NCBI RefSeq assembly: GCF_000973105.1
Contig: NC_015844.1
Span: 5,266,501-5,330,500 of the forward strand
Origin: Zobellia galactanivorans
Lineage (GTDB): Bacteria; Bacteroidota; Bacteroidia; Flavobacteriales; Flavobacteriaceae
Length of the DNA stretch: 64,000 nt
Direction of reading: 5' to 3'
Below, piece by piece: positions 1 through 64,000 of the stretch (position 1 is its first letter; every line of letters begins with the position of its first letter). Made by a program: the position numbers and the translations under genes. Below the pieces are notes generated by a model. It did not search any database and was not told where the DNA came from. It was given only the letters and a program-made list of their open reading frames with translations.

Positions 1-66
1 AACCTTACACACCAAAATAGATACACAGCACAAAGTAATTGGCGTGTAGCGTAAAGCTAAAAAAGA

Positions 67-1122
67 ATGAAACTAGACATTGCACTATTGGCCGGAGATG
101 GAATCGGCCCCGAAGTTATTGACCAAGCCGTAAAAGTTTGCGACGCTATCGCAACCAAATATAAGCATGAGATCAGCTGGAAACCTGCGTTGACAGGTGC
201 CGCGGCCATTGATGCCGTTGGAGAACCATATCCGGATGAAACCCATGAAGTTTGTGCCAGTGCAGATGCCGTTCTTTTTGGAGCCATAGGCCACCCTAGA
301 TTTGACAATGACCCTTCCGCAAAAGTACGCCCTGAGCAAGGTTTATTGAAAATGAGACAAAAATTGGGTCTTTTTGCCAATGTACGCCCGACTTTCACCT
401 TCCCTTCTTTAATCGATAAGTCGCCCTTAAAGCGCGAGCGCATTGAAGGTACCGATTTGATAATTCTTCGTGAATTGACCGGTGGTGTATATTTTGGAGA
501 GCGCGGTAGAAAAGACGATGGCAATACGGCTTTTGACACCATGACCTACACGCGCGCCGAAATTCAACGTTTGGCCAAAAAAGGTTTTGAGATGGCCATG
601 AACCGTTCTAAACGCCTTTGTTGTGTTGACAAGGCCAACGTTTTAGAGTCATCACGTTTATGGAGAGAAACCGTACAGGCCATGGAAAAAGACTATCCTG
701 AGGTTGAGGTTTCTTACGAATTTGTTGATGCCGTTGCCATGCGATTGGTGCAATGGCCAAAAGGATACGACGTTATCATCACAGAAAACCTTTTCGGAGA
801 TATTTTGACCGATGAAGCCTCTGTAATTTCAGGCTCTATGGGATTAATGCCTTCTGCTTCCGTAGGCGAAAAAACAAAACTGTACGAACCTATTCACGGT
901 TCATACCCACAGGCCGCAGGAAAAGACATTGCCAACCCATTGGCAACTGTACTTTCAGCAGCTATGCTTTTTGAAGATTTTGGTCTACAACAGGAAGCAG
1001 ACGATATCCGTCGTGTAGTGAATAAGTCTTTAGCCGAAGGTATTGTAACCGAAGACCTTTCCGAAGATGCTAAAGCATACAAGACAAGCGAAGTTGGCGA
1101 TTGGTTAGCGAAGAACGTTTAA
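67..1122 (+). CDS. leuB: 3-isopropylmalate dehydrogenase
   Basis: Third step of leucine biosynthesis: NAD-dependent oxidative decarboxylation of 3-isopropylmalate in the cytoplasm. The 351-aa length is normal for LeuB. The N-terminus carries the GDGIGPEV nucleotide/substrate motif (residues 10-17), the middle has the RELTGGVYFG segment, and the C-terminal part has the ENLFGDILTDE Mg2+/substrate-binding loop and the EPIHGSYPQAAGKDIANP cofactor loop. The ATG follows an A-rich stretch. It is probably the last gene of a leu operon lying off the left edge, because a strong terminator follows at once. It sits back-to-back with no shared promoter with the ilv genes further right. Confidence 0.97.
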   Translation: MKLDIALLAGDGIGPEVIDQAVKVCDAIATKYKHEISWKPALTGAAAIDAVGEPYPDETHEVCASADAVLFGAIGHPRFDNDPSAKVRPEQGLLKMRQKLGLFANVRPTFTFPSLIDKSPLKRERIEGTDLIILRELTGGVYFGERGRKDDGNTAFDTMTYTRAEIQRLAKKGFEMAMNRSKRLCCVDKANVLESSRLWRETVQAMEKDYPEVEVSYEFVDAVAMRLVQWPKGYDVIITENLFGDILTDEASVISGSMGLMPSASVGEKTKLYEPIHGSYPQAAGKDIANPLATVLSAAMLFEDFGLQQEADDIRRVVNKSLAEGIVTEDLSEDAKAYKTSEVGDWLAKNV

Positions 1123-1165
1123 GTAGAACCCTTTTCCCGACAACTAGCGTGGGACAATTAATATT

Positions 1166-1228
1166 TAAAAGTGCTAAATCTCTGAACATCCTTTCCAAAG
1201 GAGGCTTTAGGATTTAGCACTTTTCTAT
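1166..1228 (+). terminator. Intrinsic terminator after leuB
   Basis: A long stem pairs AAAAGTGCTAAATC with GATTTAGCACTTTT and ends in a T-rich tract. The loop contains a smaller CTTTCC/GGAGG-like hairpin. It lies 45 bases after the leuB stop. It could also work for the convergent lipoprotein gene on the other strand, since the base of the stem is A/T-rich on both sides. Confidence 0.8.
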
Positions 1229-1279
1229 TTATCCGGCCAACATTAAAAAATGCTAAAAGGACAATATTGACATATTAAA

Positions 1280-1855
1280 CTACTCAACATCTTCTTTTCC
1301 ATAAAGCCAAGCAATGTTTATTTCTTCATAAAACAGATATATATCTTCTTCGATATTATGCGTAAAAATTGGTAGTACATTCAAGATTTCAAGGGTTTCA
1401 CCGGAAACAACCCCAGTTTGCGTGTATGGCTGATCAGTATCCGCATCATATTTCAAAATCCGTTTATCTCCATCTTTAGTCCAAACTATTGCAACTTCAG
1501 ATTCTGATTCTTCTACTGGCTCGTAAATTGTTTCGTAGGTATCCTCCTCTTCTGAATATATTATATACAAAGCACCAAAGCTAGATGCCGTTCCTGTGCC
1601 GTCACTCTTAAGAGTAATAGTTCCCTGAGGGACACCTTCTACCTCTTTATTAAAATCCGTATTCTTCGTCCCGTCATTATTAAAGTCACTGGCTTCTTCC
1701 ATAATTGAAGCGGTAGATTTCCAGATTTCAACAATAGTGACTTCTTCTATATCTTCCCCATCTGTTTTATCCTCAGTATCATCGCTTTTATCGCAAGCAA
1801 CAAAAAATAGCCCTAGAGCAAAAATCGATAAGTAAAATTTCATTGTAGTTTTCAT
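1280..1855 (-). CDS. Putative acidic lipoprotein
   Basis: 191 aa with a signal peptide and a lipobox (LFFVAC, Cys21), followed at once by an Asp/Glu/Lys-rich tether (DKSDDTEDKTDGED), so the mature protein is probably a lipidated envelope protein. An alternative start is Met5. The rest has strand-like segments (TITLKSDGTGTASS, VAIVWTKDGDKRILKY, TLEILNVLP) resembling small lipocalin-like Bacteroidetes lipoproteins, but I do not recognise the family. It is convergent with leuB and not obviously in an operon. Confidence 0.7.
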   Translation of the reverse strand: MKTTMKFYLSIFALGLFFVACDKSDDTEDKTDGEDIEEVTIVEIWKSTASIMEEASDFNNDGTKNTDFNKEVEGVPQGTITLKSDGTGTASSFGALYIIYSEEEDTYETIYEPVEESESEVAIVWTKDGDKRILKYDADTDQPYTQTGVVSGETLEILNVLPIFTHNIEEDIYLFYEEINIAWLYGKEDVE

Positions 1856-2157
1856 AATTTATAGTGTTTAGAGGTTCATATTTAATTTCGTGATTTGTAA
1901 TCTTAGCAAACGGCTTGAATCATCCCATTCAAGTTTTATTCATACTCTTCTTTTTGATTTGTTAGTGGCAGCGCTACGTTGTAAGGTTTCTAAGCGTAGA
2001 ATTTGCCATCTGCCTTGTTCTTATAGGTTTTAGACCGTAGAATTTTAAATCGGAATCAAGAAAAAATGTAACAAAAGCACCTTCATCTTGATTCCGAATG
2101 ATTTCTATGAGATTACGCCCCGTTTTAAGAAATTATGTCTTCCTTAAATTCTAAGGC
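1856..2157. other. Intergenic stretch without a recognisable gene
   Basis: About 300 bases of AT-rich sequence. I see no open frame of note, no tRNA-like fold and no strong hairpin. Two short near-repeats (GCGTAGAATTTG at about 1994 and CCGTAGAATTTT at about 2035) are too weak to interpret. Confidence 0.5.
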
Positions 2158-2517
2158 CTAAGCATTTTGATGAAAAAAGCACTGCACATTTTTAACAAAG
2201 TAATTATCCGTAGTAGACGATTCCAGTTCAAGTTCATTATTCCCTTGCACTTTCAAATAAGACCCTGGAAAAGTAAGGATCTGTGTAAACCAAGCATCTT
2301 GAAAATCCCAAGAAGGATCATAAGCAGTCAAGTCACCGATATGCTTTCCATTAATTTTAACAGGAAGAGTCTCCCTTAAATTTCTAACCATAATAAAAAT
2401 AATAGCATTACGATTACCTTCCCTCCCACCTGTTCCGAAAGGAAAATCTCGTTCTACATCTGTGATTAATACATGGTCATTACCAATAACTGTAATAAAA
2501 TCCGATACAATAGGCAT
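2158..2517 (-). CDS. Hypothetical protein, beta-rich
   Basis: 119 aa starting at a good ATG. There is no signal peptide or membrane segment. The sequence alternates strands and turns (DFITVIGNDHVLITDVERD, TLPVKINGKHIGDL, GSYLKVQGNNELEL) and has the look of a small jelly-roll or lectin-like domain, but I do not recognise the family. It lies upstream of nothing in an operon and sits downstream, on the same strand, of an AraC-type regulator. Confidence 0.55.
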   Translation of the reverse strand: MPIVSDFITVIGNDHVLITDVERDFPFGTGGREGNRNAIIFIMVRNLRETLPVKINGKHIGDLTAYDPSWDFQDAWFTQILTFPGSYLKVQGNNELELESSTTDNYFVKNVQCFFHQNA

Positions 2518-2635
2518 AGCTTATATATTTAAATTAAACAATCATATATACTATCTGCGCGGTCATTTACTCCGCTCAAGCTTTTATGAAGCCAAAATAC
2601 TTGGAAGAAAGACTGTTATGGGGGTAAAAAACCGA

Positions 2636-3472
2636 CTAAAATGCAATCTGCTTTAAAAATGATTGGGCGGCCTCATTCTGAAAGCCCATGTAGGAAGAAA
2701 GTGTTGTATGTGTTATCGCTCGAAATTGTTTGCGAAAATGTGATTTGTCATAATACTCATATTGACATAATAAATCGATCAAGGGAGCTTTGGTACGATT
2801 AAAATCGTTTACTATATGATTGACCTTAACAATGGTGGCATATTGATGGGGCCGAAGACCGATACGTTCCTTAAATGCACGTTGTAAATGACGTTCACTT
2901 ACTTTTAGCGTTCGGGCCAAGGTATTGGTATGAATGATTCCTTTCCGATTGATGATTTCCTCAACCGCCCAATCAGTGAATACCGGATCTTGTCTCTGTT
3001 TCAAAACTTGGGAACCAAGCCATTGTTCAAAAAGTAAAACCCGACTATTAATATCGCTCCCCATCATTTTACCATGGAGCTCCTTTAAACTTTTGTCTAA
3101 GTGGTAATTGGCCTCAATTGCAAAATTCCGTAATTCGTTAATAGGTATTCTCGTTAAACGACAAGCCGTCGTCGGCTTTAAAACCACCCCAAACAAATCG
3201 CTATCTTGAGGCATTTCCATTGCGTACATACAGTCTTGTTGACCGGCTATATAAACGGGGTAATCAATAAGTCCAATTTGATCGCTGTAGTCAAAAACCA
3301 ATGAACCATTAAAATTAAACCCAAGAAAAACGCATCCTGTGGGTAAGGTGGTCTGCCGATACAAATGAGGATTCTTTTGCCTATCTCCACTAATCTTTTG
3401 TTGAAAATAGAAATAAACGTAAGGTTCCAATAATTTGGAAGGCGCCTTAGTAATAAAATCATGTGTAGCCAT
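2636..3472 (-). CDS. AraC-family transcriptional regulator
   Basis: 278 aa. The N-terminal ~150 residues are a beta-rich sensing domain of the type often found in Bacteroidetes AraC regulators (starts SKLLEPYVYFYFQQK). The C-terminal ~100 residues hold two helix-turn-helix units: HTNTLARTLKVSERHLQRAFK, then the second with the signature YYDKSHFRKQFRAITHTTLSSY. It acts in the cytoplasm as a DNA-binding regulator. The neighbouring 119-aa gene or the second AraC gene may be a target, but the sequence does not show the ligand. Confidence 0.88.
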   Translation of the reverse strand: MATHDFITKAPSKLLEPYVYFYFQQKISGDRQKNPHLYRQTTLPTGCVFLGFNFNGSLVFDYSDQIGLIDYPVYIAGQQDCMYAMEMPQDSDLFGVVLKPTTACRLTRIPINELRNFAIEANYHLDKSLKELHGKMMGSDINSRVLLFEQWLGSQVLKQRQDPVFTDWAVEEIINRKGIIHTNTLARTLKVSERHLQRAFKERIGLRPHQYATIVKVNHIVNDFNRTKAPLIDLLCQYEYYDKSHFRKQFRAITHTTLSSYMGFQNEAAQSFLKQIAF

Positions 3473-3707
3473 ATTACAAAAATTGAATTAGAATGTCATC
3501 GAACCCTAGAGGGCCTTCGTACAGAGCGCAAAAACAAAAGAGCTTTTGCAAACTCATTTATTGATGTGATACAGGGGAATCGTCAATGATACATTCGTCT
3601 TTTACACTTGACAACGAAGAAAAGAAATAGGTTTTAGGAAAGAATGTAAAAATGCGTTCTAAATACCCAGAAATAAAACTAACTTACTGATAATCAAATG
3701 AAATATA

Positions 3708-4559
3708 TCAAAGCGTTTGTACATTTTTTATAAAAAGTGAATCCTTGACAAATACTTCTTGAATAAATTTAAATCGTTCTATATGAAACTCGCGAGGTGT
3801 ATGGCCACAGTACTTTTTAAAGTCTTTATAAAAATGTGAAAAATCATAATAATTATACAATGTACCTAGGCTGGCATAATCGTTTTGCGCATTCATATCA
3901 ATTTCAGAAAACAGATTATTAAAGCGTACGATACGGTTAAAGGTCGAAGGGGGAATTCCGACGACCTCCTTAAATTTTTTTTGAAAATAACGCATACTCA
4001 CATTCAGTTTGTCCGATACTTCCCTTACCTGAATACACCCATAAGATTCGTACATCATTTCTAAGCCCAAATCAACCATAGGGCTAGTTTTATTGGCCCT
4101 GTCTACTCTGTCCAACAATAATTGCTCTACCATTGAAATTCTTTCTTGTGGGTCTGTAGTCCGTTCAAGCTGATGTGAAAACTTAGTGAGATTCACATTG
4201 AGAAGGCTTTCCGTACTCAAGGGAGTATCTACCAAAGTATGCATATCAAAACCAAACAATTTACGGAGTCCTGCCGGCTTAAAGGCTACACCAATTAACG
4301 CTACAATTTCGTCATCGGAAGTAAGGGTGTAGGCGTTAATTTGTTGACCTGTAGTATAGCACTTTGGGACAAAAGGCTTTTTACCGCCTATAGAACGACC
4401 ATAAATGCTCCCTGAATATTGAAACACCATAAAGCCCATTCCACTAGGAAGTATGAATTCCTCTATCTTTTCCCCATAATCTTTTCGCTCCCATTTTATT
4501 TCATAAAAGAAAGAAACAAAAGGGAGCAATGCTTCGGGTGGAGGGTATGCAGTATGCAT
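3708..4559 (-). CDS. AraC-family transcriptional regulator
   Basis: 283 aa from the ATG at 4559; an upstream TTG would add eight residues but the family usually begins near this Met (MHTAYPPPEALLPFVSFFYE). It has the same architecture as the previous gene: an N-terminal sensing domain (residues ~1-150) and a C-terminal AraC DNA-binding domain with CIQVREVSDKLNVSMRYFQK and a second helix around YYDFSHFYKDFKKYCGHTP. The two regulators are only distantly similar, so they are unlikely to be a recent tandem duplication. It lies upstream of the other AraC gene on the same strand, with 235 bases between. Confidence 0.88.
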   Translation of the reverse strand: MHTAYPPPEALLPFVSFFYEIKWERKDYGEKIEEFILPSGMGFMVFQYSGSIYGRSIGGKKPFVPKCYTTGQQINAYTLTSDDEIVALIGVAFKPAGLRKLFGFDMHTLVDTPLSTESLLNVNLTKFSHQLERTTDPQERISMVEQLLLDRVDRANKTSPMVDLGLEMMYESYGCIQVREVSDKLNVSMRYFQKKFKEVVGIPPSTFNRIVRFNNLFSEIDMNAQNDYASLGTLYNYYDFSHFYKDFKKYCGHTPREFHIERFKFIQEVFVKDSLFIKNVQTL

Positions 4560-4779
4560 ATTTAACGAATTGATTATTACCAAAGTAGTAAAAAACAGAC
4601 ATTTATAACGTATGAATTGTATAGTTTGTAGCGAATACGGTATAATCGACCATCTACCCTTTGCTTATAAACACAAGGATTAATAAAGAAAAAAATCAAT
4701 ATATAGCCGCTGAAAAAAAGTACACAAAACAAGCAGAGTTACTATACAAAAGCGAAAAGGTCTCGCCTCATTGGCCACA

Positions 4780-4815
4780 AAAAAACTCCCAAGAATACCC
4801 TTGGGAGTTTTTTTA
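4780..4815. terminator. Bidirectional intrinsic terminator
   Basis: The stem AACTCCCAAG/CTTGGGAGTT is flanked by an A-tract on the left and a T-tract on the right, so it can terminate on both strands. It lies 40 bases beyond the stop of the MFS gene, which is its most likely client. Confidence 0.85.
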
Positions 4816-4854
4816 TCTCATTTTATAATGTGATTTTTTTGCGTGCTACCTTAA

Positions 4855-6054
4855 TTAGCTATTATACGCCAACTTTCGGTACTTATTGGCCCTTTGCCTT
4901 CTATATACAAGAATACCTATAGCCATAGCCACCCCGGTACCGGCCAGTACCGCACCTACGACTCCTGAATAGACCACCCCATAACCATAGGCAATTGGCA
5001 GTCCGGCCAAATAGGCTCCAGATGCATTCCCCATATTAAAAGCACTTTGGTTCATTGATGATCCCAGCATTTCATTTCCTTTTGAGGTGTTGATTATCGC
5101 CATTTGTATGGGGGTCGAAACCGTAAAAGAAGCTAACCCCATCAAGAAAGTCATAATCAATAACATCTGTGGGTTTGTTGCTACTACCGCATTGATAAGT
5201 AATAAAAGCACCATAAAACTCAAACTTATAGCTACTGCTTTTAAAGGTACAAACCACTCAGCCATTTTTGCTCCTAAGAAATTGCCGACCACCATACCAA
5301 GACCGGCCAAAATCATGGCGTAACTGACCATGTTTTCTCCCATTCCCGCAATATCGGTTACCAAAGGGGCTATATAGCTATACCAAGCGAAAAAGCCTCC
5401 TGTACCTATAGTAGTTAATGCAATAAGCGCCCATAATTCGCCATTTCTTAAACCTTTATTCTCATTTGATCGCGCTTTGGGAAGCTCTGGTTCTATTTTT
5501 GGCATCCAAAAAAACACACTTAAAATCGCCATAAATCCAACAATTCCCACCATAAAGAAAGATAAACTCCAATCATAATGGTGTCCTATATAAGTTCCGG
5601 TTGGCACACCAATAACATTTGCAATGGTCAACCCTGAGAACATTACGGCAATTGCTTGAGCAGACTTGCCCGCCTTGACCAATTTACCCGCTACAACGGC
5701 GCCGATACCAAAAAAGGCACCATGGGGCAAACCAGATAAGAATCGGGTCACCAACAACGTACCGTAACTATCGGCAAAACCGGATAAGGTGTTAAAGAGG
5801 GTAAACCATCCCATCAACAACAACAAAACGGTCCTGGAATTCAATTTTGAGCCTATTTTGGCCAATAATGGTGCTCCGACCACTACACCAAGGGCATAAG
5901 CGGCAATGGAATGGCCCGCTTCGGGAATACTAATATTCAATCCTTTGGCCACATCGGGAAGAATGCCCATAATCACAAACTCCGTCAATCCAATACCGAA
6001 ACCTCCTATCGCTAAAGCTATTAGCGCTTTTCTATTTGCTGTGTTTGTTTTCAT
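4855..6054 (-). CDS. MFS transporter, AraJ/DHA1-like exporter
   Basis: 399 aa from the ATG at 6054 (a GTG three codons upstream is also in frame). There are twelve hydrophobic segments; the first carries LTEFVIMGILPDVAKGLNIS, typical of the sugar-efflux/drug-export AraJ-YdhP-like branch of the major facilitator superfamily. The loop after helix 2 has AKIGSKLNSRTVLL, a variant of MFS motif A. It is an inner-membrane proton-driven efflux pump; the substrate cannot be read from the sequence. It is a single gene with its own terminator, and may be controlled by the AraC gene beyond that terminator. Confidence 0.87.
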   Translation of the reverse strand: MKTNTANRKALIALAIGGFGIGLTEFVIMGILPDVAKGLNISIPEAGHSIAAYALGVVVGAPLLAKIGSKLNSRTVLLLLMGWFTLFNTLSGFADSYGTLLVTRFLSGLPHGAFFGIGAVVAGKLVKAGKSAQAIAVMFSGLTIANVIGVPTGTYIGHHYDWSLSFFMVGIVGFMAILSVFFWMPKIEPELPKARSNENKGLRNGELWALIALTTIGTGGFFAWYSYIAPLVTDIAGMGENMVSYAMILAGLGMVVGNFLGAKMAEWFVPLKAVAISLSFMVLLLLINAVVATNPQMLLIMTFLMGLASFTVSTPIQMAIINTSKGNEMLGSSMNQSAFNMGNASGAYLAGLPIAYGYGVVYSGVVGAVLAGTGVAMAIGILVYRRQRANKYRKLAYNS

Positions 6055-6197
6055 AGCACACACCTTTTTAATTAAACAAAATTTATTTGTAAGATTTGGA
6101 GCTTACATTAAAAATTAACAAAAATTTTAAGCAAAGTTATGGCGAGAAAATCAATTAAAAATATGCGCGATTATCAGATTTATGTTCATAATTACCC

Positions 6198-6231
6198 ATA
6201 AAAAAAGAATACCCCTGTAAATAGGGGTAAA
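6198..6231 (-). terminator. Intrinsic terminator after the aldehyde dehydrogenase gene
   Basis: On the minus strand the stem ACCCCT/AGGGGT is followed by ATTCTTTTTTTAT. It lies about 100 bases after the stop of the upstream dehydrogenase gene. A second small hairpin (TTTCAAGG/CCTTGAAA, 6261-6280) lies between the two. Confidence 0.6.
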
Positions 6232-6332
6232 ATCTTATACTTCAAACATATGTTAGCGTTTCAAGGGAAACCTTGAAAGATATACAAAGCTACGATTGAA
6301 ACCTTTGTGCTTTTGTAGTTTAACGGGATAGA

Positions 6333-7913
6333 TTACAAAATATAATCCGTACTCACGAAGTTAGACAGCTTGGCTTCTAATAACTGCTGAATAGTTTCAT
6401 TGTTTAAATCGTTATCCTTAAAGGCGACAAATGTTCGAATAGAGAAGGATCGCAAAGCATCATGAACGCTTAAAGTGGCCTGGGCCGAATCTTTTCTTCC
6501 CGTAAAGGGATACACATCGGGACCACGTTGGCAAGAACTGTTCAAGTTCACCCTACACACCAAGTTAACTAAGGAATCAATTAAGGGGGAAAGTGCGTAT
6601 ACATCCTTTCCGAACAAACTCACCTGTTGTCCGTAATTACTTTCCGCCATATCGTTTAAGGGCTCTTCAATATCGGAGAATGAAAGTACAGGTACCACAG
6701 GTCCGAACTGTTCCTCTTGGTATACCCTCATATCCTTGCTTACCGGATAAAGCACGGCAGGCCAGATATAATTATCAAATTTTTGACCTCCCTTTTTGTT
6801 CTTTATTTTTGCTCCTTTTTCAAGGGCATCATCGATCAACTCTTGAATATAGGCCGGTTTTCCCGGTTCTGGAAGAGGCGTCAATTTCACCCCGTCTTCC
6901 CAAGGATTACCGAATTTCAAAGCATCGACCTTTTTTGAATACCGTTTCAAAAACTCGTCTTTAATATCCTCATGTACATAGATCACCTTTAAGGCCGTAC
7001 ATCGCTGACCATTAAAAGATAGGGTTCCGGCAATGCACTCGTCGATGGTCAGATCTAGGTCGGCATCGGGAAGAATAATGGCCGGATTCTTAGCCTCCAA
7101 ACCTAAAACCAAACGCAAACGGTTACTTTTAGGGTGTTGCTCTTGCAAGGCATTTGCCGATTTACTGTTTCCTATCAAGGCCAATACATCTACCTTACCG
7201 GTCTGCATAATGGGTGCGGCAACGGCCCTACCCCTTCCGAAAAGGATGTTTACTACACCTTTAGGGAAACTCGTCTGAAAGGCCTCCAACAAAGGCGTAA
7301 TCAATAAGACCCCGTGCTTTGCCGGCTTAAAAATCGTGGTATTCCCCATGATAATGGCAGGAATAAGCAATGCAAAGGTTTCATTGAGCGGATAGTTGTA
7401 AGGCCCCAAACAAAGTACAACGCCTACAGGTCCCCTTTTAATATGGGCATACACACCATCATGTTTTTGAAACTTGGCCGAATTACGGTCCAAATCCTTA
7501 TACTCCTCAATGGTATCGTTTATATAATCTACGGTACGGTCAAATTCTTTCTGGCTATCGGGTAATGATTTACCGATTTCCCACATCAGCAATTTTACGA
7601 TTTCCTCCCGTTTGGTCTTCATCTGCCGTACGAAATTCTCCATACATTCAATACGGTCTTTTACGTGCATGGTCGGCCAAACGCCTTGCCCCCTATTAAA
7701 AGCCTTCATGGCGGAATCTAGGGCATCAAGGGCTTCAGGCTCGCCCATATCGGGAATACTTCCCAACAATGTGGGCTTATAGGCTTCGGTAGAAGATATA
7801 GTGGAAAAGACCTCAGTGGTCTTGCCTTCCCATGTTTTCAGCTCTCCGTTTACCAAGTATTTTCTTTGGTCTATTGTGTTGTTAATCTGATATTCTTCAG
7901 GTATAGTTGTCAT
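6333..7913 (-). CDS. NADP-dependent glyceraldehyde-3-phosphate dehydrogenase (ALDH superfamily, GapN-like)
   Basis: 526 aa, the length of GapN/ALDH11-type enzymes. Visible motifs: GPYNYPLNE (cofactor-domain loop), the general-base segment [11 protein letters not shown], the catalytic Cys in [20 protein letters not shown], and the C-terminal [16 protein letters not shown], which is the phosphate-handling signature shared with non-phosphorylating GAPDH. It would oxidise glyceraldehyde-3-phosphate directly to 3-phosphoglycerate with NADPH production. It lies downstream of ilvA on the same strand with 138 bases between, probably as a separate unit. Confidence 0.82.
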
Positions 7914-8051
7914 TTTAAAAAGGTTAGTTCTTTAACTTAAAAAATTAAGGAGTACAATTCTTACAAAAGTACATAATTAAAAAAATCGAAGTTACCTAAA
8001 ATAGGCCTTCCTTACACGAATTTCATAAAACAACCGAAAATCGTGAAACCT

Positions 8052-9302
8052 TTACACGAGATATTGGAATAAATCGGGTTTGTCGTTCAGGTAGTCCCCA
8101 TAAAAATTGTTTGCCTTCATACGCTGTACCAGGGGTTCTAGGTCGTCAGGACTTTTAAGCTCGATACCGACAATGGCCGGCGCATTTTCACGACTCGATT
8201 TTTTTGAATATTCAAAATGGGTGATATCATCATCAGGACCTAAGATCTCTGCTACGAACTCCTTTAAGGCACCGGGTCTTTGTGGAAACCTGACAATAAA
8301 ATAATGTTTGAGGCGGCCGTATAAAAGCGCCCTTTCCTTAATCTCCGCTGTTCGGGTAATATCGTTATTGCTTCCACTAAGAATGCAAACAACGGTCTTG
8401 TCCTTTATTTCGGATGCAAATCCATCCAAAGCCGCTATGGTCAATGCTCCGGCAGGTTCGACTACAATGGCATCCCTATTGTACAGATCAAGAATGGTCT
8501 GGCAAACTTTACCTTCCGGCACGGTTACCATATCATAAAGACCTTCCTTACAGATGGAAAAGGTCAAATCCCCCACTTTTTGCACCGCAGCCCCATCAAT
8601 AAACTTATCGATTTTGGAAAGCTCCGTATTCACATTGTTTTCCATGGAAGTCTTCATCGATGGCGCCCCTTCTGGCTCAACACCTATGATTTTGGTACTA
8701 GGCGACAGTTCTTTAAAGACGCCTATTAAACCCGAAGCGAGTCCACCTCCGCCCACGGCCACAAAAATGTAATCTATAGGCTCTTTAAACTGCTCCAAGA
8801 GCTCCAAGCCTACCGTACCCTGCCCTTCAATGACCTTAGGGTCGTCAAAAGGATGGATATAGGTCTTATTGTTGCTTTCACAAAATGCCCTGGCACTTTT
8901 GGACGAGTCGTCAAAAGTATCGCCCTCAAGAACAACGGTGACCCATTCACCGCCGAACATTTTGGTCTGCTCTATTTTTTGCTTCGGTGTTACCGAAGGC
9001 ATATATACCGTCCCTTGAATTTTTAGGTGATTACAAGCAAAGGCTACGCCTTGGGCATGGTTTCCCGCACTGGCGCACACAATTCCCTTTGCCCTTTCCC
9101 CTTCAGAAAGCGAATTGATCTTATTGAATGCCCCACGAATTTTATAGGAACGCACCCGATGCAAGTCTTCCCGCTTAAGAAGGACATTGGCACCGTAAGC
9201 CTTTGACAGCCGTATGCTTTGCATTAGCGGGGTTTCCGTAGCCACTTGGGCTATGGTCACAGCCGCCTTTTTGATATCCGGTATACTAGGAAAATACGTC
9301 AT
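8052..9302 (-). CDS. ilvA: Threonine ammonia-lyase (biosynthetic type)
   Basis: 416 aa. PLP-dependent deamination of threonine to 2-oxobutanoate, the entry step to isoleucine. The PLP lysine is Lys54 in SYKIRGAFNK; the PLP phosphate loop is VGGGGLASG, and the tetraglycine region is intact. The C-terminal ~85 residues (HYFIVRFPQRPGALKEFV) form a single ACT-like regulatory domain, the arrangement seen in shorter IlvA enzymes of Bacteroidetes and Gram-positives rather than the two-domain E. coli form. It is the last gene of the ilv operon, 77 bases after ilvC, and a terminator-like hairpin ends immediately before its ATG. Confidence 0.95.
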   Translation of the reverse strand: MTYFPSIPDIKKAAVTIAQVATETPLMQSIRLSKAYGANVLLKREDLHRVRSYKIRGAFNKINSLSEGERAKGIVCASAGNHAQGVAFACNHLKIQGTVYMPSVTPKQKIEQTKMFGGEWVTVVLEGDTFDDSSKSARAFCESNNKTYIHPFDDPKVIEGQGTVGLELLEQFKEPIDYIFVAVGGGGLASGLIGVFKELSPSTKIIGVEPEGAPSMKTSMENNVNTELSKIDKFIDGAAVQKVGDLTFSICKEGLYDMVTVPEGKVCQTILDLYNRDAIVVEPAGALTIAALDGFASEIKDKTVVCILSGSNNDITRTAEIKERALLYGRLKHYFIVRFPQRPGALKEFVAEILGPDDDITHFEYSKKSSRENAPAIVGIELKSPDDLEPLVQRMKANNFYGDYLNDKPDLFQYLV

Positions 9303-9368
9303 ATTAAAAAACCCTGTCTAGAATTTTAACTTCCTATAGTTTGGAAGACTAAAAAAACCGGACAGGGT
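9303..9368 (-). terminator. Terminator-like hairpin directly before the ilvA start codon
   Basis: On the minus strand ACCCTGTC (9368-9361) pairs with GACAGGGT (9318-9311), followed by TTTTTAAT and then the ilvA ATG. A second internal hairpin (CTTCC/GGAAG, about 9330-9347) and another T-tract (CGGTTTTTTT) sit in the loop. The structure both looks like a terminator for ilvC and lies where the ilvA ribosome-binding site must be, so it may set the ilvA:ilvC ratio. Confidence 0.6.
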
Positions 9369-9379
9369 CGTTTTATCAA

Positions 9380-10855
9380 TTATACAATCGGCTTCATGGC
9401 CGTCATAGAAGCACGAAGTCTAGCGCCTACGATTTCGACCGGATGCTCACGAAGTACTTTGTTCACTGCTATGAGTTTAGCATTGTCTACCCCGTTATCT
9501 TTACCTTCGCCATAAGCCTTACCGATAACGTCGGTATCGATTTTCTTCATAAAATCGGCCAATAGAGGCTTACAGGCATGATCGAACAGGTAACAACCGT
9601 ACTCAGCGGTATCGGAAATAACGCGGTTCATCTCGAACAATTTCTTTCTTGCAATGGTATTTGCAATTAGCGGGGTTTCGTGCAATGACTCATAGTAAGC
9701 CGACTCACCGATAATACCCGATTCCGTCATGCTTTCATAAGCCAATTCAACACCGGCCCTTACCATAGCGATCATTAACACTCCATTGTCATAAAATTCT
9801 TGCTCAGATATTTTATCGTCACCTGCAGGAGTTTTTTCAAAAGCCGTTTCACCGGTTTCCGCACGCCAAGTCAAAAGATTTTTATCGTCATTGGCCCAGT
9901 CTTCCATCATGGTTTTTGAGAAATGACCGGTCATAATATCATCCATATGTTTTTGGAAAAGCGGACGCATAATCTCTTTCAATTCTTCAGAAAGTTCAAA
10001 AGCCTTGATTTTGGCGGGATTCGACAAACGATCCATCATATTGGTGATACCACCGTATTTCATTCCTTCGGTAATGGTCTCCCATCCGTATTGGATTAAT
10101 TTGGAAGCATAGCCGGCATCGATTCCCTTTTCGATCATTTTGTCGAAACAAAGAATACTACCTGTTTGCAACAATCCACAAAGGATAGTTTGCTCACCCA
10201 TTAAATCGGACTTTACTTCGGCAACAAAGGAAGATTCCAAAACACCTGCCCTATGGCCTCCTGTGGCGGCGGCATATGCCTTGGCCTGCTCCAAGCCCTT
10301 TCCTTCAGGATCGTTCTCTGGGTGAACCGCGATCAAGGTAGGTACACCAAAACCTCTTTTATATTCTTCACGCACCTCAGAACCCGGACTCTTAGGCGCT
10401 ACCATAATAACGGTAAGGTCTTCGCGTACTTGGGTACCTTCTTCCACAATATTAAAACCATGTGAATACGATAAAGTCGCTCCCTTTTTCATCAATGGCA
10501 TTACCGCTCCAACAACGGCAGTATGTTGTTTGTCAGGAGTAAGGTTGATCACCATATCGGCACTAGGAATCAATTCCGCATAGGTACCAACGGTAAAACC
10601 GTTTTCCGTAGCGTTCAAAAACGATTGTCTTTTTTCTTTAATTGCGGCATCCCTTAGCGCGTACGAAATATCAAGACCCGAATCACGCATGTTAAGTCCT
10701 TGATTGAGACCTTGGGCCCCACAACCAACGATAACTATTTTCTTTCCTTTTAAAGCCGATACACCTTCGGAGAATTCCGAAGCTTCCATAAACCTACATT
10801 TTCCCAACTGGGCCAATTGATCTCTTAAAGAAAGTGTATTAAAGTAATTTGCCAT
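9380..10855 (-). CDS. ilvC: Ketol-acid reductoisomerase, class II
   Basis: 491 aa, which identifies the long, E. coli-like class II enzyme with a duplicated C-terminal knotted domain. It converts acetolactate or acetohydroxybutyrate to the dihydroxy acid with NADPH and Mg2+. The Rossmann motif is [20 protein letters not shown] (about residues 40-60); [13 protein letters not shown] carries the Mg-binding Asp/Glu of the first knotted repeat, and the second repeat is also present. It is in the ilv operon between ilvN (95 bases upstream) and ilvA. Confidence 0.97.
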
Positions 10856-10950
10856 TTTTCAATCGTGTTTTTCAAATTCTCGCTAAAGCTATCTTACTTC
10901 ATAGACATCAACAAGACTTTTTATTAAATTAATTATTGAATATAATTTTG

Positions 10951-11481
10951 TTATTTTTCTTGATAAAATTCATTGAGCAAAGCGGTAATCCGCATTTCCT
11001 CCTTAGATACCGAAATACGGCCCGAACGTACAAATTGCATAATACCGAAAGGCTTTAATTGATCGTACATTTCATCGATTTCGTTTCTACGTCCCGATTT
11101 AGCGATCACAAAAAAGTCGCGCGCCACGGTAACGATCTGCGAGTTGTTCTCTTTTATGATATTTTGGATCTGTCTTTCATCGAACAAGAGCGCCGATGCA
11201 ATCTTAAACAGGGCCGATTCTTGATAGATCGTTTCGTCGTCGGTATGATAAAAGGCCTTTATCACTTCGATCTGTTTTTCTATCTGACCTACGATATTGT
11301 GCGTCCATCGCTCGGTGGTATGCACAACAATGGTAAATTTAGATACGCCATCTATCTCTGACTTAGAAACGTTTAAACTCTCTATGTTAATGTGTCTCTT
11401 TAAGAAAATCCCTGAAATTCTATTCAGCAAACCTACATTGTTCTCGGAATATACCGATATGGTAAACCATTGTTTTTCCAT
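10951..11481 (-). CDS. ilvN: Acetolactate synthase, regulatory small subunit
   Basis: 176 aa from the ATG at 11481; an upstream in-frame TTG (11520) would add 13 residues that do not look like family sequence. The N-terminal ACT domain begins QWFTISVYSENNVGLLNRIS, the valine-sensing fold; the C-terminal ~90 residues form the second domain of the IlvH/IlvN family. It partners with the IlvB catalytic subunit and confers feedback inhibition. Unusually, it is separated from ilvB by about 950 bases containing a methyltransferase gene and a gene remnant. Confidence 0.95.
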   Translation of the reverse strand: MEKQWFTISVYSENNVGLLNRISGIFLKRHINIESLNVSKSEIDGVSKFTIVVHTTERWTHNIVGQIEKQIEVIKAFYHTDDETIYQESALFKIASALLFDERQIQNIIKENNSQIVTVARDFFVIAKSGRRNEIDEMYDQLKPFGIMQFVRSGRISVSKEEMRITALLNEFYQEK

Positions 11482-11627
11482 TGCGTATTTTAATAGTATC
11501 TGATCGAGCGCAGTCGACAACCAAATTATTCAATTTTATTCGCCCCCAACTGCGCTCGAGGGTTATTATCTTCTTTATTTATTCGCTATAATCCGAATAC
11601 GTTTGTAATCGGTATACCACTTATTCC

Positions 11628-11772
11628 CTATAAATCGTTCGTCTTTTTTACCTCAAAGATCAACTCACCCGAACCACAATCCAAATCAAGGATTCTTTCA
11701 TGCGATTTTGGTGAAAAGCCCTATCAAGGCTTTCCTATAATCGTATACGAAAGCATGCTTATTATCGTAAAA
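11628..11772 (-). pseudogene. Remnant of a class I SAM-dependent methyltransferase
   Basis: Translating the minus strand gives YDNKHAFVYDYRKALIGLFT in one frame, then, after a one-base shift near 11702, HERILDLDCGSGELIFEVKK in the next. Together these match the N-terminal pattern of class I methyltransferases (conserved DxKHxFV...YG..L, then the motif-I SAM loop LDLGCGSG, here with G to D at one position). The reading frame then ends and no downstream motifs are found before ilvN. This is a decayed gene fragment in the gap between ilvN and the intact methyltransferase gene; it shows that this gap has been a site of insertion and loss. Confidence 0.55.
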
Positions 11773-11831
11773 TCAAGCATTCCAACTCTGTACTACTTGA
11801 CTCATCCATACTTTTTTTCAAAGACCTGCGC

Positions 11832-12413
11832 CTATTTGGTTTTTACCGCAACGATGAGGCCTGTCGACCAGTCCAACTTGGTCAAAACAAAATCATCCCG
11901 GCCTTCCAAATAGCCTATCAAACGCCCTACATTATCTTCATGGCCTTCAGGCCAATTGGGTTGGACCGCCATATCGTCCACAACATAGAAACCTCCTATA
12001 GCCAAAAGACGAAGCGTTTCATCTATTTCACTGTATTTTCCAGGCCAAGCATCGGCAAAAATCAAATCGAAATGCCCCCCTTCATACGAACGGATCCAAT
12101 CCGACCCATCTTGACAAATCAATTCCACCCGTTCGTCGGCCCCAAAATACTCCGATACGATCTCTATGAGGTCACTATCATTGTCTACCGAAACCAAACT
12201 GCTATCAGGCCCCATACCATCGATCATCCAAGATAGGCTCAAGCCAATGCCCGTGCCCATCTCCAAAAATCTTCCGTTGGGCTTTGACAACATCAATGTT
12301 TTCAACAAGCTACCGACATATAGATCGGAAGGCATGGTAAAGCCCACTTCCTTCGATTTTCGCTGAATCTCTTGATAGATTTTTGGTTGATCCGATATTT
12401 GGGAGTCGAGCAT
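11832..12413 (-). CDS. O-methyltransferase-like SAM-dependent methyltransferase
   Basis: 193 aa with the class I Rossmann methyltransferase motifs: FLEMGTGIGLSLSWM (motif I, SAM loop), LVSVDNDSDLI (acidic ribose-binding strand), HFDLIFADAWPGKY (motif IV) and GGFYVVDDM. The overall pattern is closest to the small O-methyltransferase family (catechol/caffeoyl-CoA type). The substrate is unknown. It lies between ilvB (29 bases upstream) and ilvN on the same strand, so it is probably co-transcribed with the ilv genes, though it has no known role in that pathway. Confidence 0.85.
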   Translation of the reverse strand: MLDSQISDQPKIYQEIQRKSKEVGFTMPSDLYVGSLLKTLMLSKPNGRFLEMGTGIGLSLSWMIDGMGPDSSLVSVDNDSDLIEIVSEYFGADERVELICQDGSDWIRSYEGGHFDLIFADAWPGKYSEIDETLRLLAIGGFYVVDDMAVQPNWPEGHEDNVGRLIGYLEGRDDFVLTKLDWSTGLIVAVKTK

Positions 12414-12441
12414 ATCTCTAGTCTATGAGGACAAGCCCCTA

Positions 12442-14175
12442 TTATTTCAATCGTATTTCGGAAACAGAAGCCCCGGAAGGAATCATCGGAAACACGTTGT
12501 CTTCCTTCTCCACCTTAACCTCTAGGAAATAAGGCTTATCAGAAGCGATCATTTCTTGAATGGCCGTTTTAAGATCTTCCCTTTTGCTCACCCTTTTCGC
12601 CTCGATGCTGTAACCTTCGGCAATCTTGACAAAATCAGGGTTTACCATTACGGTAGAAGCATATCTCTTATCAAAGAAAAGCTCTTGCCACTGACGTACC
12701 ATACCCAAATGGTCATTGTTCAATACCACGATCTTAACAGGAACGTTATGCTGGAAAATTACCCCAAGTTCCTGAATGGTCATTTGGTAGCCCCCGTCTC
12801 CGATAATGGCGACCACTTCACGGTCCATAGCACCCATTTTGGCCCCTATGGCCGCAGGAAGGGCAAATCCCATTGTACCCAATCCCCCGGAAGTAATATT
12901 ACTCTTAGTCTTTTTGAATTTCGCATACCGACAGCCTATCATTTGATGCTGACCTACATCGGTAACGATAACCGCATTTTGCTCGGATGCGATGTTTATC
13001 TCCTCGATTACCTCGCCCATAGTCAAACCTTCTTTGGTAGGGTGAATATCGTTCTTGATCACCTGATCAAATTCGATTTTATATTTTTCCTTGAACTCGT
13101 TATGCCAAGCTTCATGCTTGTTCTCGTTGATCAATGGAAGCAACAAGCCCAAAGTCTCTTTAGAATCGCCCAGAACCGCTACATCGGCATGGACATTCTT
13201 GTTTATCTCCGCCTTATCTATCTCAAAGTGAATAACTTTAGCTTGTTTGGCATAGGTATCCAGACTTCCCGTAACACGATCATCGAAGCGCATACCTATT
13301 GCTATAAGCACATCACACTCGTTGGTCAACATATTAGGTCCGTAGTTTCCGTGCATTCCTACCATACCAACATTCAAAGGGTGCTCGCTATCTAAGGCCG
13401 AAGCCCCCATGATCGTCCAAGCTGCGGGAATACCCGATTTTTCGACCAAGGCCTTAAGCTCCTCTTCGGCCCTTCCCAAAATAATACCCTGACCCCAAAC
13501 TATAAATGGTTTCTTTGCATTATTGATCAGTTCGGCCGCCGCCTCAATAGATTCGACCTTTGGTTTAGGCACCGCATCATAACTTCTTACGGCAGTGCAT
13601 TTTTCATAACTAAATTCAAATTCGTCGAACTGGGCGTTCTTAGTGATATCCACCAATACCGGACCCGGTCTTCCCGATCTGGCAATATAGAAAGCCTTTG
13701 CCATGATTTCAGGAATTTCGGAAGCCTCGGTAATCTGATAGTTCCATTTGGTCACAGGAGTCGAAATTCCGATAATATCGGTTTCTTGAAAAGCATCGGA
13801 CCCCAGCAAATGACGGGTGACCTGCCCTGTAATACACACCATGGGCGTAGAATCTATCTGAGCATCTGCCAAACCTGTCACCAAGTTGGTCGCACCCGGT
13901 CCGGAAGTAGCCATAGCCACCCCCACTTTACCCGAAACACGGGCATAACCTTGGGCCGCATGCGCCGCACCCTGTTCATGGCGCGTTAAAATATGGGTAA
14001 GCTTATCCTGAAACTTGTACAGCTCATCATAGACCGGCATGATGGCCCCGCCAGGATACCCATAAAGTAAATCGACCCCTTCGGCCAGCAGACAATGAAT
14101 AATAGCTTCGGCCCCACTGATCTTCAGAGTTTCCTTCTTTGGGTTTTCCTGTGTTTTTATTTTTACTGTTTCCAT
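12442..14175 (-). CDS. ilvB: Acetolactate synthase, catalytic large subunit
   Basis: 577 aa, a ThDP/FAD enzyme that makes acetolactate or acetohydroxybutyrate. The N-terminal domain has YGYPGGAIMPVYDEL and the catalytic Glu in RHEQGAAHAAQGYAR; the C-terminal ThDP domain has IIGDGGYQMTIQEL...NNDHLGMVRQWQ, the GDG...N motif, and the FAD-type sequence FDDRVTG is present in the central domain. The start at 14175 gives a short charged extension before ISGAEAIIHCLL. It is the second gene of the operon, 82 bases after ilvD. Confidence 0.96.
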   Translation of the reverse strand: METVKIKTQENPKKETLKISGAEAIIHCLLAEGVDLLYGYPGGAIMPVYDELYKFQDKLTHILTRHEQGAAHAAQGYARVSGKVGVAMATSGPGATNLVTGLADAQIDSTPMVCITGQVTRHLLGSDAFQETDIIGISTPVTKWNYQITEASEIPEIMAKAFYIARSGRPGPVLVDITKNAQFDEFEFSYEKCTAVRSYDAVPKPKVESIEAAAELINNAKKPFIVWGQGIILGRAEEELKALVEKSGIPAAWTIMGASALDSEHPLNVGMVGMHGNYGPNMLTNECDVLIAIGMRFDDRVTGSLDTYAKQAKVIHFEIDKAEINKNVHADVAVLGDSKETLGLLLPLINENKHEAWHNEFKEKYKIEFDQVIKNDIHPTKEGLTMGEVIEEINIASEQNAVIVTDVGQHQMIGCRYAKFKKTKSNITSGGLGTMGFALPAAIGAKMGAMDREVVAIIGDGGYQMTIQELGVIFQHNVPVKIVVLNNDHLGMVRQWQELFFDKRYASTVMVNPDFVKIAEGYSIEAKRVSKREDLKTAIQEMIASDKPYFLEVKVEKEDNVFPMIPSGASVSEIRLK

Positions 14176-14257
14176 AGGTCTTTAAATCCTTAAATAGCTA
14201 ATCTGCAGAGACCTCTCTGCCAAAACACCTCCCATAACAAGAGGTTCTTATTTTTTA

Positions 14258-15934
14258 TTAAAATTCATCCGTTACACAACCCTGCGCCGCCGATGAGACC
14301 GAACGGGCATACTTGTACAACACTCCTTTTTTAAACTTCAATTCAGGCTCTACCCAAGATTCCTTGCGTTTAGCCAATTCTTCATCGGAAACCTCAACAT
14401 TTATAGAGTTGGTTTCAGCATCGATGGTAATGATATCACCATCTTGTACCAAGGCTATGGTTCCACCTTCTTGCGCTTCGGGGGAAATATGCCCTACCAC
14501 AAAACCGTGCGTCCCTCCCGAGAAACGACCATCGGTAATCAAGGCCACATCCTTACCTAGGCCCGCACCCATAATAGCTGCGGTAGGCTTCAACATTTCC
14601 GGCATTCCCGGTCCTCCCTTAGGTCCTTCGTAACGAATGACCACTACATCGCCTTTCTTTACCAATCCGGTACGAATACCGTCGTTGGCCGCATATTCAC
14701 TATCAAACACTTTGGCAGTTCCCTTGAACAACAAGCCTTCTTTACCCGTAATCTTGGCGACCGAACCATTTTCGGCCAGGTTTCCATAAAGCATACGCAA
14801 ATGGCCCGTTGCCTTGATCGGCTTATCGAGCGGCATAATAACCTCTTGCCCTTCTTCTAAATCCGGAACATTTTCAAGGTTCTCCGCCAATGTTTTTCCT
14901 GTAACCGTTAAACAATCACCATGTAATAAACCGTTCTTCAACAAATACTTTAATACAGCAGGTATACCACCTACACGGTGAACATCTTCCATTAAAAATT
15001 TACCGCTAGGTTTCAAATCGGCGATAAAAGGTGTTGTATCACTTATATGTTGAAAATCTTGTAAAGTAAATTCTATATCCGCCGCTCTTGCGATGGCCAA
15101 AAAGTGTAGTACCGCATTCGTAGAGCCCCCCATAATAGTGACCAATCGAATAGCGTTTTCCAAAGATTTTCGCGTAACGATGTCCAAAGGTTTGATATCC
15201 TTTTCGATCAATACACGCATTTGCTTACCGGCAGCAATACATTCTTGTTTCTTATCGTCGCTTATGGCCGGGTTTGAAGAGTTATACGGCAAGGACATCC
15301 CTAAGGCTTCAATTGCCGAGGCCATAGTGTTGGCCGTATACATACCACCACACGCACCTGCGCCCGGAATGGATTTTTTAATAATACATTTATACTCGGT
15401 CTCCTCCATGGTTCCCGCAACTTTCTCCCCCCATGCCTCAAAAGCTGAAACAATGTCCAGTTTCTTATTATTATGGCATCCTGAAGCAATGGTTCCACCG
15501 TAGACCAAAATAGCAGGACGGTTCAACCGCAACATAGCCATCAAGGCCCCTGGCATATTTTTATCACAACCAACAACGGTTACCAATCCATCATAAGACA
15601 TACCCTGAACCACCGTTTCCATAGAATCGGCGATCAAATCTCTTGACGGCAAGGAAAAACGCATCCCTGGTGTACCCATAGATATACCATCACTGACCCC
15701 AATCGTATTAAAGATAAGGCCGACCGTTTCTTTTGAATTGACCCCTTCCTTGACCAACTTGGCCAAATCGTTAAGGTGCATATTACAAGGGTTGCCCTCA
15801 TAGCCCGTACTGGCAATACCGATCAAGGGTTTATTGAAGTCTTCGTCTTTAAAACCGATGGCATATAACATTGCCTGAGCAGCCGGTTGAGTTGGGTCTT
15901 GAGTTACGTTTTTGCTATACTTGTTAAGTTCCAT
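14258..15934 (-). CDS. ilvD: Dihydroxy-acid dehydratase
   Basis: 558 aa, the normal IlvD length. It is an Fe-S enzyme that dehydrates the dihydroxy acids to 2-keto acids in valine and isoleucine synthesis. Cluster cysteines are visible in [21 protein letters not shown] and [15 protein letters not shown]; the substrate/Mg-binding [15 protein letters not shown] is near the C-terminus. It is the first gene of the ilv operon and lies about 240 bases after the terminator of a leader-peptide attenuator. Confidence 0.96.
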
Positions 15935-16170
15935 TGAGAGATTTAAAATTGATTGTTCAGTTTACACTAAATGTTCTTTATATTCAAAGGTATCGTTTTC
16001 TATATTTCAGTATTTTCCATTGCGCTCCCCTATCTAAATCCAATAGTTAAAAAAATTACACAACACACTAAAAAACAACTGTTTAACTATTATTTTTTAT
16101 CATATTCAATTCGTCTTCCATCGACCTTACAGGCCGCATAACCACAGGTTTAAAGCCCACTTCATCACTA

Positions 16171-16213
16171 AAATTAAAAAGGCCTGTATCAGTTTTACAT
16201 GATACAGGCCTTT
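16171..16213 (-). terminator. Attenuator terminator hairpin of the ilv operon
   Basis: A perfect 13-bp stem (AAAGGCCTGTATC/GATACAGGCCTTT, 16178-16213) is followed on the minus strand by TTTTTAATTT. It lies downstream of the Ile/Val-rich leader peptide and upstream of ilvD. Part of its 5' arm (ATGATACAG region, plus coordinates 16199-16207) can instead pair with CTGCATCAT (16229-16237), an alternative helix with one G-U pair that would prevent termination. The A/T symmetry also allows some termination in the other direction. Confidence 0.85.
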
Positions 16214-16228
16214 CCAAACAATGAAAAT

Positions 16229-16250
16229 CTGCATCATTCCTCTTTAGGAA
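16229..16250 (-). promoter_or_regulatory. Leader 1:2 hairpin and antiterminator strand
   Basis: On the minus strand CATTCCT and AGGAATG pair around an AAAG loop, covering the last codons and stop of the leader peptide. Bases 16229-16237 of its 3' arm can also pair with the 5' arm of the terminator. This gives the classical set of mutually exclusive helices: 1:2 (pause/protector), 2:3 (antiterminator), 3:4 (terminator). A ribosome stalled at the Val/Ile codons would cover strand 1 and free strand 2. Confidence 0.7.
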
Positions 16251-16293
16251 TGACTCTCACAACCACGATAGTATGTGTACTTATTTTCATCAT
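16234..16293 (-). CDS. ilv operon leader peptide
   Basis: A 19-codon reading frame encodes MMKISTHTIVVVRVIPKEE. It contains three Ile and four Val codons with the run T-I-V-V-V-R-V-I, plus two Thr: exactly the products and precursor of the downstream ilvDBNCA operon. It ends in TGA inside the 1:2 hairpin and is followed by an antiterminator/terminator pair. Its job would be to sense charged tRNA-Val and tRNA-Ile. Either of the two adjacent ATGs could start it. It resembles the ilv leader peptides of proteobacteria in design, not in sequence. Confidence 0.8.
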   Translation of the reverse strand: MMKISTHTIVVVRVIPKEE

Positions 16294-16337
16294 AACAATA
16301 TTACGTAAAATGAGGTTTTACAACAATGAATAATTCA

Positions 16338-16368
16338 CAGAAATACACATCTATTTTTATCAATTCAA
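16338..16368 (-). promoter_or_regulatory. Candidate promoter for the ilv leader
   Basis: On the minus strand TATTTCTG (16345-16338) is one base off the Bacteroidetes -7 box TAnnTTTG, with TTG about 15 or 20 bases upstream as a -33 element. It overlaps the 3' end of pxpC and would start transcription about 40 bases before the leader ATG. Other AT-rich matches exist, so this is tentative. Confidence 0.3.
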
Positions 16369-17199
16369 TTGAAAATGCACCTCATCACCATACTTTTTCT
16401 GGGACAAAATCGAAATCGCCCTATCGGAAAGCTGTAAAACTCTCGGATAGCCACCAGTGGTCTGCCCGTCTTTCATCAAAATAATCAATTTACCGGAAGG
16501 GGTGAGTTGCACCGTTCCGGGAAGCGTCGCCGAGGTAATCATCGAAGTCTTGATGCCTATAATCTTTTCTTCCAATTGATAGGCCATTCTATTGTTTTCG
16601 TTCGCTATGGAGAATGCCTTATAAAACAACATCTCCAACTGCTTATCGGAAAGACTGTCGTACTCCGGTCCTTTTGACACGGTCAACACCTGTTCCTCCA
16701 AAAAGGAATCAACTTTCAATTTGCTGATTTTAGGTTTAAAATCAAGGCAAGTCTCATAAGGCAACTCTTCCCCATCTACAAGGTGGCTCTTTTTGGTTAC
16801 GGAAGAAAACAAGGAACGACTACCCAACACCACAGGCGTTTTAAAGCCGCCTTTTACAGCCAGATAACTACGAAATCCCTTTTCAAGTTTCCCAAAGGAG
16901 AGGATATCGCCCTCGGAAACCTTGATTACCTCGTAATTGGCCACAGGTTCATTGTTCAAGGTAGCACTCAACAATGCTCCCCCTATAGCGATATACGTAG
17001 CTTCCTCAAAAAGCAAGGTCGGGCCGGTCATGGTTATTTCCAAGACGGCCGAAGCACTATCGTTCTCCAAAAGCTGATTTATTTTTTTTGCCGAAAAACC
17101 ATCCATAAACCCCGCAACGGGCACCCCCTTGTCCAAAAAACCATAACGACCCACATCCTGGACCGTAGTAAATAGTCCTGATTTAAGTATTTTAAGCAT
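16360..17199 (-). CDS. pxpC: 5-oxoprolinase subunit C (biotin-dependent carboxyltransferase family)
   Basis: 279 aa of the KipA/YbgK (AHS2) family. It starts with the family signature LKILKSGLFTTVQDVGRYGF and ends with TGGYPRVLQLSDRAISILSQ. With PxpA and PxpB it forms the ATP-dependent prokaryotic 5-oxoprolinase, which returns 5-oxoproline to glutamate. The ATG overlaps the end of pxpB by eight bases, so the three genes are translationally coupled. Confidence 0.92.
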   Translation of the reverse strand: MLKILKSGLFTTVQDVGRYGFLDKGVPVAGFMDGFSAKKINQLLENDSASAVLEITMTGPTLLFEEATYIAIGGALLSATLNNEPVANYEVIKVSEGDILSFGKLEKGFRSYLAVKGGFKTPVVLGSRSLFSSVTKKSHLVDGEELPYETCLDFKPKISKLKVDSFLEEQVLTVSKGPEYDSLSDKQLEMLFYKAFSIANENNRMAYQLEEKIIGIKTSMITSATLPGTVQLTPSGKLIILMKDGQTTGGYPRVLQLSDRAISILSQKKYGDEVHFQLN

Positions 17200-17929
17200 C
17201 TAGCAAAATTTTTTCCAATTTGTAAATACCCACTTCACCTTCGATCTTATGCAAATCGTATTCCGCCCTACTTACGGAATAGAACTGCACCTGATCACCT
17301 ACACTGACAAAGCAGGGCTCTTCTTTCTTAGGGTTGAACATGGGTACCGGGCAGTTTCCGATAATGTTCCACCCCCCAGGCGATTCTTGAGGATATATCC
17401 CCGTCTGCTTCCCTGCCAAGCCCACGGATCCCGCCACCACCTTCGGACGGGGCTGCGGCCTCCTATCGAACTCCAATGTTTCGGGAAGTCCCCCCAAATA
17501 AGTGAAGCCCGGCAAAAATCCTATACCGAATACCGTATAAACATGGGAAGTATGCAAGGTTACAATTTCACCTATAGACATTCCGGACCTCTCGGCGATT
17601 TCAATTAAATCTATCCCGAAGTCCAAATCATAGCATACGGGCAAACGCCAAAGCACACGCTGCCTCTTGACCACTTTAATATCCTCGTTATACCAATTTT
17701 GAAGCTTCTCCTTAAAAGCATCGAACTCGATCGGCTCTTCCCGGTAGATCAACGCAACGGAATTATAGGCCGGCACAATTTCCCAACGGTCACTCTTTAA
17801 GCAACACTCCCTCAAATACTGGGTAAATTGAAGAATATCTTCCAATATATCACGATCCACCCTACTTGGCCATTCCAAAAGGATGGCATGCCTACCAAAG
17901 GGCCGTATGGAAATAGAATACTTTTTCAC
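17192..17929 (-). CDS. pxpB: 5-oxoprolinase subunit B (KipI/AHS1 family)
   Basis: 245 aa from a GTG at 17929 whose GTGA overlaps the pxpA stop codon; a much longer in-frame extension upstream lies inside pxpA and does not look like family sequence. The domain has the conserved FLPGFTYLGGLPETL and GGWNIIGNCPVPMFNP segments. It is a cyclophilin-like-fold partner of PxpC in the oxoprolinase complex. Middle gene of pxpABC. Confidence 0.92.
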   Translation of the reverse strand: MKKYSISIRPFGRHAILLEWPSRVDRDILEDILQFTQYLRECCLKSDRWEIVPAYNSVALIYREEPIEFDAFKEKLQNWYNEDIKVVKRQRVLWRLPVCYDLDFGIDLIEIAERSGMSIGEIVTLHTSHVYTVFGIGFLPGFTYLGGLPETLEFDRRPQPRPKVVAGSVGLAGKQTGIYPQESPGGWNIIGNCPVPMFNPKKEEPCFVSVGDQVQFYSVSRAEYDLHKIEGEVGIYKLEKILLDA

Positions 17930-18669
17930 TTTTCTATCAATATATTTAGGTGCGACAATTCTTGAGTAAGATACAATACTATTTGCAATGCACCTTGGGT
18001 ATCCCCATGAACACAAAAAGTATCGGCAAGTATCTTTACCTTCTTTCCCGTAACCGTAACCACCTGCTGTGTACCTACCATTTCGGCTACGTGCGCCAAG
18101 ACCTCTTCTTTAGATGTTATCAGCCCGTTCCCAAACCGACGGGAAACCAAACTTAAATCGTCGTTATAGTTACGATCGGCAAATGCCTCATACTTTATCT
18201 TAAACCCTGAACACAGGGCCTCCTTTGCCACTTCTGAGCCATAGGGCACATATATAAAGGTAGTTTTCTTGTATTTTTCCACAGCCATCAAAAACAGACG
18301 GGCCAAATCGACATCTTTGGCAATATCGTTATACAAGGCCCCATGGGCCTTAATATGGTGCATAGATTTTCCTTTCTCAAGAAGCGTTCCTTCCAAAAGG
18401 GATATCTGCTCCCTAATACTGCCTATCAGTTCGGCTTCGGGTATTTGTATAGAAACCCTGCCAAAGTTGGATGTATCGGGATAGGAAGGATGCGCCCCCA
18501 CTTTTACATTATATATATGCGCAAGATCTACGATATCGGAAATACTCTGCGCGTTACCCGCATGCCCTCCACAGGCCACATTGCACGATGAGATCAAGGG
18601 CAAAAGATCCTTTTCAAGACCTATACCTTCACCCACATCACTATTTAAGTCTATATAACTTGGCTTCAT
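17926..18669 (-). CDS. pxpA: 5-oxoprolinase subunit A (LamB/YcsF family)
   Basis: 247 aa. Starts with the family hallmark IDLNSDVGEG and contains SCNVACGGHAGN, VGAHPSYPD and VKAHGALYND, metal- and substrate-binding motifs of the LamB/YcsF fold. First gene of pxpABC; the 280-base upstream region is shared with the divergent gene at 18953 and must hold its promoter. Confidence 0.93.
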   Translation of the reverse strand: MKPSYIDLNSDVGEGIGLEKDLLPLISSCNVACGGHAGNAQSISDIVDLAHIYNVKVGAHPSYPDTSNFGRVSIQIPEAELIGSIREQISLLEGTLLEKGKSMHHIKAHGALYNDIAKDVDLARLFLMAVEKYKKTTFIYVPYGSEVAKEALCSGFKIKYEAFADRNYNDDLSLVSRRFGNGLITSKEEVLAHVAEMVGTQQVVTVTGKKVKILADTFCVHGDTQGALQIVLYLTQELSHLNILIEK

Positions 18670-18952
18670 CCTTCGTCTTTAAAATTTCTAAATTACTCAT
18701 AATCTTTTAGACCGTTAAAACCTTAAAATGGTTTTTTAAATAGGGCAAGAGTAGAAATTCGGCTCCCTTTCAACCCTTCATTTCACAACAGTTTTAACAT
18801 TTTTTAATGTCGTTTATCTAAAAAATTGCAGTTCGTCTAAAACTAGGGTGTCATATATCGAGAGTATATAATATCCGAAAAAATTACGGGTTATTATTAT
18901 CCCAAATCGAACTCCCCCTACATTTTAATCGGGGCCAAATTGACCTACTGAA

Positions 18953-19396
18953 ATGAAGTGCTTAGAATGTAACAGAAAGCTTGGCTACACCGACCACAAA
19001 AATTCGATGGACGAATTAGGTGTCGAACTTTGCAGCGAACACCGACCAAGGATAAAAAAATTAATGCTGACGAACAACACCCCTCGAGAGGCCATACAAC
19101 TGTATTATGGACTCAAAGAAGCGGGCGTGAGCTCAATGCTTGAGTGGTGGGACGGTAAAAAATCTATCGACATAGCCATTTCAAGGGTCAAACTCAATAT
19201 CGAAATCGACACAGAATACCATATGATGACCCATGAACAGGCCATCAACGACCTCGAAGAGGCCATGCATTCCTTTCAAAATGGTTTTACGACCATAAGA
19301 ATTCCCCATGTCCTAATAAAATATTATCTTAAAGAAACCGTTACTAATATTCTAGGGATAATGGAAGGCTTGCGCGTACATATCAAAGCGATATAA
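18953..19396 (+). CDS. Zinc-ribbon protein with nuclease-like C-terminal domain, unknown function
   Basis: 147 aa. The N-terminus has a likely zinc site, Cys3-x2-Cys6 ... Cys27-x2-His30 (CLECNRKLG, LCSEHRPR). The C-terminal half reads EWWDGKKSIDIAISRVKLNIEID, then IRIPHVLIKYYL; the D-x-x-I...E-I-D pattern and following amphipathic helix resemble the restriction-endonuclease-like core of DUF559/Vsr-type proteins, but key residues are not certain. It is followed by a membrane-protein gene 17 bases later, so probably in a two-gene operon. Confidence 0.65.
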   Translation: MKCLECNRKLGYTDHKNSMDELGVELCSEHRPRIKKLMLTNNTPREAIQLYYGLKEAGVSSMLEWWDGKKSIDIAISRVKLNIEIDTEYHMMTHEQAINDLEEAMHSFQNGFTTIRIPHVLIKYYLKETVTNILGIMEGLRVHIKAI

Positions 19397-19413
19397 ACCA
19401 AAACCTTAATGCC

Positions 19414-19977
19414 ATGCCACACACTACAAAGATCTTAAAGACTCCTTTAAGAATTTCAATTGCTGTTTTACTTTTGGGCATGTTGTCACGTATCTTCCAT
19501 TGGCCACACGCACCCAAGGCCATATTAGTGGCCTTTATAGCCATTTTGGTACTGTACGGAATTCGCTTCTATAGAAAGCATACCAAAGAATTTATAGATT
19601 ACGTAAAACTGGTAATGGTGGTCAGCTGGACCCTGAACGGTATTTTTAGGGTTTTAGACCTACCCTTCACCCTACTCTTTCAGATTCTTATCGCCATTTC
19701 TTTCATTACATGGTTTATTATGGAAGGAACCGCTTATTTCTTAGATGAAGACCGCAGGGCCAAAAACAGTATGGCACGGGTAATATGGAATTTTGCCATG
19801 GTCATAGGTGCCTTGGCCATTATTGTAGGAAGCCTGTTGAATATTTTGAACGAAACATATGCCATACCCCTTATGGCCGTAGGAATCGCAATTATCGTAG
19901 CCTACATATTGAAGGACGTATTCGCCGCCGGCAAGAACGAAAAGGAAGACCAAGGCAACGAGGAGTATCAATTGTAA
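19414..19977 (+). CDS. Membrane protein, GldL-like repeats, unknown function
   Basis: 187 aa with about six hydrophobic helices arranged as pairs, and no signal peptide. The segment MLSRIFHWPHAPKAILV resembles the HWPGA motif in the membrane part of GldL-related Bacteroidetes proteins; the charged C-terminus (KNEKEDQGNEE) would be cytoplasmic. It follows the zinc-ribbon gene after 17 bases. It is not a GldL itself, since it lacks that protein's long cytoplasmic region. Confidence 0.6.
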   Translation: MPHTTKILKTPLRISIAVLLLGMLSRIFHWPHAPKAILVAFIAILVLYGIRFYRKHTKEFIDYVKLVMVVSWTLNGIFRVLDLPFTLLFQILIAISFITWFIMEGTAYFLDEDRRAKNSMARVIWNFAMVIGALAIIVGSLLNILNETYAIPLMAVGIAIIVAYILKDVFAAGKNEKEDQGNEEYQL

Positions 19978-20275
19978 GCCAGCTATACCTTTTTTTCCTA
20001 CAGTTCCCTTAAAGCCGTTTTTTTACGTTTTCTTTTAAAAATGCCATTTGTGCATTGCACAATATTTCATTTTTTTACCCCTCCCCCACTTCACCCCCTA
20101 TACACCGAGAGACAAACGCCACTTTATATCGTTAAAAGGATAAGCCGACCGTTACCTTTTAAAGAGCTCACCCGCCTTTTATCGATTTTTAGGTCATCCG
20201 TCGAATATAAGCCCCCTTGCCCGAGCCGTATAAACATACAGCCCCTAGCTTCCGTTTTATTATTAAACAATTGCT

Positions 20276-20377
20276 ATGAAGGAAAAAACTACCCTTAACG
20301 ATTACTTTGTTTATATTTTTTGCGCTTTCTGTTTCTTATGGTCACTTTATGTGATATTCTTTGCTAGTCTCTATTGA
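20276..20377 (+). CDS. Small membrane peptide (33 aa)
   Basis: A 33-codon frame, MKEKTTLNDYFVYIFCAFCF and on to ...VIFFASLY, gives a short Lys-rich head and one hydrophobic helix. A second frame of the same design lies 200 bases downstream. I cannot tell from one sequence whether it is translated; the composition is that of small membrane stress or toxin peptides. Confidence 0.35.
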   Translation: MKEKTTLNDYFVYIFCAFCFLWSLYVIFFASLY

Positions 20378-20548
20378 AATTATTGATTATCAAAAAGTTA
20401 CACCCTAAATCAACGAATACCCATGTTCATTCGATTATAGAATACCACACTTTTAGCACAACTCGATGTGATCCAAATCCCAAATAACAAATAAAATAAC
20501 CCAAAAATTGTGGGGATTTTCTTTAATATTTTACAATTACTTACTCAT

Positions 20549-20556
20549 ATTTTTGT
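20549..20556 (+). promoter_or_regulatory. Candidate -7 promoter box upstream of the 32-aa peptide
   Basis: TATTTTTG matches TAnnTTTG. No clear -33 TTG is found at the usual distance, so only the -7 element is supported. Confidence 0.35.
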
Positions 20557-20579
20557 TACGGAACAACACCAGCAATTTT

Positions 20580-20678
20580 ATGAAAACAAAAGACAAGCTC
20601 ACTTACGTTTATGTAGCATTCAATGTAATTTTTATTATTGTTATGGCCATTTTTCTTTATAAAAACCAGCCATTTTAA
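20580..20678 (+). CDS. Small membrane peptide (32 aa)
   Basis: A 32-codon frame starts MKTKDKLTYVYVAFNVIFII and continues as one transmembrane helix with a short polar tail. A TATTTTTG box (20549-20556) matching the Bacteroidetes -7 consensus lies 23 bases upstream of the ATG, and a strong terminator follows at 20762. The promoter-frame-terminator arrangement supports it as a real small gene. Confidence 0.45.
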   Translation: MKTKDKLTYVYVAFNVIFIIVMAIFLYKNQPF

Positions 20679-20761
20679 TAATTAACCATCTATTTTCAGA
20701 ACATGCTTGCCCCATCTCACTAATGAAAAGATAGTGCTTTTACACAAGTTTTGAACAGATC

Positions 20762-20807
20762 AAAAAAGCAAGAGGCCGTAATTTCAAAATTACGGCCTCT
20801 TGCTTTT
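20762..20807. terminator. Strong bidirectional terminator
   Basis: An almost perfect inverted repeat of about 20 bp (AAAAGCAAGAGGCCGTAATT and its complement around a single C), A-rich on the left and T-rich on the right. It separates the small plus-strand peptides from the convergent yifB/comM gene, 33 bases beyond its stop. Confidence 0.9.
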
Positions 20808-20839
20808 AACAGCCAAGGGAATCATACGATCGGAACCGG

Positions 20840-21541
20840 TCAACCCAGCCAACCTTCCCTATCTAGACTGCGATACTGAATAGCTTCGCCAATATGGTTG
20901 CCACCTACCTGTTCCACACCTTCCAAATCAGCTATGGTTCGTGCCACTTTTAAAATGCGGTCATAGGCCCGGGCCGAGAGATTAAGCCGCTCCATTGCAT
21001 TTTTCAACAATGCCTTGGAAGAAACATCCAAAGTACAGAATTCCCGTATTTGTTTGGTATTCATCTGGGCGTTGTAGTGTACATTTTCTATTTCCGCAAA
21101 CCGCTTGGTTTGAATGTCACGGGCCGCCGTCACCCGTTTTCTGATTTCCACACTGCTTTCCCCCTTTCTATCTTCCGATAATTTTTCAAATGGAACCGGG
21201 GTCACTTCGATATGGATATCGATACGGTCCAACAAGGGGCCCGATATTTTCCCCAGATACCGTTGCATTTCGGCAGGAGAAGATGTCACGGGAGCATCGG
21301 GATCATTGAAATACCCTCCGGGACTCGGGTTCATACTTGCCACCAGCATAAAACTACTGGGGTAGGTAACGGTAAAACGCGCCCGTGAAATGGTAACCTC
21401 GCGGTCCTCCATAGGTTGCCGCATTACCTCCAGCACCCTACGTTCGAACTCAGGAAGTTCATCTAAGAACAGAACCCCATTATGCGACAATGATATTTCA
21501 CCTGGCTGCGGGTAACTTCCCCCGCCCACTAATGCGGCAGC
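20840..21541 (-). pseudogene. comM: YifB/ComM Mg-chelatase-like ATPase, C-terminal fragment
   Basis: The C-terminal ~233 residues of YifB/ComM. It starts at the point AALVGGGSYPQPGEISLSHN, has the Walker B block GVLFLDELPEFERR, sensor region MLVASMNPSPGGYF, an arginine-finger region and the C-terminal Mg_chelatase_C domain (NLSARAYDRILKVARTIADL). The N-terminal half lies 12 kb away at 33793-34630 on the same strand. Joining at the shared CAGC restores an uninterrupted 511-aa frame. Separation of Walker A from Walker B means neither fragment can act as an ATPase. An ATG at 21547, inside the integrated element, could start a truncated product. Confidence 0.93.
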
Positions 21542-21567
21542 CGTCATATTGTAGAATGTGGGGGTAA
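21521..21567. other. Left attachment site (comM/element junction)
   Basis: The host half is comM sequence with a CCCGC arm 20 bases from the centre; the element half (21540-21567) carries ATTGTAGAATG and GGGGGTAA. The element half is the inverted partner of the right end. The crossover must lie in CAGC (21538-21541). Confidence 0.85.
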
Positions 21568-21807
21568 GTTTCAGAACAAATGCACTATTTTAGATAGGTA
21601 AGAAAGTATTTGATTCATCAATCTGATTTTCAATAATATGTGTATCATGTTGGTGGTTCTTCAATAACAATTTTAAAAGCTGATTAAAAGAATATTTAAG
21701 TATTGTAGTACAATCCAGTTTGAAACTTAATTATTATTTTACGACCACAACTTGATTTTAATCTTTAAATAATTTTAGATAACCTACAATTGAATTTGAA
21801 TCATCAC

Positions 21808-22050
21808 ATGAAGACATTTATTAAATACTATAAGAATATTTTAGTTTTGTGGATAGCCATTGGAATAGGTTTTACTGGATTTTTCTATATATATCCGGAA
21901 TATGTGACAGTAAAAAAACGTACTCGACATATAGAATACGTTAAACGAAACATTTACACAAAGTCAAAATTATCGTTATTGTATACTGTAGTTGGCTCTA
22001 TTGTAATAGGAGGTTTTGGTTATATAGAATCCAATAGAAAAACTAAATAA
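21808..22050 (+). CDS. Small membrane protein of the element, unknown function
   Basis: 80 aa from the ATG at 21808. Two hydrophobic helices (ILVLWIAIGIGFTGFFYIYP and LLYTVVGSIVIGGFGYI) flank a basic loop (KKRTRHIEYVKRNIYTKSK). The pattern looks like a short inner-membrane protein. It is the first gene inside the left end, six bases before the next gene. Confidence 0.55.
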   Translation: MKTFIKYYKNILVLWIAIGIGFTGFFYIYPEYVTVKKRTRHIEYVKRNIYTKSKLSLLYTVVGSIVIGGFGYIESNRKTK

Positions 22051-22055
22051 AAAAA

Positions 22056-22319
22056 ATGAACATAACATATCATATTGGAAAGCTTTCTGATCACATCTAC
22101 AGCAACGATAAGCGTGGAATGATTGATAAACATCTTAAAGCTATTGAGCATAAATATATAGAAGGAGAATTCAAAATTGATTCATCAGATCGGTATGTAT
22201 TTAATAAACTTATTTCAAAAATGAGAAAATTCAACAAAGGAACTTGGCAAAAAGAAAACTTGGAGTATAAAATATTGTATTATTCACTTTGTTATTTGCT
22301 AAATCAAAAGACTATATAA
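22056..22319 (+). CDS. Hypothetical protein, possibly frameshifted near its 3' end
   Basis: 87 aa, basic and helical, no recognisable domain. Immediately before its stop, a one-base shift opens a frame that reads KDYIRDSKDEFFKLIGINEK and ends at 22372; this looks like a natural continuation, so the present stop may result from a frameshift in the CAAAAG tract near 22300. It follows the membrane-protein gene by five bases. Confidence 0.45.
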   Translation: MNITYHIGKLSDHIYSNDKRGMIDKHLKAIEHKYIEGEFKIDSSDRYVFNKLISKMRKFNKGTWQKENLEYKILYYSLCYLLNQKTI

Positions 22320-22372
22320 GGGATTCTAAGGATGAATTTTTTAAACTTATTGGAATAAATGAAAAAGTTTAA

Positions 22373-22655
22373 ATAAACGATGGATTTTATGAGTGAATTT
22401 TTCCCTGAAATATGGAGTAGTAGTGTTTCTTGTGGGTGTATTTTTGGATTAATTTAATAATTCAATAAAATTTGTAATGCTGTACGGATGCAGCATCTAA
22501 TTGGTTATTTAACTAAAATAGTATTCTTAAGTAGCCTCTTTTCTTTTAATATTTGATGTAGTTAATATTTACGAGGGGCTAACAATATTTATTCTTCTAC
22601 AGGAACAATGAACGTTTAAATTAGAAATAAATTAATTCATTTTCAGTACAACCCC
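22373..22655. other. AT-rich leader of the integrase gene
   Basis: About 280 bases with no convincing gene (a 25-codon frame starting at 22380 is the longest). It must hold the integrase promoter; I see no clear -33/-7 pair. Confidence 0.4.
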
Positions 22656-24266
22656 ATGCTTGCAATTTACTGTCGAATCTCACAAGAGAAACTAGAAGGA
22701 AAAGACCGTTCGATCAAAGATCAAAAACTTTTAGGGATCGAACTTGCGGAATCGCTGAAACTGCCCTACAAAGTTTATATTGATGAAGGAATCAGCGGAA
22801 CAAAGGCCATTGCGGACCGCCCCGCCTTTTCCGAAATGTTGGACGATATTCAGGACGGAAAAATTACGTCCGTCTACGCCTATGATCAATCACGTTTAGA
22901 GCGTTCACCGGAAACCCGCTTCGTTTTTAAAAGGCTGTTAAAGGAAAACAACGTCAAACTATACACCGATAACGGTTTAGTCGACACCGAGAGCGAAGAA
23001 GGCGAAATGATGGGCGATTTCTTGAGCATCATAAACCAGTATTACGCCCGAATTACTGCCCGAAAAATAAAATCCGTACTAAAGCGTAATGCCAAAGAAG
23101 GAAAGGTACACGGAAACATATTGCCGTTCGGGTATTCCAAAGATGAAAAAGGGTATTTGACGATAAACGAAAAGGAAGCGGAAATAGTAAAAGAGATTTA
23201 CGCCAAATCCCTTTCGGGCATAGGGTCAAGCACGATAAAAAACTGGCTGAACGAAACCGGAGTTCCGACGCGGTACAACAAATTATCGGGTACGTTGACG
23301 ACCGTTAACAAATACACGGGAAAAAAGACAACAAAGAAAAAATCAGATATTAAATGGTCGGATAAAACCGTTCAAGATATACTAAGAAACCCCATATATA
23401 AAGGTAAAAGAAGGTGGGGCAAAGAGTTTTACGATTGTCCCGCTATCCTTGATGCGGATTATTGGCAGAAAGTAAACGACAACCTCCCTAAAAACAAGCA
23501 TAATTCCGGAAAGAAAGTCGACCATAAATATTTGCTCAAAGGCCTTTTAGAGTGTGCCAAATGTGGTCGAAATTTGTACGGACACCGTAGGGTCAGTTTA
23601 AAGGACAACGCCTATATATGTAGCAGCAAGAGGATTAAAAGTCAAAATTGCGGTAGTAGGGGGATAAATATCGATTATTTGGAAGATGTTATTTTCAGTA
23701 GATTCTTAAAAGGTGACAAACTCTTGGAAATGGTCAGGGAATCCACCAAAAACGACCTAGATAATCAACGCTCTCTCAAGCTTAACAAAGAACTTGAAAC
23801 ACTCGAAAAGAGAAAACAGGAATTGGAACGCCAAAAGGAAAAAGCAATTCGCCTTACCTTGCTTGATGAAGTTTCGGAATCGGACCTTTCGAACATTTTA
23901 AAAGGTATGGATCAAGAACATTCAGACGCCAATATCAGGATTTCCAACATAAAGAGCGAACTTGAATTTCTGAAAAAGGGCCTTAACTCTCAAAATGAAA
24001 TACAAAACGATATTTCCCAAATGAAAGACAATACACCGTTTAATATTAAGAGGGATATGATCCACAAATATATAAAGCGTATCTATATTACTTGGTGGCC
24101 CGAAGTTTTCGAACATATTATCGAGGTATCTTTCAACCTCCCTATTCCGAACGAAAAATTCCTTACCAATAGAGGTCACAAGCTTAAAAAACTTGGATTG
24201 GAACTAAACGGCAAGGACTGGAAATCTATCGAGGGGATAATTTACAATAATCATCAAGAACATTAG
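22656..24266 (+). CDS. Large serine recombinase (site-specific integrase)
   Basis: 536 aa with the full large-serine-integrase architecture. Residues 1-145: resolvase catalytic domain, nucleophile Ser9 in IYCRISQEKLEGKD, and the arginine-bearing DQSRLERSPETRF. Residues 150-270: Recombinase (DNA-binding) domain with LPFGYSKDEKGYL and QDILRNPIYKGKRRW. Residues ~297-335: zinc ribbon (Cys300, Cys303, Cys322, Cys332). Residues ~360-445: coiled coil. This is the only integrase of the right type in the element and the dyad structure of the ends fits it. It would integrate the element into comM and, with a directionality factor, excise it. Confidence 0.95.
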   Translation: MLAIYCRISQEKLEGKDRSIKDQKLLGIELAESLKLPYKVYIDEGISGTKAIADRPAFSEMLDDIQDGKITSVYAYDQSRLERSPETRFVFKRLLKENNVKLYTDNGLVDTESEEGEMMGDFLSIINQYYARITARKIKSVLKRNAKEGKVHGNILPFGYSKDEKGYLTINEKEAEIVKEIYAKSLSGIGSSTIKNWLNETGVPTRYNKLSGTLTTVNKYTGKKTTKKKSDIKWSDKTVQDILRNPIYKGKRRWGKEFYDCPAILDADYWQKVNDNLPKNKHNSGKKVDHKYLLKGLLECAKCGRNLYGHRRVSLKDNAYICSSKRIKSQNCGSRGINIDYLEDVIFSRFLKGDKLLEMVRESTKNDLDNQRSLKLNKELETLEKRKQELERQKEKAIRLTLLDEVSESDLSNILKGMDQEHSDANIRISNIKSELEFLKKGLNSQNEIQNDISQMKDNTPFNIKRDMIHKYIKRIYITWWPEVFEHIIEVSFNLPIPNEKFLTNRGHKLKKLGLELNGKDWKSIEGIIYNNHQEH

Positions 24267-24381
24267 CCCAACCGGATAAAACTTCGTCTTCCGTATCGCA
24301 AGTGTAATATATCGCCTTCAATATAGGTTTGATTTCTTCGGGGTTGTCAAATTCAAGGACCGCGACGGCATCTATACACAA
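24226..24381 (-). pseudogene. Possible truncated gene antisense to the integrase 3' end
   Basis: On the minus strand there is a frame reading CIDAVAVLEFDNPEEIKPIL, AIYYTCDTEDEVLSGWANVL and a short tail, with codon use like the integrase and unlike the AT-rich sequence that begins at about 24382. The frame loses protein-like character upstream of 24381 and no start is visible. It may be the 3' remnant of a gene cut off when the PIN cassette arrived. I do not recognise it. Confidence 0.3.
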
Positions 24382-24517
24382 TGTGGGCGAAAACAATAAA
24401 AATTTGGAACTAAATAAAGGCTGTGGGCTAGGCAATTTCGTATATATTTTTGAAGTTATTAACAAACAGATTGACTTTTGCATATATTTGTCAAAAGGTG
24501 TATTAACCGATAAAGAT

Positions 24518-25276
24518 TTGTCAGAAAGACTTAAAATAAGATTTACAGGCAACGAAATAGAGCCTTCTAAAGTGACTGCTAACGAGTTCGCTAAACTTGT
24601 TGCGTCGTATGAAAATGCATTGTTATCTGTTTTAAATAATGGTAAACCAAAAAAAAATTCAGTAGACTTTATTAGTGTTGTAAGTGTGAAAAATGAAAGC
24701 CTAACTATCGAAGCACAACCTCATACATTAGAGGTTAAAGAGGCTGCTAATACTATAAATAAAGCTATAAAAAATAAAACTTTCAATAGACTTCCTTACG
24801 ATGCTGTAGATAGTTTATCGGTATTACAATCATTCGTAAATAAACATAAATGTAGGGCTCTTTTAAATGGGATTGATGATATTGAATCCGCCGAAATAAA
24901 TGAAGATAGCGGCATTCAAATTAGCGATTCTCTTTATTTTAAGGGAAAAACAACTGTTTACGGGAAAATAATGAGAATAGGGGGGTCTGAGCCTAAAGTG
25001 AGAATAAAAACAGATGATGGAATATATCTTTCAGTAGTTGTTTCTAAAGAAGTTGCTAAAGAATTATCTCCTAATCTTTACAGCAGAATAGGTATAAAAG
25101 GCACTGGCAAATGGAAAAAATATAATAATGAATTAGAGGAAATAAAGGCTGAGTCATTTGTCATTATATCAGATGAACCACTCACAAAAAAACTAAAAGG
25201 CCTTAGTGAGATTATTGGAGATTATTGGAAAAATATTGATAATCCGGATGATTATATAGCATCAATTCGAGAATAA
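24518..25276 (+). CDS. OB-like partner protein of the PIN toxin, putative antitoxin
   Basis: About 252 aa if it starts at the TTG at 24518 (SERLKIRFTGNEIEPSKVTA); there is no ATG in the conserved N-terminal part and upstream codons to 24329 look non-coding. A TATATTTG box (24483-24490) lies 28 bases before this start. The C-terminal ~100 residues are beta-rich (TVYGKIMRIGGSEPKVRIK, then YLSVVVSKEVAKEL and YSRIGIKGTGKWKKY) and resemble a small nucleic-acid-binding barrel. The stop is four bases before a PIN-domain gene. The pairing suggests an antitoxin or accessory, but I do not recognise a named family. Confidence 0.6.
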   Translation: MSERLKIRFTGNEIEPSKVTANEFAKLVASYENALLSVLNNGKPKKNSVDFISVVSVKNESLTIEAQPHTLEVKEAANTINKAIKNKTFNRLPYDAVDSLSVLQSFVNKHKCRALLNGIDDIESAEINEDSGIQISDSLYFKGKTTVYGKIMRIGGSEPKVRIKTDDGIYLSVVVSKEVAKELSPNLYSRIGIKGTGKWKKYNNELEEIKAESFVIISDEPLTKKLKGLSEIIGDYWKNIDNPDDYIASIRE

Positions 25277-25280
25277 TTAA

Positions 25281-25853
25281 ATGAAGAAAGTCTGCCTAGA
25301 TACTAATATATTGGTTTGGTACATTAAACGTCAAGCTACAAAAGGTCAAGAGGGATTTATACCTAAAGTAGATTATTTGTTTAAACATTTTGAAAAAAAG
25401 AACATTACTATAGTAATACCTAGTATAGTTCTTGCGGAATTACTAGGAAGTGTTGCTGACGAAGATAAAAGAGATGAGTATTTTGATTATTTGAACAGTA
25501 ATTTTGAAATAGCCCAATACGATATTGTTTCATCCAGACAGTACGCAGACTTAAGAGCTAAACTGTCGAAAAAAAACGCAAAGCAATACGCAAACAAGAA
25601 AAGTGTACCAAAATGCATGATGATAAATGATTATAACATATGCGCTGTTGCTTTATCTAGTGGATGTGATGCAATTTTTTCACATAATTTAAAGGATTTT
25701 GAGAAATTTATAGATCATCGAATTCCTATTTACACGTTAGACTACGTGGATAAGCTTAAGAAGGAAGAAGAAAAAATTACAAAAAGGCAATTGTCCCAAT
25801 CTAATCAATTCAGCCTTCTAAACGATTTACCAGACTTTCAAGAGGATGAGTGA
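25281..25853 (+). CDS. PIN-domain ribonuclease (VapC-like)
   Basis: 190 aa. PIN-fold acidic residues: Asp7 in KVCLDTNILVWY, Glu in PSIVLAELLGS, and Asp residues in MINDYNICAVAL and GCDAIFSHNLKDFEKF. PIN proteins cleave RNA; small ones are the toxins of VapBC-type modules. At 190 aa this is longer than most VapC, with an extra charged C-terminal tail. It is tightly coupled to the preceding gene. Confidence 0.85.
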   Translation: MKKVCLDTNILVWYIKRQATKGQEGFIPKVDYLFKHFEKKNITIVIPSIVLAELLGSVADEDKRDEYFDYLNSNFEIAQYDIVSSRQYADLRAKLSKKNAKQYANKKSVPKCMMINDYNICAVALSSGCDAIFSHNLKDFEKFIDHRIPIYTLDYVDKLKKEEEKITKRQLSQSNQFSLLNDLPDFQEDE

Positions 25854-25861
25854 TTTAATGA

Positions 25862-26014
25862 TGTTTTACAGTTAGCGATAAGCATATCGTACGTTATTTA
25901 GATGAATATGCAGCTAGGTTCAATAATAAACAAATTACGCCTAATGAGCGTTTCGATAAATTTTTGGAAGGTTCTGATAGTTGTTTGAGCTACAAAACTT
26001 TAACAGAAATATAA
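25862..26014 (+). pseudogene. C-terminal remnant of an IS1595-family (ISXO2-like) transposase
   Basis: A frame reading SDKHIVRYLDEYAARFNNKQ, then ITPNERFDKFLEGSDSCLSY, ending at a stop. The YxDEYxxRFNxR...ERF pattern is the conserved C-terminus of IS1595 transposases. No N-terminal part, DDE region or terminal inverted repeats are visible, so this is an old fragment of an insertion sequence, perhaps related to how the PIN cassette was moved here. Confidence 0.7.
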
Positions 26015-26052
26015 TAAGGCATATGTCCAATTTTTTGGATATATGCCTTATC
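26013..26052 (+). terminator. Hairpin terminator
   Basis: A 15-bp stem (ATAAGGCATATGTCC/GGATATATGCCTTAT with one G-T pair) around AATTTTTT. It lies after the transposase remnant and before the Panacea gene; it may also be a leftover of the insertion sequence's end. Confidence 0.6.
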
Positions 26053-26095
26053 TTATAATCAAATGCTAATCACTATCTTTGAAAAAATTAATCCA

Positions 26096-26587
26096 ATGTA
26101 CAATCCAATTACTATAGCCAATTACTTTATCTATAAGTCTATAGACGAAGGTGTGCCAATTACCCCAATGAAGGTTTTAAAATTGGTTTATATTGCGCAC
26201 GGATGGCATTTAGGCTTAAAAGATAGGCCACTTTTAACAGAACAAACAGAAGCTTGGAAATACGGTCCGGTTGTGGAATCCGTATACAGGGCCTTTAAAG
26301 ATTTCGGAAAAAATGATATTGATAAAATTAGATTTTTTTCGATCCGAGATAAAAAAGAGTTTGTTGAGTTAACTTCTAATAATAATGATGTTCAGTTTCT
26401 TGAAAAGATATGGAATACCTATAAGTCTTATTCAGGAATCCAATTATCGTCTTTAACTCATTTGCCTAATACTCCTTGGGATGTAACATGGAACAAAAAT
26501 GGAGGTAGTTTGATGAATGGAGCTATTATCCCTAATTCCTTAATAAAGGAGTATTACACAAAAAAATCTATTGAAAATAAAAATTAG
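26096..26587 (+). CDS. Panacea-domain protein (DUF4065, SocA-like antitoxin)
   Basis: 163 aa from the ATG at 26096; an ATG eleven codons upstream is less family-like. The domain has the family features MYNPITIANYFIYKSI, PMKVLKLVYIAHGWHLGL, and TEAWKYGPVVESVYRAFKDF. Panacea proteins are antitoxins in many two-gene systems (for example SocA and PanA); the toxin is usually next door and very variable. Here the next gene begins six bases after the stop and encodes a small membrane protein. The true toxin cannot be proven from sequence. Confidence 0.85.
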   Translation: MYNPITIANYFIYKSIDEGVPITPMKVLKLVYIAHGWHLGLKDRPLLTEQTEAWKYGPVVESVYRAFKDFGKNDIDKIRFFSIRDKKEFVELTSNNNDVQFLEKIWNTYKSYSGIQLSSLTHLPNTPWDVTWNKNGGSLMNGAIIPNSLIKEYYTKKSIENKN

Positions 26588-26592
26588 CCTTG

Positions 26593-26925
26593 ATGGATGA
26601 CTCTTTTGATCAGGATGAACTTTTAGATTCAATTGGGGAAAATGTTCCATTAGATGATTTAGAAGTAACCAAGAAAGAAAATCAAATTTATGAAGAATTA
26701 AATAAAGGCTCAAAAAGTCAACATAGACATACAGTTTTTATTTGTTCGTTATATCTCTTTTGGGGAATTGGAATTATAATAATTTTGGTTAGAGTTTATC
26801 ATTTTATCGCTTCTGATTGTTACCAGTGGCTTTCTTTAGAACAAATACAGTCATTAGATAAGTTGCTTTTTAGTGGTACTGTTGGAACAGTGATTGGTAG
26901 ATATGGAAATAACCTTTTCAAATAA
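26593..26925 (+). CDS. Small two-helix membrane protein, candidate toxin/effector of the Panacea pair
   Basis: 110 aa from the ATG at 26593. An acidic N-terminus (DDSFDQDELLDSIGENVPLD) is followed by a helix around FICSLYLFWGIGIIIILVRV, a polar loop and a weaker second hydrophobic stretch (LLFSGTVGTVIGRYG). It is in an operon with the Panacea gene and with a 46-aa gene nine bases downstream. A membrane partner fits the known membrane-acting toxins neutralised by Panacea antitoxins, but I do not recognise the family. Confidence 0.6.
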   Translation: MDDSFDQDELLDSIGENVPLDDLEVTKKENQIYEELNKGSKSQHRHTVFICSLYLFWGIGIIIILVRVYHFIASDCYQWLSLEQIQSLDKLLFSGTVGTVIGRYGNNLFK

Positions 26926-26933
26926 TTCTAAGC

Positions 26934-27074
26934 ATGTCAAAAGAAAAAGGTAAAGATTCTCAAGAACGCTCCAAGTACGATGAAACTCTAAAGATAAATA
27001 CCTCTTTAGAAGATGTTCTAAAGGTTTCAATACCTAAAAAGGATAAAAAAGAAAAATGCCTAGATGGTATATGA
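26934..27074 (+). CDS. 46-aa acidic/basic small protein, third gene of the Panacea operon
   Basis: Starts MSKEKGKDSQERSKYDETLK, then INTSLEDVLKVSIPKKDKKE and a short tail. Highly charged and probably soluble, with the motif YDETLKINTSLEDVLKV that could be a short helical binding peptide. The ATG lies nine bases after the previous stop. I do not know its function. Confidence 0.5.
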   Translation: MSKEKGKDSQERSKYDETLKINTSLEDVLKVSIPKKDKKEKCLDGI

Positions 27075-27349
27075 TTGTCTGGTACAATTTAAACTGTACA
27101 TGGTGTCATATTATGTCTTTAGGTCAAGAATACGCCCCCTTTATGGAAGAGGTCAGCAAGAAATAACAGATCTGTTTTGGTGGCACAACCTAGGTGACAT
27201 GAATGAAAGCGAAATCAGGGCGTGTAGGAAATCGTCAAATGTTCCTTCACATATAAAGGTTGGTTTTGAATTCTCTGCAAGAGCGTAGAGGGTTAGAAAT
27301 CCTGAAACCGCTCCTTTAAAAAAAAGACCAAAATAGGTTTATCCTACTC

Positions 27350-27493
27350 TCAATTTATACACTCGGCCACATTGAATATAGATGCCACAGCAACATCTAT
27401 GGCGTAATCAAGAAAGCGTTCCCCGTTTCCCCCTAGGGAATCGATCAATAGATTTGTTATTAGTTCTTCTTTTCTGATGTTTGATGTTTCCAT
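27350..27493 (-). CDS. 47-aa hypothetical protein
   Basis: Starts METSNIRKEELITNLLIDSL, then GGNGERFLDYAIDVAVASIF and a short tail. The amphipathic helix-turn-helix look and codon use make it more gene-like than the sequence around it. It is convergent with the Panacea operon. I do not recognise it. Confidence 0.35.
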   Translation of the reverse strand: METSNIRKEELITNLLIDSLGGNGERFLDYAIDVAVASIFNVAECIN

Positions 27494-27535
27494 GTACTTA
27501 TAACGGAATCCACTTGTATTTTCTTGAAATAATTC

Positions 27536-28045
27536 GACGAAAGGGTCATTCCGCCCCGAAACCCCCTATTTATGGGAGTTCCAAGAAAAAAAGGAGTAAC
27601 TGGATTAACTTTTCCTATTTACAGGTCTTTTTATTTATACTTTATTTATTTTTTCTATTATTTTCCATAAATAATCGGAAAAAAACAAAAAAGTGACTCC
27701 ATTCCCTTGGAACACCCTTATTTTACGGGCAATTCCAAGGGAATGACTTTTTAGACCAGTGAACCCAAGATTTAGTCTAATTCCTTGGAACTCCCTTATT
27801 TTACTTGTGTTTACAAAGGAATTAACTTAAAAAACAACTCACTCCAAACCTTTAGATTTTAGCAAAAGTGACACCCTTTTATTGAAATTTGGGCCAAAAT
27901 GTTAAGAATTTTAACAAGCAAGAAAATCATAAATTTTACTTAAAGGCTAATGTTTACCTAGCCAATGCGCTTGAAAAAGACAGGCCCACCCCCCGAACGC
28001 AAATCATGCTACAAAGTTTGGGTTAATTCCAAGGTGTATCAGTTT
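27536..28045. repeat. Repeat-rich non-coding region, candidate origin or res site
   Basis: About 500 bases without a gene, directly before the resolvase. Two copies of TTGGAACxCCCTTATTTTAC occur 78 bases apart (27707-27726 and 27785-27804), each inside a larger imperfect inverted repeat. The first is flanked by a perfect 13-bp stem (CATTCCCTTGGAA, 27700-27712, with its complement at 27733-27745); the second by an 8-bp stem. A weaker copy lies at about 27547-27585 and a part copy (TTAATTCCAAGG) at about 28023. The layout suits resolvase or replication-initiator binding. Confidence 0.6.
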
Positions 28046-28158
28046 TAGGGCATGATTTATTCATGACCATTTTTTTTATTAGTAAAGCTTACTTTTTATA
28101 GGGGTTATTTGTGTGTCAATTGTACCTACCTTATTTTTGATACAGTAAATTAGAGTTT

Positions 28159-28752
28159 ATGAAAGCACGATACGTAAGAATTTCGACACCTGATCAAAAA
28201 CTAGAACGCCAACTATCCAAGAAACACGCCGACGAAACATTGTTTATTGATATTTGCAGCGGCTCGATACCATTTAATGAGCGGCCACAAGGAAAGGTCC
28301 TTTTAAATTCTTCGGACGTTACATACTTAACGGTCCACGCAATAGACCGATTAGGGCGCAATACCTTAGACATCTTGCAGACGCTCGACAAACTAGATCA
28401 AAAGGGCGTTACGGTCAAAATCGAAAACCTTGGTATTGAATCGCGAATAGACGGCAAGCCTAATCAAGTATTTAAACTGATTACTTCCGTACTGGCCAAC
28501 GTCGCCGAAATGGAACGCGAAACGATGTTAGAAAGACAGCGCGAAGGCATTGCAATAGCTAAGGCCAAAGGCAAATATAAAGGCCGTTTAAGAGGCTCTA
28601 AAGAAGATAAAGAAGTTTTCCTATCCAAATACCCACAGGTCGTAAAAAGATTAAAGCAAGGCCATAGTTTACGCAATACATCAAAGCTTTGTGATGTTTC
28701 GGTAAATACAGTAAGGAAAGTAAAAAAACATCTATTCGATAACATTCGATAG
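28159..28752 (+). CDS. Small serine recombinase (resolvase/invertase family)
   Basis: 197 aa. Catalytic domain with Ser9 in YVRISTPDQKLERQL and the conserved VHAIDRLGRNTLDILQ; a long E helix (NVAEMERETMLERQREGIA) and GKYKGR; a C-terminal HTH (SLRNTSKLCDVSVNTVRKVKK). Such enzymes resolve dimers or invert DNA. It lies just after a repeat-rich region that could hold its sites, and it may resolve multimers of a circular replicating form of the element. Confidence 0.9.
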   Translation: MKARYVRISTPDQKLERQLSKKHADETLFIDICSGSIPFNERPQGKVLLNSSDVTYLTVHAIDRLGRNTLDILQTLDKLDQKGVTVKIENLGIESRIDGKPNQVFKLITSVLANVAEMERETMLERQREGIAIAKAKGKYKGRLRGSKEDKEVFLSKYPQVVKRLKQGHSLRNTSKLCDVSVNTVRKVKKHLFDNIR

Positions 28753-28912
28753 TTACACAATATCCATTTGTCAAACGGATATAAAATTGCGCAGAATTAA
28801 TAATAAAACCCATAGCGGAACTACGGGTTATATTACTGCGATTTGTTTTTGGACGTTCAAATCACTTCAAATATAATCATATTCCGTGAAGGGTTTATAA
28901 AATCACTTTTTT

Positions 28913-29200
28913 ATGAATCATTCGCAATTTAATTTATTGCTGCAAAAACAGAATCAAGCAATAGAACTAACACAAGGGTTAAAAGAAAAATTAGAAAGTA
29001 TTCTTAATCCACCGCAACCCGAATTATTAAGTCCTAAAGAAATTTCATTTCTACTTAACCGCTCTTATCAATCGGTAATGAAATATCTAAAGGAAAACCA
29101 ATTAAGCCCCGTCTATAGGGGTCGCGTAGCCCTATATAGGTACGATGAAGTTTTGAAACTCGCTAAAAAATTAGGAATAACAACTAAAAAAATTGCCTAA
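28913..29200 (+). CDS. Excisionase-like helix-turn-helix protein
   Basis: 95 aa. A coiled N-terminal ~45 residues precede a winged HTH (LLSPKEISFLLNRSYQSVMK, then YRGRVALYRYDEVLKLAKKL), the HTH_17/MerR-like fold used by Xis/AlpA proteins. It may be the recombination directionality factor or the regulator of the replication genes. Its stop overlaps the start of the next gene by one base, so it is the first gene of a six-gene run. Confidence 0.8.
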   Translation: MNHSQFNLLLQKQNQAIELTQGLKEKLESILNPPQPELLSPKEISFLLNRSYQSVMKYLKENQLSPVYRGRVALYRYDEVLKLAKKLGITTKKIA

Positions 29201-30666
29201 TGAACAGCAGTTTATCCAAAATAATTTCAGACTTACACATTGAAGCGGCAAATCTTGAAGTTCATAGATTTTGGAAGGTAAAACGAAATTCTAAAGACCC
29301 TTCTAAATTTGTCGTTCTACCAAATGAAGTAGATTTTATTGAATGGCTCAAATCGTTAGGTGTTTGTTTTGAATACGCTACAAATTCTTTAGTTCAAGAG
29401 AAAAACGGAATTATCACGCCAATTGAAATCGGCCAATTGAAGCATATTGTACGCGACGCTATCTTGGAAATGCCTGACGTAATAGACGAGGACATAACAA
29501 AAGATGTCGTTCTTAATATGATAATGGCCAATGAAGCGCGACTATTTAGAGCTAAAGGAGTTTTGGAGTTCTTGCCTACGAAGAAATTTAATTGGCTTAG
29601 AGCGACAAAAGACACAGCTTATTTTCCCTTTAATAACTGTATTGTCGAAGTGGTCAAGAACGATGTAAAAACCGTTTCCTATGATGTTTTAGGCGATCGA
29701 GTGATATGGAAATCACAAATAATTGACAGGGATTTTGAATTACTTGAGCCGGATGGTTCGGATTGGGCCGATTTTATTTTTCATGCTGCGGGCGGAACTC
29801 AAGAATTAGTCGACAACCTAAACAATGCCCTTGGTTATTTGTTACACGATTACAAAGACCAATCGAACGCATTTTTTACAGTCTTCGGCGAATCGGTTGA
29901 TGATTCGAGCAAAGGCGGGGGCGCGGGTAAGGGGTTGGTTTCAAATGCTTTATCCTACGTTGTTAATACAACGTTCAAGGACATGCGCCAATTTTCCCCC
30001 CAAGACCCCTTTGCTTGGAGCGGTGTAACTAATCAGACCAAAATTCTAGTTCTATCGGACTTAAAAAAAGGGTTTGATCATTCCATTCTGTATAACATGG
30101 TTACGGATTCAATTGAGGTCAACCGAAAAAACAAACCTGTAGAAATTATCGAGTTTGAAAATTCACCAAAGATTCTGGCATCTACTAATTACAGTATCGA
30201 TATGAGTACTGGACATGGAAATCGCCGTCTTAGATTGGTTGAATTTGCGCCTTACTTTAATGCCGAACATACCCCAGTTCATAAATACGGCCACTTGTTT
30301 TTTAAGGACTGGAACGACGAAGATTGGAACAAATTCTATTCGTATTTATTCATTTGCGTTGCCCAGTATTTAAGTAAAGGGTTTCCGCGAATAGGTGAAT
30401 CTCATTCTGCCAAAAAGAAAAGAGTACTTGAAGCTTACGGGGCTGCGGATCTTTATGACTGGTTGGCCGAATACAGTACGGAAGGCGAATATTTACCTTT
30501 TAGTGATGTCTATATAGATTATTCAAGTTCAAGGCATGTGTCAAAGCCTATGGGTAAAAACATCTTTTCAAAACGATTAAATGAGGTTGCCGATTTGCTA
30601 GAAAAACCAATCGACATTGTTGAACATGCTAAAGTCAAAAAAATAAAGATATGCAGTACGAAATAA
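29200..30666 (+). CDS. SF3/D5-like replicative helicase
   Basis: 488 aa. An N-terminal ~180 residues of unknown fold, then a phage/plasmid D5-like AAA+ helicase: GESVDDSSKGGGAGKGLVSN holds Walker A, KILVLSDLKKGF Walker B, and PKILASTNYSID the motif-C Asn; GHGNRRLRLVEFAPYF is the arginine region. Such helicases drive replication of phages, plasmids and satellites. The start codon overlaps the HTH gene and the end overlaps the primase gene by 16 bases. Confidence 0.82.
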   Translation: MNSSLSKIISDLHIEAANLEVHRFWKVKRNSKDPSKFVVLPNEVDFIEWLKSLGVCFEYATNSLVQEKNGIITPIEIGQLKHIVRDAILEMPDVIDEDITKDVVLNMIMANEARLFRAKGVLEFLPTKKFNWLRATKDTAYFPFNNCIVEVVKNDVKTVSYDVLGDRVIWKSQIIDRDFELLEPDGSDWADFIFHAAGGTQELVDNLNNALGYLLHDYKDQSNAFFTVFGESVDDSSKGGGAGKGLVSNALSYVVNTTFKDMRQFSPQDPFAWSGVTNQTKILVLSDLKKGFDHSILYNMVTDSIEVNRKNKPVEIIEFENSPKILASTNYSIDMSTGHGNRRLRLVEFAPYFNAEHTPVHKYGHLFFKDWNDEDWNKFYSYLFICVAQYLSKGFPRIGESHSAKKKRVLEAYGAADLYDWLAEYSTEGEYLPFSDVYIDYSSSRHVSKPMGKNIFSKRLNEVADLLEKPIDIVEHAKVKKIKICSTK

Positions 30667-31514
30667 TCTATGTTCCGTACACGCCGAACAGTAAAAAGGA
30701 CTGTCCAAAATGCGGAGGAAAAAAGACCTTGACATTATTTATGAATCGGTTAACTGGCGAGGTATATCCCGATACCTTTGGCACTTGTGATCGCCAAGAA
30801 TCATGCGGATATAACAATCGGCCGAAACGTACTACAAGGACTTCTAAAGAGGTAATAAAACCGACACCCCCAAAGCCAATAGATTATATCGACATCCAAG
30901 AAGTTATCAATAGAGAATTAGAAGGTAACAACCATTTTTTCACTTTCTTACGGGGTTGTATTGGAACTGATGGTTTAAATCATGTCAAAATGAAATATCG
31001 GCTTGGAACATCTATTGAACACAGCAAATTTGTCGCATTCCCCCAGATAGATGAAAAGGGTCGATGCAGACAAATTAAAGAGATGCTTTACGACCCCAAA
31101 ACCGGAAAAAGAAAGAAGATTAAAGGGGCGCAAAGATGGGCTTTTGAAAAATTCAGATACCCTAATTTAAACTTGGAACAATGTTTTTTTGGATCACATC
31201 TAATTGCCGGAAATGAAAAGCCAATCGCCTTGGTTGAAAGCGAAAAAACAGCTTTGATTTGTTCTTATTTCATACCTGATTATATATGGTTGGCAACTGG
31301 TTGCCTCACAATGTTAACCCCTCAAAGGTGCGCATTTCTAAAAGGGCGAAAACTTATACTTTACCCTGATAAGGGAAAAGCTTTTGCCATTTGGAAAATG
31401 AAAGCTGCAAAAATAAAAGGCACAGCATCGATAACGGTTAGTGATTATTTAGAAACGAAAAGCGAGGTAAAAGAAGGTGATGACCTTGCAGACTTAATAT
31501 TGAAAAAACTATGA
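30651..31514 (+). CDS. Zinc-ribbon/TOPRIM-like primase
   Basis: 287 aa. N-terminal zinc ribbon CPKCGGKKTLTL...CDRQESCGYN (primase/helicase type), then a linker, then a TOPRIM-like block with the conserved Glu in IALVESEKTALICSYF and the Asp in KLILYPDKGKAFAIW (the second acidic position of the usual DxD reads lysine/glycine here). It matches the DUF6371-type proteins found in Bacteroidetes mobile elements. It would make primers for the helicase above. Confidence 0.75.
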   Translation: MQYEIIYVPYTPNSKKDCPKCGGKKTLTLFMNRLTGEVYPDTFGTCDRQESCGYNNRPKRTTRTSKEVIKPTPPKPIDYIDIQEVINRELEGNNHFFTFLRGCIGTDGLNHVKMKYRLGTSIEHSKFVAFPQIDEKGRCRQIKEMLYDPKTGKRKKIKGAQRWAFEKFRYPNLNLEQCFFGSHLIAGNEKPIALVESEKTALICSYFIPDYIWLATGCLTMLTPQRCAFLKGRKLILYPDKGKAFAIWKMKAAKIKGTASITVSDYLETKSEVKEGDDLADLILKKL

Positions 31515-32023
31515 AAGATACAGCGATAGTACATTATGCTAGAGAGCCATTTGATAAGGATTCCGGCGCAATTTACGGTCTATATATATACCATGAAGGA
31601 AACCTTAAAAGCTTTTGTTCTAACGGCTCTGAAAAAGGGGAATTAAGCGCAATCGACGATTACGCTTATTACATAGACAAACTCATTGGAAAAGGCACTA
31701 AAATAGTTCATTGGGGACAGGATCGGGTTGACTTCGGATGGCAACATATCGCATTTAGATACGAAGAACTTTACCGACACACCCCAGACTTCTATCTATA
31801 CTATGGGGAAAACGAATTTAATCTTGCTTGGGAACTATTGAAAAAATTCGGTTTCAATTATGCCGCACATCCAAGATTAAACAGTTTGGCGGAAATGAAC
31901 GGTTGGACAAAATACAATTCGACAAAAGACCCATCCATTTTATTTGACCACAGGCGAACAGAATTAATAGTAAAAATTTATAAAGCATTTATTTCTAACA
32001 CTTTAAAAACAAACGAAAAATGA
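31511..32023 (+). CDS. Unknown protein in the replication operon
   Basis: 170 aa. Features: TAIVHYAREPFDKDSGAIYG, KIVHWGQDRVDFGWQHIAFR, AHPRLNSLAEMNGW, and a basic C-terminus. The arrangement of H, D, R and later D/H residues hints at a ribonuclease-H-like exonuclease fold, but I cannot confirm catalytic acids. Starts four bases before the primase stop (ATGA), so it is coupled to replication genes. Confidence 0.5.
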   Translation: MKDTAIVHYAREPFDKDSGAIYGLYIYHEGNLKSFCSNGSEKGELSAIDDYAYYIDKLIGKGTKIVHWGQDRVDFGWQHIAFRYEELYRHTPDFYLYYGENEFNLAWELLKKFGFNYAAHPRLNSLAEMNGWTKYNSTKDPSILFDHRRTELIVKIYKAFISNTLKTNEK

Positions 32024-32553
32024 AAAACAAGAGAATAAGAGTAGGGATTAACACATCAAAGAAAGTCAAACTAGAAAGTGAACTACAAGCCAAGGCCGTA
32101 AAGTGGCAAGCACGAAAGACAGCTTTAGATTCGATAAACAAATCGTTAAAGGCGAATTTCTCCACAATTGAAGAACTTAACATTTTTTTGGATGAAAAAA
32201 CAGGTTTCCCAAATAGAAGCATGTCCGCATTGGCTTTTAATATTCAAGACGAATACGACGCATTTGTCAAAGTTGCTGATGCAACAATTGATAAAGGTAT
32301 TTTTGAAACTGATGAAAATGGGGACTTGGTAAAACTAAAGAATGGTAGTTTTATCTTTACAAAAGAGGCTGCCGAACAAATTGCTAACGACTGCGGAAAT
32401 TATATCGAAGGTGAACGACTTGAAATTTACTTAAAAATGAAGGAGTTCCAAAAGTTCTATAATTCTTTGGATACCCGCTATAGGAATGGCGGAGGTTGTA
32501 GGTTTCAAGGTTCAGCGCAAATGACAATAAGTGAATATTATTTCGCGGATTAA
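32020..32553 (+). CDS. Unknown helical protein in the replication operon
   Basis: 177 aa, very basic N-terminus (KNKRIRVGINTSKKVKLESE), the rest helical with no motif I recognise (TGFPNRSMSALAFNIQDEY, GRFQGSAQMT near the end). It overlaps the previous gene by four bases and is followed by a terminator, so it ends the replication operon. Confidence 0.5.
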   Translation: MKNKRIRVGINTSKKVKLESELQAKAVKWQARKTALDSINKSLKANFSTIEELNIFLDEKTGFPNRSMSALAFNIQDEYDAFVKVADATIDKGIFETDENGDLVKLKNGSFIFTKEAAEQIANDCGNYIEGERLEIYLKMKEFQKFYNSLDTRYRNGGGCRFQGSAQMTISEYYFAD

Positions 32554-32559
32554 AATCAC

Positions 32560-32594
32560 AGGCCCAGAGGTTAATTCTTCTGGGCTTTTTTATT
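32560..32594 (+). terminator. Terminator of the element's replication operon
   Basis: The stem GCCCAGA/TCTGGGC is followed by TTTTTTATTATTTTT, just after the stop at 32553. Confidence 0.88.
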
Positions 32595-32604
32595 ATTTTT
32601 AAGT

Positions 32605-32724
32605 ATGGATTTCAGCGATTGGACTTGGTACGAAATAGTTGGAGCGGCGATTCTGTTTGTTGTAGTCTTTATAGTTGGTAATTGGGTCAACGATAAGGCC
32701 TACAAAAGCAGATGGAAGAATTAA
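32605..32724 (+). CDS. Small membrane protein (39 aa)
   Basis: A 39-codon frame MDFSDWTWYEIVGAAILFVV and on, with a single transmembrane helix and a basic tail (DKAYKSRWKN). It starts eleven bases after the terminator and ends overlapping the convergent gene by four bases. Confidence 0.45.
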   Translation: MDFSDWTWYEIVGAAILFVVVFIVGNWVNDKAYKSRWKN

Positions 32725-32987
32725 AACCTCGTCAACTCCCACCCGTATTTTGGTATAGCCCAATACCCCAAAACATTCATTACATGCCTTACCGTACCTC
32801 CTGGATAACGATAATATAAATTTAAGCTACGATTATCCCATTCCACATAAAAACCCTCTAAACCCAAAGGTCTAATTTCCTCTAAACCTTCGTCTTTTAT
32901 TGCTTCCTCATACCTTTCTTTGCCAATTTCGACCAATAATTGCCGAATAGCCTTTTTATCGTAGTTTCTAAATACTTGCTTGGACAT
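32721..32987 (-). CDS. Hypothetical protein
   Basis: 88 aa, soluble-looking, with a helical N-half (RNYDKKAIRQLLVEIGKERY) and a strand-rich C-half (FYVEWDNRSLNLYYRYPGG). No recognised domain. It is downstream of the SRAP gene on the same strand (35 bases apart), so probably co-transcribed with it. Confidence 0.45.
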   Translation of the reverse strand: MSKQVFRNYDKKAIRQLLVEIGKERYEEAIKDEGLEEIRPLGLEGFYVEWDNRSLNLYYRYPGGTVRHVMNVLGYWAIPKYGWELTRF

Positions 32988-33022
32988 AATCCAAAAATAC
33001 GGATTATTTCCATAAATATCAT

Positions 33023-33733
33023 TTATTGAATATTCAATTCTGGGTAATCAATTTTAGTTATTGATTGCAAGTTGTCGGCATCAAAACCACGCTTATATAT
33101 ATCCCTAGTTACTGGGTACGCCTCAATTTCTTTGGTAGTGAAACCCACTTTCATTAATTCTGTAATGCCATTTGATGTAAGATCAGGACGTAACCAATCG
33201 GTTTCAAAACTTTCATCTAATATTAAGGGTTGTCTTTTCTTTTGATTATGAATTTTTGAAAATTGTTCGTTTGCCGGCATAGTTAGTATTGAACAGCTAA
33301 AAAAATCATCATCCAATTCGGTATAAAGGCCAGCAAAACAGAATAAAGAATCATCATCATAATGGCAGAAATAAGGGTAAGAAGCATTGTTAAAACGATG
33401 CGGTTCATGAAAGCCGTCCGCAAGTATCAAACAACGATAGTTTTCGGCCGAGTTTTTATAAGTGTTGGAAGTTAGGACCGTTTCGGATTTCGCGTTAAGC
33501 GTATTGTATTTCTTTTGAAAAGCTTGTATATCCTTCTTTCCAAAATCAGGAATCAAACCCCACATTGCCGGATAAATCATGTCCGGTTCATCCATTTTTA
33601 CGATGTATAAATTAGGGTGGGCAAATCCATTTGCCCGATAGTAGGGAGTGTATTCCAACGGTATAGCGAATTGCCGTCTGGTATTACGTTCGATTTCCTC
33701 CCTTTGTTTTCTTAATGTTGTAGAATAGCACAT
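33023..33733 (-). CDS. SRAP-domain protein (HMCES/YedK family)
   Basis: 236 aa. Cys2 after the initiator Met (MCYST) is the residue that crosslinks to abasic sites in ssDNA. Other active-site features: YNTLNAKSE (Asn), LADGFHEP (Glu), and the histidine in KIHNQKKRQPLIL, where the usual IHxRMP is altered to IHNQKKRQP. Such proteins protect abasic sites and are frequent on mobile elements. It sits just inside the right end and reads toward the middle. Confidence 0.9.
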   Translation of the reverse strand: MCYSTTLRKQREEIERNTRRQFAIPLEYTPYYRANGFAHPNLYIVKMDEPDMIYPAMWGLIPDFGKKDIQAFQKKYNTLNAKSETVLTSNTYKNSAENYRCLILADGFHEPHRFNNASYPYFCHYDDDSLFCFAGLYTELDDDFFSCSILTMPANEQFSKIHNQKKRQPLILDESFETDWLRPDLTSNGITELMKVGFTTKEIEAYPVTRDIYKRGFDADNLQSITKIDYPELNIQ

Positions 33734-33768
33734 ACCTACAAATTAAGAAATAATTTTTATTTTTACGG

Positions 33769-33815
33769 TTTCCCCCTCATTCTATACAATAACAGCACTA
33801 GTCGTGTGGTGCGGG
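33769..33815. other. Right attachment site (element/comM junction)
   Basis: The element half (33769-33796) has TTTCCCCCTCATTCTATACA and leads into CAGC; the comM half has a GCGGG arm at equal distance from the centre. Together with the left end it rebuilds a 54-base attP-like dyad and a comM attB-like site, both centred on the same GC. Confidence 0.85.
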
Positions 33816-34630
33816 TTCCTGAAAGGACGTTGGCTCATCAGGCCCATATTCTTGATTTTCCCTACAACACTATGGATCTTTGTTGTTTCCAAAGCCTCAT
33901 GTAAGGTCATTGGCGGGAGTATGGACGGTAAGCGTTTGGCCAACATGGTCTTTCCGGCCCCCGGGGGACCTATTAAAATGATATTATGGCCTCCAGCCGC
34001 GGCAATCTCCATGCAACGCTTGATACTTTCCTGCCCTTTGACATCGGCAAAATCATATTCGGGAAAATCCAAGGCCTTATAAAACTCCTCTTTGGTATCT
34101 ACTATGATTTGTTCCAAGGGCGTACCTTTATCAAAAAAGGAAATGACCTCACTGATATTGGTAACCCCATACACCTTTAATCCTGGTTCTATAGCTGCCT
34201 CTTTGGCATTTTCCATGGGAAGAATAAATCCCTCAAAACCTTCCTCCCTAGCCTTGATAGCAATGGGCAAAGCTCCCTTTATGGGTTGCAGACTACCATC
34301 TAGCGATAGTTCGCCCATAATGATATACTTATCAAGGTCATTGGACTTTATTTGGTTCGAGGCCGTTAAAATACCAATGGCCAAGGTAAGGTCATAAGCC
34401 GAACCTTCCTTTCTTAAATCGGCCGGAGCCATATTTATGGTGATTTTTTTGCCCGGTATCTTATACCCATTGTTCAGTAAGGCAGCGGCAATACGGTAAT
34501 TACTTTCTTTAACGGCATTGTCGGGAAGGCCTACCAAGTGGTAACCTACCCCCTTATCTATGTTGACTTCGACGGTAATAGTGGTTGCATCAACCCCAAA
34601 AACCGAACTTCCGTAAACTTTCGTTAGCAT
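33793..34630 (-). pseudogene. comM: YifB/ComM Mg-chelatase-like ATPase, N-terminal fragment
   Basis: The N-terminal ~279 residues: the ChlI-like domain (VYGSSVFGVDATTITVEVNI, DLTLAIGILTASNQI), then Walker A GPPGAGKTML (residues 221-228) and RPFRNPHHTTS, after which the frame runs into element sequence (VIV) and stops at 33782. The rest of the gene is at 20840-21541. It lies 51 bases downstream of the penicillin-acylase-family gene, on the same strand. In other bacteria ComM is a DNA-branch-migration helicase for natural transformation. Confidence 0.94.
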
Positions 34631-34681
34631 TGTTATGGTTGTTTCGAGTAACTATTTATCGATTAAATCACATCCTTCCCC

Positions 34682-37081
34682 TCAATCCATATCGGCCGGT
34701 TCAAATATGAGTAATGATTCAGACGTCTTCACGATTTCCTCCTTGTTCATCATCATCTTTCGGAATTCCCCTTTGATATACATTTCCGCCTGATCCTTGT
34801 AATGAGGGCTAAACGGATTTCCACTTTGGCCGGTGGGCAGAATACTAATGGAATTCTCCACATCGGAGAAATCGATAACCCGCCTAGTGGATGGCCCCGA
34901 ACTCACCTTGTAAACTCCATCTTCGGTGTAGGGAAAATACATATTGTTAATAACCTCGCGACTTCCGTTGACCGGAAAGGGTCCGACATTGAAATAAGGC
35001 CTAAGGGATTCGAGCTGCCCTATGGGATGGGCATGCTCTAAGGTGTGTACCCGATGCCACTCCCATTTTGAGCTATCCTGCCCCAATGAAACACTTAAGG
35101 CCAACCAAGCCTGCCTAAACGCCGAAGTAATGATGTCAGACGGGGTTTCACGGACCTCAGTGGAGATATTATCCCACCAAATAGATTGTTCATTGGCTAT
35201 AATCGGGGCTATGGTCCGCTTTAAAAAATGGGTATTTTGCATAGCATCGAACAATGCCTTCCCCAGCTCATCTTGAAAAATATTGCGTAAGACCAAATAC
35301 AACCAGCGGTGATACACCGTAGCCTCTATACTATCTAAGGGGTAATCCCCCTTCCAGTCCTTAAGCTTCCCCACGATTTCGAGTTGTTCGGCATTCAAGC
35401 CTTCCGTATCGATCTTATCCAGAAGGTTTCGTACTATTTCGATGTTTACCGGCGAGGTTACATCGTTGATCATTTTACTGACCGACTGCATATCCCAATC
35501 ATTCTTAGCATCTAGCAACTGAACGATTCGCCTGGCCCGGTTTTCCGGAAGGTAATAACCAGGATACAACCTTCCTCCTATGGAATCGGGTTGATTATTG
35601 GCCGAATAGACATAACGCGACTCGGGATTGATCGCATGGGGATTATTGCTGAAATCAAGATATTGTTTTTGCGTTGGCAAACCTTGGTTTGGCTCGTAAA
35701 TAAATTTGGTATTTACACTATCGGGTATGTGGTACAGTTTTGCCGAGGCCCACCAAGCTACATTCCCCTCTACATCACCATACATAATATTGAGGCCCGG
35801 GGCATGAATATCCTTTAGGCTGTTTTCAAATTCGGTACGGTCGCGCGCATGCGACATCCCATAAAGGGCATTTAACACCTTATTTTTCGCTTCGGTGTAT
35901 ACCCACCACATAGACACCGGCCTATCTCCTGCTATTTGATCCGCCAAACCGTTCAGAATAGGTCCGCGATGTGTTTTTTTATAGGAAAATTGCACATCTT
36001 CGGCATCTTTTACCTTGATGGTCTTATGCACCGTTTCATAATTTCCCCAACTACTCCCTTTTCTATACTTTAGGTAATCCGTAGCATGTGACTCCTCATA
36101 ATAGAAATCAATATCATCGTTCTCGAACATGGTCATACCATAAGCCAAGGTTCTGTCGTGTCCCAACAAGGGAAAAGGAACCCCTGCCAAATGGTAGCCG
36201 TATTTTTCATAAGCAGGTGTGCTCACATGGGCTTCGTACCAAACGGAGGGTTGGGAAAAGCCAATATGTGGATCATTTGCAAAAATAACCTTGCCGTTCT
36301 TGGTTTTTTCAGGAGAAAGTACCCAGCTATTACTCCCTTCAAACAGTGGAATGGAAAGCTTTTCCAATGAAGCCATCACCCCATCTACAACATTCCGCTT
36401 AACGGAATCGGCAGCAGCAAGGGGAGTACTTTGAATTCGCAGTGAAGTGGAATCGGAATTGATCGGCAAATCCCTAATATATTCATACCCCAACCTATCC
36501 TTGATCTGGGTCAACAAAGGGTCCGTTTTATGTGCCATGGCAAAACTAAAGGCCATATACCCCATAGTATTGTAAATATCCTTGAGCTCGAAAGGTTCTT
36601 TATCTATTCCGGTCAAATAAAATTCAATTGGGGTAGCCCCTTCGGCTATAAATTCGTTGACCCCATCTAAGTAGGCCTGGGACAATTGAACCGGTATTTC
36701 ATTTTGATTTAGCTCCGATACCGTTTTAACGGAAACATCATCAACCCCAAGGGCCAAAAAGAATTTGTCGGTCTTTACCAATTCCTCCCCGAAAACCTCG
36801 GCCAACCTACCACTGGCAATTCGCCGCAACAATTCCATTTGCCACAAACGGTCTTGGGCATGTACATAGCCCAGTGCCCTGAACGCATCCATCTCGTTTT
36901 CCCCATAAATATGGGGTATGCCAAAAGTATCGTAGTAGACCTGTACGTTTTCCGTTAAATGTTTTAGTGTTTTTTCGCCATCATAATCTGGAGTCAGCTG
37001 CCATGCGAATAGACCCAGAACCACAGCCAGCAGGCCGAATATCAAAAGAAGCCCCTTTCCTAACCGTTTTAGTATTTTCAT
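34682..37081 (-). CDS. Penicillin acylase family (Ntn-hydrolase) protein
   Basis: 799 aa. An N-terminal hydrophobic helix (LGKGLLLIFGLLAVVLGLFA) marks export or membrane anchoring. The alpha chain has IPHIYGENEMDAFRALGYVH and AQDRLWQMELLRR; the precursor is cut before the nucleophile Ser250 in FEGSNSWVLSP; the beta chain has NDPHIGFSQPSVWYEAHV and GHDRTLAYGMT. It would hydrolyse an amide (acyl-amino compound, homoserine lactone or beta-lactam type); the substrate is not apparent. It precedes comM in the same direction. Confidence 0.9.
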   Translation of the reverse strand: MKILKRLGKGLLLIFGLLAVVLGLFAWQLTPDYDGEKTLKHLTENVQVYYDTFGIPHIYGENEMDAFRALGYVHAQDRLWQMELLRRIASGRLAEVFGEELVKTDKFFLALGVDDVSVKTVSELNQNEIPVQLSQAYLDGVNEFIAEGATPIEFYLTGIDKEPFELKDIYNTMGYMAFSFAMAHKTDPLLTQIKDRLGYEYIRDLPINSDSTSLRIQSTPLAAADSVKRNVVDGVMASLEKLSIPLFEGSNSWVLSPEKTKNGKVIFANDPHIGFSQPSVWYEAHVSTPAYEKYGYHLAGVPFPLLGHDRTLAYGMTMFENDDIDFYYEESHATDYLKYRKGSSWGNYETVHKTIKVKDAEDVQFSYKKTHRGPILNGLADQIAGDRPVSMWWVYTEAKNKVLNALYGMSHARDRTEFENSLKDIHAPGLNIMYGDVEGNVAWWASAKLYHIPDSVNTKFIYEPNQGLPTQKQYLDFSNNPHAINPESRYVYSANNQPDSIGGRLYPGYYLPENRARRIVQLLDAKNDWDMQSVSKMINDVTSPVNIEIVRNLLDKIDTEGLNAEQLEIVGKLKDWKGDYPLDSIEATVYHRWLYLVLRNIFQDELGKALFDAMQNTHFLKRTIAPIIANEQSIWWDNISTEVRETPSDIITSAFRQAWLALSVSLGQDSSKWEWHRVHTLEHAHPIGQLESLRPYFNVGPFPVNGSREVINNMYFPYTEDGVYKVSSGPSTRRVIDFSDVENSISILPTGQSGNPFSPHYKDQAEMYIKGEFRKMMMNKEEIVKTSESLLIFEPADMD

Positions 37082-37546
37082 TCAAGATCAATTTTTTTTA
37101 AGGAAATATAAGAATTATTTGCAAGGCGCTTAAAATTGATCGCCGAAGGGTTATTGAGTTTTTAGCGACAACCCGAACATTCCTTCTCTATTAAGAAAAA
37201 TCAGAGGAACTACATCAAGCGCCAAAACCCTCCTAAATAGCAGTGCCATCAAAACCGGAGTGGTCAAATCAACCTTCAAACCATCAATAAAAATACAGCC
37301 AATACCTACAATAACTGTTTTAAATTTAACATTTCTTGTTAAAAAATTAAGATTTTGGCCGACAATTTAAAAATTAGGCACGAATAAAAAAATTCCGACA
37401 AAATATCCTTGAGGGGAATCTATCCGTCACATGTATACCCAAATCCTTTTTTTTAGATTGGCCAGACCAAACCATCAAAGCATATTGTTGACGAAGGCGC
37501 TAATGAAAAAGGATTTTCCCACTGATCATGCAATAAACGGAAGCTC
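37082..37546. other. Intergenic stretch without a gene
   Basis: About 465 AT-rich bases between dsbD and the acylase gene. I see no open frame over 60 codons, no RNA-gene fold and no obvious terminator for dsbD. Confidence 0.5.
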
Positions 37547-39514
37547 TTATTTTTCCTTATAGCGAGCCAATCCGAACTGGAGCCATTTACGGTACGTTTC
37601 CGAATCGGTATACTGCACCGGATGGCTCAGGATTTCCAGGTCAGGGGTCATCAACACGTAAAAGGGCTGCGAGGCCGCATTAAAATTGACACTTTGAAAA
37701 GTACCCCACTTCTGCCCTACGGTTTCGATGTGTTTGATTCGTCCACTATCATATTGAAAATCGAACTTTTCAGTCTCGGGAAGTTCTTTTCGATCATCAA
37801 CATACAAGGAGATCAATACATAGTCTTCGTTTAAAATAGAGTAGATATCAGGTTCGCTCCATACATTCTCTTCCATCTTTCGGCAATTGACACAGGCCCA
37901 ACCCGTAAAATCCAACAGTATGGGCTTATCTACCTTCTTGGCATAAGCTACGCCCTCTTCAAAATCCTTAAAACAATTTATCCCCAAAGGGCAATCGCTT
38001 TCAGTTTCCGAAACACTATAAAATGCAGGAGGAGGAAAACCGCTCAACAACTTGAGGTTGGAAACCCCTAGGAGCCCCAATAAAATATAGATGGAAACCC
38101 CCATACTCAGCAAGCCTACCGCCTTTCGGCCCATGGAGAGTTTTGCTTTTGGTCCGTCGTGCGGAAATCTAAAAATACCGAAGAGGTAGAGCGTGAGCAA
38201 AACGTACAACACCACCCAAATCGCCAAGAAAATTTCCCGTTTTAGAATCCCCCAATTGCCGACCAAATCTGCATTGGAAAGAAATTTAAGGGCCAAGGCC
38301 AATTCCAAGAATCCCAACACCACTTTTACGGTCGTCATCCACCCACCAGATTTTGGCAAGGAATTCAACCATGCAGGAAAAAGGGCAAAGAGTGCAAACG
38401 GCAAGGCCAGGGCCACTCCAAATCCCGTCATACCGGCGGAAAGGTTCATAGCCACATCACCTTCCTCCAAAACCGTACTCCCCAAGAGTCCCCCTAAAAT
38501 AGGCCCCGTACATGAAAAAGACACAATAGCCAAGGTAACGGCCATAAAGAAAATACCGATAACCCCTCCAATTTTGGAAGATGCGGCATCCATCTTGTTC
38601 GCCCAAGAGCTCGGCAAGGTCAACTCATAATACCCAAAAAAGGAGAAGGAAAAGAACACGAAAATCAAAAAGAAGGCTATGTTCAACCAAATATTCGTTG
38701 CGATGGTATTGAGAATTTGCGAATCTACCGAATCGAAAACATGAAAGGGCAGACTGAGCAAAAAGTATATCAGTACGATAAAGAAGCCGTACAACAAGGC
38801 ATTTACGACTCCCTTCGACTTTTGTTTTGAGTGCTTGGTGAAAAATGAGACCGTAAGGGGAATCATAGGAAAAACGCAGGGCGTCAACAATGCGATCAAG
38901 CCTCCGAGAAACCCAAGTCCAAAAACCATCCAAAGACTTGACCCCGTTCCTATATCTTCCTTGACATCCTTTAAGGCTTCCTTATTCTTCAAATCGAGTT
39001 TTAACGCAGATGAAAGCTGTTTACTGCGTTCATCTATCGTTTTGTTCTCCGTTACGGCAACCCCTCCATCCAAAACAAAACTAAAATCCTCATCCACAGG
39101 TATACATACCTCTTTACAGATTTGGTAAAAGAAATTAATATCGATTTGGTTGACACTAGGGTCGAGTAATCTTATTTTCTGGGTAAAAATGGCGCTTCCC
39201 TTAAAGAAAGTCTCATCGACTTCAAAAATATCACTATATTCCACCACCGTTTCACTTTCGGTCGTTTCCCCTAAAAGTTCATAGGTCTCGCCGGCTTTTT
39301 TATAGGTAAACTCACTCGGTAAGGAACCGCCTTCGGAAGTAAATTGCGAATAAATATGCCACCCCTCGTAGATATCGCCCTTAAGAACAAGCTCATAGTC
39401 CGTATCATTGATCTTGCGCACCTCTTGCGACCACTTTACAGGGTTGTCGTCATCTTGGCCGAACAAAGACAAAAAACTAAAAAACAGGGAGATAAATACA
39501 ATTATATGTTTCAT
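37547..39514 (-). CDS. dsbD: Thiol:disulfide interchange protein DsbD
   Basis: 655 aa: signal peptide, an N-terminal immunoglobulin-like DsbD-alpha domain ([35 protein letters not shown] with its reactive Cys pair), eight transmembrane helices carrying [10 protein letters not shown] and SCTGPILG Cys residues, and a C-terminal thioredoxin domain with WACVNCRKM (CVNC). It passes electrons from cytoplasmic thioredoxin to the periplasm. The start overlaps the tilS stop by four bases. Confidence 0.95.
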
Positions 39515-40818
39515 TGCTTTAATGTAATCTTTATAATATCACTGGTGTGTTCCGATACTTTAAAACGTTCATCGGCCCTACGTCCGATAACCCAAACGAT
39601 AGCATCGCCCGAACACAAAAGCCATTGCGCCTCTTTCGAAACCACATCTACTTTTTCGTCCTTAAAATACTTCGACAGCTTTTTTTTGCCCGTCATTCCC
39701 AAGGGATAAAAGTAGTCGCCTTTTTTCCATTTCCTTATCGTTAACGGATACTTTAACGCTTTTTTATCTATGTAAAGTGTATTTAGATCAGACTTAACAT
39801 ATTCGCCTACCTTTTCAATTTTCAAGGAAACAGGTTCACTTACCACAGTATCCCCTTCATCGATATGGTATTCGTTAACATCGGGCGCTTCCTTGGCCAC
39901 CAATAGAAGATAATCCCGATCCTTTACCAAACGATAATCTTTTGACTGTATTTGCTTTCCGCTCATAGCCGATAGAAGGTTTTCGACATCGTTCCACTCC
40001 GTAAAACCATAGGGCTTAAAAAGCAGGTATAAATAGGTCGAAACAGGTTTCAGCTGCAATAACTTTGCTACAGAAATACGTGTTACACCAGCAGTTTCCT
40101 CAAAACATTGTGATTTTAAATCGGAAATATGATGTTCCAAAACAAGGGCTGTCTGGGAAAGGTAATTCTGCGTTTTCTGGAAATTCGCCAAAAAGGCAGG
40201 GTTCAATTCCTTTAGGGCCGGTACGATTTCATGCCTGATCTTATTTCTTAAATACTTGGTATCGGCATTACTGGCATCTTCTCGCCAGACCAAATTTTCC
40301 GCTCGGGCATAAGACAAGATCCACTCCCTTGTAAAATGCAATAAAGGCCGTGAAAGATTATGGGATTTTACGGGTATTCCGGTCAAACCATCTATACCCG
40401 TTCCCCGGGAAAGATTGATCAAAAAAGTTTCCAAACTGTCATCGGCGTGATGGGCCGTCACCAAGGTTTTTATACCTTCCCTATCCATAATTTCAGAAAA
40501 CCAGCGATACCGAAGCTCCCGGGCCGCTACCTGAATAGATACTTTATTTTGAGTCGAGTAAGATTTTGTATCAAAGCGGTTTACGTATATTTTTACCTTG
40601 TGCTTTTTAGCCAAATCCCTTACCAAACCTTCATCGGCATCACTTTCAGCTCCCCTCAGGTTAAAATTGCAATGGGCCACGGCAAAATCAAGATCCAATC
40701 GTGCGCACAGGTGCAAAAGAGCCACACTGTCAACACCCCCCGAGCACGCCAATAAAAAGCGGTCATCGACCAACTCCGTAAATTGATCTTCTATATGTTT
40801 TTTAAACTCTTCCAACAC
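39511..40818 (-). CDS. tilS: tRNA(Ile)-lysidine synthase
   Basis: 435 aa. PP-loop SGGVDS at residues 26-31, then [18 protein letters not shown] and [22 protein letters not shown]-terminal TilS domains with [19 protein letters not shown]. It converts the wobble C of tRNA-Ile(CAU) to lysidine using ATP and lysine. Start is GTG at 40818 (TTG at 40815 also possible); it overlaps dsbD. Confidence 0.95.
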
Positions 40819-40879
40819 GGTTCAAAGGTAAGCAACAATTAGAATCTTTTTTAATGTAAACGCTTTATGAAAGCTGACT

Positions 40880-42178
40880 TCAACTCTCCAAAACCTCACG
40901 CATGGCCTTCGCCTTTAAAAGGCATTCCTCGTACTCCTTTTCCGCCACGGCTTTTGCAGTTATCGCCCCTCCTACCGAATACGAAACATACTCCTCCGAT
41001 GCATTGTACAATATACTTCGGATCACCACATTAAAATCGAAATCGCCATCGGGGGTAAAATACCCTACGGCCCCGCTGTACAAGCCCCTCTTAAAAGCCT
41101 CTAGCTCCTCGATTATTTTCATGGCCGAGACTTTTGGCGCCCCGGTCATACTCCCCATGGGAAAGGTCCCTTTTACCAAATCTACGGGATTCGCCCCAGG
41201 GGCCACCTCGGCCACCACGGTAGATATCATTTGATGCACCTGTTCAAAAGTGTATACCTCACACAACTCTTCAACTTGGACACTTCCCTTAATAGCGTGC
41301 TTCGAGAGGTCATTGCGGACCAAATCTACGATCATAATGTTTTCGGCCCGTTCTTTAGGGTCGTTTTGAAGCGCACTGACCAATTTGGCATCGGCCGAAT
41401 CTTGTTGCGAACGCTTGGCCGTACCCTTGATCGGCTGGGAAATGATTTTATCGCCCTCCTTACGTAGATAGCGTTCCGGCGAGGCCGACAATAAGAACTT
41501 ATCGTACATCTTTAAAAAGGCCGCAAACGGCGCCTTAGATATAGCATTTAGCCTTTGATAGGTTCTATAAGGATGTATTTTTGTGTCTTCGGCATAAAAC
41601 TCTTGACAAAAGTTGGCCTCATAGATGTCCCCCCTATGGATGTGGGCCAACATTTGCTGTACCTGACGGAAGTATTCATCCTTAAAAATACGCAGTTTAA
41701 TGCGTATGTTCTTAGTTGCGGAGCCTTCCCCAACATTGAAAGTATCACCCCCGGAAATAGCTTTGAAATCCGATTGGATCTCATCATCGACCATCCTGAG
41801 GTAGTCGAAACTCACAGTATCCCCTATAATCTTTATGATTTTTTTAGGCTGGAAGAAATACAGCTCGGGAAAATGCAAATGATCCGCATTTTTGGAAAAC
41901 AAACGCTCAACATCATTCTTAAGATCATAAGAGAGGTAGCCAAAAATATAGTCATTGGTCAAAACCTGGTATTCCTTGAGCTTTTCAAAAGCCTCCTCAC
42001 TATCGGTTTGAAGCAAAGTAAGGGCATCTACCGCCAATAGCGCATCAAAAGACCCATAACGGTTTTTGTGCCCGTTGCCGTCTAACCAAAGGACATCGTC
42101 ATATTGTTGGGCCCACAGCAACAGCCCTTCCTTAAAACTTTCGATATCGGAAACGACAAACGAGCTATTGGTTCGCAA
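40880..42178 (-). CDS. pabB: Aminodeoxychorismate synthase component I
   Basis: 432 aa of the anthranilate/ADC synthase component I family. The chorismate-binding core has IHRGDIYEANFCQEFYA, LSASPERYLRK, ISQPIKGTAKR (the PIKGT motif marks PabB rather than TrpE), MIVDLVRNDLSKHA, and GSMTGAPK. It makes ADC for folate. The start is a TTG at 42178 (MRTNSSFVV), supported by matching N-termini in relatives. 61 bases before tilS, same strand. Confidence 0.9.
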   Translation of the reverse strand: MRTNSSFVVSDIESFKEGLLLWAQQYDDVLWLDGNGHKNRYGSFDALLAVDALTLLQTDSEEAFEKLKEYQVLTNDYIFGYLSYDLKNDVERLFSKNADHLHFPELYFFQPKKIIKIIGDTVSFDYLRMVDDEIQSDFKAISGGDTFNVGEGSATKNIRIKLRIFKDEYFRQVQQMLAHIHRGDIYEANFCQEFYAEDTKIHPYRTYQRLNAISKAPFAAFLKMYDKFLLSASPERYLRKEGDKIISQPIKGTAKRSQQDSADAKLVSALQNDPKERAENIMIVDLVRNDLSKHAIKGSVQVEELCEVYTFEQVHQMISTVVAEVAPGANPVDLVKGTFPMGSMTGAPKVSAMKIIEELEAFKRGLYSGAVGYFTPDGDFDFNVVIRSILYNASEEYVSYSVGGAITAKAVAEKEYEECLLKAKAMREVLES

Positions 42179-42188
42179 ACGAATGGTT

Positions 42189-42722
42189 TTATAGTTTACC
42201 CAAAAATTGGTTTAAAGCCTCGCGATGTGCTTTTGCCAAATCAGCGGAAACAATACCTTCTCCCTTATTAAAGGTTTCCCCAAACGATGGCAAAGAGAAG
42301 CTTGCGACAACTTCGGCCCCGAAACGCGGCAACACATTTTGGGTAATTTCCAAGGCGCCCATCCCCCCTCTTTTTCCATTGGAAGTAGCCATCAAAAAAA
42401 CCGGGGTATCTTCCAAAAACTTGCGTTCGACCCGAGATAACCAGTCAGTGAGGTTCTTAAAGTACGCCGATGGACCGCTATTGTGCTCATTCACCGAGAT
42501 AATTACCCCATCCGCCTTCACCAAGTCTTCCTTAAGCTCTACTAAGGAATTCGAGTAACCGTTCTCCCTTTCATAATCTTCACTGAACATCGGAAAAGGA
42601 AAGTTCACCATGTTCAACAACTGCACCTCATGGTCTTTTATAAGTGATGCCGTATACTTTACCAATTCGTAATTAATAGATTTAGAGGAATTGCTTCCCG
42701 CGAATGCTAATATTTGAGCCAT
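42189..42722 (-). CDS. NAD(P)H-dependent FMN reductase family protein
   Basis: 177 aa flavodoxin-like protein: ILAFAGSNSSKSINYELVKY (FMN phosphate loop), SVNEHNSGPSAYFKNLTDWL and PVFLMATSNGKRGG. It reduces FMN or quinone/azo-type acceptors with NAD(P)H; the natural substrate is unknown. It is ten bases upstream of pabB, so probably co-transcribed. Confidence 0.88.
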   Translation of the reverse strand: MAQILAFAGSNSSKSINYELVKYTASLIKDHEVQLLNMVNFPFPMFSEDYERENGYSNSLVELKEDLVKADGVIISVNEHNSGPSAYFKNLTDWLSRVERKFLEDTPVFLMATSNGKRGGMGALEITQNVLPRFGAEVVASFSLPSFGETFNKGEGIVSADLAKAHREALNQFLGKL

Positions 42723-42943
42723 ATTTTTTAAATAAAAGGTGTTTTGGCGAAATTATGGCAAATACGACTGAATTGCGAGTATTTTATCTAATTTTGCTGC
42801 GAAAACATCCAAACCCCTTGTTTTACAAGTATATAGATCAAAGATTTTTGCTTGACCAGAAATATCGAAAAAGAACGACTGTACTAAAAACGGAAGTTCT
42901 GAGTTATAATGAAGGTTTTAGGTGTTAGTGAAATTGTTTTAAC

Positions 42944-44128
42944 GTGGACAAAAAGACAAAAAGACTCTATTTTATAGACGCTATGCGGGCATGGGCCATT
43001 CTAATGATGCTACAAGGGCATTTTATTGATGGTTTGCTAGACCCTATGTTTAGGGACACTTCAAATGTCGCTTTTAATATCTGGAAATATTTCAGAGGCA
43101 TAACCGCTCCGGTATTCTTTACCGTTTCAGGCTTTATATTCACCTTCCTTCTCATCAAGGGAGACAAAACCGGACTCCAAAACCCTAGGGTCAAGAAAGG
43201 GGTCAAAAGAGGTCTCGAACTCCTATTTATAGGCTATTTACTGCGAATGAACCTTTTTGGCCTTCTACAAGGCAAGATTTACGATTCGTTTTATTTGGTA
43301 GACGTATTGCATTGTATCGGTCTTTCCTTATTAGGGATTATAGGTATATACCTACTTACCCAGAACAGAAAGAAATTTGTCTTTCCAACGGTATTGCTAG
43401 GAATCACCCTTACGCTATTCCTTTTTGAACCGACTTACAAAACGTGGGGCTTCTCCTTTCTACCCGATGCCTTCGCCAACTATTTAACCAAGAACAACGG
43501 CTCCGTTTTTACCATCATACCTTGGTTTGGTTATGCCGTTTTCGGTTCGTTTCTATCGATTATCTTTACCAAGTTCAAAGATTTTAAATACCTCTATTTT
43601 GTAACCATACCGCTTTTTGCCGCCGTGGGCATGGCCCTTGTTTCGTATTCATCGAAGTTATTTTTGTTACTTTCGCAAACAACGGGTTTACAACTGTTTG
43701 CCGATATCTATTTTAATAATTACTTATTCATACGACTCGGTAATGTCCTGGTTGTTTTTAGCATTTTTATGCTTATACGCGGAATACTTAAAAACAGCAC
43801 CCTACTCAAAATCGGACAAAGCACCTTATCGGTATACATCGTTCACTTTATTATCCTTTACGGAAGTTTTACAGGAGTGGGACTCTACCGGTTTTTCCAC
43901 CATTCGCTCACACCTGCCGTAGCGATTTCAGGAGCCTTGTGCTTTATGGTCATATGCACCTTTACCGCACTTCGCTACGAAGACAATAAAGAGGTGATAC
44001 GGCTCAAAATAGCCACATCGGTAAGGTTTGCCCTGGTAAAGGGCGAAGTATTGGCGACCAGTGGATTCCAGACAGCTAAAACCCTATTCTTTAGATTACT
44101 TAGACGGGTCGGTTTGGCAAAAAACTAA
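42944..44128 (+). CDS. Membrane acyltransferase-like protein (DUF1624/heparan-acetyltransferase type)
   Basis: 394 aa with about ten hydrophobic helices. The start KRLYFIDAMRAWAILMMLQG, RGITAPVFFTVSGFIFTFLL and GRELLFIGYLL-like segment fit the DUF1624/YeiB-related acyltransferase group, which transfers acyl groups across the inner membrane. GTG start at 42944. Diverges from the FMN reductase gene; the substrate is unknown. Confidence 0.7.
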   Translation: MDKKTKRLYFIDAMRAWAILMMLQGHFIDGLLDPMFRDTSNVAFNIWKYFRGITAPVFFTVSGFIFTFLLIKGDKTGLQNPRVKKGVKRGLELLFIGYLLRMNLFGLLQGKIYDSFYLVDVLHCIGLSLLGIIGIYLLTQNRKKFVFPTVLLGITLTLFLFEPTYKTWGFSFLPDAFANYLTKNNGSVFTIIPWFGYAVFGSFLSIIFTKFKDFKYLYFVTIPLFAAVGMALVSYSSKLFLLLSQTTGLQLFADIYFNNYLFIRLGNVLVVFSIFMLIRGILKNSTLLKIGQSTLSVYIVHFIILYGSFTGVGLYRFFHHSLTPAVAISGALCFMVICTFTALRYEDNKEVIRLKIATSVRFALVKGEVLATSGFQTAKTLFFRLLRRVGLAKN

Positions 44129-44156
44129 CCCTGATATATTCTCTTAAAAAAAGACA

Positions 44157-44196
44157 TAAAAAAGCCCCGGATGAACTTTCACCCGGGGCTTTTTTA
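44157..44196. terminator. Bidirectional terminator between the acyltransferase and lpdA
   Basis: The stem AAAAGCCCCGG/CCGGGGCTTTT is flanked by A- and T-tracts and lies between two convergent genes. Confidence 0.92.
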
Positions 44197-44211
44197 ATAT
44201 TAAACCAAGAT

Positions 44212-45618
44212 TTAAACGTGCAAGGCACGGTTATCGGTAGCGGCAAGGGCCGCTTCTTTTACGGCTTCCGCAAATGTCGGATGCGCATGGCTCATTCTAG
44301 AGATATCTTCCGCAGACGCCCTAAACTCCATGGCCGTAACCGCTTCGGCAATCAAATCGGCAGCACGTGCCCCGATCATATGTACACCTAAAACTTCATC
44401 GGTTTCCTTATCGGCCAGGATTTTTACAAATCCGTCCAAATCCATACTGGCTCGGGAACGTCCCAAGGCACGCATTGGAAATTGTCCTGTTTTATACGCC
44501 ACACCAGCTTCCTTCAACTGCTCTTCCGTTTTTCCTACAGAAGCAACTTCAGGCCAAGTATAGACCACACCAGGTATTAGATTGTAATCGATATGTGGTT
44601 TTTGTCCCGACAATTGTTCGGCAACAAAGGTTCCTTCCTCTTCGGCCTTATGTGCCAACATCGCACCTTTGATCACATCGCCAATGGCGTAAATATTAGG
44701 GGTACTGGTTTGCAAGTGGTCGTTTACTTCAATTTTTCCGCGCTCATCGATTTTAACCCCGGCAGCTTCTGCGTTCAGTCCATCGGTATATGGCCTACGC
44801 CCTACCGACACCAGACAATAATCGCCTTTCAACTCTACTTCCTGTCCTTTTTTATCATCGGCTTTAACGATAATCTCATCGCCTTTTCTTTCTACCGATT
44901 TTACTTTATGGGATACATTGAGTTTTACTTTTTGTTTTTTCAAAACCTTGGTAAGCTCTTTTGAAAGTCCCGCATCCATGGTCGGAATAATACGATCCAT
45001 ATATTCCACTACGGTAACTTCGGCACCCAAACGCTTATACACTTGACCAAGTTCCAAGCCTATCACCCCACCACCGATAACGATTAAGTGTTTCGGTATT
45101 TCCTTCAACTCCAAAGCCTCCGTAGAGGTTATGATACGTTCTTTATCTATTTTGATAAAAGGAAGTGTAGAAGGTTTGCTTCCTGTGGCTATGATGGTGT
45201 TCTTGGCCTCGATAGTTTCCGTACTACCATCATTTTTTTTGATATTTATATGTGAAGCGTCCTTAAAGCTTCCGAATCCTTCAAAAACATCGATTTTGTT
45301 TTTGTCCATCAAGAACTTCACACCGTCACAAGTCTGCTTTACCACAGCGGCCTTTCTTGCGATCATCTGCCCAAGGTTAACTTTTATCTCACCCGGTATA
45401 TCGATACCGTGCTCTTCAAAATGCTTTATCGCATCTTCGTAATGGTGCGAAGAATCTAACAAAGCTTTTGACGGTATACAGCCAACATTCAAGCAAGTAC
45501 CGCCCAATGTGCTATATTTTTCGATAATTGCGGTTTTCATGCCCAACTGCGCACAACGAATGGCAGCAACATACCCTCCTGGTCCTGAGCCAATAATGGC
45601 CACATCGTATGAACTCAT
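44212..45618 (-). CDS. lpdA: Dihydrolipoyl dehydrogenase
   Basis: 468 aa from the ATG at 45618 (MSSYDVAIIGSGPGGYVAAI); upstream codons from GTG 45654 do not look like family sequence. FAD-binding GSGPGG, the redox disulfide in GGTCLNVGCIPSK, NAD-binding VIGGGVIGLELG, and the His-Glu pair in HAHPTFAEAVKEA. It is the E3 subunit of pyruvate and 2-oxoglutarate dehydrogenase complexes. Its own gene unit. Confidence 0.97.
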   Translation of the reverse strand: MSSYDVAIIGSGPGGYVAAIRCAQLGMKTAIIEKYSTLGGTCLNVGCIPSKALLDSSHHYEDAIKHFEEHGIDIPGEIKVNLGQMIARKAAVVKQTCDGVKFLMDKNKIDVFEGFGSFKDASHINIKKNDGSTETIEAKNTIIATGSKPSTLPFIKIDKERIITSTEALELKEIPKHLIVIGGGVIGLELGQVYKRLGAEVTVVEYMDRIIPTMDAGLSKELTKVLKKQKVKLNVSHKVKSVERKGDEIIVKADDKKGQEVELKGDYCLVSVGRRPYTDGLNAEAAGVKIDERGKIEVNDHLQTSTPNIYAIGDVIKGAMLAHKAEEEGTFVAEQLSGQKPHIDYNLIPGVVYTWPEVASVGKTEEQLKEAGVAYKTGQFPMRALGRSRASMDLDGFVKILADKETDEVLGVHMIGARAADLIAEAVTAMEFRASAEDISRMSHAHPTFAEAVKEAALAATDNRALHV

Positions 45619-45749
45619 AAAATTTTCTTTGTGTTTGAAATACAAAATTAACACTATTTTCCGGTTTGAGGTATCCTTTGACGATTAATACAAAAGTTGC
45701 ACAAACGACTCCAAAATCGTAATATTACCTCATAGCTAAACCGTAATTA

Positions 45750-47228
45750 ATGACAGAACAAAATTCTGGGGAGCACAGGGAAAACGAAAACATCGTAAAA
45801 AATAAGGAATTGAACATCTGGGAAGCCTTAACCCCTGTCCTTGCCCTTGTTGCAATGCTAGCTTACAACGTTTACGTTTACGGAGACGATGCCCTAAGCG
45901 GTTCCAATCAGTTTATACTCTTGCTTGGTGGCGCCGTAGCCGCCGTCGTAGGGATATTCAACAAGGTCTCTTACAAACAAATGATGGCAGAGGTCGCCGA
46001 AAACCTCAAGTCTACTAGCGGAGCCCTTCTCATTCTACTCATGGTAGGGGCCTTGGCCGGCTCATGGTTAATAAGCGGTATCATTCCCGCCATGATCTAT
46101 TACGGACTCCAGATTTTAAACCCCACTATATTTTTAGCGGCCTGCGTAGTAATATGTGCCATAATATCGGTCGCCACCGGAAGCAGCTGGACCACTTCGG
46201 CCACCGTAGGTATTGCCCTGATCGGCATTGGGGACGCGCTCGGCATTTCCTTGGGTATGACCGCAGGTGCGGTACTATCAGGCGCCTATTTCGGAGACAA
46301 ACTCTCGCCTTTGAGCGACACTACCAACCTGGCCCCGGCCATGGCAGGAGGGGAACTCTTTGAACACATCAAATACATGTTATATACTACGGTACCCACC
46401 ATAAGCGTAACCTTGATCTTCTTTATTATTTTAGGGCTTACCGCCGAAACCACAGGGTCTGCCGATATCGATTCGATCTTGACCTCCATCGACTCATCGT
46501 TCAATATTAGTCCATGGCTCTTCTTGGTCCCGATCATAGTAGTCGTATTGATCGTAAAAAAAACACCGCCACTTGCCGCCCTTTTGATCGGCACACTTTT
46601 GGGTGCCCTTTTCGCCTTGATTTTTCAACCCGAAGTTGTAGCCGGCATTACCGGAGCCAAAGAATTAACCATCAAGTCGGGCTACAAAGGCGTTATGAAC
46701 GCCATTACCGTTGAAACTTCGGTTCCGACCGATAACGAAACCCTGAAAGACTTGTTTTCCGCAAAAGGAATGGCAGGTATGCTCGGCACGATATGGCTGA
46801 TTGTATGCGCTATGGTTTTTGGAGGGATAATGGACGGCATAGGCGCCCTCGACCGTATTACAAAATCACTTTTGGATATGGCCAAAACGACCTTCGGACT
46901 GTTCGCCAGTACGGTAGGAAGCTGTTTAGCCCTGAATATTACCGCGTCCGATCAATATCTCGCTATCGTGGTTCCCGGAAAAATGTTCAGCAAGGCCTAT
47001 GCCGACAAAAATTTGGCTCCCGAAAACCTGAGCCGAACCCTTGAAGATTCCGGTACGGTAACTTCCGTATTGATCCCTTGGAACACTTGTGGTGCTTATC
47101 ACAGTGGTGTTTTAGGGGTAGGTACGGCAGAATACGCCCTATTCGCCGTATTCAATTGGTTAAGCCCCATTGTAACCTTGATTTTCGCCGCTTTCCATAT
47201 CAAAATCAAACAGCTGGTTACAAAATAA
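45750..47228 (+). CDS. nhaC: Na+/H+ antiporter NhaC family
   Basis: 492 aa with about 11-12 helices. Family signs: GSSWTTSATVGIALIGIGDA, GAYFGDKLSPLSDTTNLAPA and ILLMVGALAGSWLISGIIPA. Inner-membrane exchanger of Na+ (or other cation/organic) for H+. An Asp-rich loop in the last third (ALDRITKSLLDMAKTT, NITASDQYLAIVVPG) is typical of NhaC. Single gene. Confidence 0.88.
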   Translation: MTEQNSGEHRENENIVKNKELNIWEALTPVLALVAMLAYNVYVYGDDALSGSNQFILLLGGAVAAVVGIFNKVSYKQMMAEVAENLKSTSGALLILLMVGALAGSWLISGIIPAMIYYGLQILNPTIFLAACVVICAIISVATGSSWTTSATVGIALIGIGDALGISLGMTAGAVLSGAYFGDKLSPLSDTTNLAPAMAGGELFEHIKYMLYTTVPTISVTLIFFIILGLTAETTGSADIDSILTSIDSSFNISPWLFLVPIIVVVLIVKKTPPLAALLIGTLLGALFALIFQPEVVAGITGAKELTIKSGYKGVMNAITVETSVPTDNETLKDLFSAKGMAGMLGTIWLIVCAMVFGGIMDGIGALDRITKSLLDMAKTTFGLFASTVGSCLALNITASDQYLAIVVPGKMFSKAYADKNLAPENLSRTLEDSGTVTSVLIPWNTCGAYHSGVLGVGTAEYALFAVFNWLSPIVTLIFAAFHIKIKQLVTK

Positions 47229-47439
47229 CCCACTTTCCGGAAAAACTTTGACCTCCCTACAAATTCAATATTAACAAAAAGAAAAAATATATGCCATATT
47301 ATTGTCAATTCGTTAATTTTTAGGATTTAATATTATCACAATCCCACCAAAACACACAACACCTTCCCTGCATACATAATAGCTATCACAGTATTGATTT
47401 TTTAGATGCCCTACCGCTTTTTTCACCGCAATATTCCTG

Positions 47440-47447
47440 TAATTTTG
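47440..47447 (+). promoter_or_regulatory. Candidate -7 promoter box of the peroxiredoxin gene
   Basis: TAATTTTG matches TAnnTTTG and lies 31 bases before the ATG. No convincing -33 TTG is at the usual distance. Confidence 0.4.
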
Positions 47448-47477
47448 TAGTAAATTGAAACTAAAAAATATTTGACT

Positions 47478-48122
47478 ATGGCTTTTGTAGGTAAAAAATT
47501 TCCAAACTTGAGTGTTAACGCAATGAACGAATTAGGCGACACATTCAAATTGAACGTTTTAGAGGAAGCTCAAAAAAACAACAAGAAAGTTGTTCTTTTC
47601 TGGTACCCTAAAGACTTTACATTTGTTTGCCCCACCGAATTGCACGCTTTTCAAGCGGCTTTAGGTGAGTTCGAAAAAAGAAACACTTTGGTAATCGGTG
47701 CTTCTTGCGATACTGCAGAAGTGCACTTTGCTTGGTTGAGCACAAGTAAGGATAACGGTGGTATCGAAGGCGTTACCTATCCGCTATTGGCAGACAGCAA
47801 CCGTAACCTTGCCTCTACCTTGGGTATTCTTGACATTACCAACGAGCAGTACGATGAAGAAACAGGTGTTATTACCGTTGAAGGCGATAACGTAACCTAT
47901 CGTGCCACTTACCTTATCGACGAAGAAGGTACCGTGTTCCACGAAGGAATCAACCACATGCCCTTGGGCCGAAACGTAAACGAATATTTACGTCTTATCG
48001 ATGCCTATACCCACGTACAGGAAAAAGGTGAAGTTTGCCCAGCAAACTGGGAAGAAGGTAAAGATGCAATGACCGCCGACAGAAAAGGTGTTGCCGAATA
48101 CCTTTCTACACACTCCAATTAA
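47478..48122 (+). CDS. Peroxiredoxin, typical 2-Cys (AhpC/TSA)
   Basis: 214 aa from the ATG at 47478 (a TTG two codons upstream is also open). Peroxidatic Cys51 in FTFVCPTELHAF and resolving Cys in EVCPANWEEGK. It reduces H2O2 and organic peroxides in the cytoplasm using a thioredoxin-type donor; a thioredoxin-fold gene follows 100 bases later, past a terminator-like hairpin. Confidence 0.95.
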   Translation: MAFVGKKFPNLSVNAMNELGDTFKLNVLEEAQKNNKKVVLFWYPKDFTFVCPTELHAFQAALGEFEKRNTLVIGASCDTAEVHFAWLSTSKDNGGIEGVTYPLLADSNRNLASTLGILDITNEQYDEETGVITVEGDNVTYRATYLIDEEGTVFHEGINHMPLGRNVNEYLRLIDAYTHVQEKGEVCPANWEEGKDAMTADRKGVAEYLSTHSN

Positions 48123-48144
48123 TCTAGGCCTTACAAACCTAAAG

Positions 48145-48187
48145 AAAACCGCTTGTATCAGCTTTATACAGGTACAAGCGGTTTTAT
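48145..48187 (+). terminator. Terminator after the peroxiredoxin gene
   Basis: The stem AAAACCGCTTGTA/TACAAGCGGTTTT is followed by ATTA. It is not perfect in T-tract but the stem is strong. Confidence 0.75.
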
Positions 48188-48226
48188 TACAAGTCTAATC
48201 ATTTACGAATTTTAAAACCTAGGATT

Positions 48227-48541
48227 ATGGTGCTAGAATTAGAACAAGACAATCTGCAAGATATCATTGCGGAGAAAAAGAACGTAGTAGTGCAATATTC
48301 TGCCGGCTGGTGCGGTAATTGCCGTATCATGAAGCCTAAATTCAAAAAAGAGGCGGCGTCTCACGAAGATTTGACGTTTGTAATCGCTGATGCGGAAAAA
48401 TTTCCCGAAAGCCGAAAACTGGCCAACGTTGACAACTTGCCTACATTCGCTACTTTTATCAATGGGGAGTTAAAAAACCAAGTACAAACGAACAAATACG
48501 ATGTTCTAAAAGAATTGATCAGTGAAGTTGCCAGTAATTAA
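48227..48541 (+). CDS. Thioredoxin-fold protein
   Basis: 104 aa with WCGNCRIMKPKF (Cys29/Cys32, CGNC active site), then IADAEKFPESRKLA and VDNLPTFATFINGE (cis-Pro). It is a short soluble thioredoxin, probably the reductant of the peroxiredoxin upstream. The next gene begins inside its last codons (20 bases overlap), suggesting coupling. Confidence 0.88.
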   Translation: MVLELEQDNLQDIIAEKKNVVVQYSAGWCGNCRIMKPKFKKEAASHEDLTFVIADAEKFPESRKLANVDNLPTFATFINGELKNQVQTNKYDVLKELISEVASN

Positions 48542-48779
48542 GCATTTGACAAACTTTATCGAAGAGAACGACGAAGATTTTGTTATCGAGACCATCGAAA
48601 CACTAGAGGCCTTGACCGAGGTACCTTCTTTAAAAGACGAAGAGCTAGATGTGATCGGCGAGTTGATATCGAACATGTACGGAGCCATTGAAGTGCACAA
48701 AAGCATAAAGGAAGGCAAACCAAAAAAAGAGGCGCTCAATGAATTTATGCAGCGTGTTATGGGGGCTATCGACAAATAG
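48522..48779 (+). CDS. Small conserved protein of the peroxide cluster (DUF6952-type)
   Basis: 85 aa, acidic and helical (KHLTNFIEENDEDFVIETIE, LDVIGELISNMYGAIEVHKS). GTG start at 48522, overlapping the thioredoxin gene. It matches the small proteins that follow a thioredoxin gene in flavobacteria. Function unknown. Confidence 0.7.
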   Translation: MKLPVIKHLTNFIEENDEDFVIETIETLEALTEVPSLKDEELDVIGELISNMYGAIEVHKSIKEGKPKKEALNEFMQRVMGAIDK

Positions 48780-48811
48780 ACCCAGTAAAAAAACAGCTTT
48801 ACATTTTACCG

Positions 48812-48868
48812 AAAAAGTGAAACAACCTTTGATTTTCAAGAGAATCGAAATAGTTGTTTCACTTTTTT
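48812..48868 (+). terminator. Terminator of the thioredoxin operon
   Basis: The stem AAAAGTGAAACAAC/GTTGTTTCACTTTT is followed by TTGTTTTG. It lies 33 bases after the stop at 48779. Confidence 0.85.
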
Positions 48869-48968
48869 GTTTTGCCCCTCTTCTTCTTTATAAGGAGATT
48901 TCTTTCGTACACCTCTATATTTAGCTATTATTTTTTTAATTTCACGCCCAATATAAACAGAACATATC

Positions 48969-49475
48969 ATGGCTACAGTAACCTTAAAAGGAAACGAAAT
49001 ACACACATTGGGAAACCTTCCCGCAACCGGAAGTAAGGCCCCTGTTTTCACCTTGGCGAAAAACGACCTTTCTTCCGCATCACTTTCCGACTTTGCGGGC
49101 AAAAAGGTGGTTTTAAACATATTCCCAAGTGTCGACACAGGTACTTGTGCACAATCTGTACGGCAGTTCAACCAAGAAGCGGCAGAACTTGAGAATACCG
49201 TAGTTCTATGTATATCAAAAGATTTACCGTTTGCCCAAGCCCGTTTTTGTGGTGCCGAAGGCATTGACAACGTTATAATGCTCTCCGATTTTCGCGATGG
49301 CAGCTTTGGCCAGGCGTACGGACTTACGTTTTCAGACGGCCCATTGGCCCCACTACACTCAAGATCTGTAGTGGTGATCGACGAATCGGGTAAGGTTATC
49401 TATACCGAACAGGTCGGTGAAACCGTAGATGAACCGAATTATAAAGCGGCCCTTGAAGCTTTAGCAGATGCCTAA
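48969..49475 (+). CDS. tpx: Thiol peroxidase, atypical 2-Cys
   Basis: 168 aa. Peroxidatic Cys60 in [15 protein letters not shown] and resolving Cys94 in [11 protein letters not shown] are at the canonical Tpx positions. It reduces lipid and other alkyl peroxides with thioredoxin. The next gene overlaps its stop by eight bases. Confidence 0.95.
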
Positions 49476-49836
49476 GGAAGAGTCGTTTGTTGTAAACCGA
49501 ATAAAAAGTGTGGGCTTCGCTTTACGTGGGGCCCTTCTTTTGATTCGTACCGAAGCAAGTATTAAAATCCAGGTATGCTTGGCCATTGCCGTTACCATTG
49601 CCGGATTTTACTTCAACATATCCCCTACGGAATGGATGTTTCAAATCTTTGCGGTCTCATTGGTCGTCGGAATTGAAGGAGCCAATACCGCAATAGAAAA
49701 AATATGCGACTTCATCCATCCCGATTTTGACAAAAGAATAGGTTTTATAAAAGACATCTCTGCAGGAGCAGTAATGCTGGTCTCCATTGGGGCCATTGTC
49801 ATAGGCTGTATTATTTACATACCGAAAATATTCTAG
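49468..49836 (+). CDS. dgkA: Diacylglycerol/undecaprenol kinase family (DgkA)
   Basis: 122 aa. An N-terminal basic stretch ([20 protein letters not shown]), then the active-site helix [19 protein letters not shown] with the conserved E-x3-AIE, and three transmembrane helices. Phosphorylates diacylglycerol or undecaprenol in the inner membrane. Translationally coupled to tpx. Confidence 0.9.
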
Positions 49837-49889
49837 CGCTCCCCTATTAAATGGTGTAGGGTATTATTCGCTAGACAAAGACATTTTAT

Positions 49890-51839
49890 TTGTTAGATTT
49901 TAAGAACATATATCGACTGAACGAATATGCCGTAACCTTATACCGCATATTTCTGGCCTACATATTTTATTTTGTAGCACGACTCTTATTTTATCTGTAC
50001 AATCAAGACCTATTTAAACTAGGGGGCATTGGCGATTTGTTGGCCTTGTGCTTTTGGGGACTTGCGTTCGATACCACCGCAATATTGTACGTAAACCTCC
50101 TGTTCATTGCCCTTAGCCTTCTCCCCTTATGGGTGAACACTTCCAAAACGTACCAAAAAACACTGCTGTGGATCTATATGACCACCAACCTGATAGCCTT
50201 TGCTACCAATTTCGTTGATTTCATATACTACAACTATACCTTTACCCGAAGTACATTCGCCTCTTTTGAATCGCTTGAAAACGAAAAAAATAAAGAAGAG
50301 CTACTACTATCCTTTATAACGGATTACTGGCACGTATTCCTTATTTTCTTTATATGCGCCTTTATTTGGGTCAAACTATACAAAGGTGTTAAGGTTCGAG
50401 AAGCCGTCCCTTCCAAAAAGTTGCCCTATTTCTTAAGCTCGGTAGCTGCCCTTTTAGTTACCGCTGCCCTCGTTGTGGGGGGCATACGTGGTGACTTTAA
50501 ACACAGCACTAGACCTATCAACATGGTTGATGCCAGCAGACATGTGAAGGTTCCCGAACATGCCAACATTGTTCTCAACACACCATTTGCCTTTATCAGA
50601 ACGGTCAAGTCTTCCGACTTTAAGCGAATGGAAGGCGTGCCCCAAGCCGTTATCGACTCTACCTTTCATCCTATAAAACAGTATAAGGATAGCGTTCCCA
50701 ACAAACCCAATATCGTTCTTTTTATATTGGAAAGTTTTGGCCGTGAATATTTAGGTTCGTTCAATAAGGATATGAACATAGACAACTATGTAGGCTACAC
50801 CCCTTTTATCGATTCGCTCGCACAGCATAGTCTGATTTTCCCCAATGCCTTTGCAAACGGAAGAAAATCGATTCACGCCATGTCATCGATCCTTGCCGGT
50901 ATCCCTTCGTTTAAAATAGCCTATACCTCTTCCCCATATGCCAATAGGGAAATAAAATCGATCATCTCTGCCGTTAACGAAATGGGCTACGACACCTCTT
51001 TCTTTCACGGTGCCCCCAATGGCTCCATGGGCTTCCTAGGTTTTGGCAACGTGCTTGGATACGACCATTACTACGGGAAAACCGAATACAATAACGATGA
51101 GGATTTTGATGGTATCTGGGGCATTTGGGACGAGCCCTTCCTTCAATATACCGCCGATGTACTCTCAGAAAAACAAGAGCCTTTTTTCTCAACGATTTTT
51201 ACGGTCTCCTCACACGCCCCTTATCAGATTCCCGAAAAATATAAAGGAAAGTTTCCAGAAGGGACTTTAGACATACACAAATGTGTGGGGTATACCGATT
51301 ACGCACTAAAGCAGTTCTTCAAAAAAATAGAAAACGAACCATGGTACAAGAATACCATTTTTGTGATAACCGCCGACCATGGCAACCAAATCTATTATGA
51401 AGAGTATCAAAAAATAGTAAATCGTTATGGCGTGCCCATTCTTATCTTTGACCCGAACGGAAAATACAAAGGCGTAAACCGCGATTTGGCTCAACAGATA
51501 GACATATACCCTACCCTGGTATCACTTACGGGCTATCAAAAACCGTTTAGAAGTTGGGGCCGAAGCTTGATTTCCGATACGATCCAGAAACCCTATGCCC
51601 TATCGAACACCAGTACCAATTTTCTTTTTATGAGAGACAGCCTTATTGTAGTTCGTAACGACGAAAACACTTTAGGTCTTTACGATATAAAGGATAAGGG
51701 CCTTATAAACAACATTGCCAAGAAAAACCCGTTTAAGACCAAAAAGATGGAAGAGATGACCAAAGGGTTTATTCAAGATTACATGAACCGCATCCTCGAT
51801 GGTCGTTTAGATGCCGAAAACAGTACAGAAACGGAATAA
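49890..51839 (+). CDS. LTA-synthase-like sulfatase/phosphoglycerol transferase
   Basis: 649 aa. Five N-terminal transmembrane helices, then a periplasmic alkaline-phosphatase-superfamily domain: NIVLFILESFGREYLGSF (metal Glu), FANGRKSIHAMSSILAGIP (nucleophile position, Ser in the place of the usual Thr), and FVITADHGNQIYYEEY (Asp/His metal ligands). It probably transfers phosphoethanolamine or phosphoglycerol groups to envelope glycans. TTG start. Confidence 0.88.
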   Translation: MLDFKNIYRLNEYAVTLYRIFLAYIFYFVARLLFYLYNQDLFKLGGIGDLLALCFWGLAFDTTAILYVNLLFIALSLLPLWVNTSKTYQKTLLWIYMTTNLIAFATNFVDFIYYNYTFTRSTFASFESLENEKNKEELLLSFITDYWHVFLIFFICAFIWVKLYKGVKVREAVPSKKLPYFLSSVAALLVTAALVVGGIRGDFKHSTRPINMVDASRHVKVPEHANIVLNTPFAFIRTVKSSDFKRMEGVPQAVIDSTFHPIKQYKDSVPNKPNIVLFILESFGREYLGSFNKDMNIDNYVGYTPFIDSLAQHSLIFPNAFANGRKSIHAMSSILAGIPSFKIAYTSSPYANREIKSIISAVNEMGYDTSFFHGAPNGSMGFLGFGNVLGYDHYYGKTEYNNDEDFDGIWGIWDEPFLQYTADVLSEKQEPFFSTIFTVSSHAPYQIPEKYKGKFPEGTLDIHKCVGYTDYALKQFFKKIENEPWYKNTIFVITADHGNQIYYEEYQKIVNRYGVPILIFDPNGKYKGVNRDLAQQIDIYPTLVSLTGYQKPFRSWGRSLISDTIQKPYALSNTSTNFLFMRDSLIVVRNDENTLGLYDIKDKGLINNIAKKNPFKTKKMEEMTKGFIQDYMNRILDGRLDAENSTETE

Positions 51840-51920
51840 CCCATAAGTTTAAAACAAGTGGGCATTTTATAAAATCGAAAAGACTTTTCGCAATCCTTAC
51901 GTCGAAAACTTCGTAATACG

Positions 51921-51928
51921 TATTTTTG
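51921..51928 (+). promoter_or_regulatory. Candidate -7 promoter box of ftsK
   Basis: TATTTTTG matches TAnnTTTG and lies 21 bases before the ftsK ATG. No -33 match seen. Confidence 0.4.
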
Positions 51929-51948
51929 CACCCAGTGGAAAAAAAGTA

Positions 51949-54342
51949 ATGGCCAAAAAGAAAACAACGACAACAAAAAAGAAGACAAGTTCTAAAAAGG
52001 TAAGCCTCGGGCTATCGAAACAGAACAAGATCATATTGGGAAGCCTTCTGATACTGTTCAGTATGGCCCTGTTCTTCTCGTTCGTATCTTATTATTTTAC
52101 TTGGCAAGACGACCAAAGTTTACTTTCTGAATTTGCCAACCGAAACGAACAGGCCAAGAACCTGCTGAACAAATTCGGGGCCAGTGTAAGCCACTTCTTT
52201 GTTTACAAAGGTTTTGGTGTCGCTTCATTGATACTTACCGTAATGCTATGCATAACGGGCCTCTACCTCTTTTTAAGCCTTGACAAAAAGGGCCTTTTGA
52301 AAAAGTGGATATGGGGACTCATTTTTATGATATGGATTTCCATTGCCCTTGGCTTTTTTGCCGAGACCAAACCGCTTTTAGGGGGACTGGTAGGGTATGA
52401 AATGAACGATTTCCTACAAGACTACACAGGAAAGATAGGCGTGGTACTCATCCTTATTTTCGGCCTGATCTTTATTTTGGTCCGCTTCTTTAAACTTACG
52501 CCAGAAGGGGTTGCCAGTGCCTTTAAGAAAAAGACCTCTAGTTTAAAATCGGAATTAAAATCAACTGGGGAAGCCGAGCCTGCCACTGCTCCCGCCCCTG
52601 CAAAGGAAGCGGTAACCAAAGCGGAAAAAGAAGAGCCCATAGTGCTCGACACCTATACCCATAAAAAAGATATCCCCCCCCTAAAGACCGAAGTGGAGCC
52701 CATTGACGATTTTGAGGTGACCGTTCCCGTGGAAGAAGAAACCGAGGAAGACCTCGCCATGGAAGTCGAGAAAATTGTGGAGGAAAAAGAAGAGTCTACC
52801 AATATTGCCGATAAATTGGTTGAAGATTTCGGTGAGTTCGACCCTACCCTAGAACTGGGCAATTACAAGTTCCCTACCATGGAACTCTTGGATCAACATG
52901 GGGTTACGGGCGGAATTACCATCAACCAGGAAGAACTGGAAGAAAACAAAAACAAGATTGTAGATACCCTTAAAAACTACAAAATAGGAATCTCCCAGAT
53001 CAAGGCTACCATTGGTCCTACCGTTACACTTTACGAAATTGTTCCCGAGGCCGGGGTTCGAATTTCAAAAATTAAAAACCTAGAAGACGACATAGCCCTT
53101 TCATTGGCTGCCCTAGGAATACGTATCATCGCGCCAATTCCCGGAAAAGGAACCATCGGTATTGAAGTGCCGAACAAAAATGCGACCATAGTTTCCATGC
53201 GGTCCGTCATCGCTTCCAGCAAATTCCAAAAGGCCGAAATGGAACTGCCAATAGCGTTCGGTAAGACCATTAGCAACGAAACCTTTGTTGTTGACTTGGC
53301 AAAAATGCCCCACCTGCTGATGGCCGGTGCTACGGGACAAGGTAAATCGGTAGGTTTGAACGCCGTACTGACCTCCCTCCTGTACAAAAAACATCCAGCC
53401 GAGGTGAAATTCATATTGGTGGATCCAAAAAAAGTAGAACTTTCCATCTATAACAAAATAGAGCGCCACTTTTTGGCTAAATTACCCGATTCCGAAGAGG
53501 CGATCATCACCGACAACGCCAAGGTAATCAACACCTTGAATTCCCTTTGTATCGAAATGGACAACAGGTATGAACTGTTGAAAGTTGCCATGGTGCGTAA
53601 CCTCAAGGAATACAACGCCAAGTTCAAGGCGCGGAAGTTGAATCCCAACGACGGACACAAGTACTTGCCTTATATCGTTTTGGTCATTGACGAATTTGCC
53701 GATTTGATCATGACCGCCGGAAAGGAAGTAGAAACGCCTATTGCCCGTTTGGCGCAATTGGCCCGAGCCATCGGTATACACCTTATTATTGCCACCCAAA
53801 GGCCTTCGGTCAACGTAATAACCGGTATCATCAAGGCAAACTTCCCTGCCCGTATAGCCTTTAGGGTAACCTCAAAAATCGACTCAAGAACGATCTTGGA
53901 TGCCCAAGGTGCCGACCAATTGATCGGTCGTGGTGACATGTTGTACACCCAAGGTAACGATGTTACCCGTATCCAATGTGCTTTTGTAGATACGCCCGAA
54001 GTAGCCAAGATTACCGAATACATAGGGGCTCAGAGAGCTTACCCGAACGCCCATGAACTACCCGAGTACTCTGGGGAAGATTCTGGCACAAGTATTGATT
54101 ATGATATTGCCGACCGCGACGCGATGTTCCGTGAAGCTGCCGAGGTCATCGTAACGGCACAGCAGGGTTCGGCCTCATTGATCCAACGAAAACTGAAATT
54201 GGGTTATAACCGCGCCGGCCGTATCGTAGACCAGTTAGAGGCAGCAGGCATTGTAGGTCCGTTCGAAGGAAGTAAGGCACGACAGGTTTTGGTGCCCGAC
54301 CTTACCGCATTAGATCAATTATTAAGCAACGAACGCTCGTAA
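51949..54342 (+). CDS. ftsK: DNA translocase FtsK/SpoIIIE
   Basis: 797 aa. Lys/Thr-rich N-terminus (AKKKTTTTKKKTSSKK), four transmembrane helices, an acidic linker (VEEETEEDLAMEVEKIVEEK), a RecA-like motor with Walker A in LLMAGATGQGKSVGLNA and Walker B YIVLVIDEFADL, ATQRPSVNVITG, and a C-terminal gamma winged-helix domain (GSASLIQRKLKLGYNRAGRI). Couples chromosome segregation with division. The linker is short compared with E. coli FtsK. First gene of ftsK-lolA-lptF/G-ribBA. Confidence 0.96.
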   Translation: MAKKKTTTTKKKTSSKKVSLGLSKQNKIILGSLLILFSMALFFSFVSYYFTWQDDQSLLSEFANRNEQAKNLLNKFGASVSHFFVYKGFGVASLILTVMLCITGLYLFLSLDKKGLLKKWIWGLIFMIWISIALGFFAETKPLLGGLVGYEMNDFLQDYTGKIGVVLILIFGLIFILVRFFKLTPEGVASAFKKKTSSLKSELKSTGEAEPATAPAPAKEAVTKAEKEEPIVLDTYTHKKDIPPLKTEVEPIDDFEVTVPVEEETEEDLAMEVEKIVEEKEESTNIADKLVEDFGEFDPTLELGNYKFPTMELLDQHGVTGGITINQEELEENKNKIVDTLKNYKIGISQIKATIGPTVTLYEIVPEAGVRISKIKNLEDDIALSLAALGIRIIAPIPGKGTIGIEVPNKNATIVSMRSVIASSKFQKAEMELPIAFGKTISNETFVVDLAKMPHLLMAGATGQGKSVGLNAVLTSLLYKKHPAEVKFILVDPKKVELSIYNKIERHFLAKLPDSEEAIITDNAKVINTLNSLCIEMDNRYELLKVAMVRNLKEYNAKFKARKLNPNDGHKYLPYIVLVIDEFADLIMTAGKEVETPIARLAQLARAIGIHLIIATQRPSVNVITGIIKANFPARIAFRVTSKIDSRTILDAQGADQLIGRGDMLYTQGNDVTRIQCAFVDTPEVAKITEYIGAQRAYPNAHELPEYSGEDSGTSIDYDIADRDAMFREAAEVIVTAQQGSASLIQRKLKLGYNRAGRIVDQLEAAGIVGPFEGSKARQVLVPDLTALDQLLSNERS

Positions 54343-54368
54343 CACGAGTTATTAACTTAAAACGTAAA

Positions 54369-55013
54369 ATGAAAAAGATTTTTTTACTATTTGCCTTGGT
54401 ATTGCTATCAAATTCAACCTTTGCCCAAAATTCCGAAAAAGCAAAGGCACTCTTGGATGATGTGTACAACAAAGTAAAGAGTTACGACAACATATACGTA
54501 GATTTTAAATACGTACTGAACAATTCAGAGGCGGGCATCAACCAGGAAACACGTGGAGAGGTAACCCTCCAAGGCGATAAATATCTCGCCAATATCTTTG
54601 GCACCACCCAATTGTTCGACGGTTCTAAGGTGTACACCATTATACCGGAGAACGAAGAGGTTACCATTGACGATAAATCAGAAGATGAAAATGCACTGAC
54701 CCCGGCAAAAATGTTGACCTTTTACAGGGAAGGCCACAATTACGGAATGGACATTTTACAAAATGTCAATGGCAGGAAAATTCAGTATGTAAAGCTCACC
54801 CCTATCGATACCAATTCTGAAATAAAGACTATTTTATTGGGTATCGATGCCGAAACAAAGCATATTTACAAACTGATAGAAACCGGTAAAAATGGAACGA
54901 CCTCGACCTTTACCGTTAATTCTTTCAAAACGGACCAGCCTTTGTCAAAAACCTTGTTTACTTTTGATGAGGCGAAGTACAAAAATGACGGGTACTACAT
55001 AGTAAGAAATTAA
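54369..55013 (+). CDS. lolA: Outer-membrane lipoprotein carrier protein LolA
   Basis: 214 aa with a signal peptide (MKKIFLLFALVLLSNSTFAQ), then the LolA fold: RGEVTLQGDKYLANIFGTTQ and KVYTIIPENEEVTI. Shuttles lipoproteins from the inner to the outer membrane. 26 bases after ftsK. Confidence 0.9.
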   Translation: MKKIFLLFALVLLSNSTFAQNSEKAKALLDDVYNKVKSYDNIYVDFKYVLNNSEAGINQETRGEVTLQGDKYLANIFGTTQLFDGSKVYTIIPENEEVTIDDKSEDENALTPAKMLTFYREGHNYGMDILQNVNGRKIQYVKLTPIDTNSEIKTILLGIDAETKHIYKLIETGKNGTTSTFTVNSFKTDQPLSKTLFTFDEAKYKNDGYYIVRN

Positions 55014-55023
55014 TATTGCCACA

Positions 55024-56583
55024 TTGAGAATTCTAGACCGATATATTTTATCGCGGTTCCTTTATAATTTTTTGAGTTCGTTCGTAATATTGATGTTCAT
55101 CTTCATATTTCAAACGATATGGTTGTTCATTGATGATTTTGCGGGAAAAGGTCTAGATATTGCCATTATAGGCAAGTTTTTCTTTTATATGATGCCCAGC
55201 TTAACGGAGAAGGTTTTACCCCTGACCGTTCTTTTGGCCTCTATACTTACTTTTGGAACCTTGGCGGAGAACTACGAGTTCGCCGCAATGAAAGCCTCGG
55301 GTATTTCACTTCAACGCTCCATGCTCAGCCTCATTATCTTTATGGCCATATTAGGAGGGGTCACCTTCTATTTTGCCAATAGCGTTATACCGGCTTCCGA
55401 ACAGAAAATCTACAATATGCGGCGCAACATTGCCAAGGTAAAGCCCGCTGCCGCTATTGAAAAAGGGGTGTTTAGCGATTTTGAGGGAATGAGTATCAAG
55501 GTAGATGAAAAATACGGTGAACAAGACCGTTTTCTGAAGAACGTAATTATCCACGAAAAATCGGCCTCCAATGTAAACGTAACGGTCATCAAGGCCAAAA
55601 CGGGCGAACTTATCAGTAGCCAAGATTCCGAACTTATTCAATTGGTTCTACGTGACGGTCACGATTACCGGGACATGGATAAAACCAAAAGCACCGAAAA
55701 AAGAAAATACCCCTTTACCAAGACCAATTTCGAAGTCTATCGAATGAATATCGAAATTCCAGAAATGGAGCAAGACCTTGAAGAGGAAAGTGTATCGAAT
55801 CGTGAAAAGATGAAAAACGTTTCACGATTGCTAAAGGATATGGATTCATTGGAGACCGATAACCGAAGGATCGTTCAGGCCTTTTCGAAAAACATTGTCT
55901 ACCGAATGGGAGCCTTTATTCCCCTTAGCCCGGCAGATACCATAGCTAGACAAAAAGAAAAACTGCCGAAACCAAAGGAAGCTGCAATCGACACTATCCA
56001 AAAGAAAGCGACCCCCGACATAACGACGGAAGCAAAAGTAGACAGTTTAGAAACCACTACGGAAACGGCAGAAAAAGAGCAGCCTCCCGTAAACATCATC
56101 GATTTCTTTAAAGATTGGCAAAAGATCCAAGTGATGAATTCGGCGAAGAATTCGGTATCGAATATCATGACTTCTATCGAAGGTAAAAAACAGGAACTCG
56201 ACAAACGATATGAAATACATAGGCGACATGTTTTTTCCTTACACGATAAGTACGCCTTGGCCCTTTCGTGTATTATCTTATTTTTTGTAGGTGCCCCATT
56301 GGGTGCCATTATACGAAAAGGGGGTATTGGCCTACCAATGGTAGTAGCCATCTTACTGTTCTTAGTCTATTACTTTTTAGGTGTATTTGCCGAAAACTAT
56401 AGTTATAAAGGAAACATTCACCCCATTATAGGAGCTTGGTTACCATCAATGATCATGCTGCCATTGGGAGTTTATCTAACACAACGTGCAACGGCGGACA
56501 GAGGTATGATGAATCTCGGAAATGCCTTTGACCGTATCAAACGTCTTTTTTCAAAAAAAGACCAATCCGAAGAAGAAGAATGA
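55024..56583 (+). CDS. LptF/LptG-family lipopolysaccharide export permease
   Basis: 519 aa: three transmembrane helices at each end (starts RILDRYILSRFLYNFLSSFV, ends with IIRKGGIGLPMVVAILLFLV), with a long periplasmic beta-jelly-roll domain and a Pro/Lys/Thr-rich insertion (about residues 300-355). Part of the inner-membrane LPS extractor with LptB. TTG start eleven bases after lolA; its stop overlaps ribBA by four bases. Confidence 0.9.
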   Translation: MRILDRYILSRFLYNFLSSFVILMFIFIFQTIWLFIDDFAGKGLDIAIIGKFFFYMMPSLTEKVLPLTVLLASILTFGTLAENYEFAAMKASGISLQRSMLSLIIFMAILGGVTFYFANSVIPASEQKIYNMRRNIAKVKPAAAIEKGVFSDFEGMSIKVDEKYGEQDRFLKNVIIHEKSASNVNVTVIKAKTGELISSQDSELIQLVLRDGHDYRDMDKTKSTEKRKYPFTKTNFEVYRMNIEIPEMEQDLEEESVSNREKMKNVSRLLKDMDSLETDNRRIVQAFSKNIVYRMGAFIPLSPADTIARQKEKLPKPKEAAIDTIQKKATPDITTEAKVDSLETTTETAEKEQPPVNIIDFFKDWQKIQVMNSAKNSVSNIMTSIEGKKQELDKRYEIHRRHVFSLHDKYALALSCIILFFVGAPLGAIIRKGGIGLPMVVAILLFLVYYFLGVFAENYSYKGNIHPIIGAWLPSMIMLPLGVYLTQRATADRGMMNLGNAFDRIKRLFSKKDQSEEEE

Positions 56584-57722
56584 GTACCGACATGGATAAG
56601 AAAAGTCAATTGAATACTATAGAGGAAGCGATTGAAGAAATTCGAAAAGGCAATGTCATTATCGTTGTAGATGATGAAAACAGGGAGAATGAAGGCGACT
56701 TTTTGGCCGCTGCGGAACTGGCTACGCCCGAAACCGTGAATTTTATGGCGACCCACGGCAGAGGATTGATCTGCGCCCCACTAACCGAAGGTAGGTGCAA
56801 AGAATTGGGCCTACATATGATGGTCAGCAACAATACCGACCCTATGGAAACCGCCTTTACAGTGTCAGTAGATTTGCGCGGTGGCGGAGTTACCACAGGT
56901 ATTTCGGCAGCGGACAGGGCCAAAACGGTTCTTGCCCTGACCAAGGAAGACACCAAACCGCACGATTTGGCACGCCCAGGACACATCTTTCCCCTTGTAG
57001 CCAAGGAAGGGGGCGTTCTAAGAAGAACGGGCCACACAGAGGCTGCGATTGACTTTGCAAGGCTGGCCGGACTCAAACCTGCGGGCTACATTGTTGAGAT
57101 CATGAACGAAGACGGAAGCATGGCCCGCCTACCCCAACTCTTGGAGGTTGCCAAAAAGTTCGACTTAAAGATCGTTTCCATTGAAGATTTGGTAGCCTAC
57201 CGAATGGAACATGACAGCCTTATCGCCAAAAAAGAAGATTTTGATATCGATACCCGTTTCGGAAAGTTCCGATTACGCGCCTACCAACAGACGACGAACA
57301 ACCACGTACATATTGCGTTGACCAAAGGCTCTTGGAAAAAAGATGAAAAGGTACTTACCCGAATCAACTCGACCTTGGTCAATAACGATATCTTGGGCAC
57401 GCTTACGAACAATCCCGATGCCAAGCTCGAAGATATGTTCAATGCCATCAATAAGGAAGGAAAGGGCGCCATTGTATTTATAAACCAAGATGCCGAATCG
57501 CTCAACCTATTGTCCCGATTGGCCGAACTAAAGGAACTACAGAAAAAAGGAATTCGAAAAGCGCCAAAAATAGATATGGATGCCCGCGACTTTGGTATCG
57601 GCGCACAAATTCTCCACGATTTGGATATCGCCAAAATGAGAATCTTATCCAACTCGCCCCAAACCAAACGTGTGGGTATCGTAGGGTACGGCCTTGAAAT
57701 CGTAGAATACGTCGGGTATTAG
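56580..57722 (+). CDS. ribBA: 3,4-dihydroxy-2-butanone 4-phosphate synthase fused to a degenerate GTP cyclohydrolase II
   Basis: 380 aa. The N-terminal DHBP synthase is intact: VVDDENRENEGDFLAAAELA (Mg/substrate acids), FMATHGRGLICAPLTEGRCK, and RRTGHTEAAIDFARLAGL. The C-terminal domain keeps DARDFGIGAQILHDL but the usual zinc-cysteine segment (SECLTGDVFGSLRCDCG in active enzymes) reads NSTLVNNDILGTLTNNPDAK, with no cysteines. The GTP cyclohydrolase activity is therefore probably lost (RibBX-like). It overlaps the LptF/G gene by four bases. Confidence 0.92.
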   Translation: MSTDMDKKSQLNTIEEAIEEIRKGNVIIVVDDENRENEGDFLAAAELATPETVNFMATHGRGLICAPLTEGRCKELGLHMMVSNNTDPMETAFTVSVDLRGGGVTTGISAADRAKTVLALTKEDTKPHDLARPGHIFPLVAKEGGVLRRTGHTEAAIDFARLAGLKPAGYIVEIMNEDGSMARLPQLLEVAKKFDLKIVSIEDLVAYRMEHDSLIAKKEDFDIDTRFGKFRLRAYQQTTNNHVHIALTKGSWKKDEKVLTRINSTLVNNDILGTLTNNPDAKLEDMFNAINKEGKGAIVFINQDAESLNLLSRLAELKELQKKGIRKAPKIDMDARDFGIGAQILHDLDIAKMRILSNSPQTKRVGIVGYGLEIVEYVGY

Positions 57723-57741
57723 AACATCTTTCTCCTTCGTT

Positions 57742-60700
57742 TTATTTTATCAGCTGACTAGGCGGATATCCGAACTGCTTTTTAAAGCAGCGACTAAAAT
57801 ATAGGGGATCACTAAAGCCTATAAGGCTGGTGACCTCCGATACGTTGTACTTTTTGGTCCGTAGCAATTGGGCCGATTTTTTCAGTCGAATGGTCCGTAT
57901 AAACTCATTGGGCGCCAAATCGGTAAGTTCCTTGATCTTTCTATACAATTTGGACGAACTCATACCCAATGCCTGACAGAGCAAGGAGGTGTTCAGGTCG
58001 CTATTGCCCATGTTCTCATGTATCAGTTCCGTCAATTTTTCCATAAAAGACTGATCTATGGGCGAATGGGTCAAGGTATTTACCTGACTTTCGATTTCTT
58101 CGGAAAACCTATTTTTCAATTCTTTTCTAGAATTGATGATGTTTTCAATCCTCGTCTTTAAAAGCGAAGGATCAAAAGGCTTGACCAAATACCCATCCGC
58201 TCCCGAGCTATATCCTTTGATCTTGTCATCGTTATCCGATAGGGCCGTTAGAAGAATGACGGGAATATGGCTTATATCGGCATCGTTCTTCAAGGCTTTA
58301 CAAAATTCGAGCCCGTTCTTGACCGGCATCATAATATCGGCAATACAGATGGCGGGCTTTACCTTTAAACATACCTCTAGCCCCTTCTTCCCATTTTCCG
58401 CCTCAAAGACCTTGTAGTAATCGGACAGGTAATCGACCAAATAGCTCCGCAGTTCGGCATTGTCCTCTATGATCAATATCCGCTCTTTTAAATGGGTACT
58501 TTGGATGATTTTTTTGGCGGTGATGAGCTGTGGCGACTCTTCCACGACTTGGCTTTTTTCGTAATCGAATACCTCATCGTCATCGTAGGCCTTTCGATCT
58601 ATAGGAAGCTTTAAGGTAAACACACTGCCTTTGTTAAGCTCACTTTCAATCGTTATTTTTCCCTTATGCAATTCAACCAAGGCCTTTACCAAAGAAAGAC
58701 CTATGCCCGATCCCGTATTAAGGCTGGTACTGTTCGGGGCTTGATAGAATCTAGAAAAAACCTTCTCTTGGCTTTCTTTGGGAATCCCGATACCATCATC
58801 ACTGACTTCAACCAGAAGGTGTGCTCCGCCTTTTTCTTCCTTTACTTCTATAAAAAGGTCTACATGCCCATAACCCTGGGTGAATTTTAAGGCATTGGAC
58901 AAAAGATTGTAAAGCATTTTGTCAAACTTGTCCCTATCGATATAACCTTCGATGTTTTGGTGTTCACAGATAAGATTGAAGTTTATTTTTTTGTCGTCCG
59001 CCAGTTCCTCAAAGGAGCGAAAGGTGTTTTTGGTATAAAGAAGAATATCGGTCTTGGTCACCTTCAAACGCAATTCACCGGACTGCGCCCTTCTAAAATC
59101 CAATACTTGGTTCACTAAATTCAGTAATCGATTTGCGTTTTGATGAATCAGGTTGTACCGGCTCTGCTGAAAATAATTACCGGAGTCCTTTCCATCTTCT
59201 ATCAGTTGCTTTGCAGGACCGAGAATCAGTGTCAATGGAGTTCGTAACTCATGCGATATATTCGTAAAGAAACGCAGCTTTTCGTTGTTGAGTTTCTCAT
59301 CGCGTTCACGTTTTACCTTCTCCATCAACCATTGTTGCTTGAGCACTATTCGTGCCCGTATCTGTTTACGGATAAGGTAGAAAGCCAGGGCCAGTACCAA
59401 AAGCATCAGAAAAAACGCTTTATATGTAAACCAAAATGGGGGAAGAATTTCAATCTGGTACGAAGACACATCGCTCCATACCCCATGACTGTTCATAGCC
59501 CTTAGCTTGAACACATAATCGCCTGAAAAAAGATTGGTATACTGAACGGTGCGTTGCCTGACATCTACGGTATTCCAGTTTTCATCGAAGCCTTCAAGAA
59601 TATAACTGTATCTGTTTTGCCTTCCGTTAACGTAAGAGGGACTCGAAAAGGTAAGCGAGAAATTTTTGTTCGAATTCTCCAGTACCAGCTTTCGGCCTAA
59701 ATTAATATCGGATTTCAATATTTCTTGGCCGTTGACCACCGAACCGATCTCTACCGCCTTGTTCTGTACCCGAATACTTGAGATAATAGGCTTGGGCGCG
59801 TATTCGTTCACCGAAAGTCCTTTTGGGGAAAAGGTGATTACGCCATCCTTCCCTCCTAAGTACATATGGGTCTCATCGGCATAATAGAAACCTCGTGTAC
59901 TGAATATATCAAGTCGGTTTCCACTTTCGGTATGGTACAATTTCAATTCTTTTGACGCAATGTCGAGCTTCCCCAAATTATTATTGTTCATATTAAGCCA
60001 CAAAAAACCATCTTTTTGGGCCACAAAATTGGTGACCCAACGGTCTTTTAGGCCATCGATATCGGTAATGGGAACAAAATCATCAAGCGAAACATCGTAG
60101 TAACAAAGTCCTTTTCGAGTAGCCGCCCAAACTTTACCGGAAACATCTATGGCTATATCGCTCACATTATTATGGGGTACTCCGATATGGTCTTCCGAAC
60201 GGGCCTCAAACACCTTGACCTTCATTGACGACTTATCATAACAATAGGCGCCCATTTGGGTAGCGAACCAAATTTTTTCATCGCTCTCTTTAATAGCGTT
60301 AATGTCTAGGCCAGGCAGCAAATTGCCGAAAGACGTATCGACCTGTTTGGTTTTTACATCTAAGACCACGGCCCCTTCACCATGGGACCCAATGACCATA
60401 TGCCGATTTCCCAAGGGCTCAAAAGCCAAAATAGGGGCTTTATCAATCCCCACATCGATCACCTTATTGGTTTTCCTTACATAATCATAAATAAGAATTT
60501 TCCCGTCCCATAGACCACAGTAAAAGACTTTGCCGTCTATAGAAAACATACTTGCGATATCTTTCGCGGTTTGATACAGAGGAATATAACGATTGCCTTC
60601 GGAAACAAAGAGACCGTTATGACGTGTAGCCACTATTATTTTTCCGTCAAAAGTTTTCGAAAAATCACGTATACGCGGAACTTGATTATCGATATAACGA

Positions 60701-61776
60701 CTGATCGAAGTATTGTAGGTAAACTGGTTTTCGTAAGGGTCGTATTTATCAAGGCCTTCTTCCGTACCCACCCAAAGCACCCCCGAAGCATCAAAATACA
60801 AGGCGGAGACCAAGTTATCGACTAGGGAATCATCATCTGACAACTCGGAAAAATACCATTGGTACTTTTGCTTACGTAAATCTTCCAATTCGTCGACTTG
60901 AACAATCCCTCCCAAGGTTCCGAGCCAATATTTCCCGTTAGGGGCCTTGGCTATTGAAATAAAGTAAGGCCCAAGTTTGTCACGCACCCCCATATCCTCT
61001 ATAGGAAGGTCTTCAAAACGGTCTTCGCTGGCGTTCAGCTTAAACAGGCCATTTCTACTGCCTACAAAAAGATCGGCTTTATGATCTTCATAAATGAAAT
61101 TTATATAAGGGTTGGACTCCTTTAAGTTCTCCGGTAATAAGGAATACTGCTTCACCTGAACGATAGAGCCTAGGTTGTCCAAAGAAATCCTGGCGATGCC
61201 TACGGCCCCATAACTCCCTACCCATATATGTCCTTTTGAATCTTCAAAAATCTCCTTGATATAGGTAAATCCTTCCAGGGGCACCTTGCTAAAGCTCTCG
61301 TTATGGGAATCGTATATAAAAAGCCCTTGATCTTTGGTACCGACCCACACCCTTTTGAACGAATCGATATGCACCGACCTGATTTCCTTATCCTGTAACG
61401 AACCTACATTTGCAGGGTCGGGCAAAAAGACCTTGAACCTATAGGTATTCAAATCAAATCGAGCGAGCCCATTTCGCGTTCCGATCCAAAGTTGGTTTGC
61501 CTCTTGATCAAATTCCAAGGCGGTAATATCGTCATTTGGAATGGTGTTTTCCGATGGCGAAGCGCTGGTATACGATTTAAACTCATATCCATCAAAGCGG
61601 TTCAGGCCAGAAAAGGTACCGAACCATAAAAAACCATTATTATCTTGAACAATATGCCTGACCGAATTATGGGAAAGTCCACTTGCATCGTTATAATGTT
61701 CAAATTTTAACGATTGCCCATGCAGTCCCCATATGGAGACTATAATCCAGAAGATGCATGTTAATCGATAGCCCAT
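57742..61776 (-). CDS. Hybrid two-component system regulator (HTCS)
   Basis: 1344 aa in one chain. Signal peptide; residues ~20-680 are two seven-bladed propellers of two-component-regulator repeats (LWIGTRNGLARFD-type); ~690-760 Y_Y_Y domain; one transmembrane helix (AFFLMLLVLALAFYLIRK); histidine kinase with phospho-His in NISHELRTPLTLILGP and HATPase (DGIGIPKESQEKVFSRFYQ, GSGIGLSLVKAL); a receiver domain with phospho-Asp in ICIADIMMPVKNG; a C-terminal AraC HTH (GMSSSKLYRKIKELT). Senses a glycan fragment in the periplasm and activates nearby glycan-utilisation genes, here the GH92 gene. Confidence 0.96.
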   Translation of the reverse strand: MGYRLTCIFWIIVSIWGLHGQSLKFEHYNDASGLSHNSVRHIVQDNNGFLWFGTFSGLNRFDGYEFKSYTSASPSENTIPNDDITALEFDQEANQLWIGTRNGLARFDLNTYRFKVFLPDPANVGSLQDKEIRSVHIDSFKRVWVGTKDQGLFIYDSHNESFSKVPLEGFTYIKEIFEDSKGHIWVGSYGAVGIARISLDNLGSIVQVKQYSLLPENLKESNPYINFIYEDHKADLFVGSRNGLFKLNASEDRFEDLPIEDMGVRDKLGPYFISIAKAPNGKYWLGTLGGIVQVDELEDLRKQKYQWYFSELSDDDSLVDNLVSALYFDASGVLWVGTEEGLDKYDPYENQFTYNTSISRYIDNQVPRIRDFSKTFDGKIIVATRHNGLFVSEGNRYIPLYQTAKDIASMFSIDGKVFYCGLWDGKILIYDYVRKTNKVIDVGIDKAPILAFEPLGNRHMVIGSHGEGAVVLDVKTKQVDTSFGNLLPGLDINAIKESDEKIWFATQMGAYCYDKSSMKVKVFEARSEDHIGVPHNNVSDIAIDVSGKVWAATRKGLCYYDVSLDDFVPITDIDGLKDRWVTNFVAQKDGFLWLNMNNNNLGKLDIASKELKLYHTESGNRLDIFSTRGFYYADETHMYLGGKDGVITFSPKGLSVNEYAPKPIISSIRVQNKAVEIGSVVNGQEILKSDINLGRKLVLENSNKNFSLTFSSPSYVNGRQNRYSYILEGFDENWNTVDVRQRTVQYTNLFSGDYVFKLRAMNSHGVWSDVSSYQIEILPPFWFTYKAFFLMLLVLALAFYLIRKQIRARIVLKQQWLMEKVKRERDEKLNNEKLRFFTNISHELRTPLTLILGPAKQLIEDGKDSGNYFQQSRYNLIHQNANRLLNLVNQVLDFRRAQSGELRLKVTKTDILLYTKNTFRSFEELADDKKINFNLICEHQNIEGYIDRDKFDKMLYNLLSNALKFTQGYGHVDLFIEVKEEKGGAHLLVEVSDDGIGIPKESQEKVFSRFYQAPNSTSLNTGSGIGLSLVKALVELHKGKITIESELNKGSVFTLKLPIDRKAYDDDEVFDYEKSQVVEESPQLITAKKIIQSTHLKERILIIEDNAELRSYLVDYLSDYYKVFEAENGKKGLEVCLKVKPAICIADIMMPVKNGLEFCKALKNDADISHIPVILLTALSDNDDKIKGYSSGADGYLVKPFDPSLLKTRIENIINSRKELKNRFSEEIESQVNTLTHSPIDQSFMEKLTELIHENMGNSDLNTSLLCQALGMSSSKLYRKIKELTDLAPNEFIRTIRLKKSAQLLRTKKYNVSEVTSLIGFSDPLYFSRCFKKQFGYPPSQLIK

Positions 61777-61838
61777 TAATTTTTTGAATTGTGACTACAA
61801 TTTATGACATTAAAGAAGAACTGCTAGCCCATACGTCA

Positions 61839-64000
61839 TTAATCTAGCTCGGGCCTATGTCCGACCATGTTAAAATCCAATACGGCACCTTTCTCGAGGA
61901 GGTCGTGGGAAACACTGTATGCATTGTATTCTTCCCCGTTTAGTTGAATTCCGTTTACATAGACCTTTCCCGAACTGGCCCCTTTCGCATTTATAGTCAG
62001 CTTATTACCGTTGGTAAGATTAATCACCACTTTATCGAAACTAGGACTCCCGAATTCATATTTTGGGTTTTCCTCGGTTCCCCCGTTCATTTGAAACAAT
62101 CCAATTTTCATAAGCACGGCCAAACTGCCCATCAGGCCTTGATCTTCATCCCCGTTATAGCCGGTAGCCGGCGACAATCCTCCAAAAACGGTTTGCGCCA
62201 CCTTTCTCGACCAGTATTGGGTCAGGTCGGGCCTATCTAGCTTATTGAATACAAAGGCCGTTTGTATGGAAGGCTGGTTCCCGTAGTTGATGGGGATATT
62301 GCGATATTCGGGATGCAGTTCCTGCGAATGTGAACTCCCTGCGGTAAAGCCTAACTTCTCGGCCTGTTCGAATTGCATATTCAATTTTTTGGCAGCTGCT
62401 TCCTTCCCTCCCATTAACGCGGCAAGTCCTTCTTGGTCATGGGGTACGAACCATGTGGATTGTGCCCCGTTCGATTCAATAAACCCGTTTTCATGCTCGT
62501 ACGGATCGTAATTTTCACGCCATTTGCCCGAAACATCTTTAGGTCGCATCCATCCTACGGAAGCGTCGAATACATTTTTATAATTATCGGAACGCTTCAT
62601 GAAATAGGAATAGTCCTCAAGGTATCCTAGCTTTTTTGCCAATTGGGCCAAGGTCCAATCTTGATAGGCATACTCCATGGTCATGCTCGCCCCATCTTGG
62701 TGGCCACCGAATCTTCCCTCTGGAATGGGGTGTGGTACATATCCGTTCTCTAAGTAATATTTGAGTCCGCCACCTATCGTTGTATGGTGTTCATACCCTG
62801 CTTTGCCCATAATACCACCTAGCATATGGTTTTTCTTTAAAGCTTGGTAAATCCCTTCTAAATCTTCAGTAATCAGACCTTTTTGGATGGCACTTACAAC
62901 AAACGGTGTAGACGAAGCACCGGTCATTACATAGGTGTAATTTCCTCCGGATGGCCCCCTTGGCACCATTCCCCCATCTTTATAGTATTGTAGGAGCGAA
63001 TGCACAAATTCTTCCATGATTTCGGGATATACCAAGCCCCAAAGCGTGTTGATGGTCCATTGCGCACCCCAAAAGGAATCGGAATTGTAATGATTGAATT
63101 GAGGCTTTCCACGGTCGTCGAGAGGCAATTGCCCTACTCTAAACTCCTCCCCCGTATTATCGGGGTAGGCCCCATTGACATCGCTGATGATCCTTCGGCC
63201 TTGAAGTCCATGCCACAAATCCGTGTAAAACCTTTTTCTGGCGGTCTCTGTACTGCCCTCGACTTCTATTCGTGCCAGTAGACCGTTCCATTCTTTTCTA
63301 GAATCTTGAACGACCTTATAAAAGTCCCAATGCGGCAATTCGGCATCGATATTCGCCTTGGCATTGGCAACAGAGGTATACGAAATACCGGCTTTCATAA
63401 GAACTTCATCAACACCATCCTTTAAAAAGACCAAATAATTCCCCGTGGTTTCGTCACGTTCTATCGAATCGATCCCAGAATTGAAGTCTATGGCAAAAAA
63501 GAGTTTTACGGGTTTGGGCCTTCTACTTGTTTCAGTGATAAGCAATTCCCCTATCAAGGAACCGTTCCCCACAATTTCAAGTCGTCCGTCAGTATTTTTA
63601 TTAGGCCCCAACATTCCGTTTAAATTAAAAAGTACGGCCGGTCTTTTTCCTTTTTTAGGAAAGGCATATTTATGTAATCCCACACGTGTTGTACTGCTGA
63701 GCTCAACATTGATATTGTACTTTTCCAATTCTAGATAATGATACCCAGGGGAGACCTTTTCCTTGTCATGGTCAAACTTAGACCGAAAATCGGTGAATAT
63801 CTCTTTTCTATTGGTATCATCTATGGTTACCGGCATAACCGACAAACCTGAAAGTTGCCATGCATGGATATGGCTAAACCCCTGAACGGTGTCTACCTTG
63901 TACCTATACCCACTTCCCCAGGCACCATCCACTTCGGTATCGGGACTCAAGTTGACCATTCCGAACGGCCTACTCGCCGACGAAAAGAAGAACCATCTTG
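61839..64000 (-). CDS. GH92 alpha-mannosidase-family glycosidase, 5' end off the window
   Basis: About 720 residues visible; the frame continues upstream past the first Met (RWFFFSSASRPFGMVNLSPD) to the window edge, so the N-terminus is missing. GH92 features: VNLSPDTEVDGAWGSGYRY, SDSFWGAQWTINTLWGLVYP, WMRPKD, the acid-catalyst region ENGFIESNGAQSTWFVPHD, and the C-terminal NGDEDQGLMGSLAVLMKIGL with the catalytic-base Asp pair. The motif normally read GNEPSHH is GNQPSIQ here, so substrate preference may differ. A periplasmic or surface exo-glycosidase acting on alpha-mannose-type glycans, paired with the HTCS. Confidence 0.9.
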   Translation of the reverse strand, partial: RWFFFSSASRPFGMVNLSPDTEVDGAWGSGYRYKVDTVQGFSHIHAWQLSGLSVMPVTIDDTNRKEIFTDFRSKFDHDKEKVSPGYHYLELEKYNINVELSSTTRVGLHKYAFPKKGKRPAVLFNLNGMLGPNKNTDGRLEIVGNGSLIGELLITETSRRPKPVKLFFAIDFNSGIDSIERDETTGNYLVFLKDGVDEVLMKAGISYTSVANAKANIDAELPHWDFYKVVQDSRKEWNGLLARIEVEGSTETARKRFYTDLWHGLQGRRIISDVNGAYPDNTGEEFRVGQLPLDDRGKPQFNHYNSDSFWGAQWTINTLWGLVYPEIMEEFVHSLLQYYKDGGMVPRGPSGGNYTYVMTGASSTPFVVSAIQKGLITEDLEGIYQALKKNHMLGGIMGKAGYEHHTTIGGGLKYYLENGYVPHPIPEGRFGGHQDGASMTMEYAYQDWTLAQLAKKLGYLEDYSYFMKRSDNYKNVFDASVGWMRPKDVSGKWRENYDPYEHENGFIESNGAQSTWFVPHDQEGLAALMGGKEAAAKKLNMQFEQAEKLGFTAGSSHSQELHPEYRNIPINYGNQPSIQTAFVFNKLDRPDLTQYWSRKVAQTVFGGLSPATGYNGDEDQGLMGSLAVLMKIGLFQMNGGTEENPKYEFGSPSFDKVVINLTNGNKLTINAKGASSGKVYVNGIQLNGEEYNAYSVSHDLLEKGAVLDFNMVGHRPELD

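Follow-up and report, generated by a model that had tools for sequence, protein, structure and literature searches.

A putative large serine recombinase element in comM of Zobellia galactanivorans, with relatives at the same codon in other Flavobacteriaceae

The comM gene of Zobellia galactanivorans is interrupted by a 12,255 bp element, which is very likely a non-conjugative large serine recombinase (LSR) element that inserted exactly in comM through attP x attB recombination and whose excision would restore the gene. The insertion is exact, the site is empty in a relative, attP is symmetric, and related LSRs have used the site repeatedly. The sequence analysed was a window of 64,000 nucleotides (NC_015844.1, 5,266,501-5,330,500), and all coordinates given here are positions in this window. 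The integrated element occupies 21542-33796, one copy of the shared CAGC included.

The N-terminal fragment of comM (33793-34630, minus strand) includes the shared core and carries the ChlI domain and the first part of the Mg_chelatase domain, with Walker A. The C-terminal fragment (20840-21541, minus strand) starts at the shared core and carries the rest of Mg_chelatase together with Mg_chelatase_C. Comparison with TIGR00368 (499 positions) placed the N piece at 1-278 and the C piece at 275-499, and comparison with Pfam Mg_chelatase (207 positions) at 1-86 and 88-205, respectively. The pieces are thus adjacent parts of one ComM/YifB, and not the non-adjacent parts of YifB that the first-pass annotation had named as grounds for giving up its reading. 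CAGC is present at both breaks (21538-21541 and 33793-33796), and in silico removal of 21542-33796 gave a single frame of 1,536 bp, encoding 511 aa plus stop, without frameshift. The earlier claims that comM is split at one codon with a common CAGC, and that removal of a 12.25-kb element restores it exactly, were thereby borne out, the latter also by the empty site in a relative. The translations contain GPPGAGKT on the N piece and LFLDE on the C piece, which we take to be the Walker A and Walker B motifs. The break lies between the two, as had been proposed, and since they are on separate pieces ComM is probably inactive while the element is integrated. A search for comM in the own genome, which is one contig, returned the two comM pieces and two weaker matches, one of these with an E value of 1.8e-7 and inside an 825-aa frame; this profile search of the single contig revealed no intact comM among the matches listed. 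We also considered a start codon supplied by the element to the C fragment, but it is in-frame only in the window and G093 and not in other relatives, and was put down to chance.

An uninterrupted site was found within the genus. At locus L025 of genome G008 both flanks are present and the junction is uninterrupted, with 92.3% identity over 5,008 bp, while at the remaining seven same-genus loci the alignment is continuous through the junction at about 72%. In all eight other genomes of the genus, a comM match spans TIGR00368 positions 1-499 without stops. Intact comM with the same flanks, which the first-pass annotation had suggested looking for and without which it would have withdrawn its reading, is therefore present in relatives. 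The window LSR was found in none of these eight genomes, and the primase-helicase gene of the element occurs in one of the nine genomes of the genus, namely its own.

The 536-aa protein encoded at 22656-24266 (plus strand) combines a Resolvase with a Recombinase and a zinc-ribbon domain. Among solved structures, its catalytic domain matches those of a putative conjugative transposon recombinase, of TP901-1 integrase and of TnpX, and R7, S9, R80 and R83 are among the positions invariant in nine LSR relatives. S9 is presumably the catalytic serine of large serine recombinases, in keeping with the structure alignment. These domains and residues agree with the identification as a large serine integrase made at first reading, and the protein is predicted to recombine as in other LSR integrative elements. 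Removal of the element would restore attB without loss or gain, as for LSR elements.

The predicted crossover dinucleotide GC lies at 21540-21541 in attL (21515-21567; core CAGC 21538-21541) and at 33795-33796 in attR (33769-33821; core CAGC 33793-33796), with about 26 bases on each side of it in both. The attP of the window is pseudo-palindromic, its arms being identical at 19 of 26 positions, a value that none of 500 shuffles matched. We compared the arms of nine elements readable at both ends (window, G079, G333, G185, G323, G120, G069, G093 and G218), leaving out G116 (on two contigs, its ends sharing no clear core), G389 (N side unmatched by the pattern) and G025 and G413 (other comM site). 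The best arm register was common to eight of the nine, the exception being G185. The observed symmetry was reached by 0 of 500 shuffles in window, G323, G120 and G093, by 3 in G218 and by 4 in G079; attP symmetry is weak in G069, G333 and G185, where 28, 40 and 201 shuffles, respectively, reached it. Six relatives have GATGT at both ends, corresponding to the Asp-Val codons of PHHTxSDVALVGGG. The end cores are GATGT/GACGT in G120 and AATGT/AACGT in G323, and GCTG at both ends in the window. From the centre of symmetry and the positions at which the two ends of G120 and of G323 disagree, the crossover was placed at the first two core bases, so that the dinucleotide would be GA in seven relatives, AA in G323 and GC in the window.

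Several further genes were mapped in the element, all on the plus strand unless stated. A 315-aa protein with uncertain start codon (24329-25276) has no Pfam match and belongs to a PHROGs family of unknown function. It is followed by Pfam-matched PIN-domain (190 aa, 25281-25853) and SocA/Panacea-domain (174 aa, 26063-26587) proteins and by a 111-aa frame with hydrophobic stretches and no Pfam match (26590-26925). The last two (26063-26925) may form a toxin-antitoxin pair, with the Panacea protein as possible antitoxin. Further along lie a small serine recombinase (197 aa, 28159-28752), a 95-aa candidate DNA-binding protein (28913-29200), a primase-helicase-like protein (DUF5906; 488 aa, 29200-30666; Pfam and PHROGs), a zinc-ribbon/DUF6371 protein that is possibly a primase part (287 aa, 30651-31514; Pfam) and, on the minus strand, an SRAP-family protein (236 aa, 33023-33733). 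With PADLOC, one of 10 element proteins, the 95-aa one, had matches, all of them weak (mad1, E 1e-5). The non-coding stretch 27560-27860, upstream of the small serine recombinase, contains repeated inverted repeats TTCCCTTGGAA / TTCCAAGGGAA, which we guess might be a recombination site or a replication origin. This motif was found neither upstream of the small recombinase in six other elements nor elsewhere in the own genome.

No phage structural or packaging genes were matched among 15 element proteins with Pfam or 10 with PHROGs, and no relaxase or secretion genes among the 15 with Pfam, so that the element classes neither as a temperate phage nor as conjugative or mobilizable. When cargo was compared among 12 elements (G218 and G389 only in part), the LSR was, besides comM, common to all 12, and four further families occurred in two elements each. 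The small serine recombinase is present in six and the SRAP protein in four of the 11 other elements compared. The SRAP gene recurs among comM elements of otherwise different cargo (window, G079, G093, G323 and G413).

The window LSR was sought in a family sample of 397 genomes, the own genome included, at a threshold of E<=1e-20. It was found in 20 genomes (own among them), and a comM match above the family cut-off in 332 of the 397. Among the other 19 LSR genomes, 10 have comM split into two pieces that join near profile position 275, one (G413) has the junction near 291-294, and in another (G359) the N-terminal piece alone is visible, at a contig end. The remaining seven have comM at full length or nearly so, G112 (1-473, plus another piece covering 1-309) and G277 (a complete comM alongside a decayed C-terminal copy) among them, which suggests that other sites serve the more distant LSRs of this set.

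When the window LSR was the sole query, no confirmed relative was obtained from the genome and viral contig collections, whereas a profile built from the alignment of nine LSRs did retrieve relatives in both. In genome records it identified 15 loci, from Eudoraea, Flaviramulus, Salegentibacter, Christiangramia, Galbibacter, Maribacter, Cochleicola, Aquimarina, Robiginitalea, Ulvibacter, Gaetbulibacter, an uncultured Lutibacter and three other Flavobacteriaceae. A comM fragment adjoins the LSR in 14 of these, the fifteenth (L098) being a 3-kb contig; eight of the 15 are genomes already in the 20-genome LSR set, and six of the 14 loci with a comM fragment are additional. The break, as read by tblastn, falls at 274-283 in 13 of the 14, and L091 reads 267 yet has GATGT at its junction. 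In L092 the N-fragment is itself disrupted by a frame change near 152. Since a comM fragment broken at or near the same codon accompanies the LSR in 14 of 15 loci, the window element belongs to a lineage of Flavobacteriaceae LSRs that uses this comM site.

Of the 14 loci, nine have the LSR on the side of the N-fragment and five on that of the C-fragment, where it also lies in the window. Inverted insertion via the palindromic GC crossover (GC in the window against GA in most relatives) was considered as the cause of this placement. It was rejected because the C-side position recurs in two loci with the GATGT core, L090 and L100, and because the arms do not reveal the orientation of the window attP; the orientation score from the arms had a log-odds sum of -1.61 in the window and the correct sign in seven of eight relatives, G120 having the wrong one.

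Other breaks in comM were seen along with these. The nine-LSR profile found 20 viral contigs, three of them with comM-like sequence. In L102, whose LSR is 51% identical, this sequence stops at position 278; in L116 and L119, with more distant LSRs, the adjoining sequence ends at 352 and begins at 340, respectively, which suggests yet another comM site. The LSR group of G025 (L027: 3142-3288, 14478-15134) and G413 (L066/L067) is 22-25% identical to the window LSR and splits comM some 45 bases beyond the window site, near profile positions 291-294, here too with inverted repeats on either side. L027 contains yet another comM fragment, its third (17739-18083; positions 274-372), about 2.7 kb behind the C-fragment; an attP-like arm precedes its start at the codon-275 site, and it is probably the scar of an older insertion. 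L074 of G277 (919-1587 and 6288-7823) has full-length comM and, about 4.7 kb downstream, a decayed second C-terminal part that starts near position 271, and G020 and G047 have partial comM copies downstream as well. In L028 (G048:C18:72400-92300; noted at 12216-15928), from another member of the order, comM is interrupted by about 15 kb, its N-fragment ending at about position 141. The insert encodes TniB, TniQ and an integrase-core/Mu-type transposase, and is thus a Tni-type, Tn7-like element in a Flavobacteriales comM.

Joined comM of the window differs from that of L025 at 69 synonymous and 5 nonsynonymous sites, with a dS of 0.23 and a dN/dS of 0.018; for the neighbouring penicillin-amidase gene, intended as a control, the dN/dS between the two was 0.05 over the aligned part. 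At columns invariant in seven outgroup sequences, the window branch showed no change and the L025 branch one. Had comM been free of selection over the whole window branch, about 136 nonsynonymous changes would be expected (0.115 x 1,185), against the few seen, so that any release of comM from selection can have covered no more than a few per cent of that branch. In seven relatives compared with an intact same-genus partner (the intact partners L079 and L086 being left out), joined comM was 511-513 aa without stops. Five of the seven split/intact pairs had a dS that was saturated or exceeded 1.9; the two informative pairs gave a dN/dS of 0.043 (G120) and 0.038 (G323). Nonsynonymous differences from the outgroup were more numerous in the split gene than in its intact partner in G025 (120 vs 99), G413 (120 vs 109), G093 (187 vs 177) and G218 (184 vs 180), and fewer in the other three pairs. 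Matches to ComEC and DprA were found in the own genome, but the same searches also match E. coli and most control genomes, and the matches therefore do not show competence.

In the mechanism that we favour, the LSR would have joined the pseudo-palindromic attP of the element to an attB in comM, where the codons specify PHHTxS(D/A)xALVGGG. This ComM stretch is strongly conserved and hence expected in most hosts, and for that reason the site would suit an integrase. Insertion leaves comM as two open pieces, one with Walker A and the other with Walker B, and ComM very probably inactive, and excision by the same integrase with a putative directionality factor could restore comM exactly. That the break is an artefact of assembly or rearrangement is hardly conceivable, as the genome is one contig, attP is symmetric, and recurrence of the same break in many other genomes contradicts it. 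Breakage of comM may have been selected, in that lower transformation would prevent deletion of the element. We consider this possible but doubtful, any benefit that an element draws from lowered transformation being hypothetical. Two distant LSR groups (near 275 and near 291) and the Tni-type transposon of L028 break comM in Flavobacteriales. In a 2024 study of A. baumannii, comM was inactivated in 22% of the strains, AbaR being one of several kinds of element responsible; the study asks why the gene is targeted and discusses this reason (PMC11472951). However, conservation of the site alone explains its repeated use, and prolyl isomerase, another single-gene target of many LSRs (PMC10083194), is not known to have any such link.

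The element could also act as a regulated, reversible switch, as the first-pass annotation proposed, in which conditional excision rebuilds comM and competence returns. The geometry of the locus makes such a switch possible, and the exact restoration (joined frame, empty site in L025), the lack of decay in the window comM and the open joined comM of seven relatives are consistent with it. A recent insertion, however, predicts the same lack of decay, the undecayed pieces fitting a young insertion and reversible excision alike, and split comM lies slightly further from the outgroup in four of the seven pairs; on balance we hold a switch to be improbable. It seems quite unlikely, too, that a Flavobacteriaceae integrase lineage is dedicated to one comM codon, that the lack of decay in the comM pieces stems from frequent excision, and that elements of otherwise unrelated cargo thereby turn transformation on and off at the population level. 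The exact attP x attB insertion of an LSR element leaves the known mechanism unchanged. What it offers for Flavobacteriaceae, a family with few integration tools, is a precisely defined attB/attP pair together with several relatives that use a single comM codon.

The annotation 'magnesium chelatase/ATP-dependent protease' presumably denotes the comM/yifB family, which fits the Pfam domains found here. Durrant et al. (2022) reported that 12.4% of predicted site-specific LSRs target genes so annotated, that the LSRs which hit them are distantly related, and that targets are enriched in DNA competence genes (PMC10083194). In Wolbachia most sr1WO phages sit in the magnesium chelatase gene (PMC9203015). 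The use of comM by an LSR, which the first-pass annotation had thought worth reporting in a flavobacterium, is therefore already known, and what is added here is a lineage in flavobacteria that prefers one comM codon, along with its attachment sites. Our literature search, in which comM was a poorly discriminating symbol, found no report of a flavobacterial comM-site LSR lineage or of YifB with a serine recombinase. The window element resembles those of Durrant et al. in its LSR, target gene family and exact site-specific insertion, and there too many distantly related LSRs share one gene (PMC10083194). It shares with sr1WO phage WO an LSR that enters the magnesium chelatase gene and leaves gene parts on both sides, but sr1WO is a tailed phage (PMC9203015), whereas no structural phage gene was matched in the 12-kb window element.

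AbaR islands of Acinetobacter likewise break comM. In A. baumannii, insertion in comM lowers transformation, and AbaR removal with scarless repair of comM raises it again (PMC7508600, PMC11472951). AbaR, however, is a Tn7-like transposon with resistance genes (PMC7508600, PMC11472951), whereas the window contains an LSR element in which no resistance genes were matched. The flavobacterial cases bear on why unrelated mobile elements break comM, whether through constancy of the site or through an advantage of lower transformation.

In Listeria, regulated excision of the prophage from comK is known. The window element is likened to this case from its sequence geometry, and the comparison is an analogy. 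Like the window element, A118 in comK has an LSR, a competence gene as its target and a pseudo-palindromic attP, with 25-bp half-sites close in length to those found here (PMC3783163).
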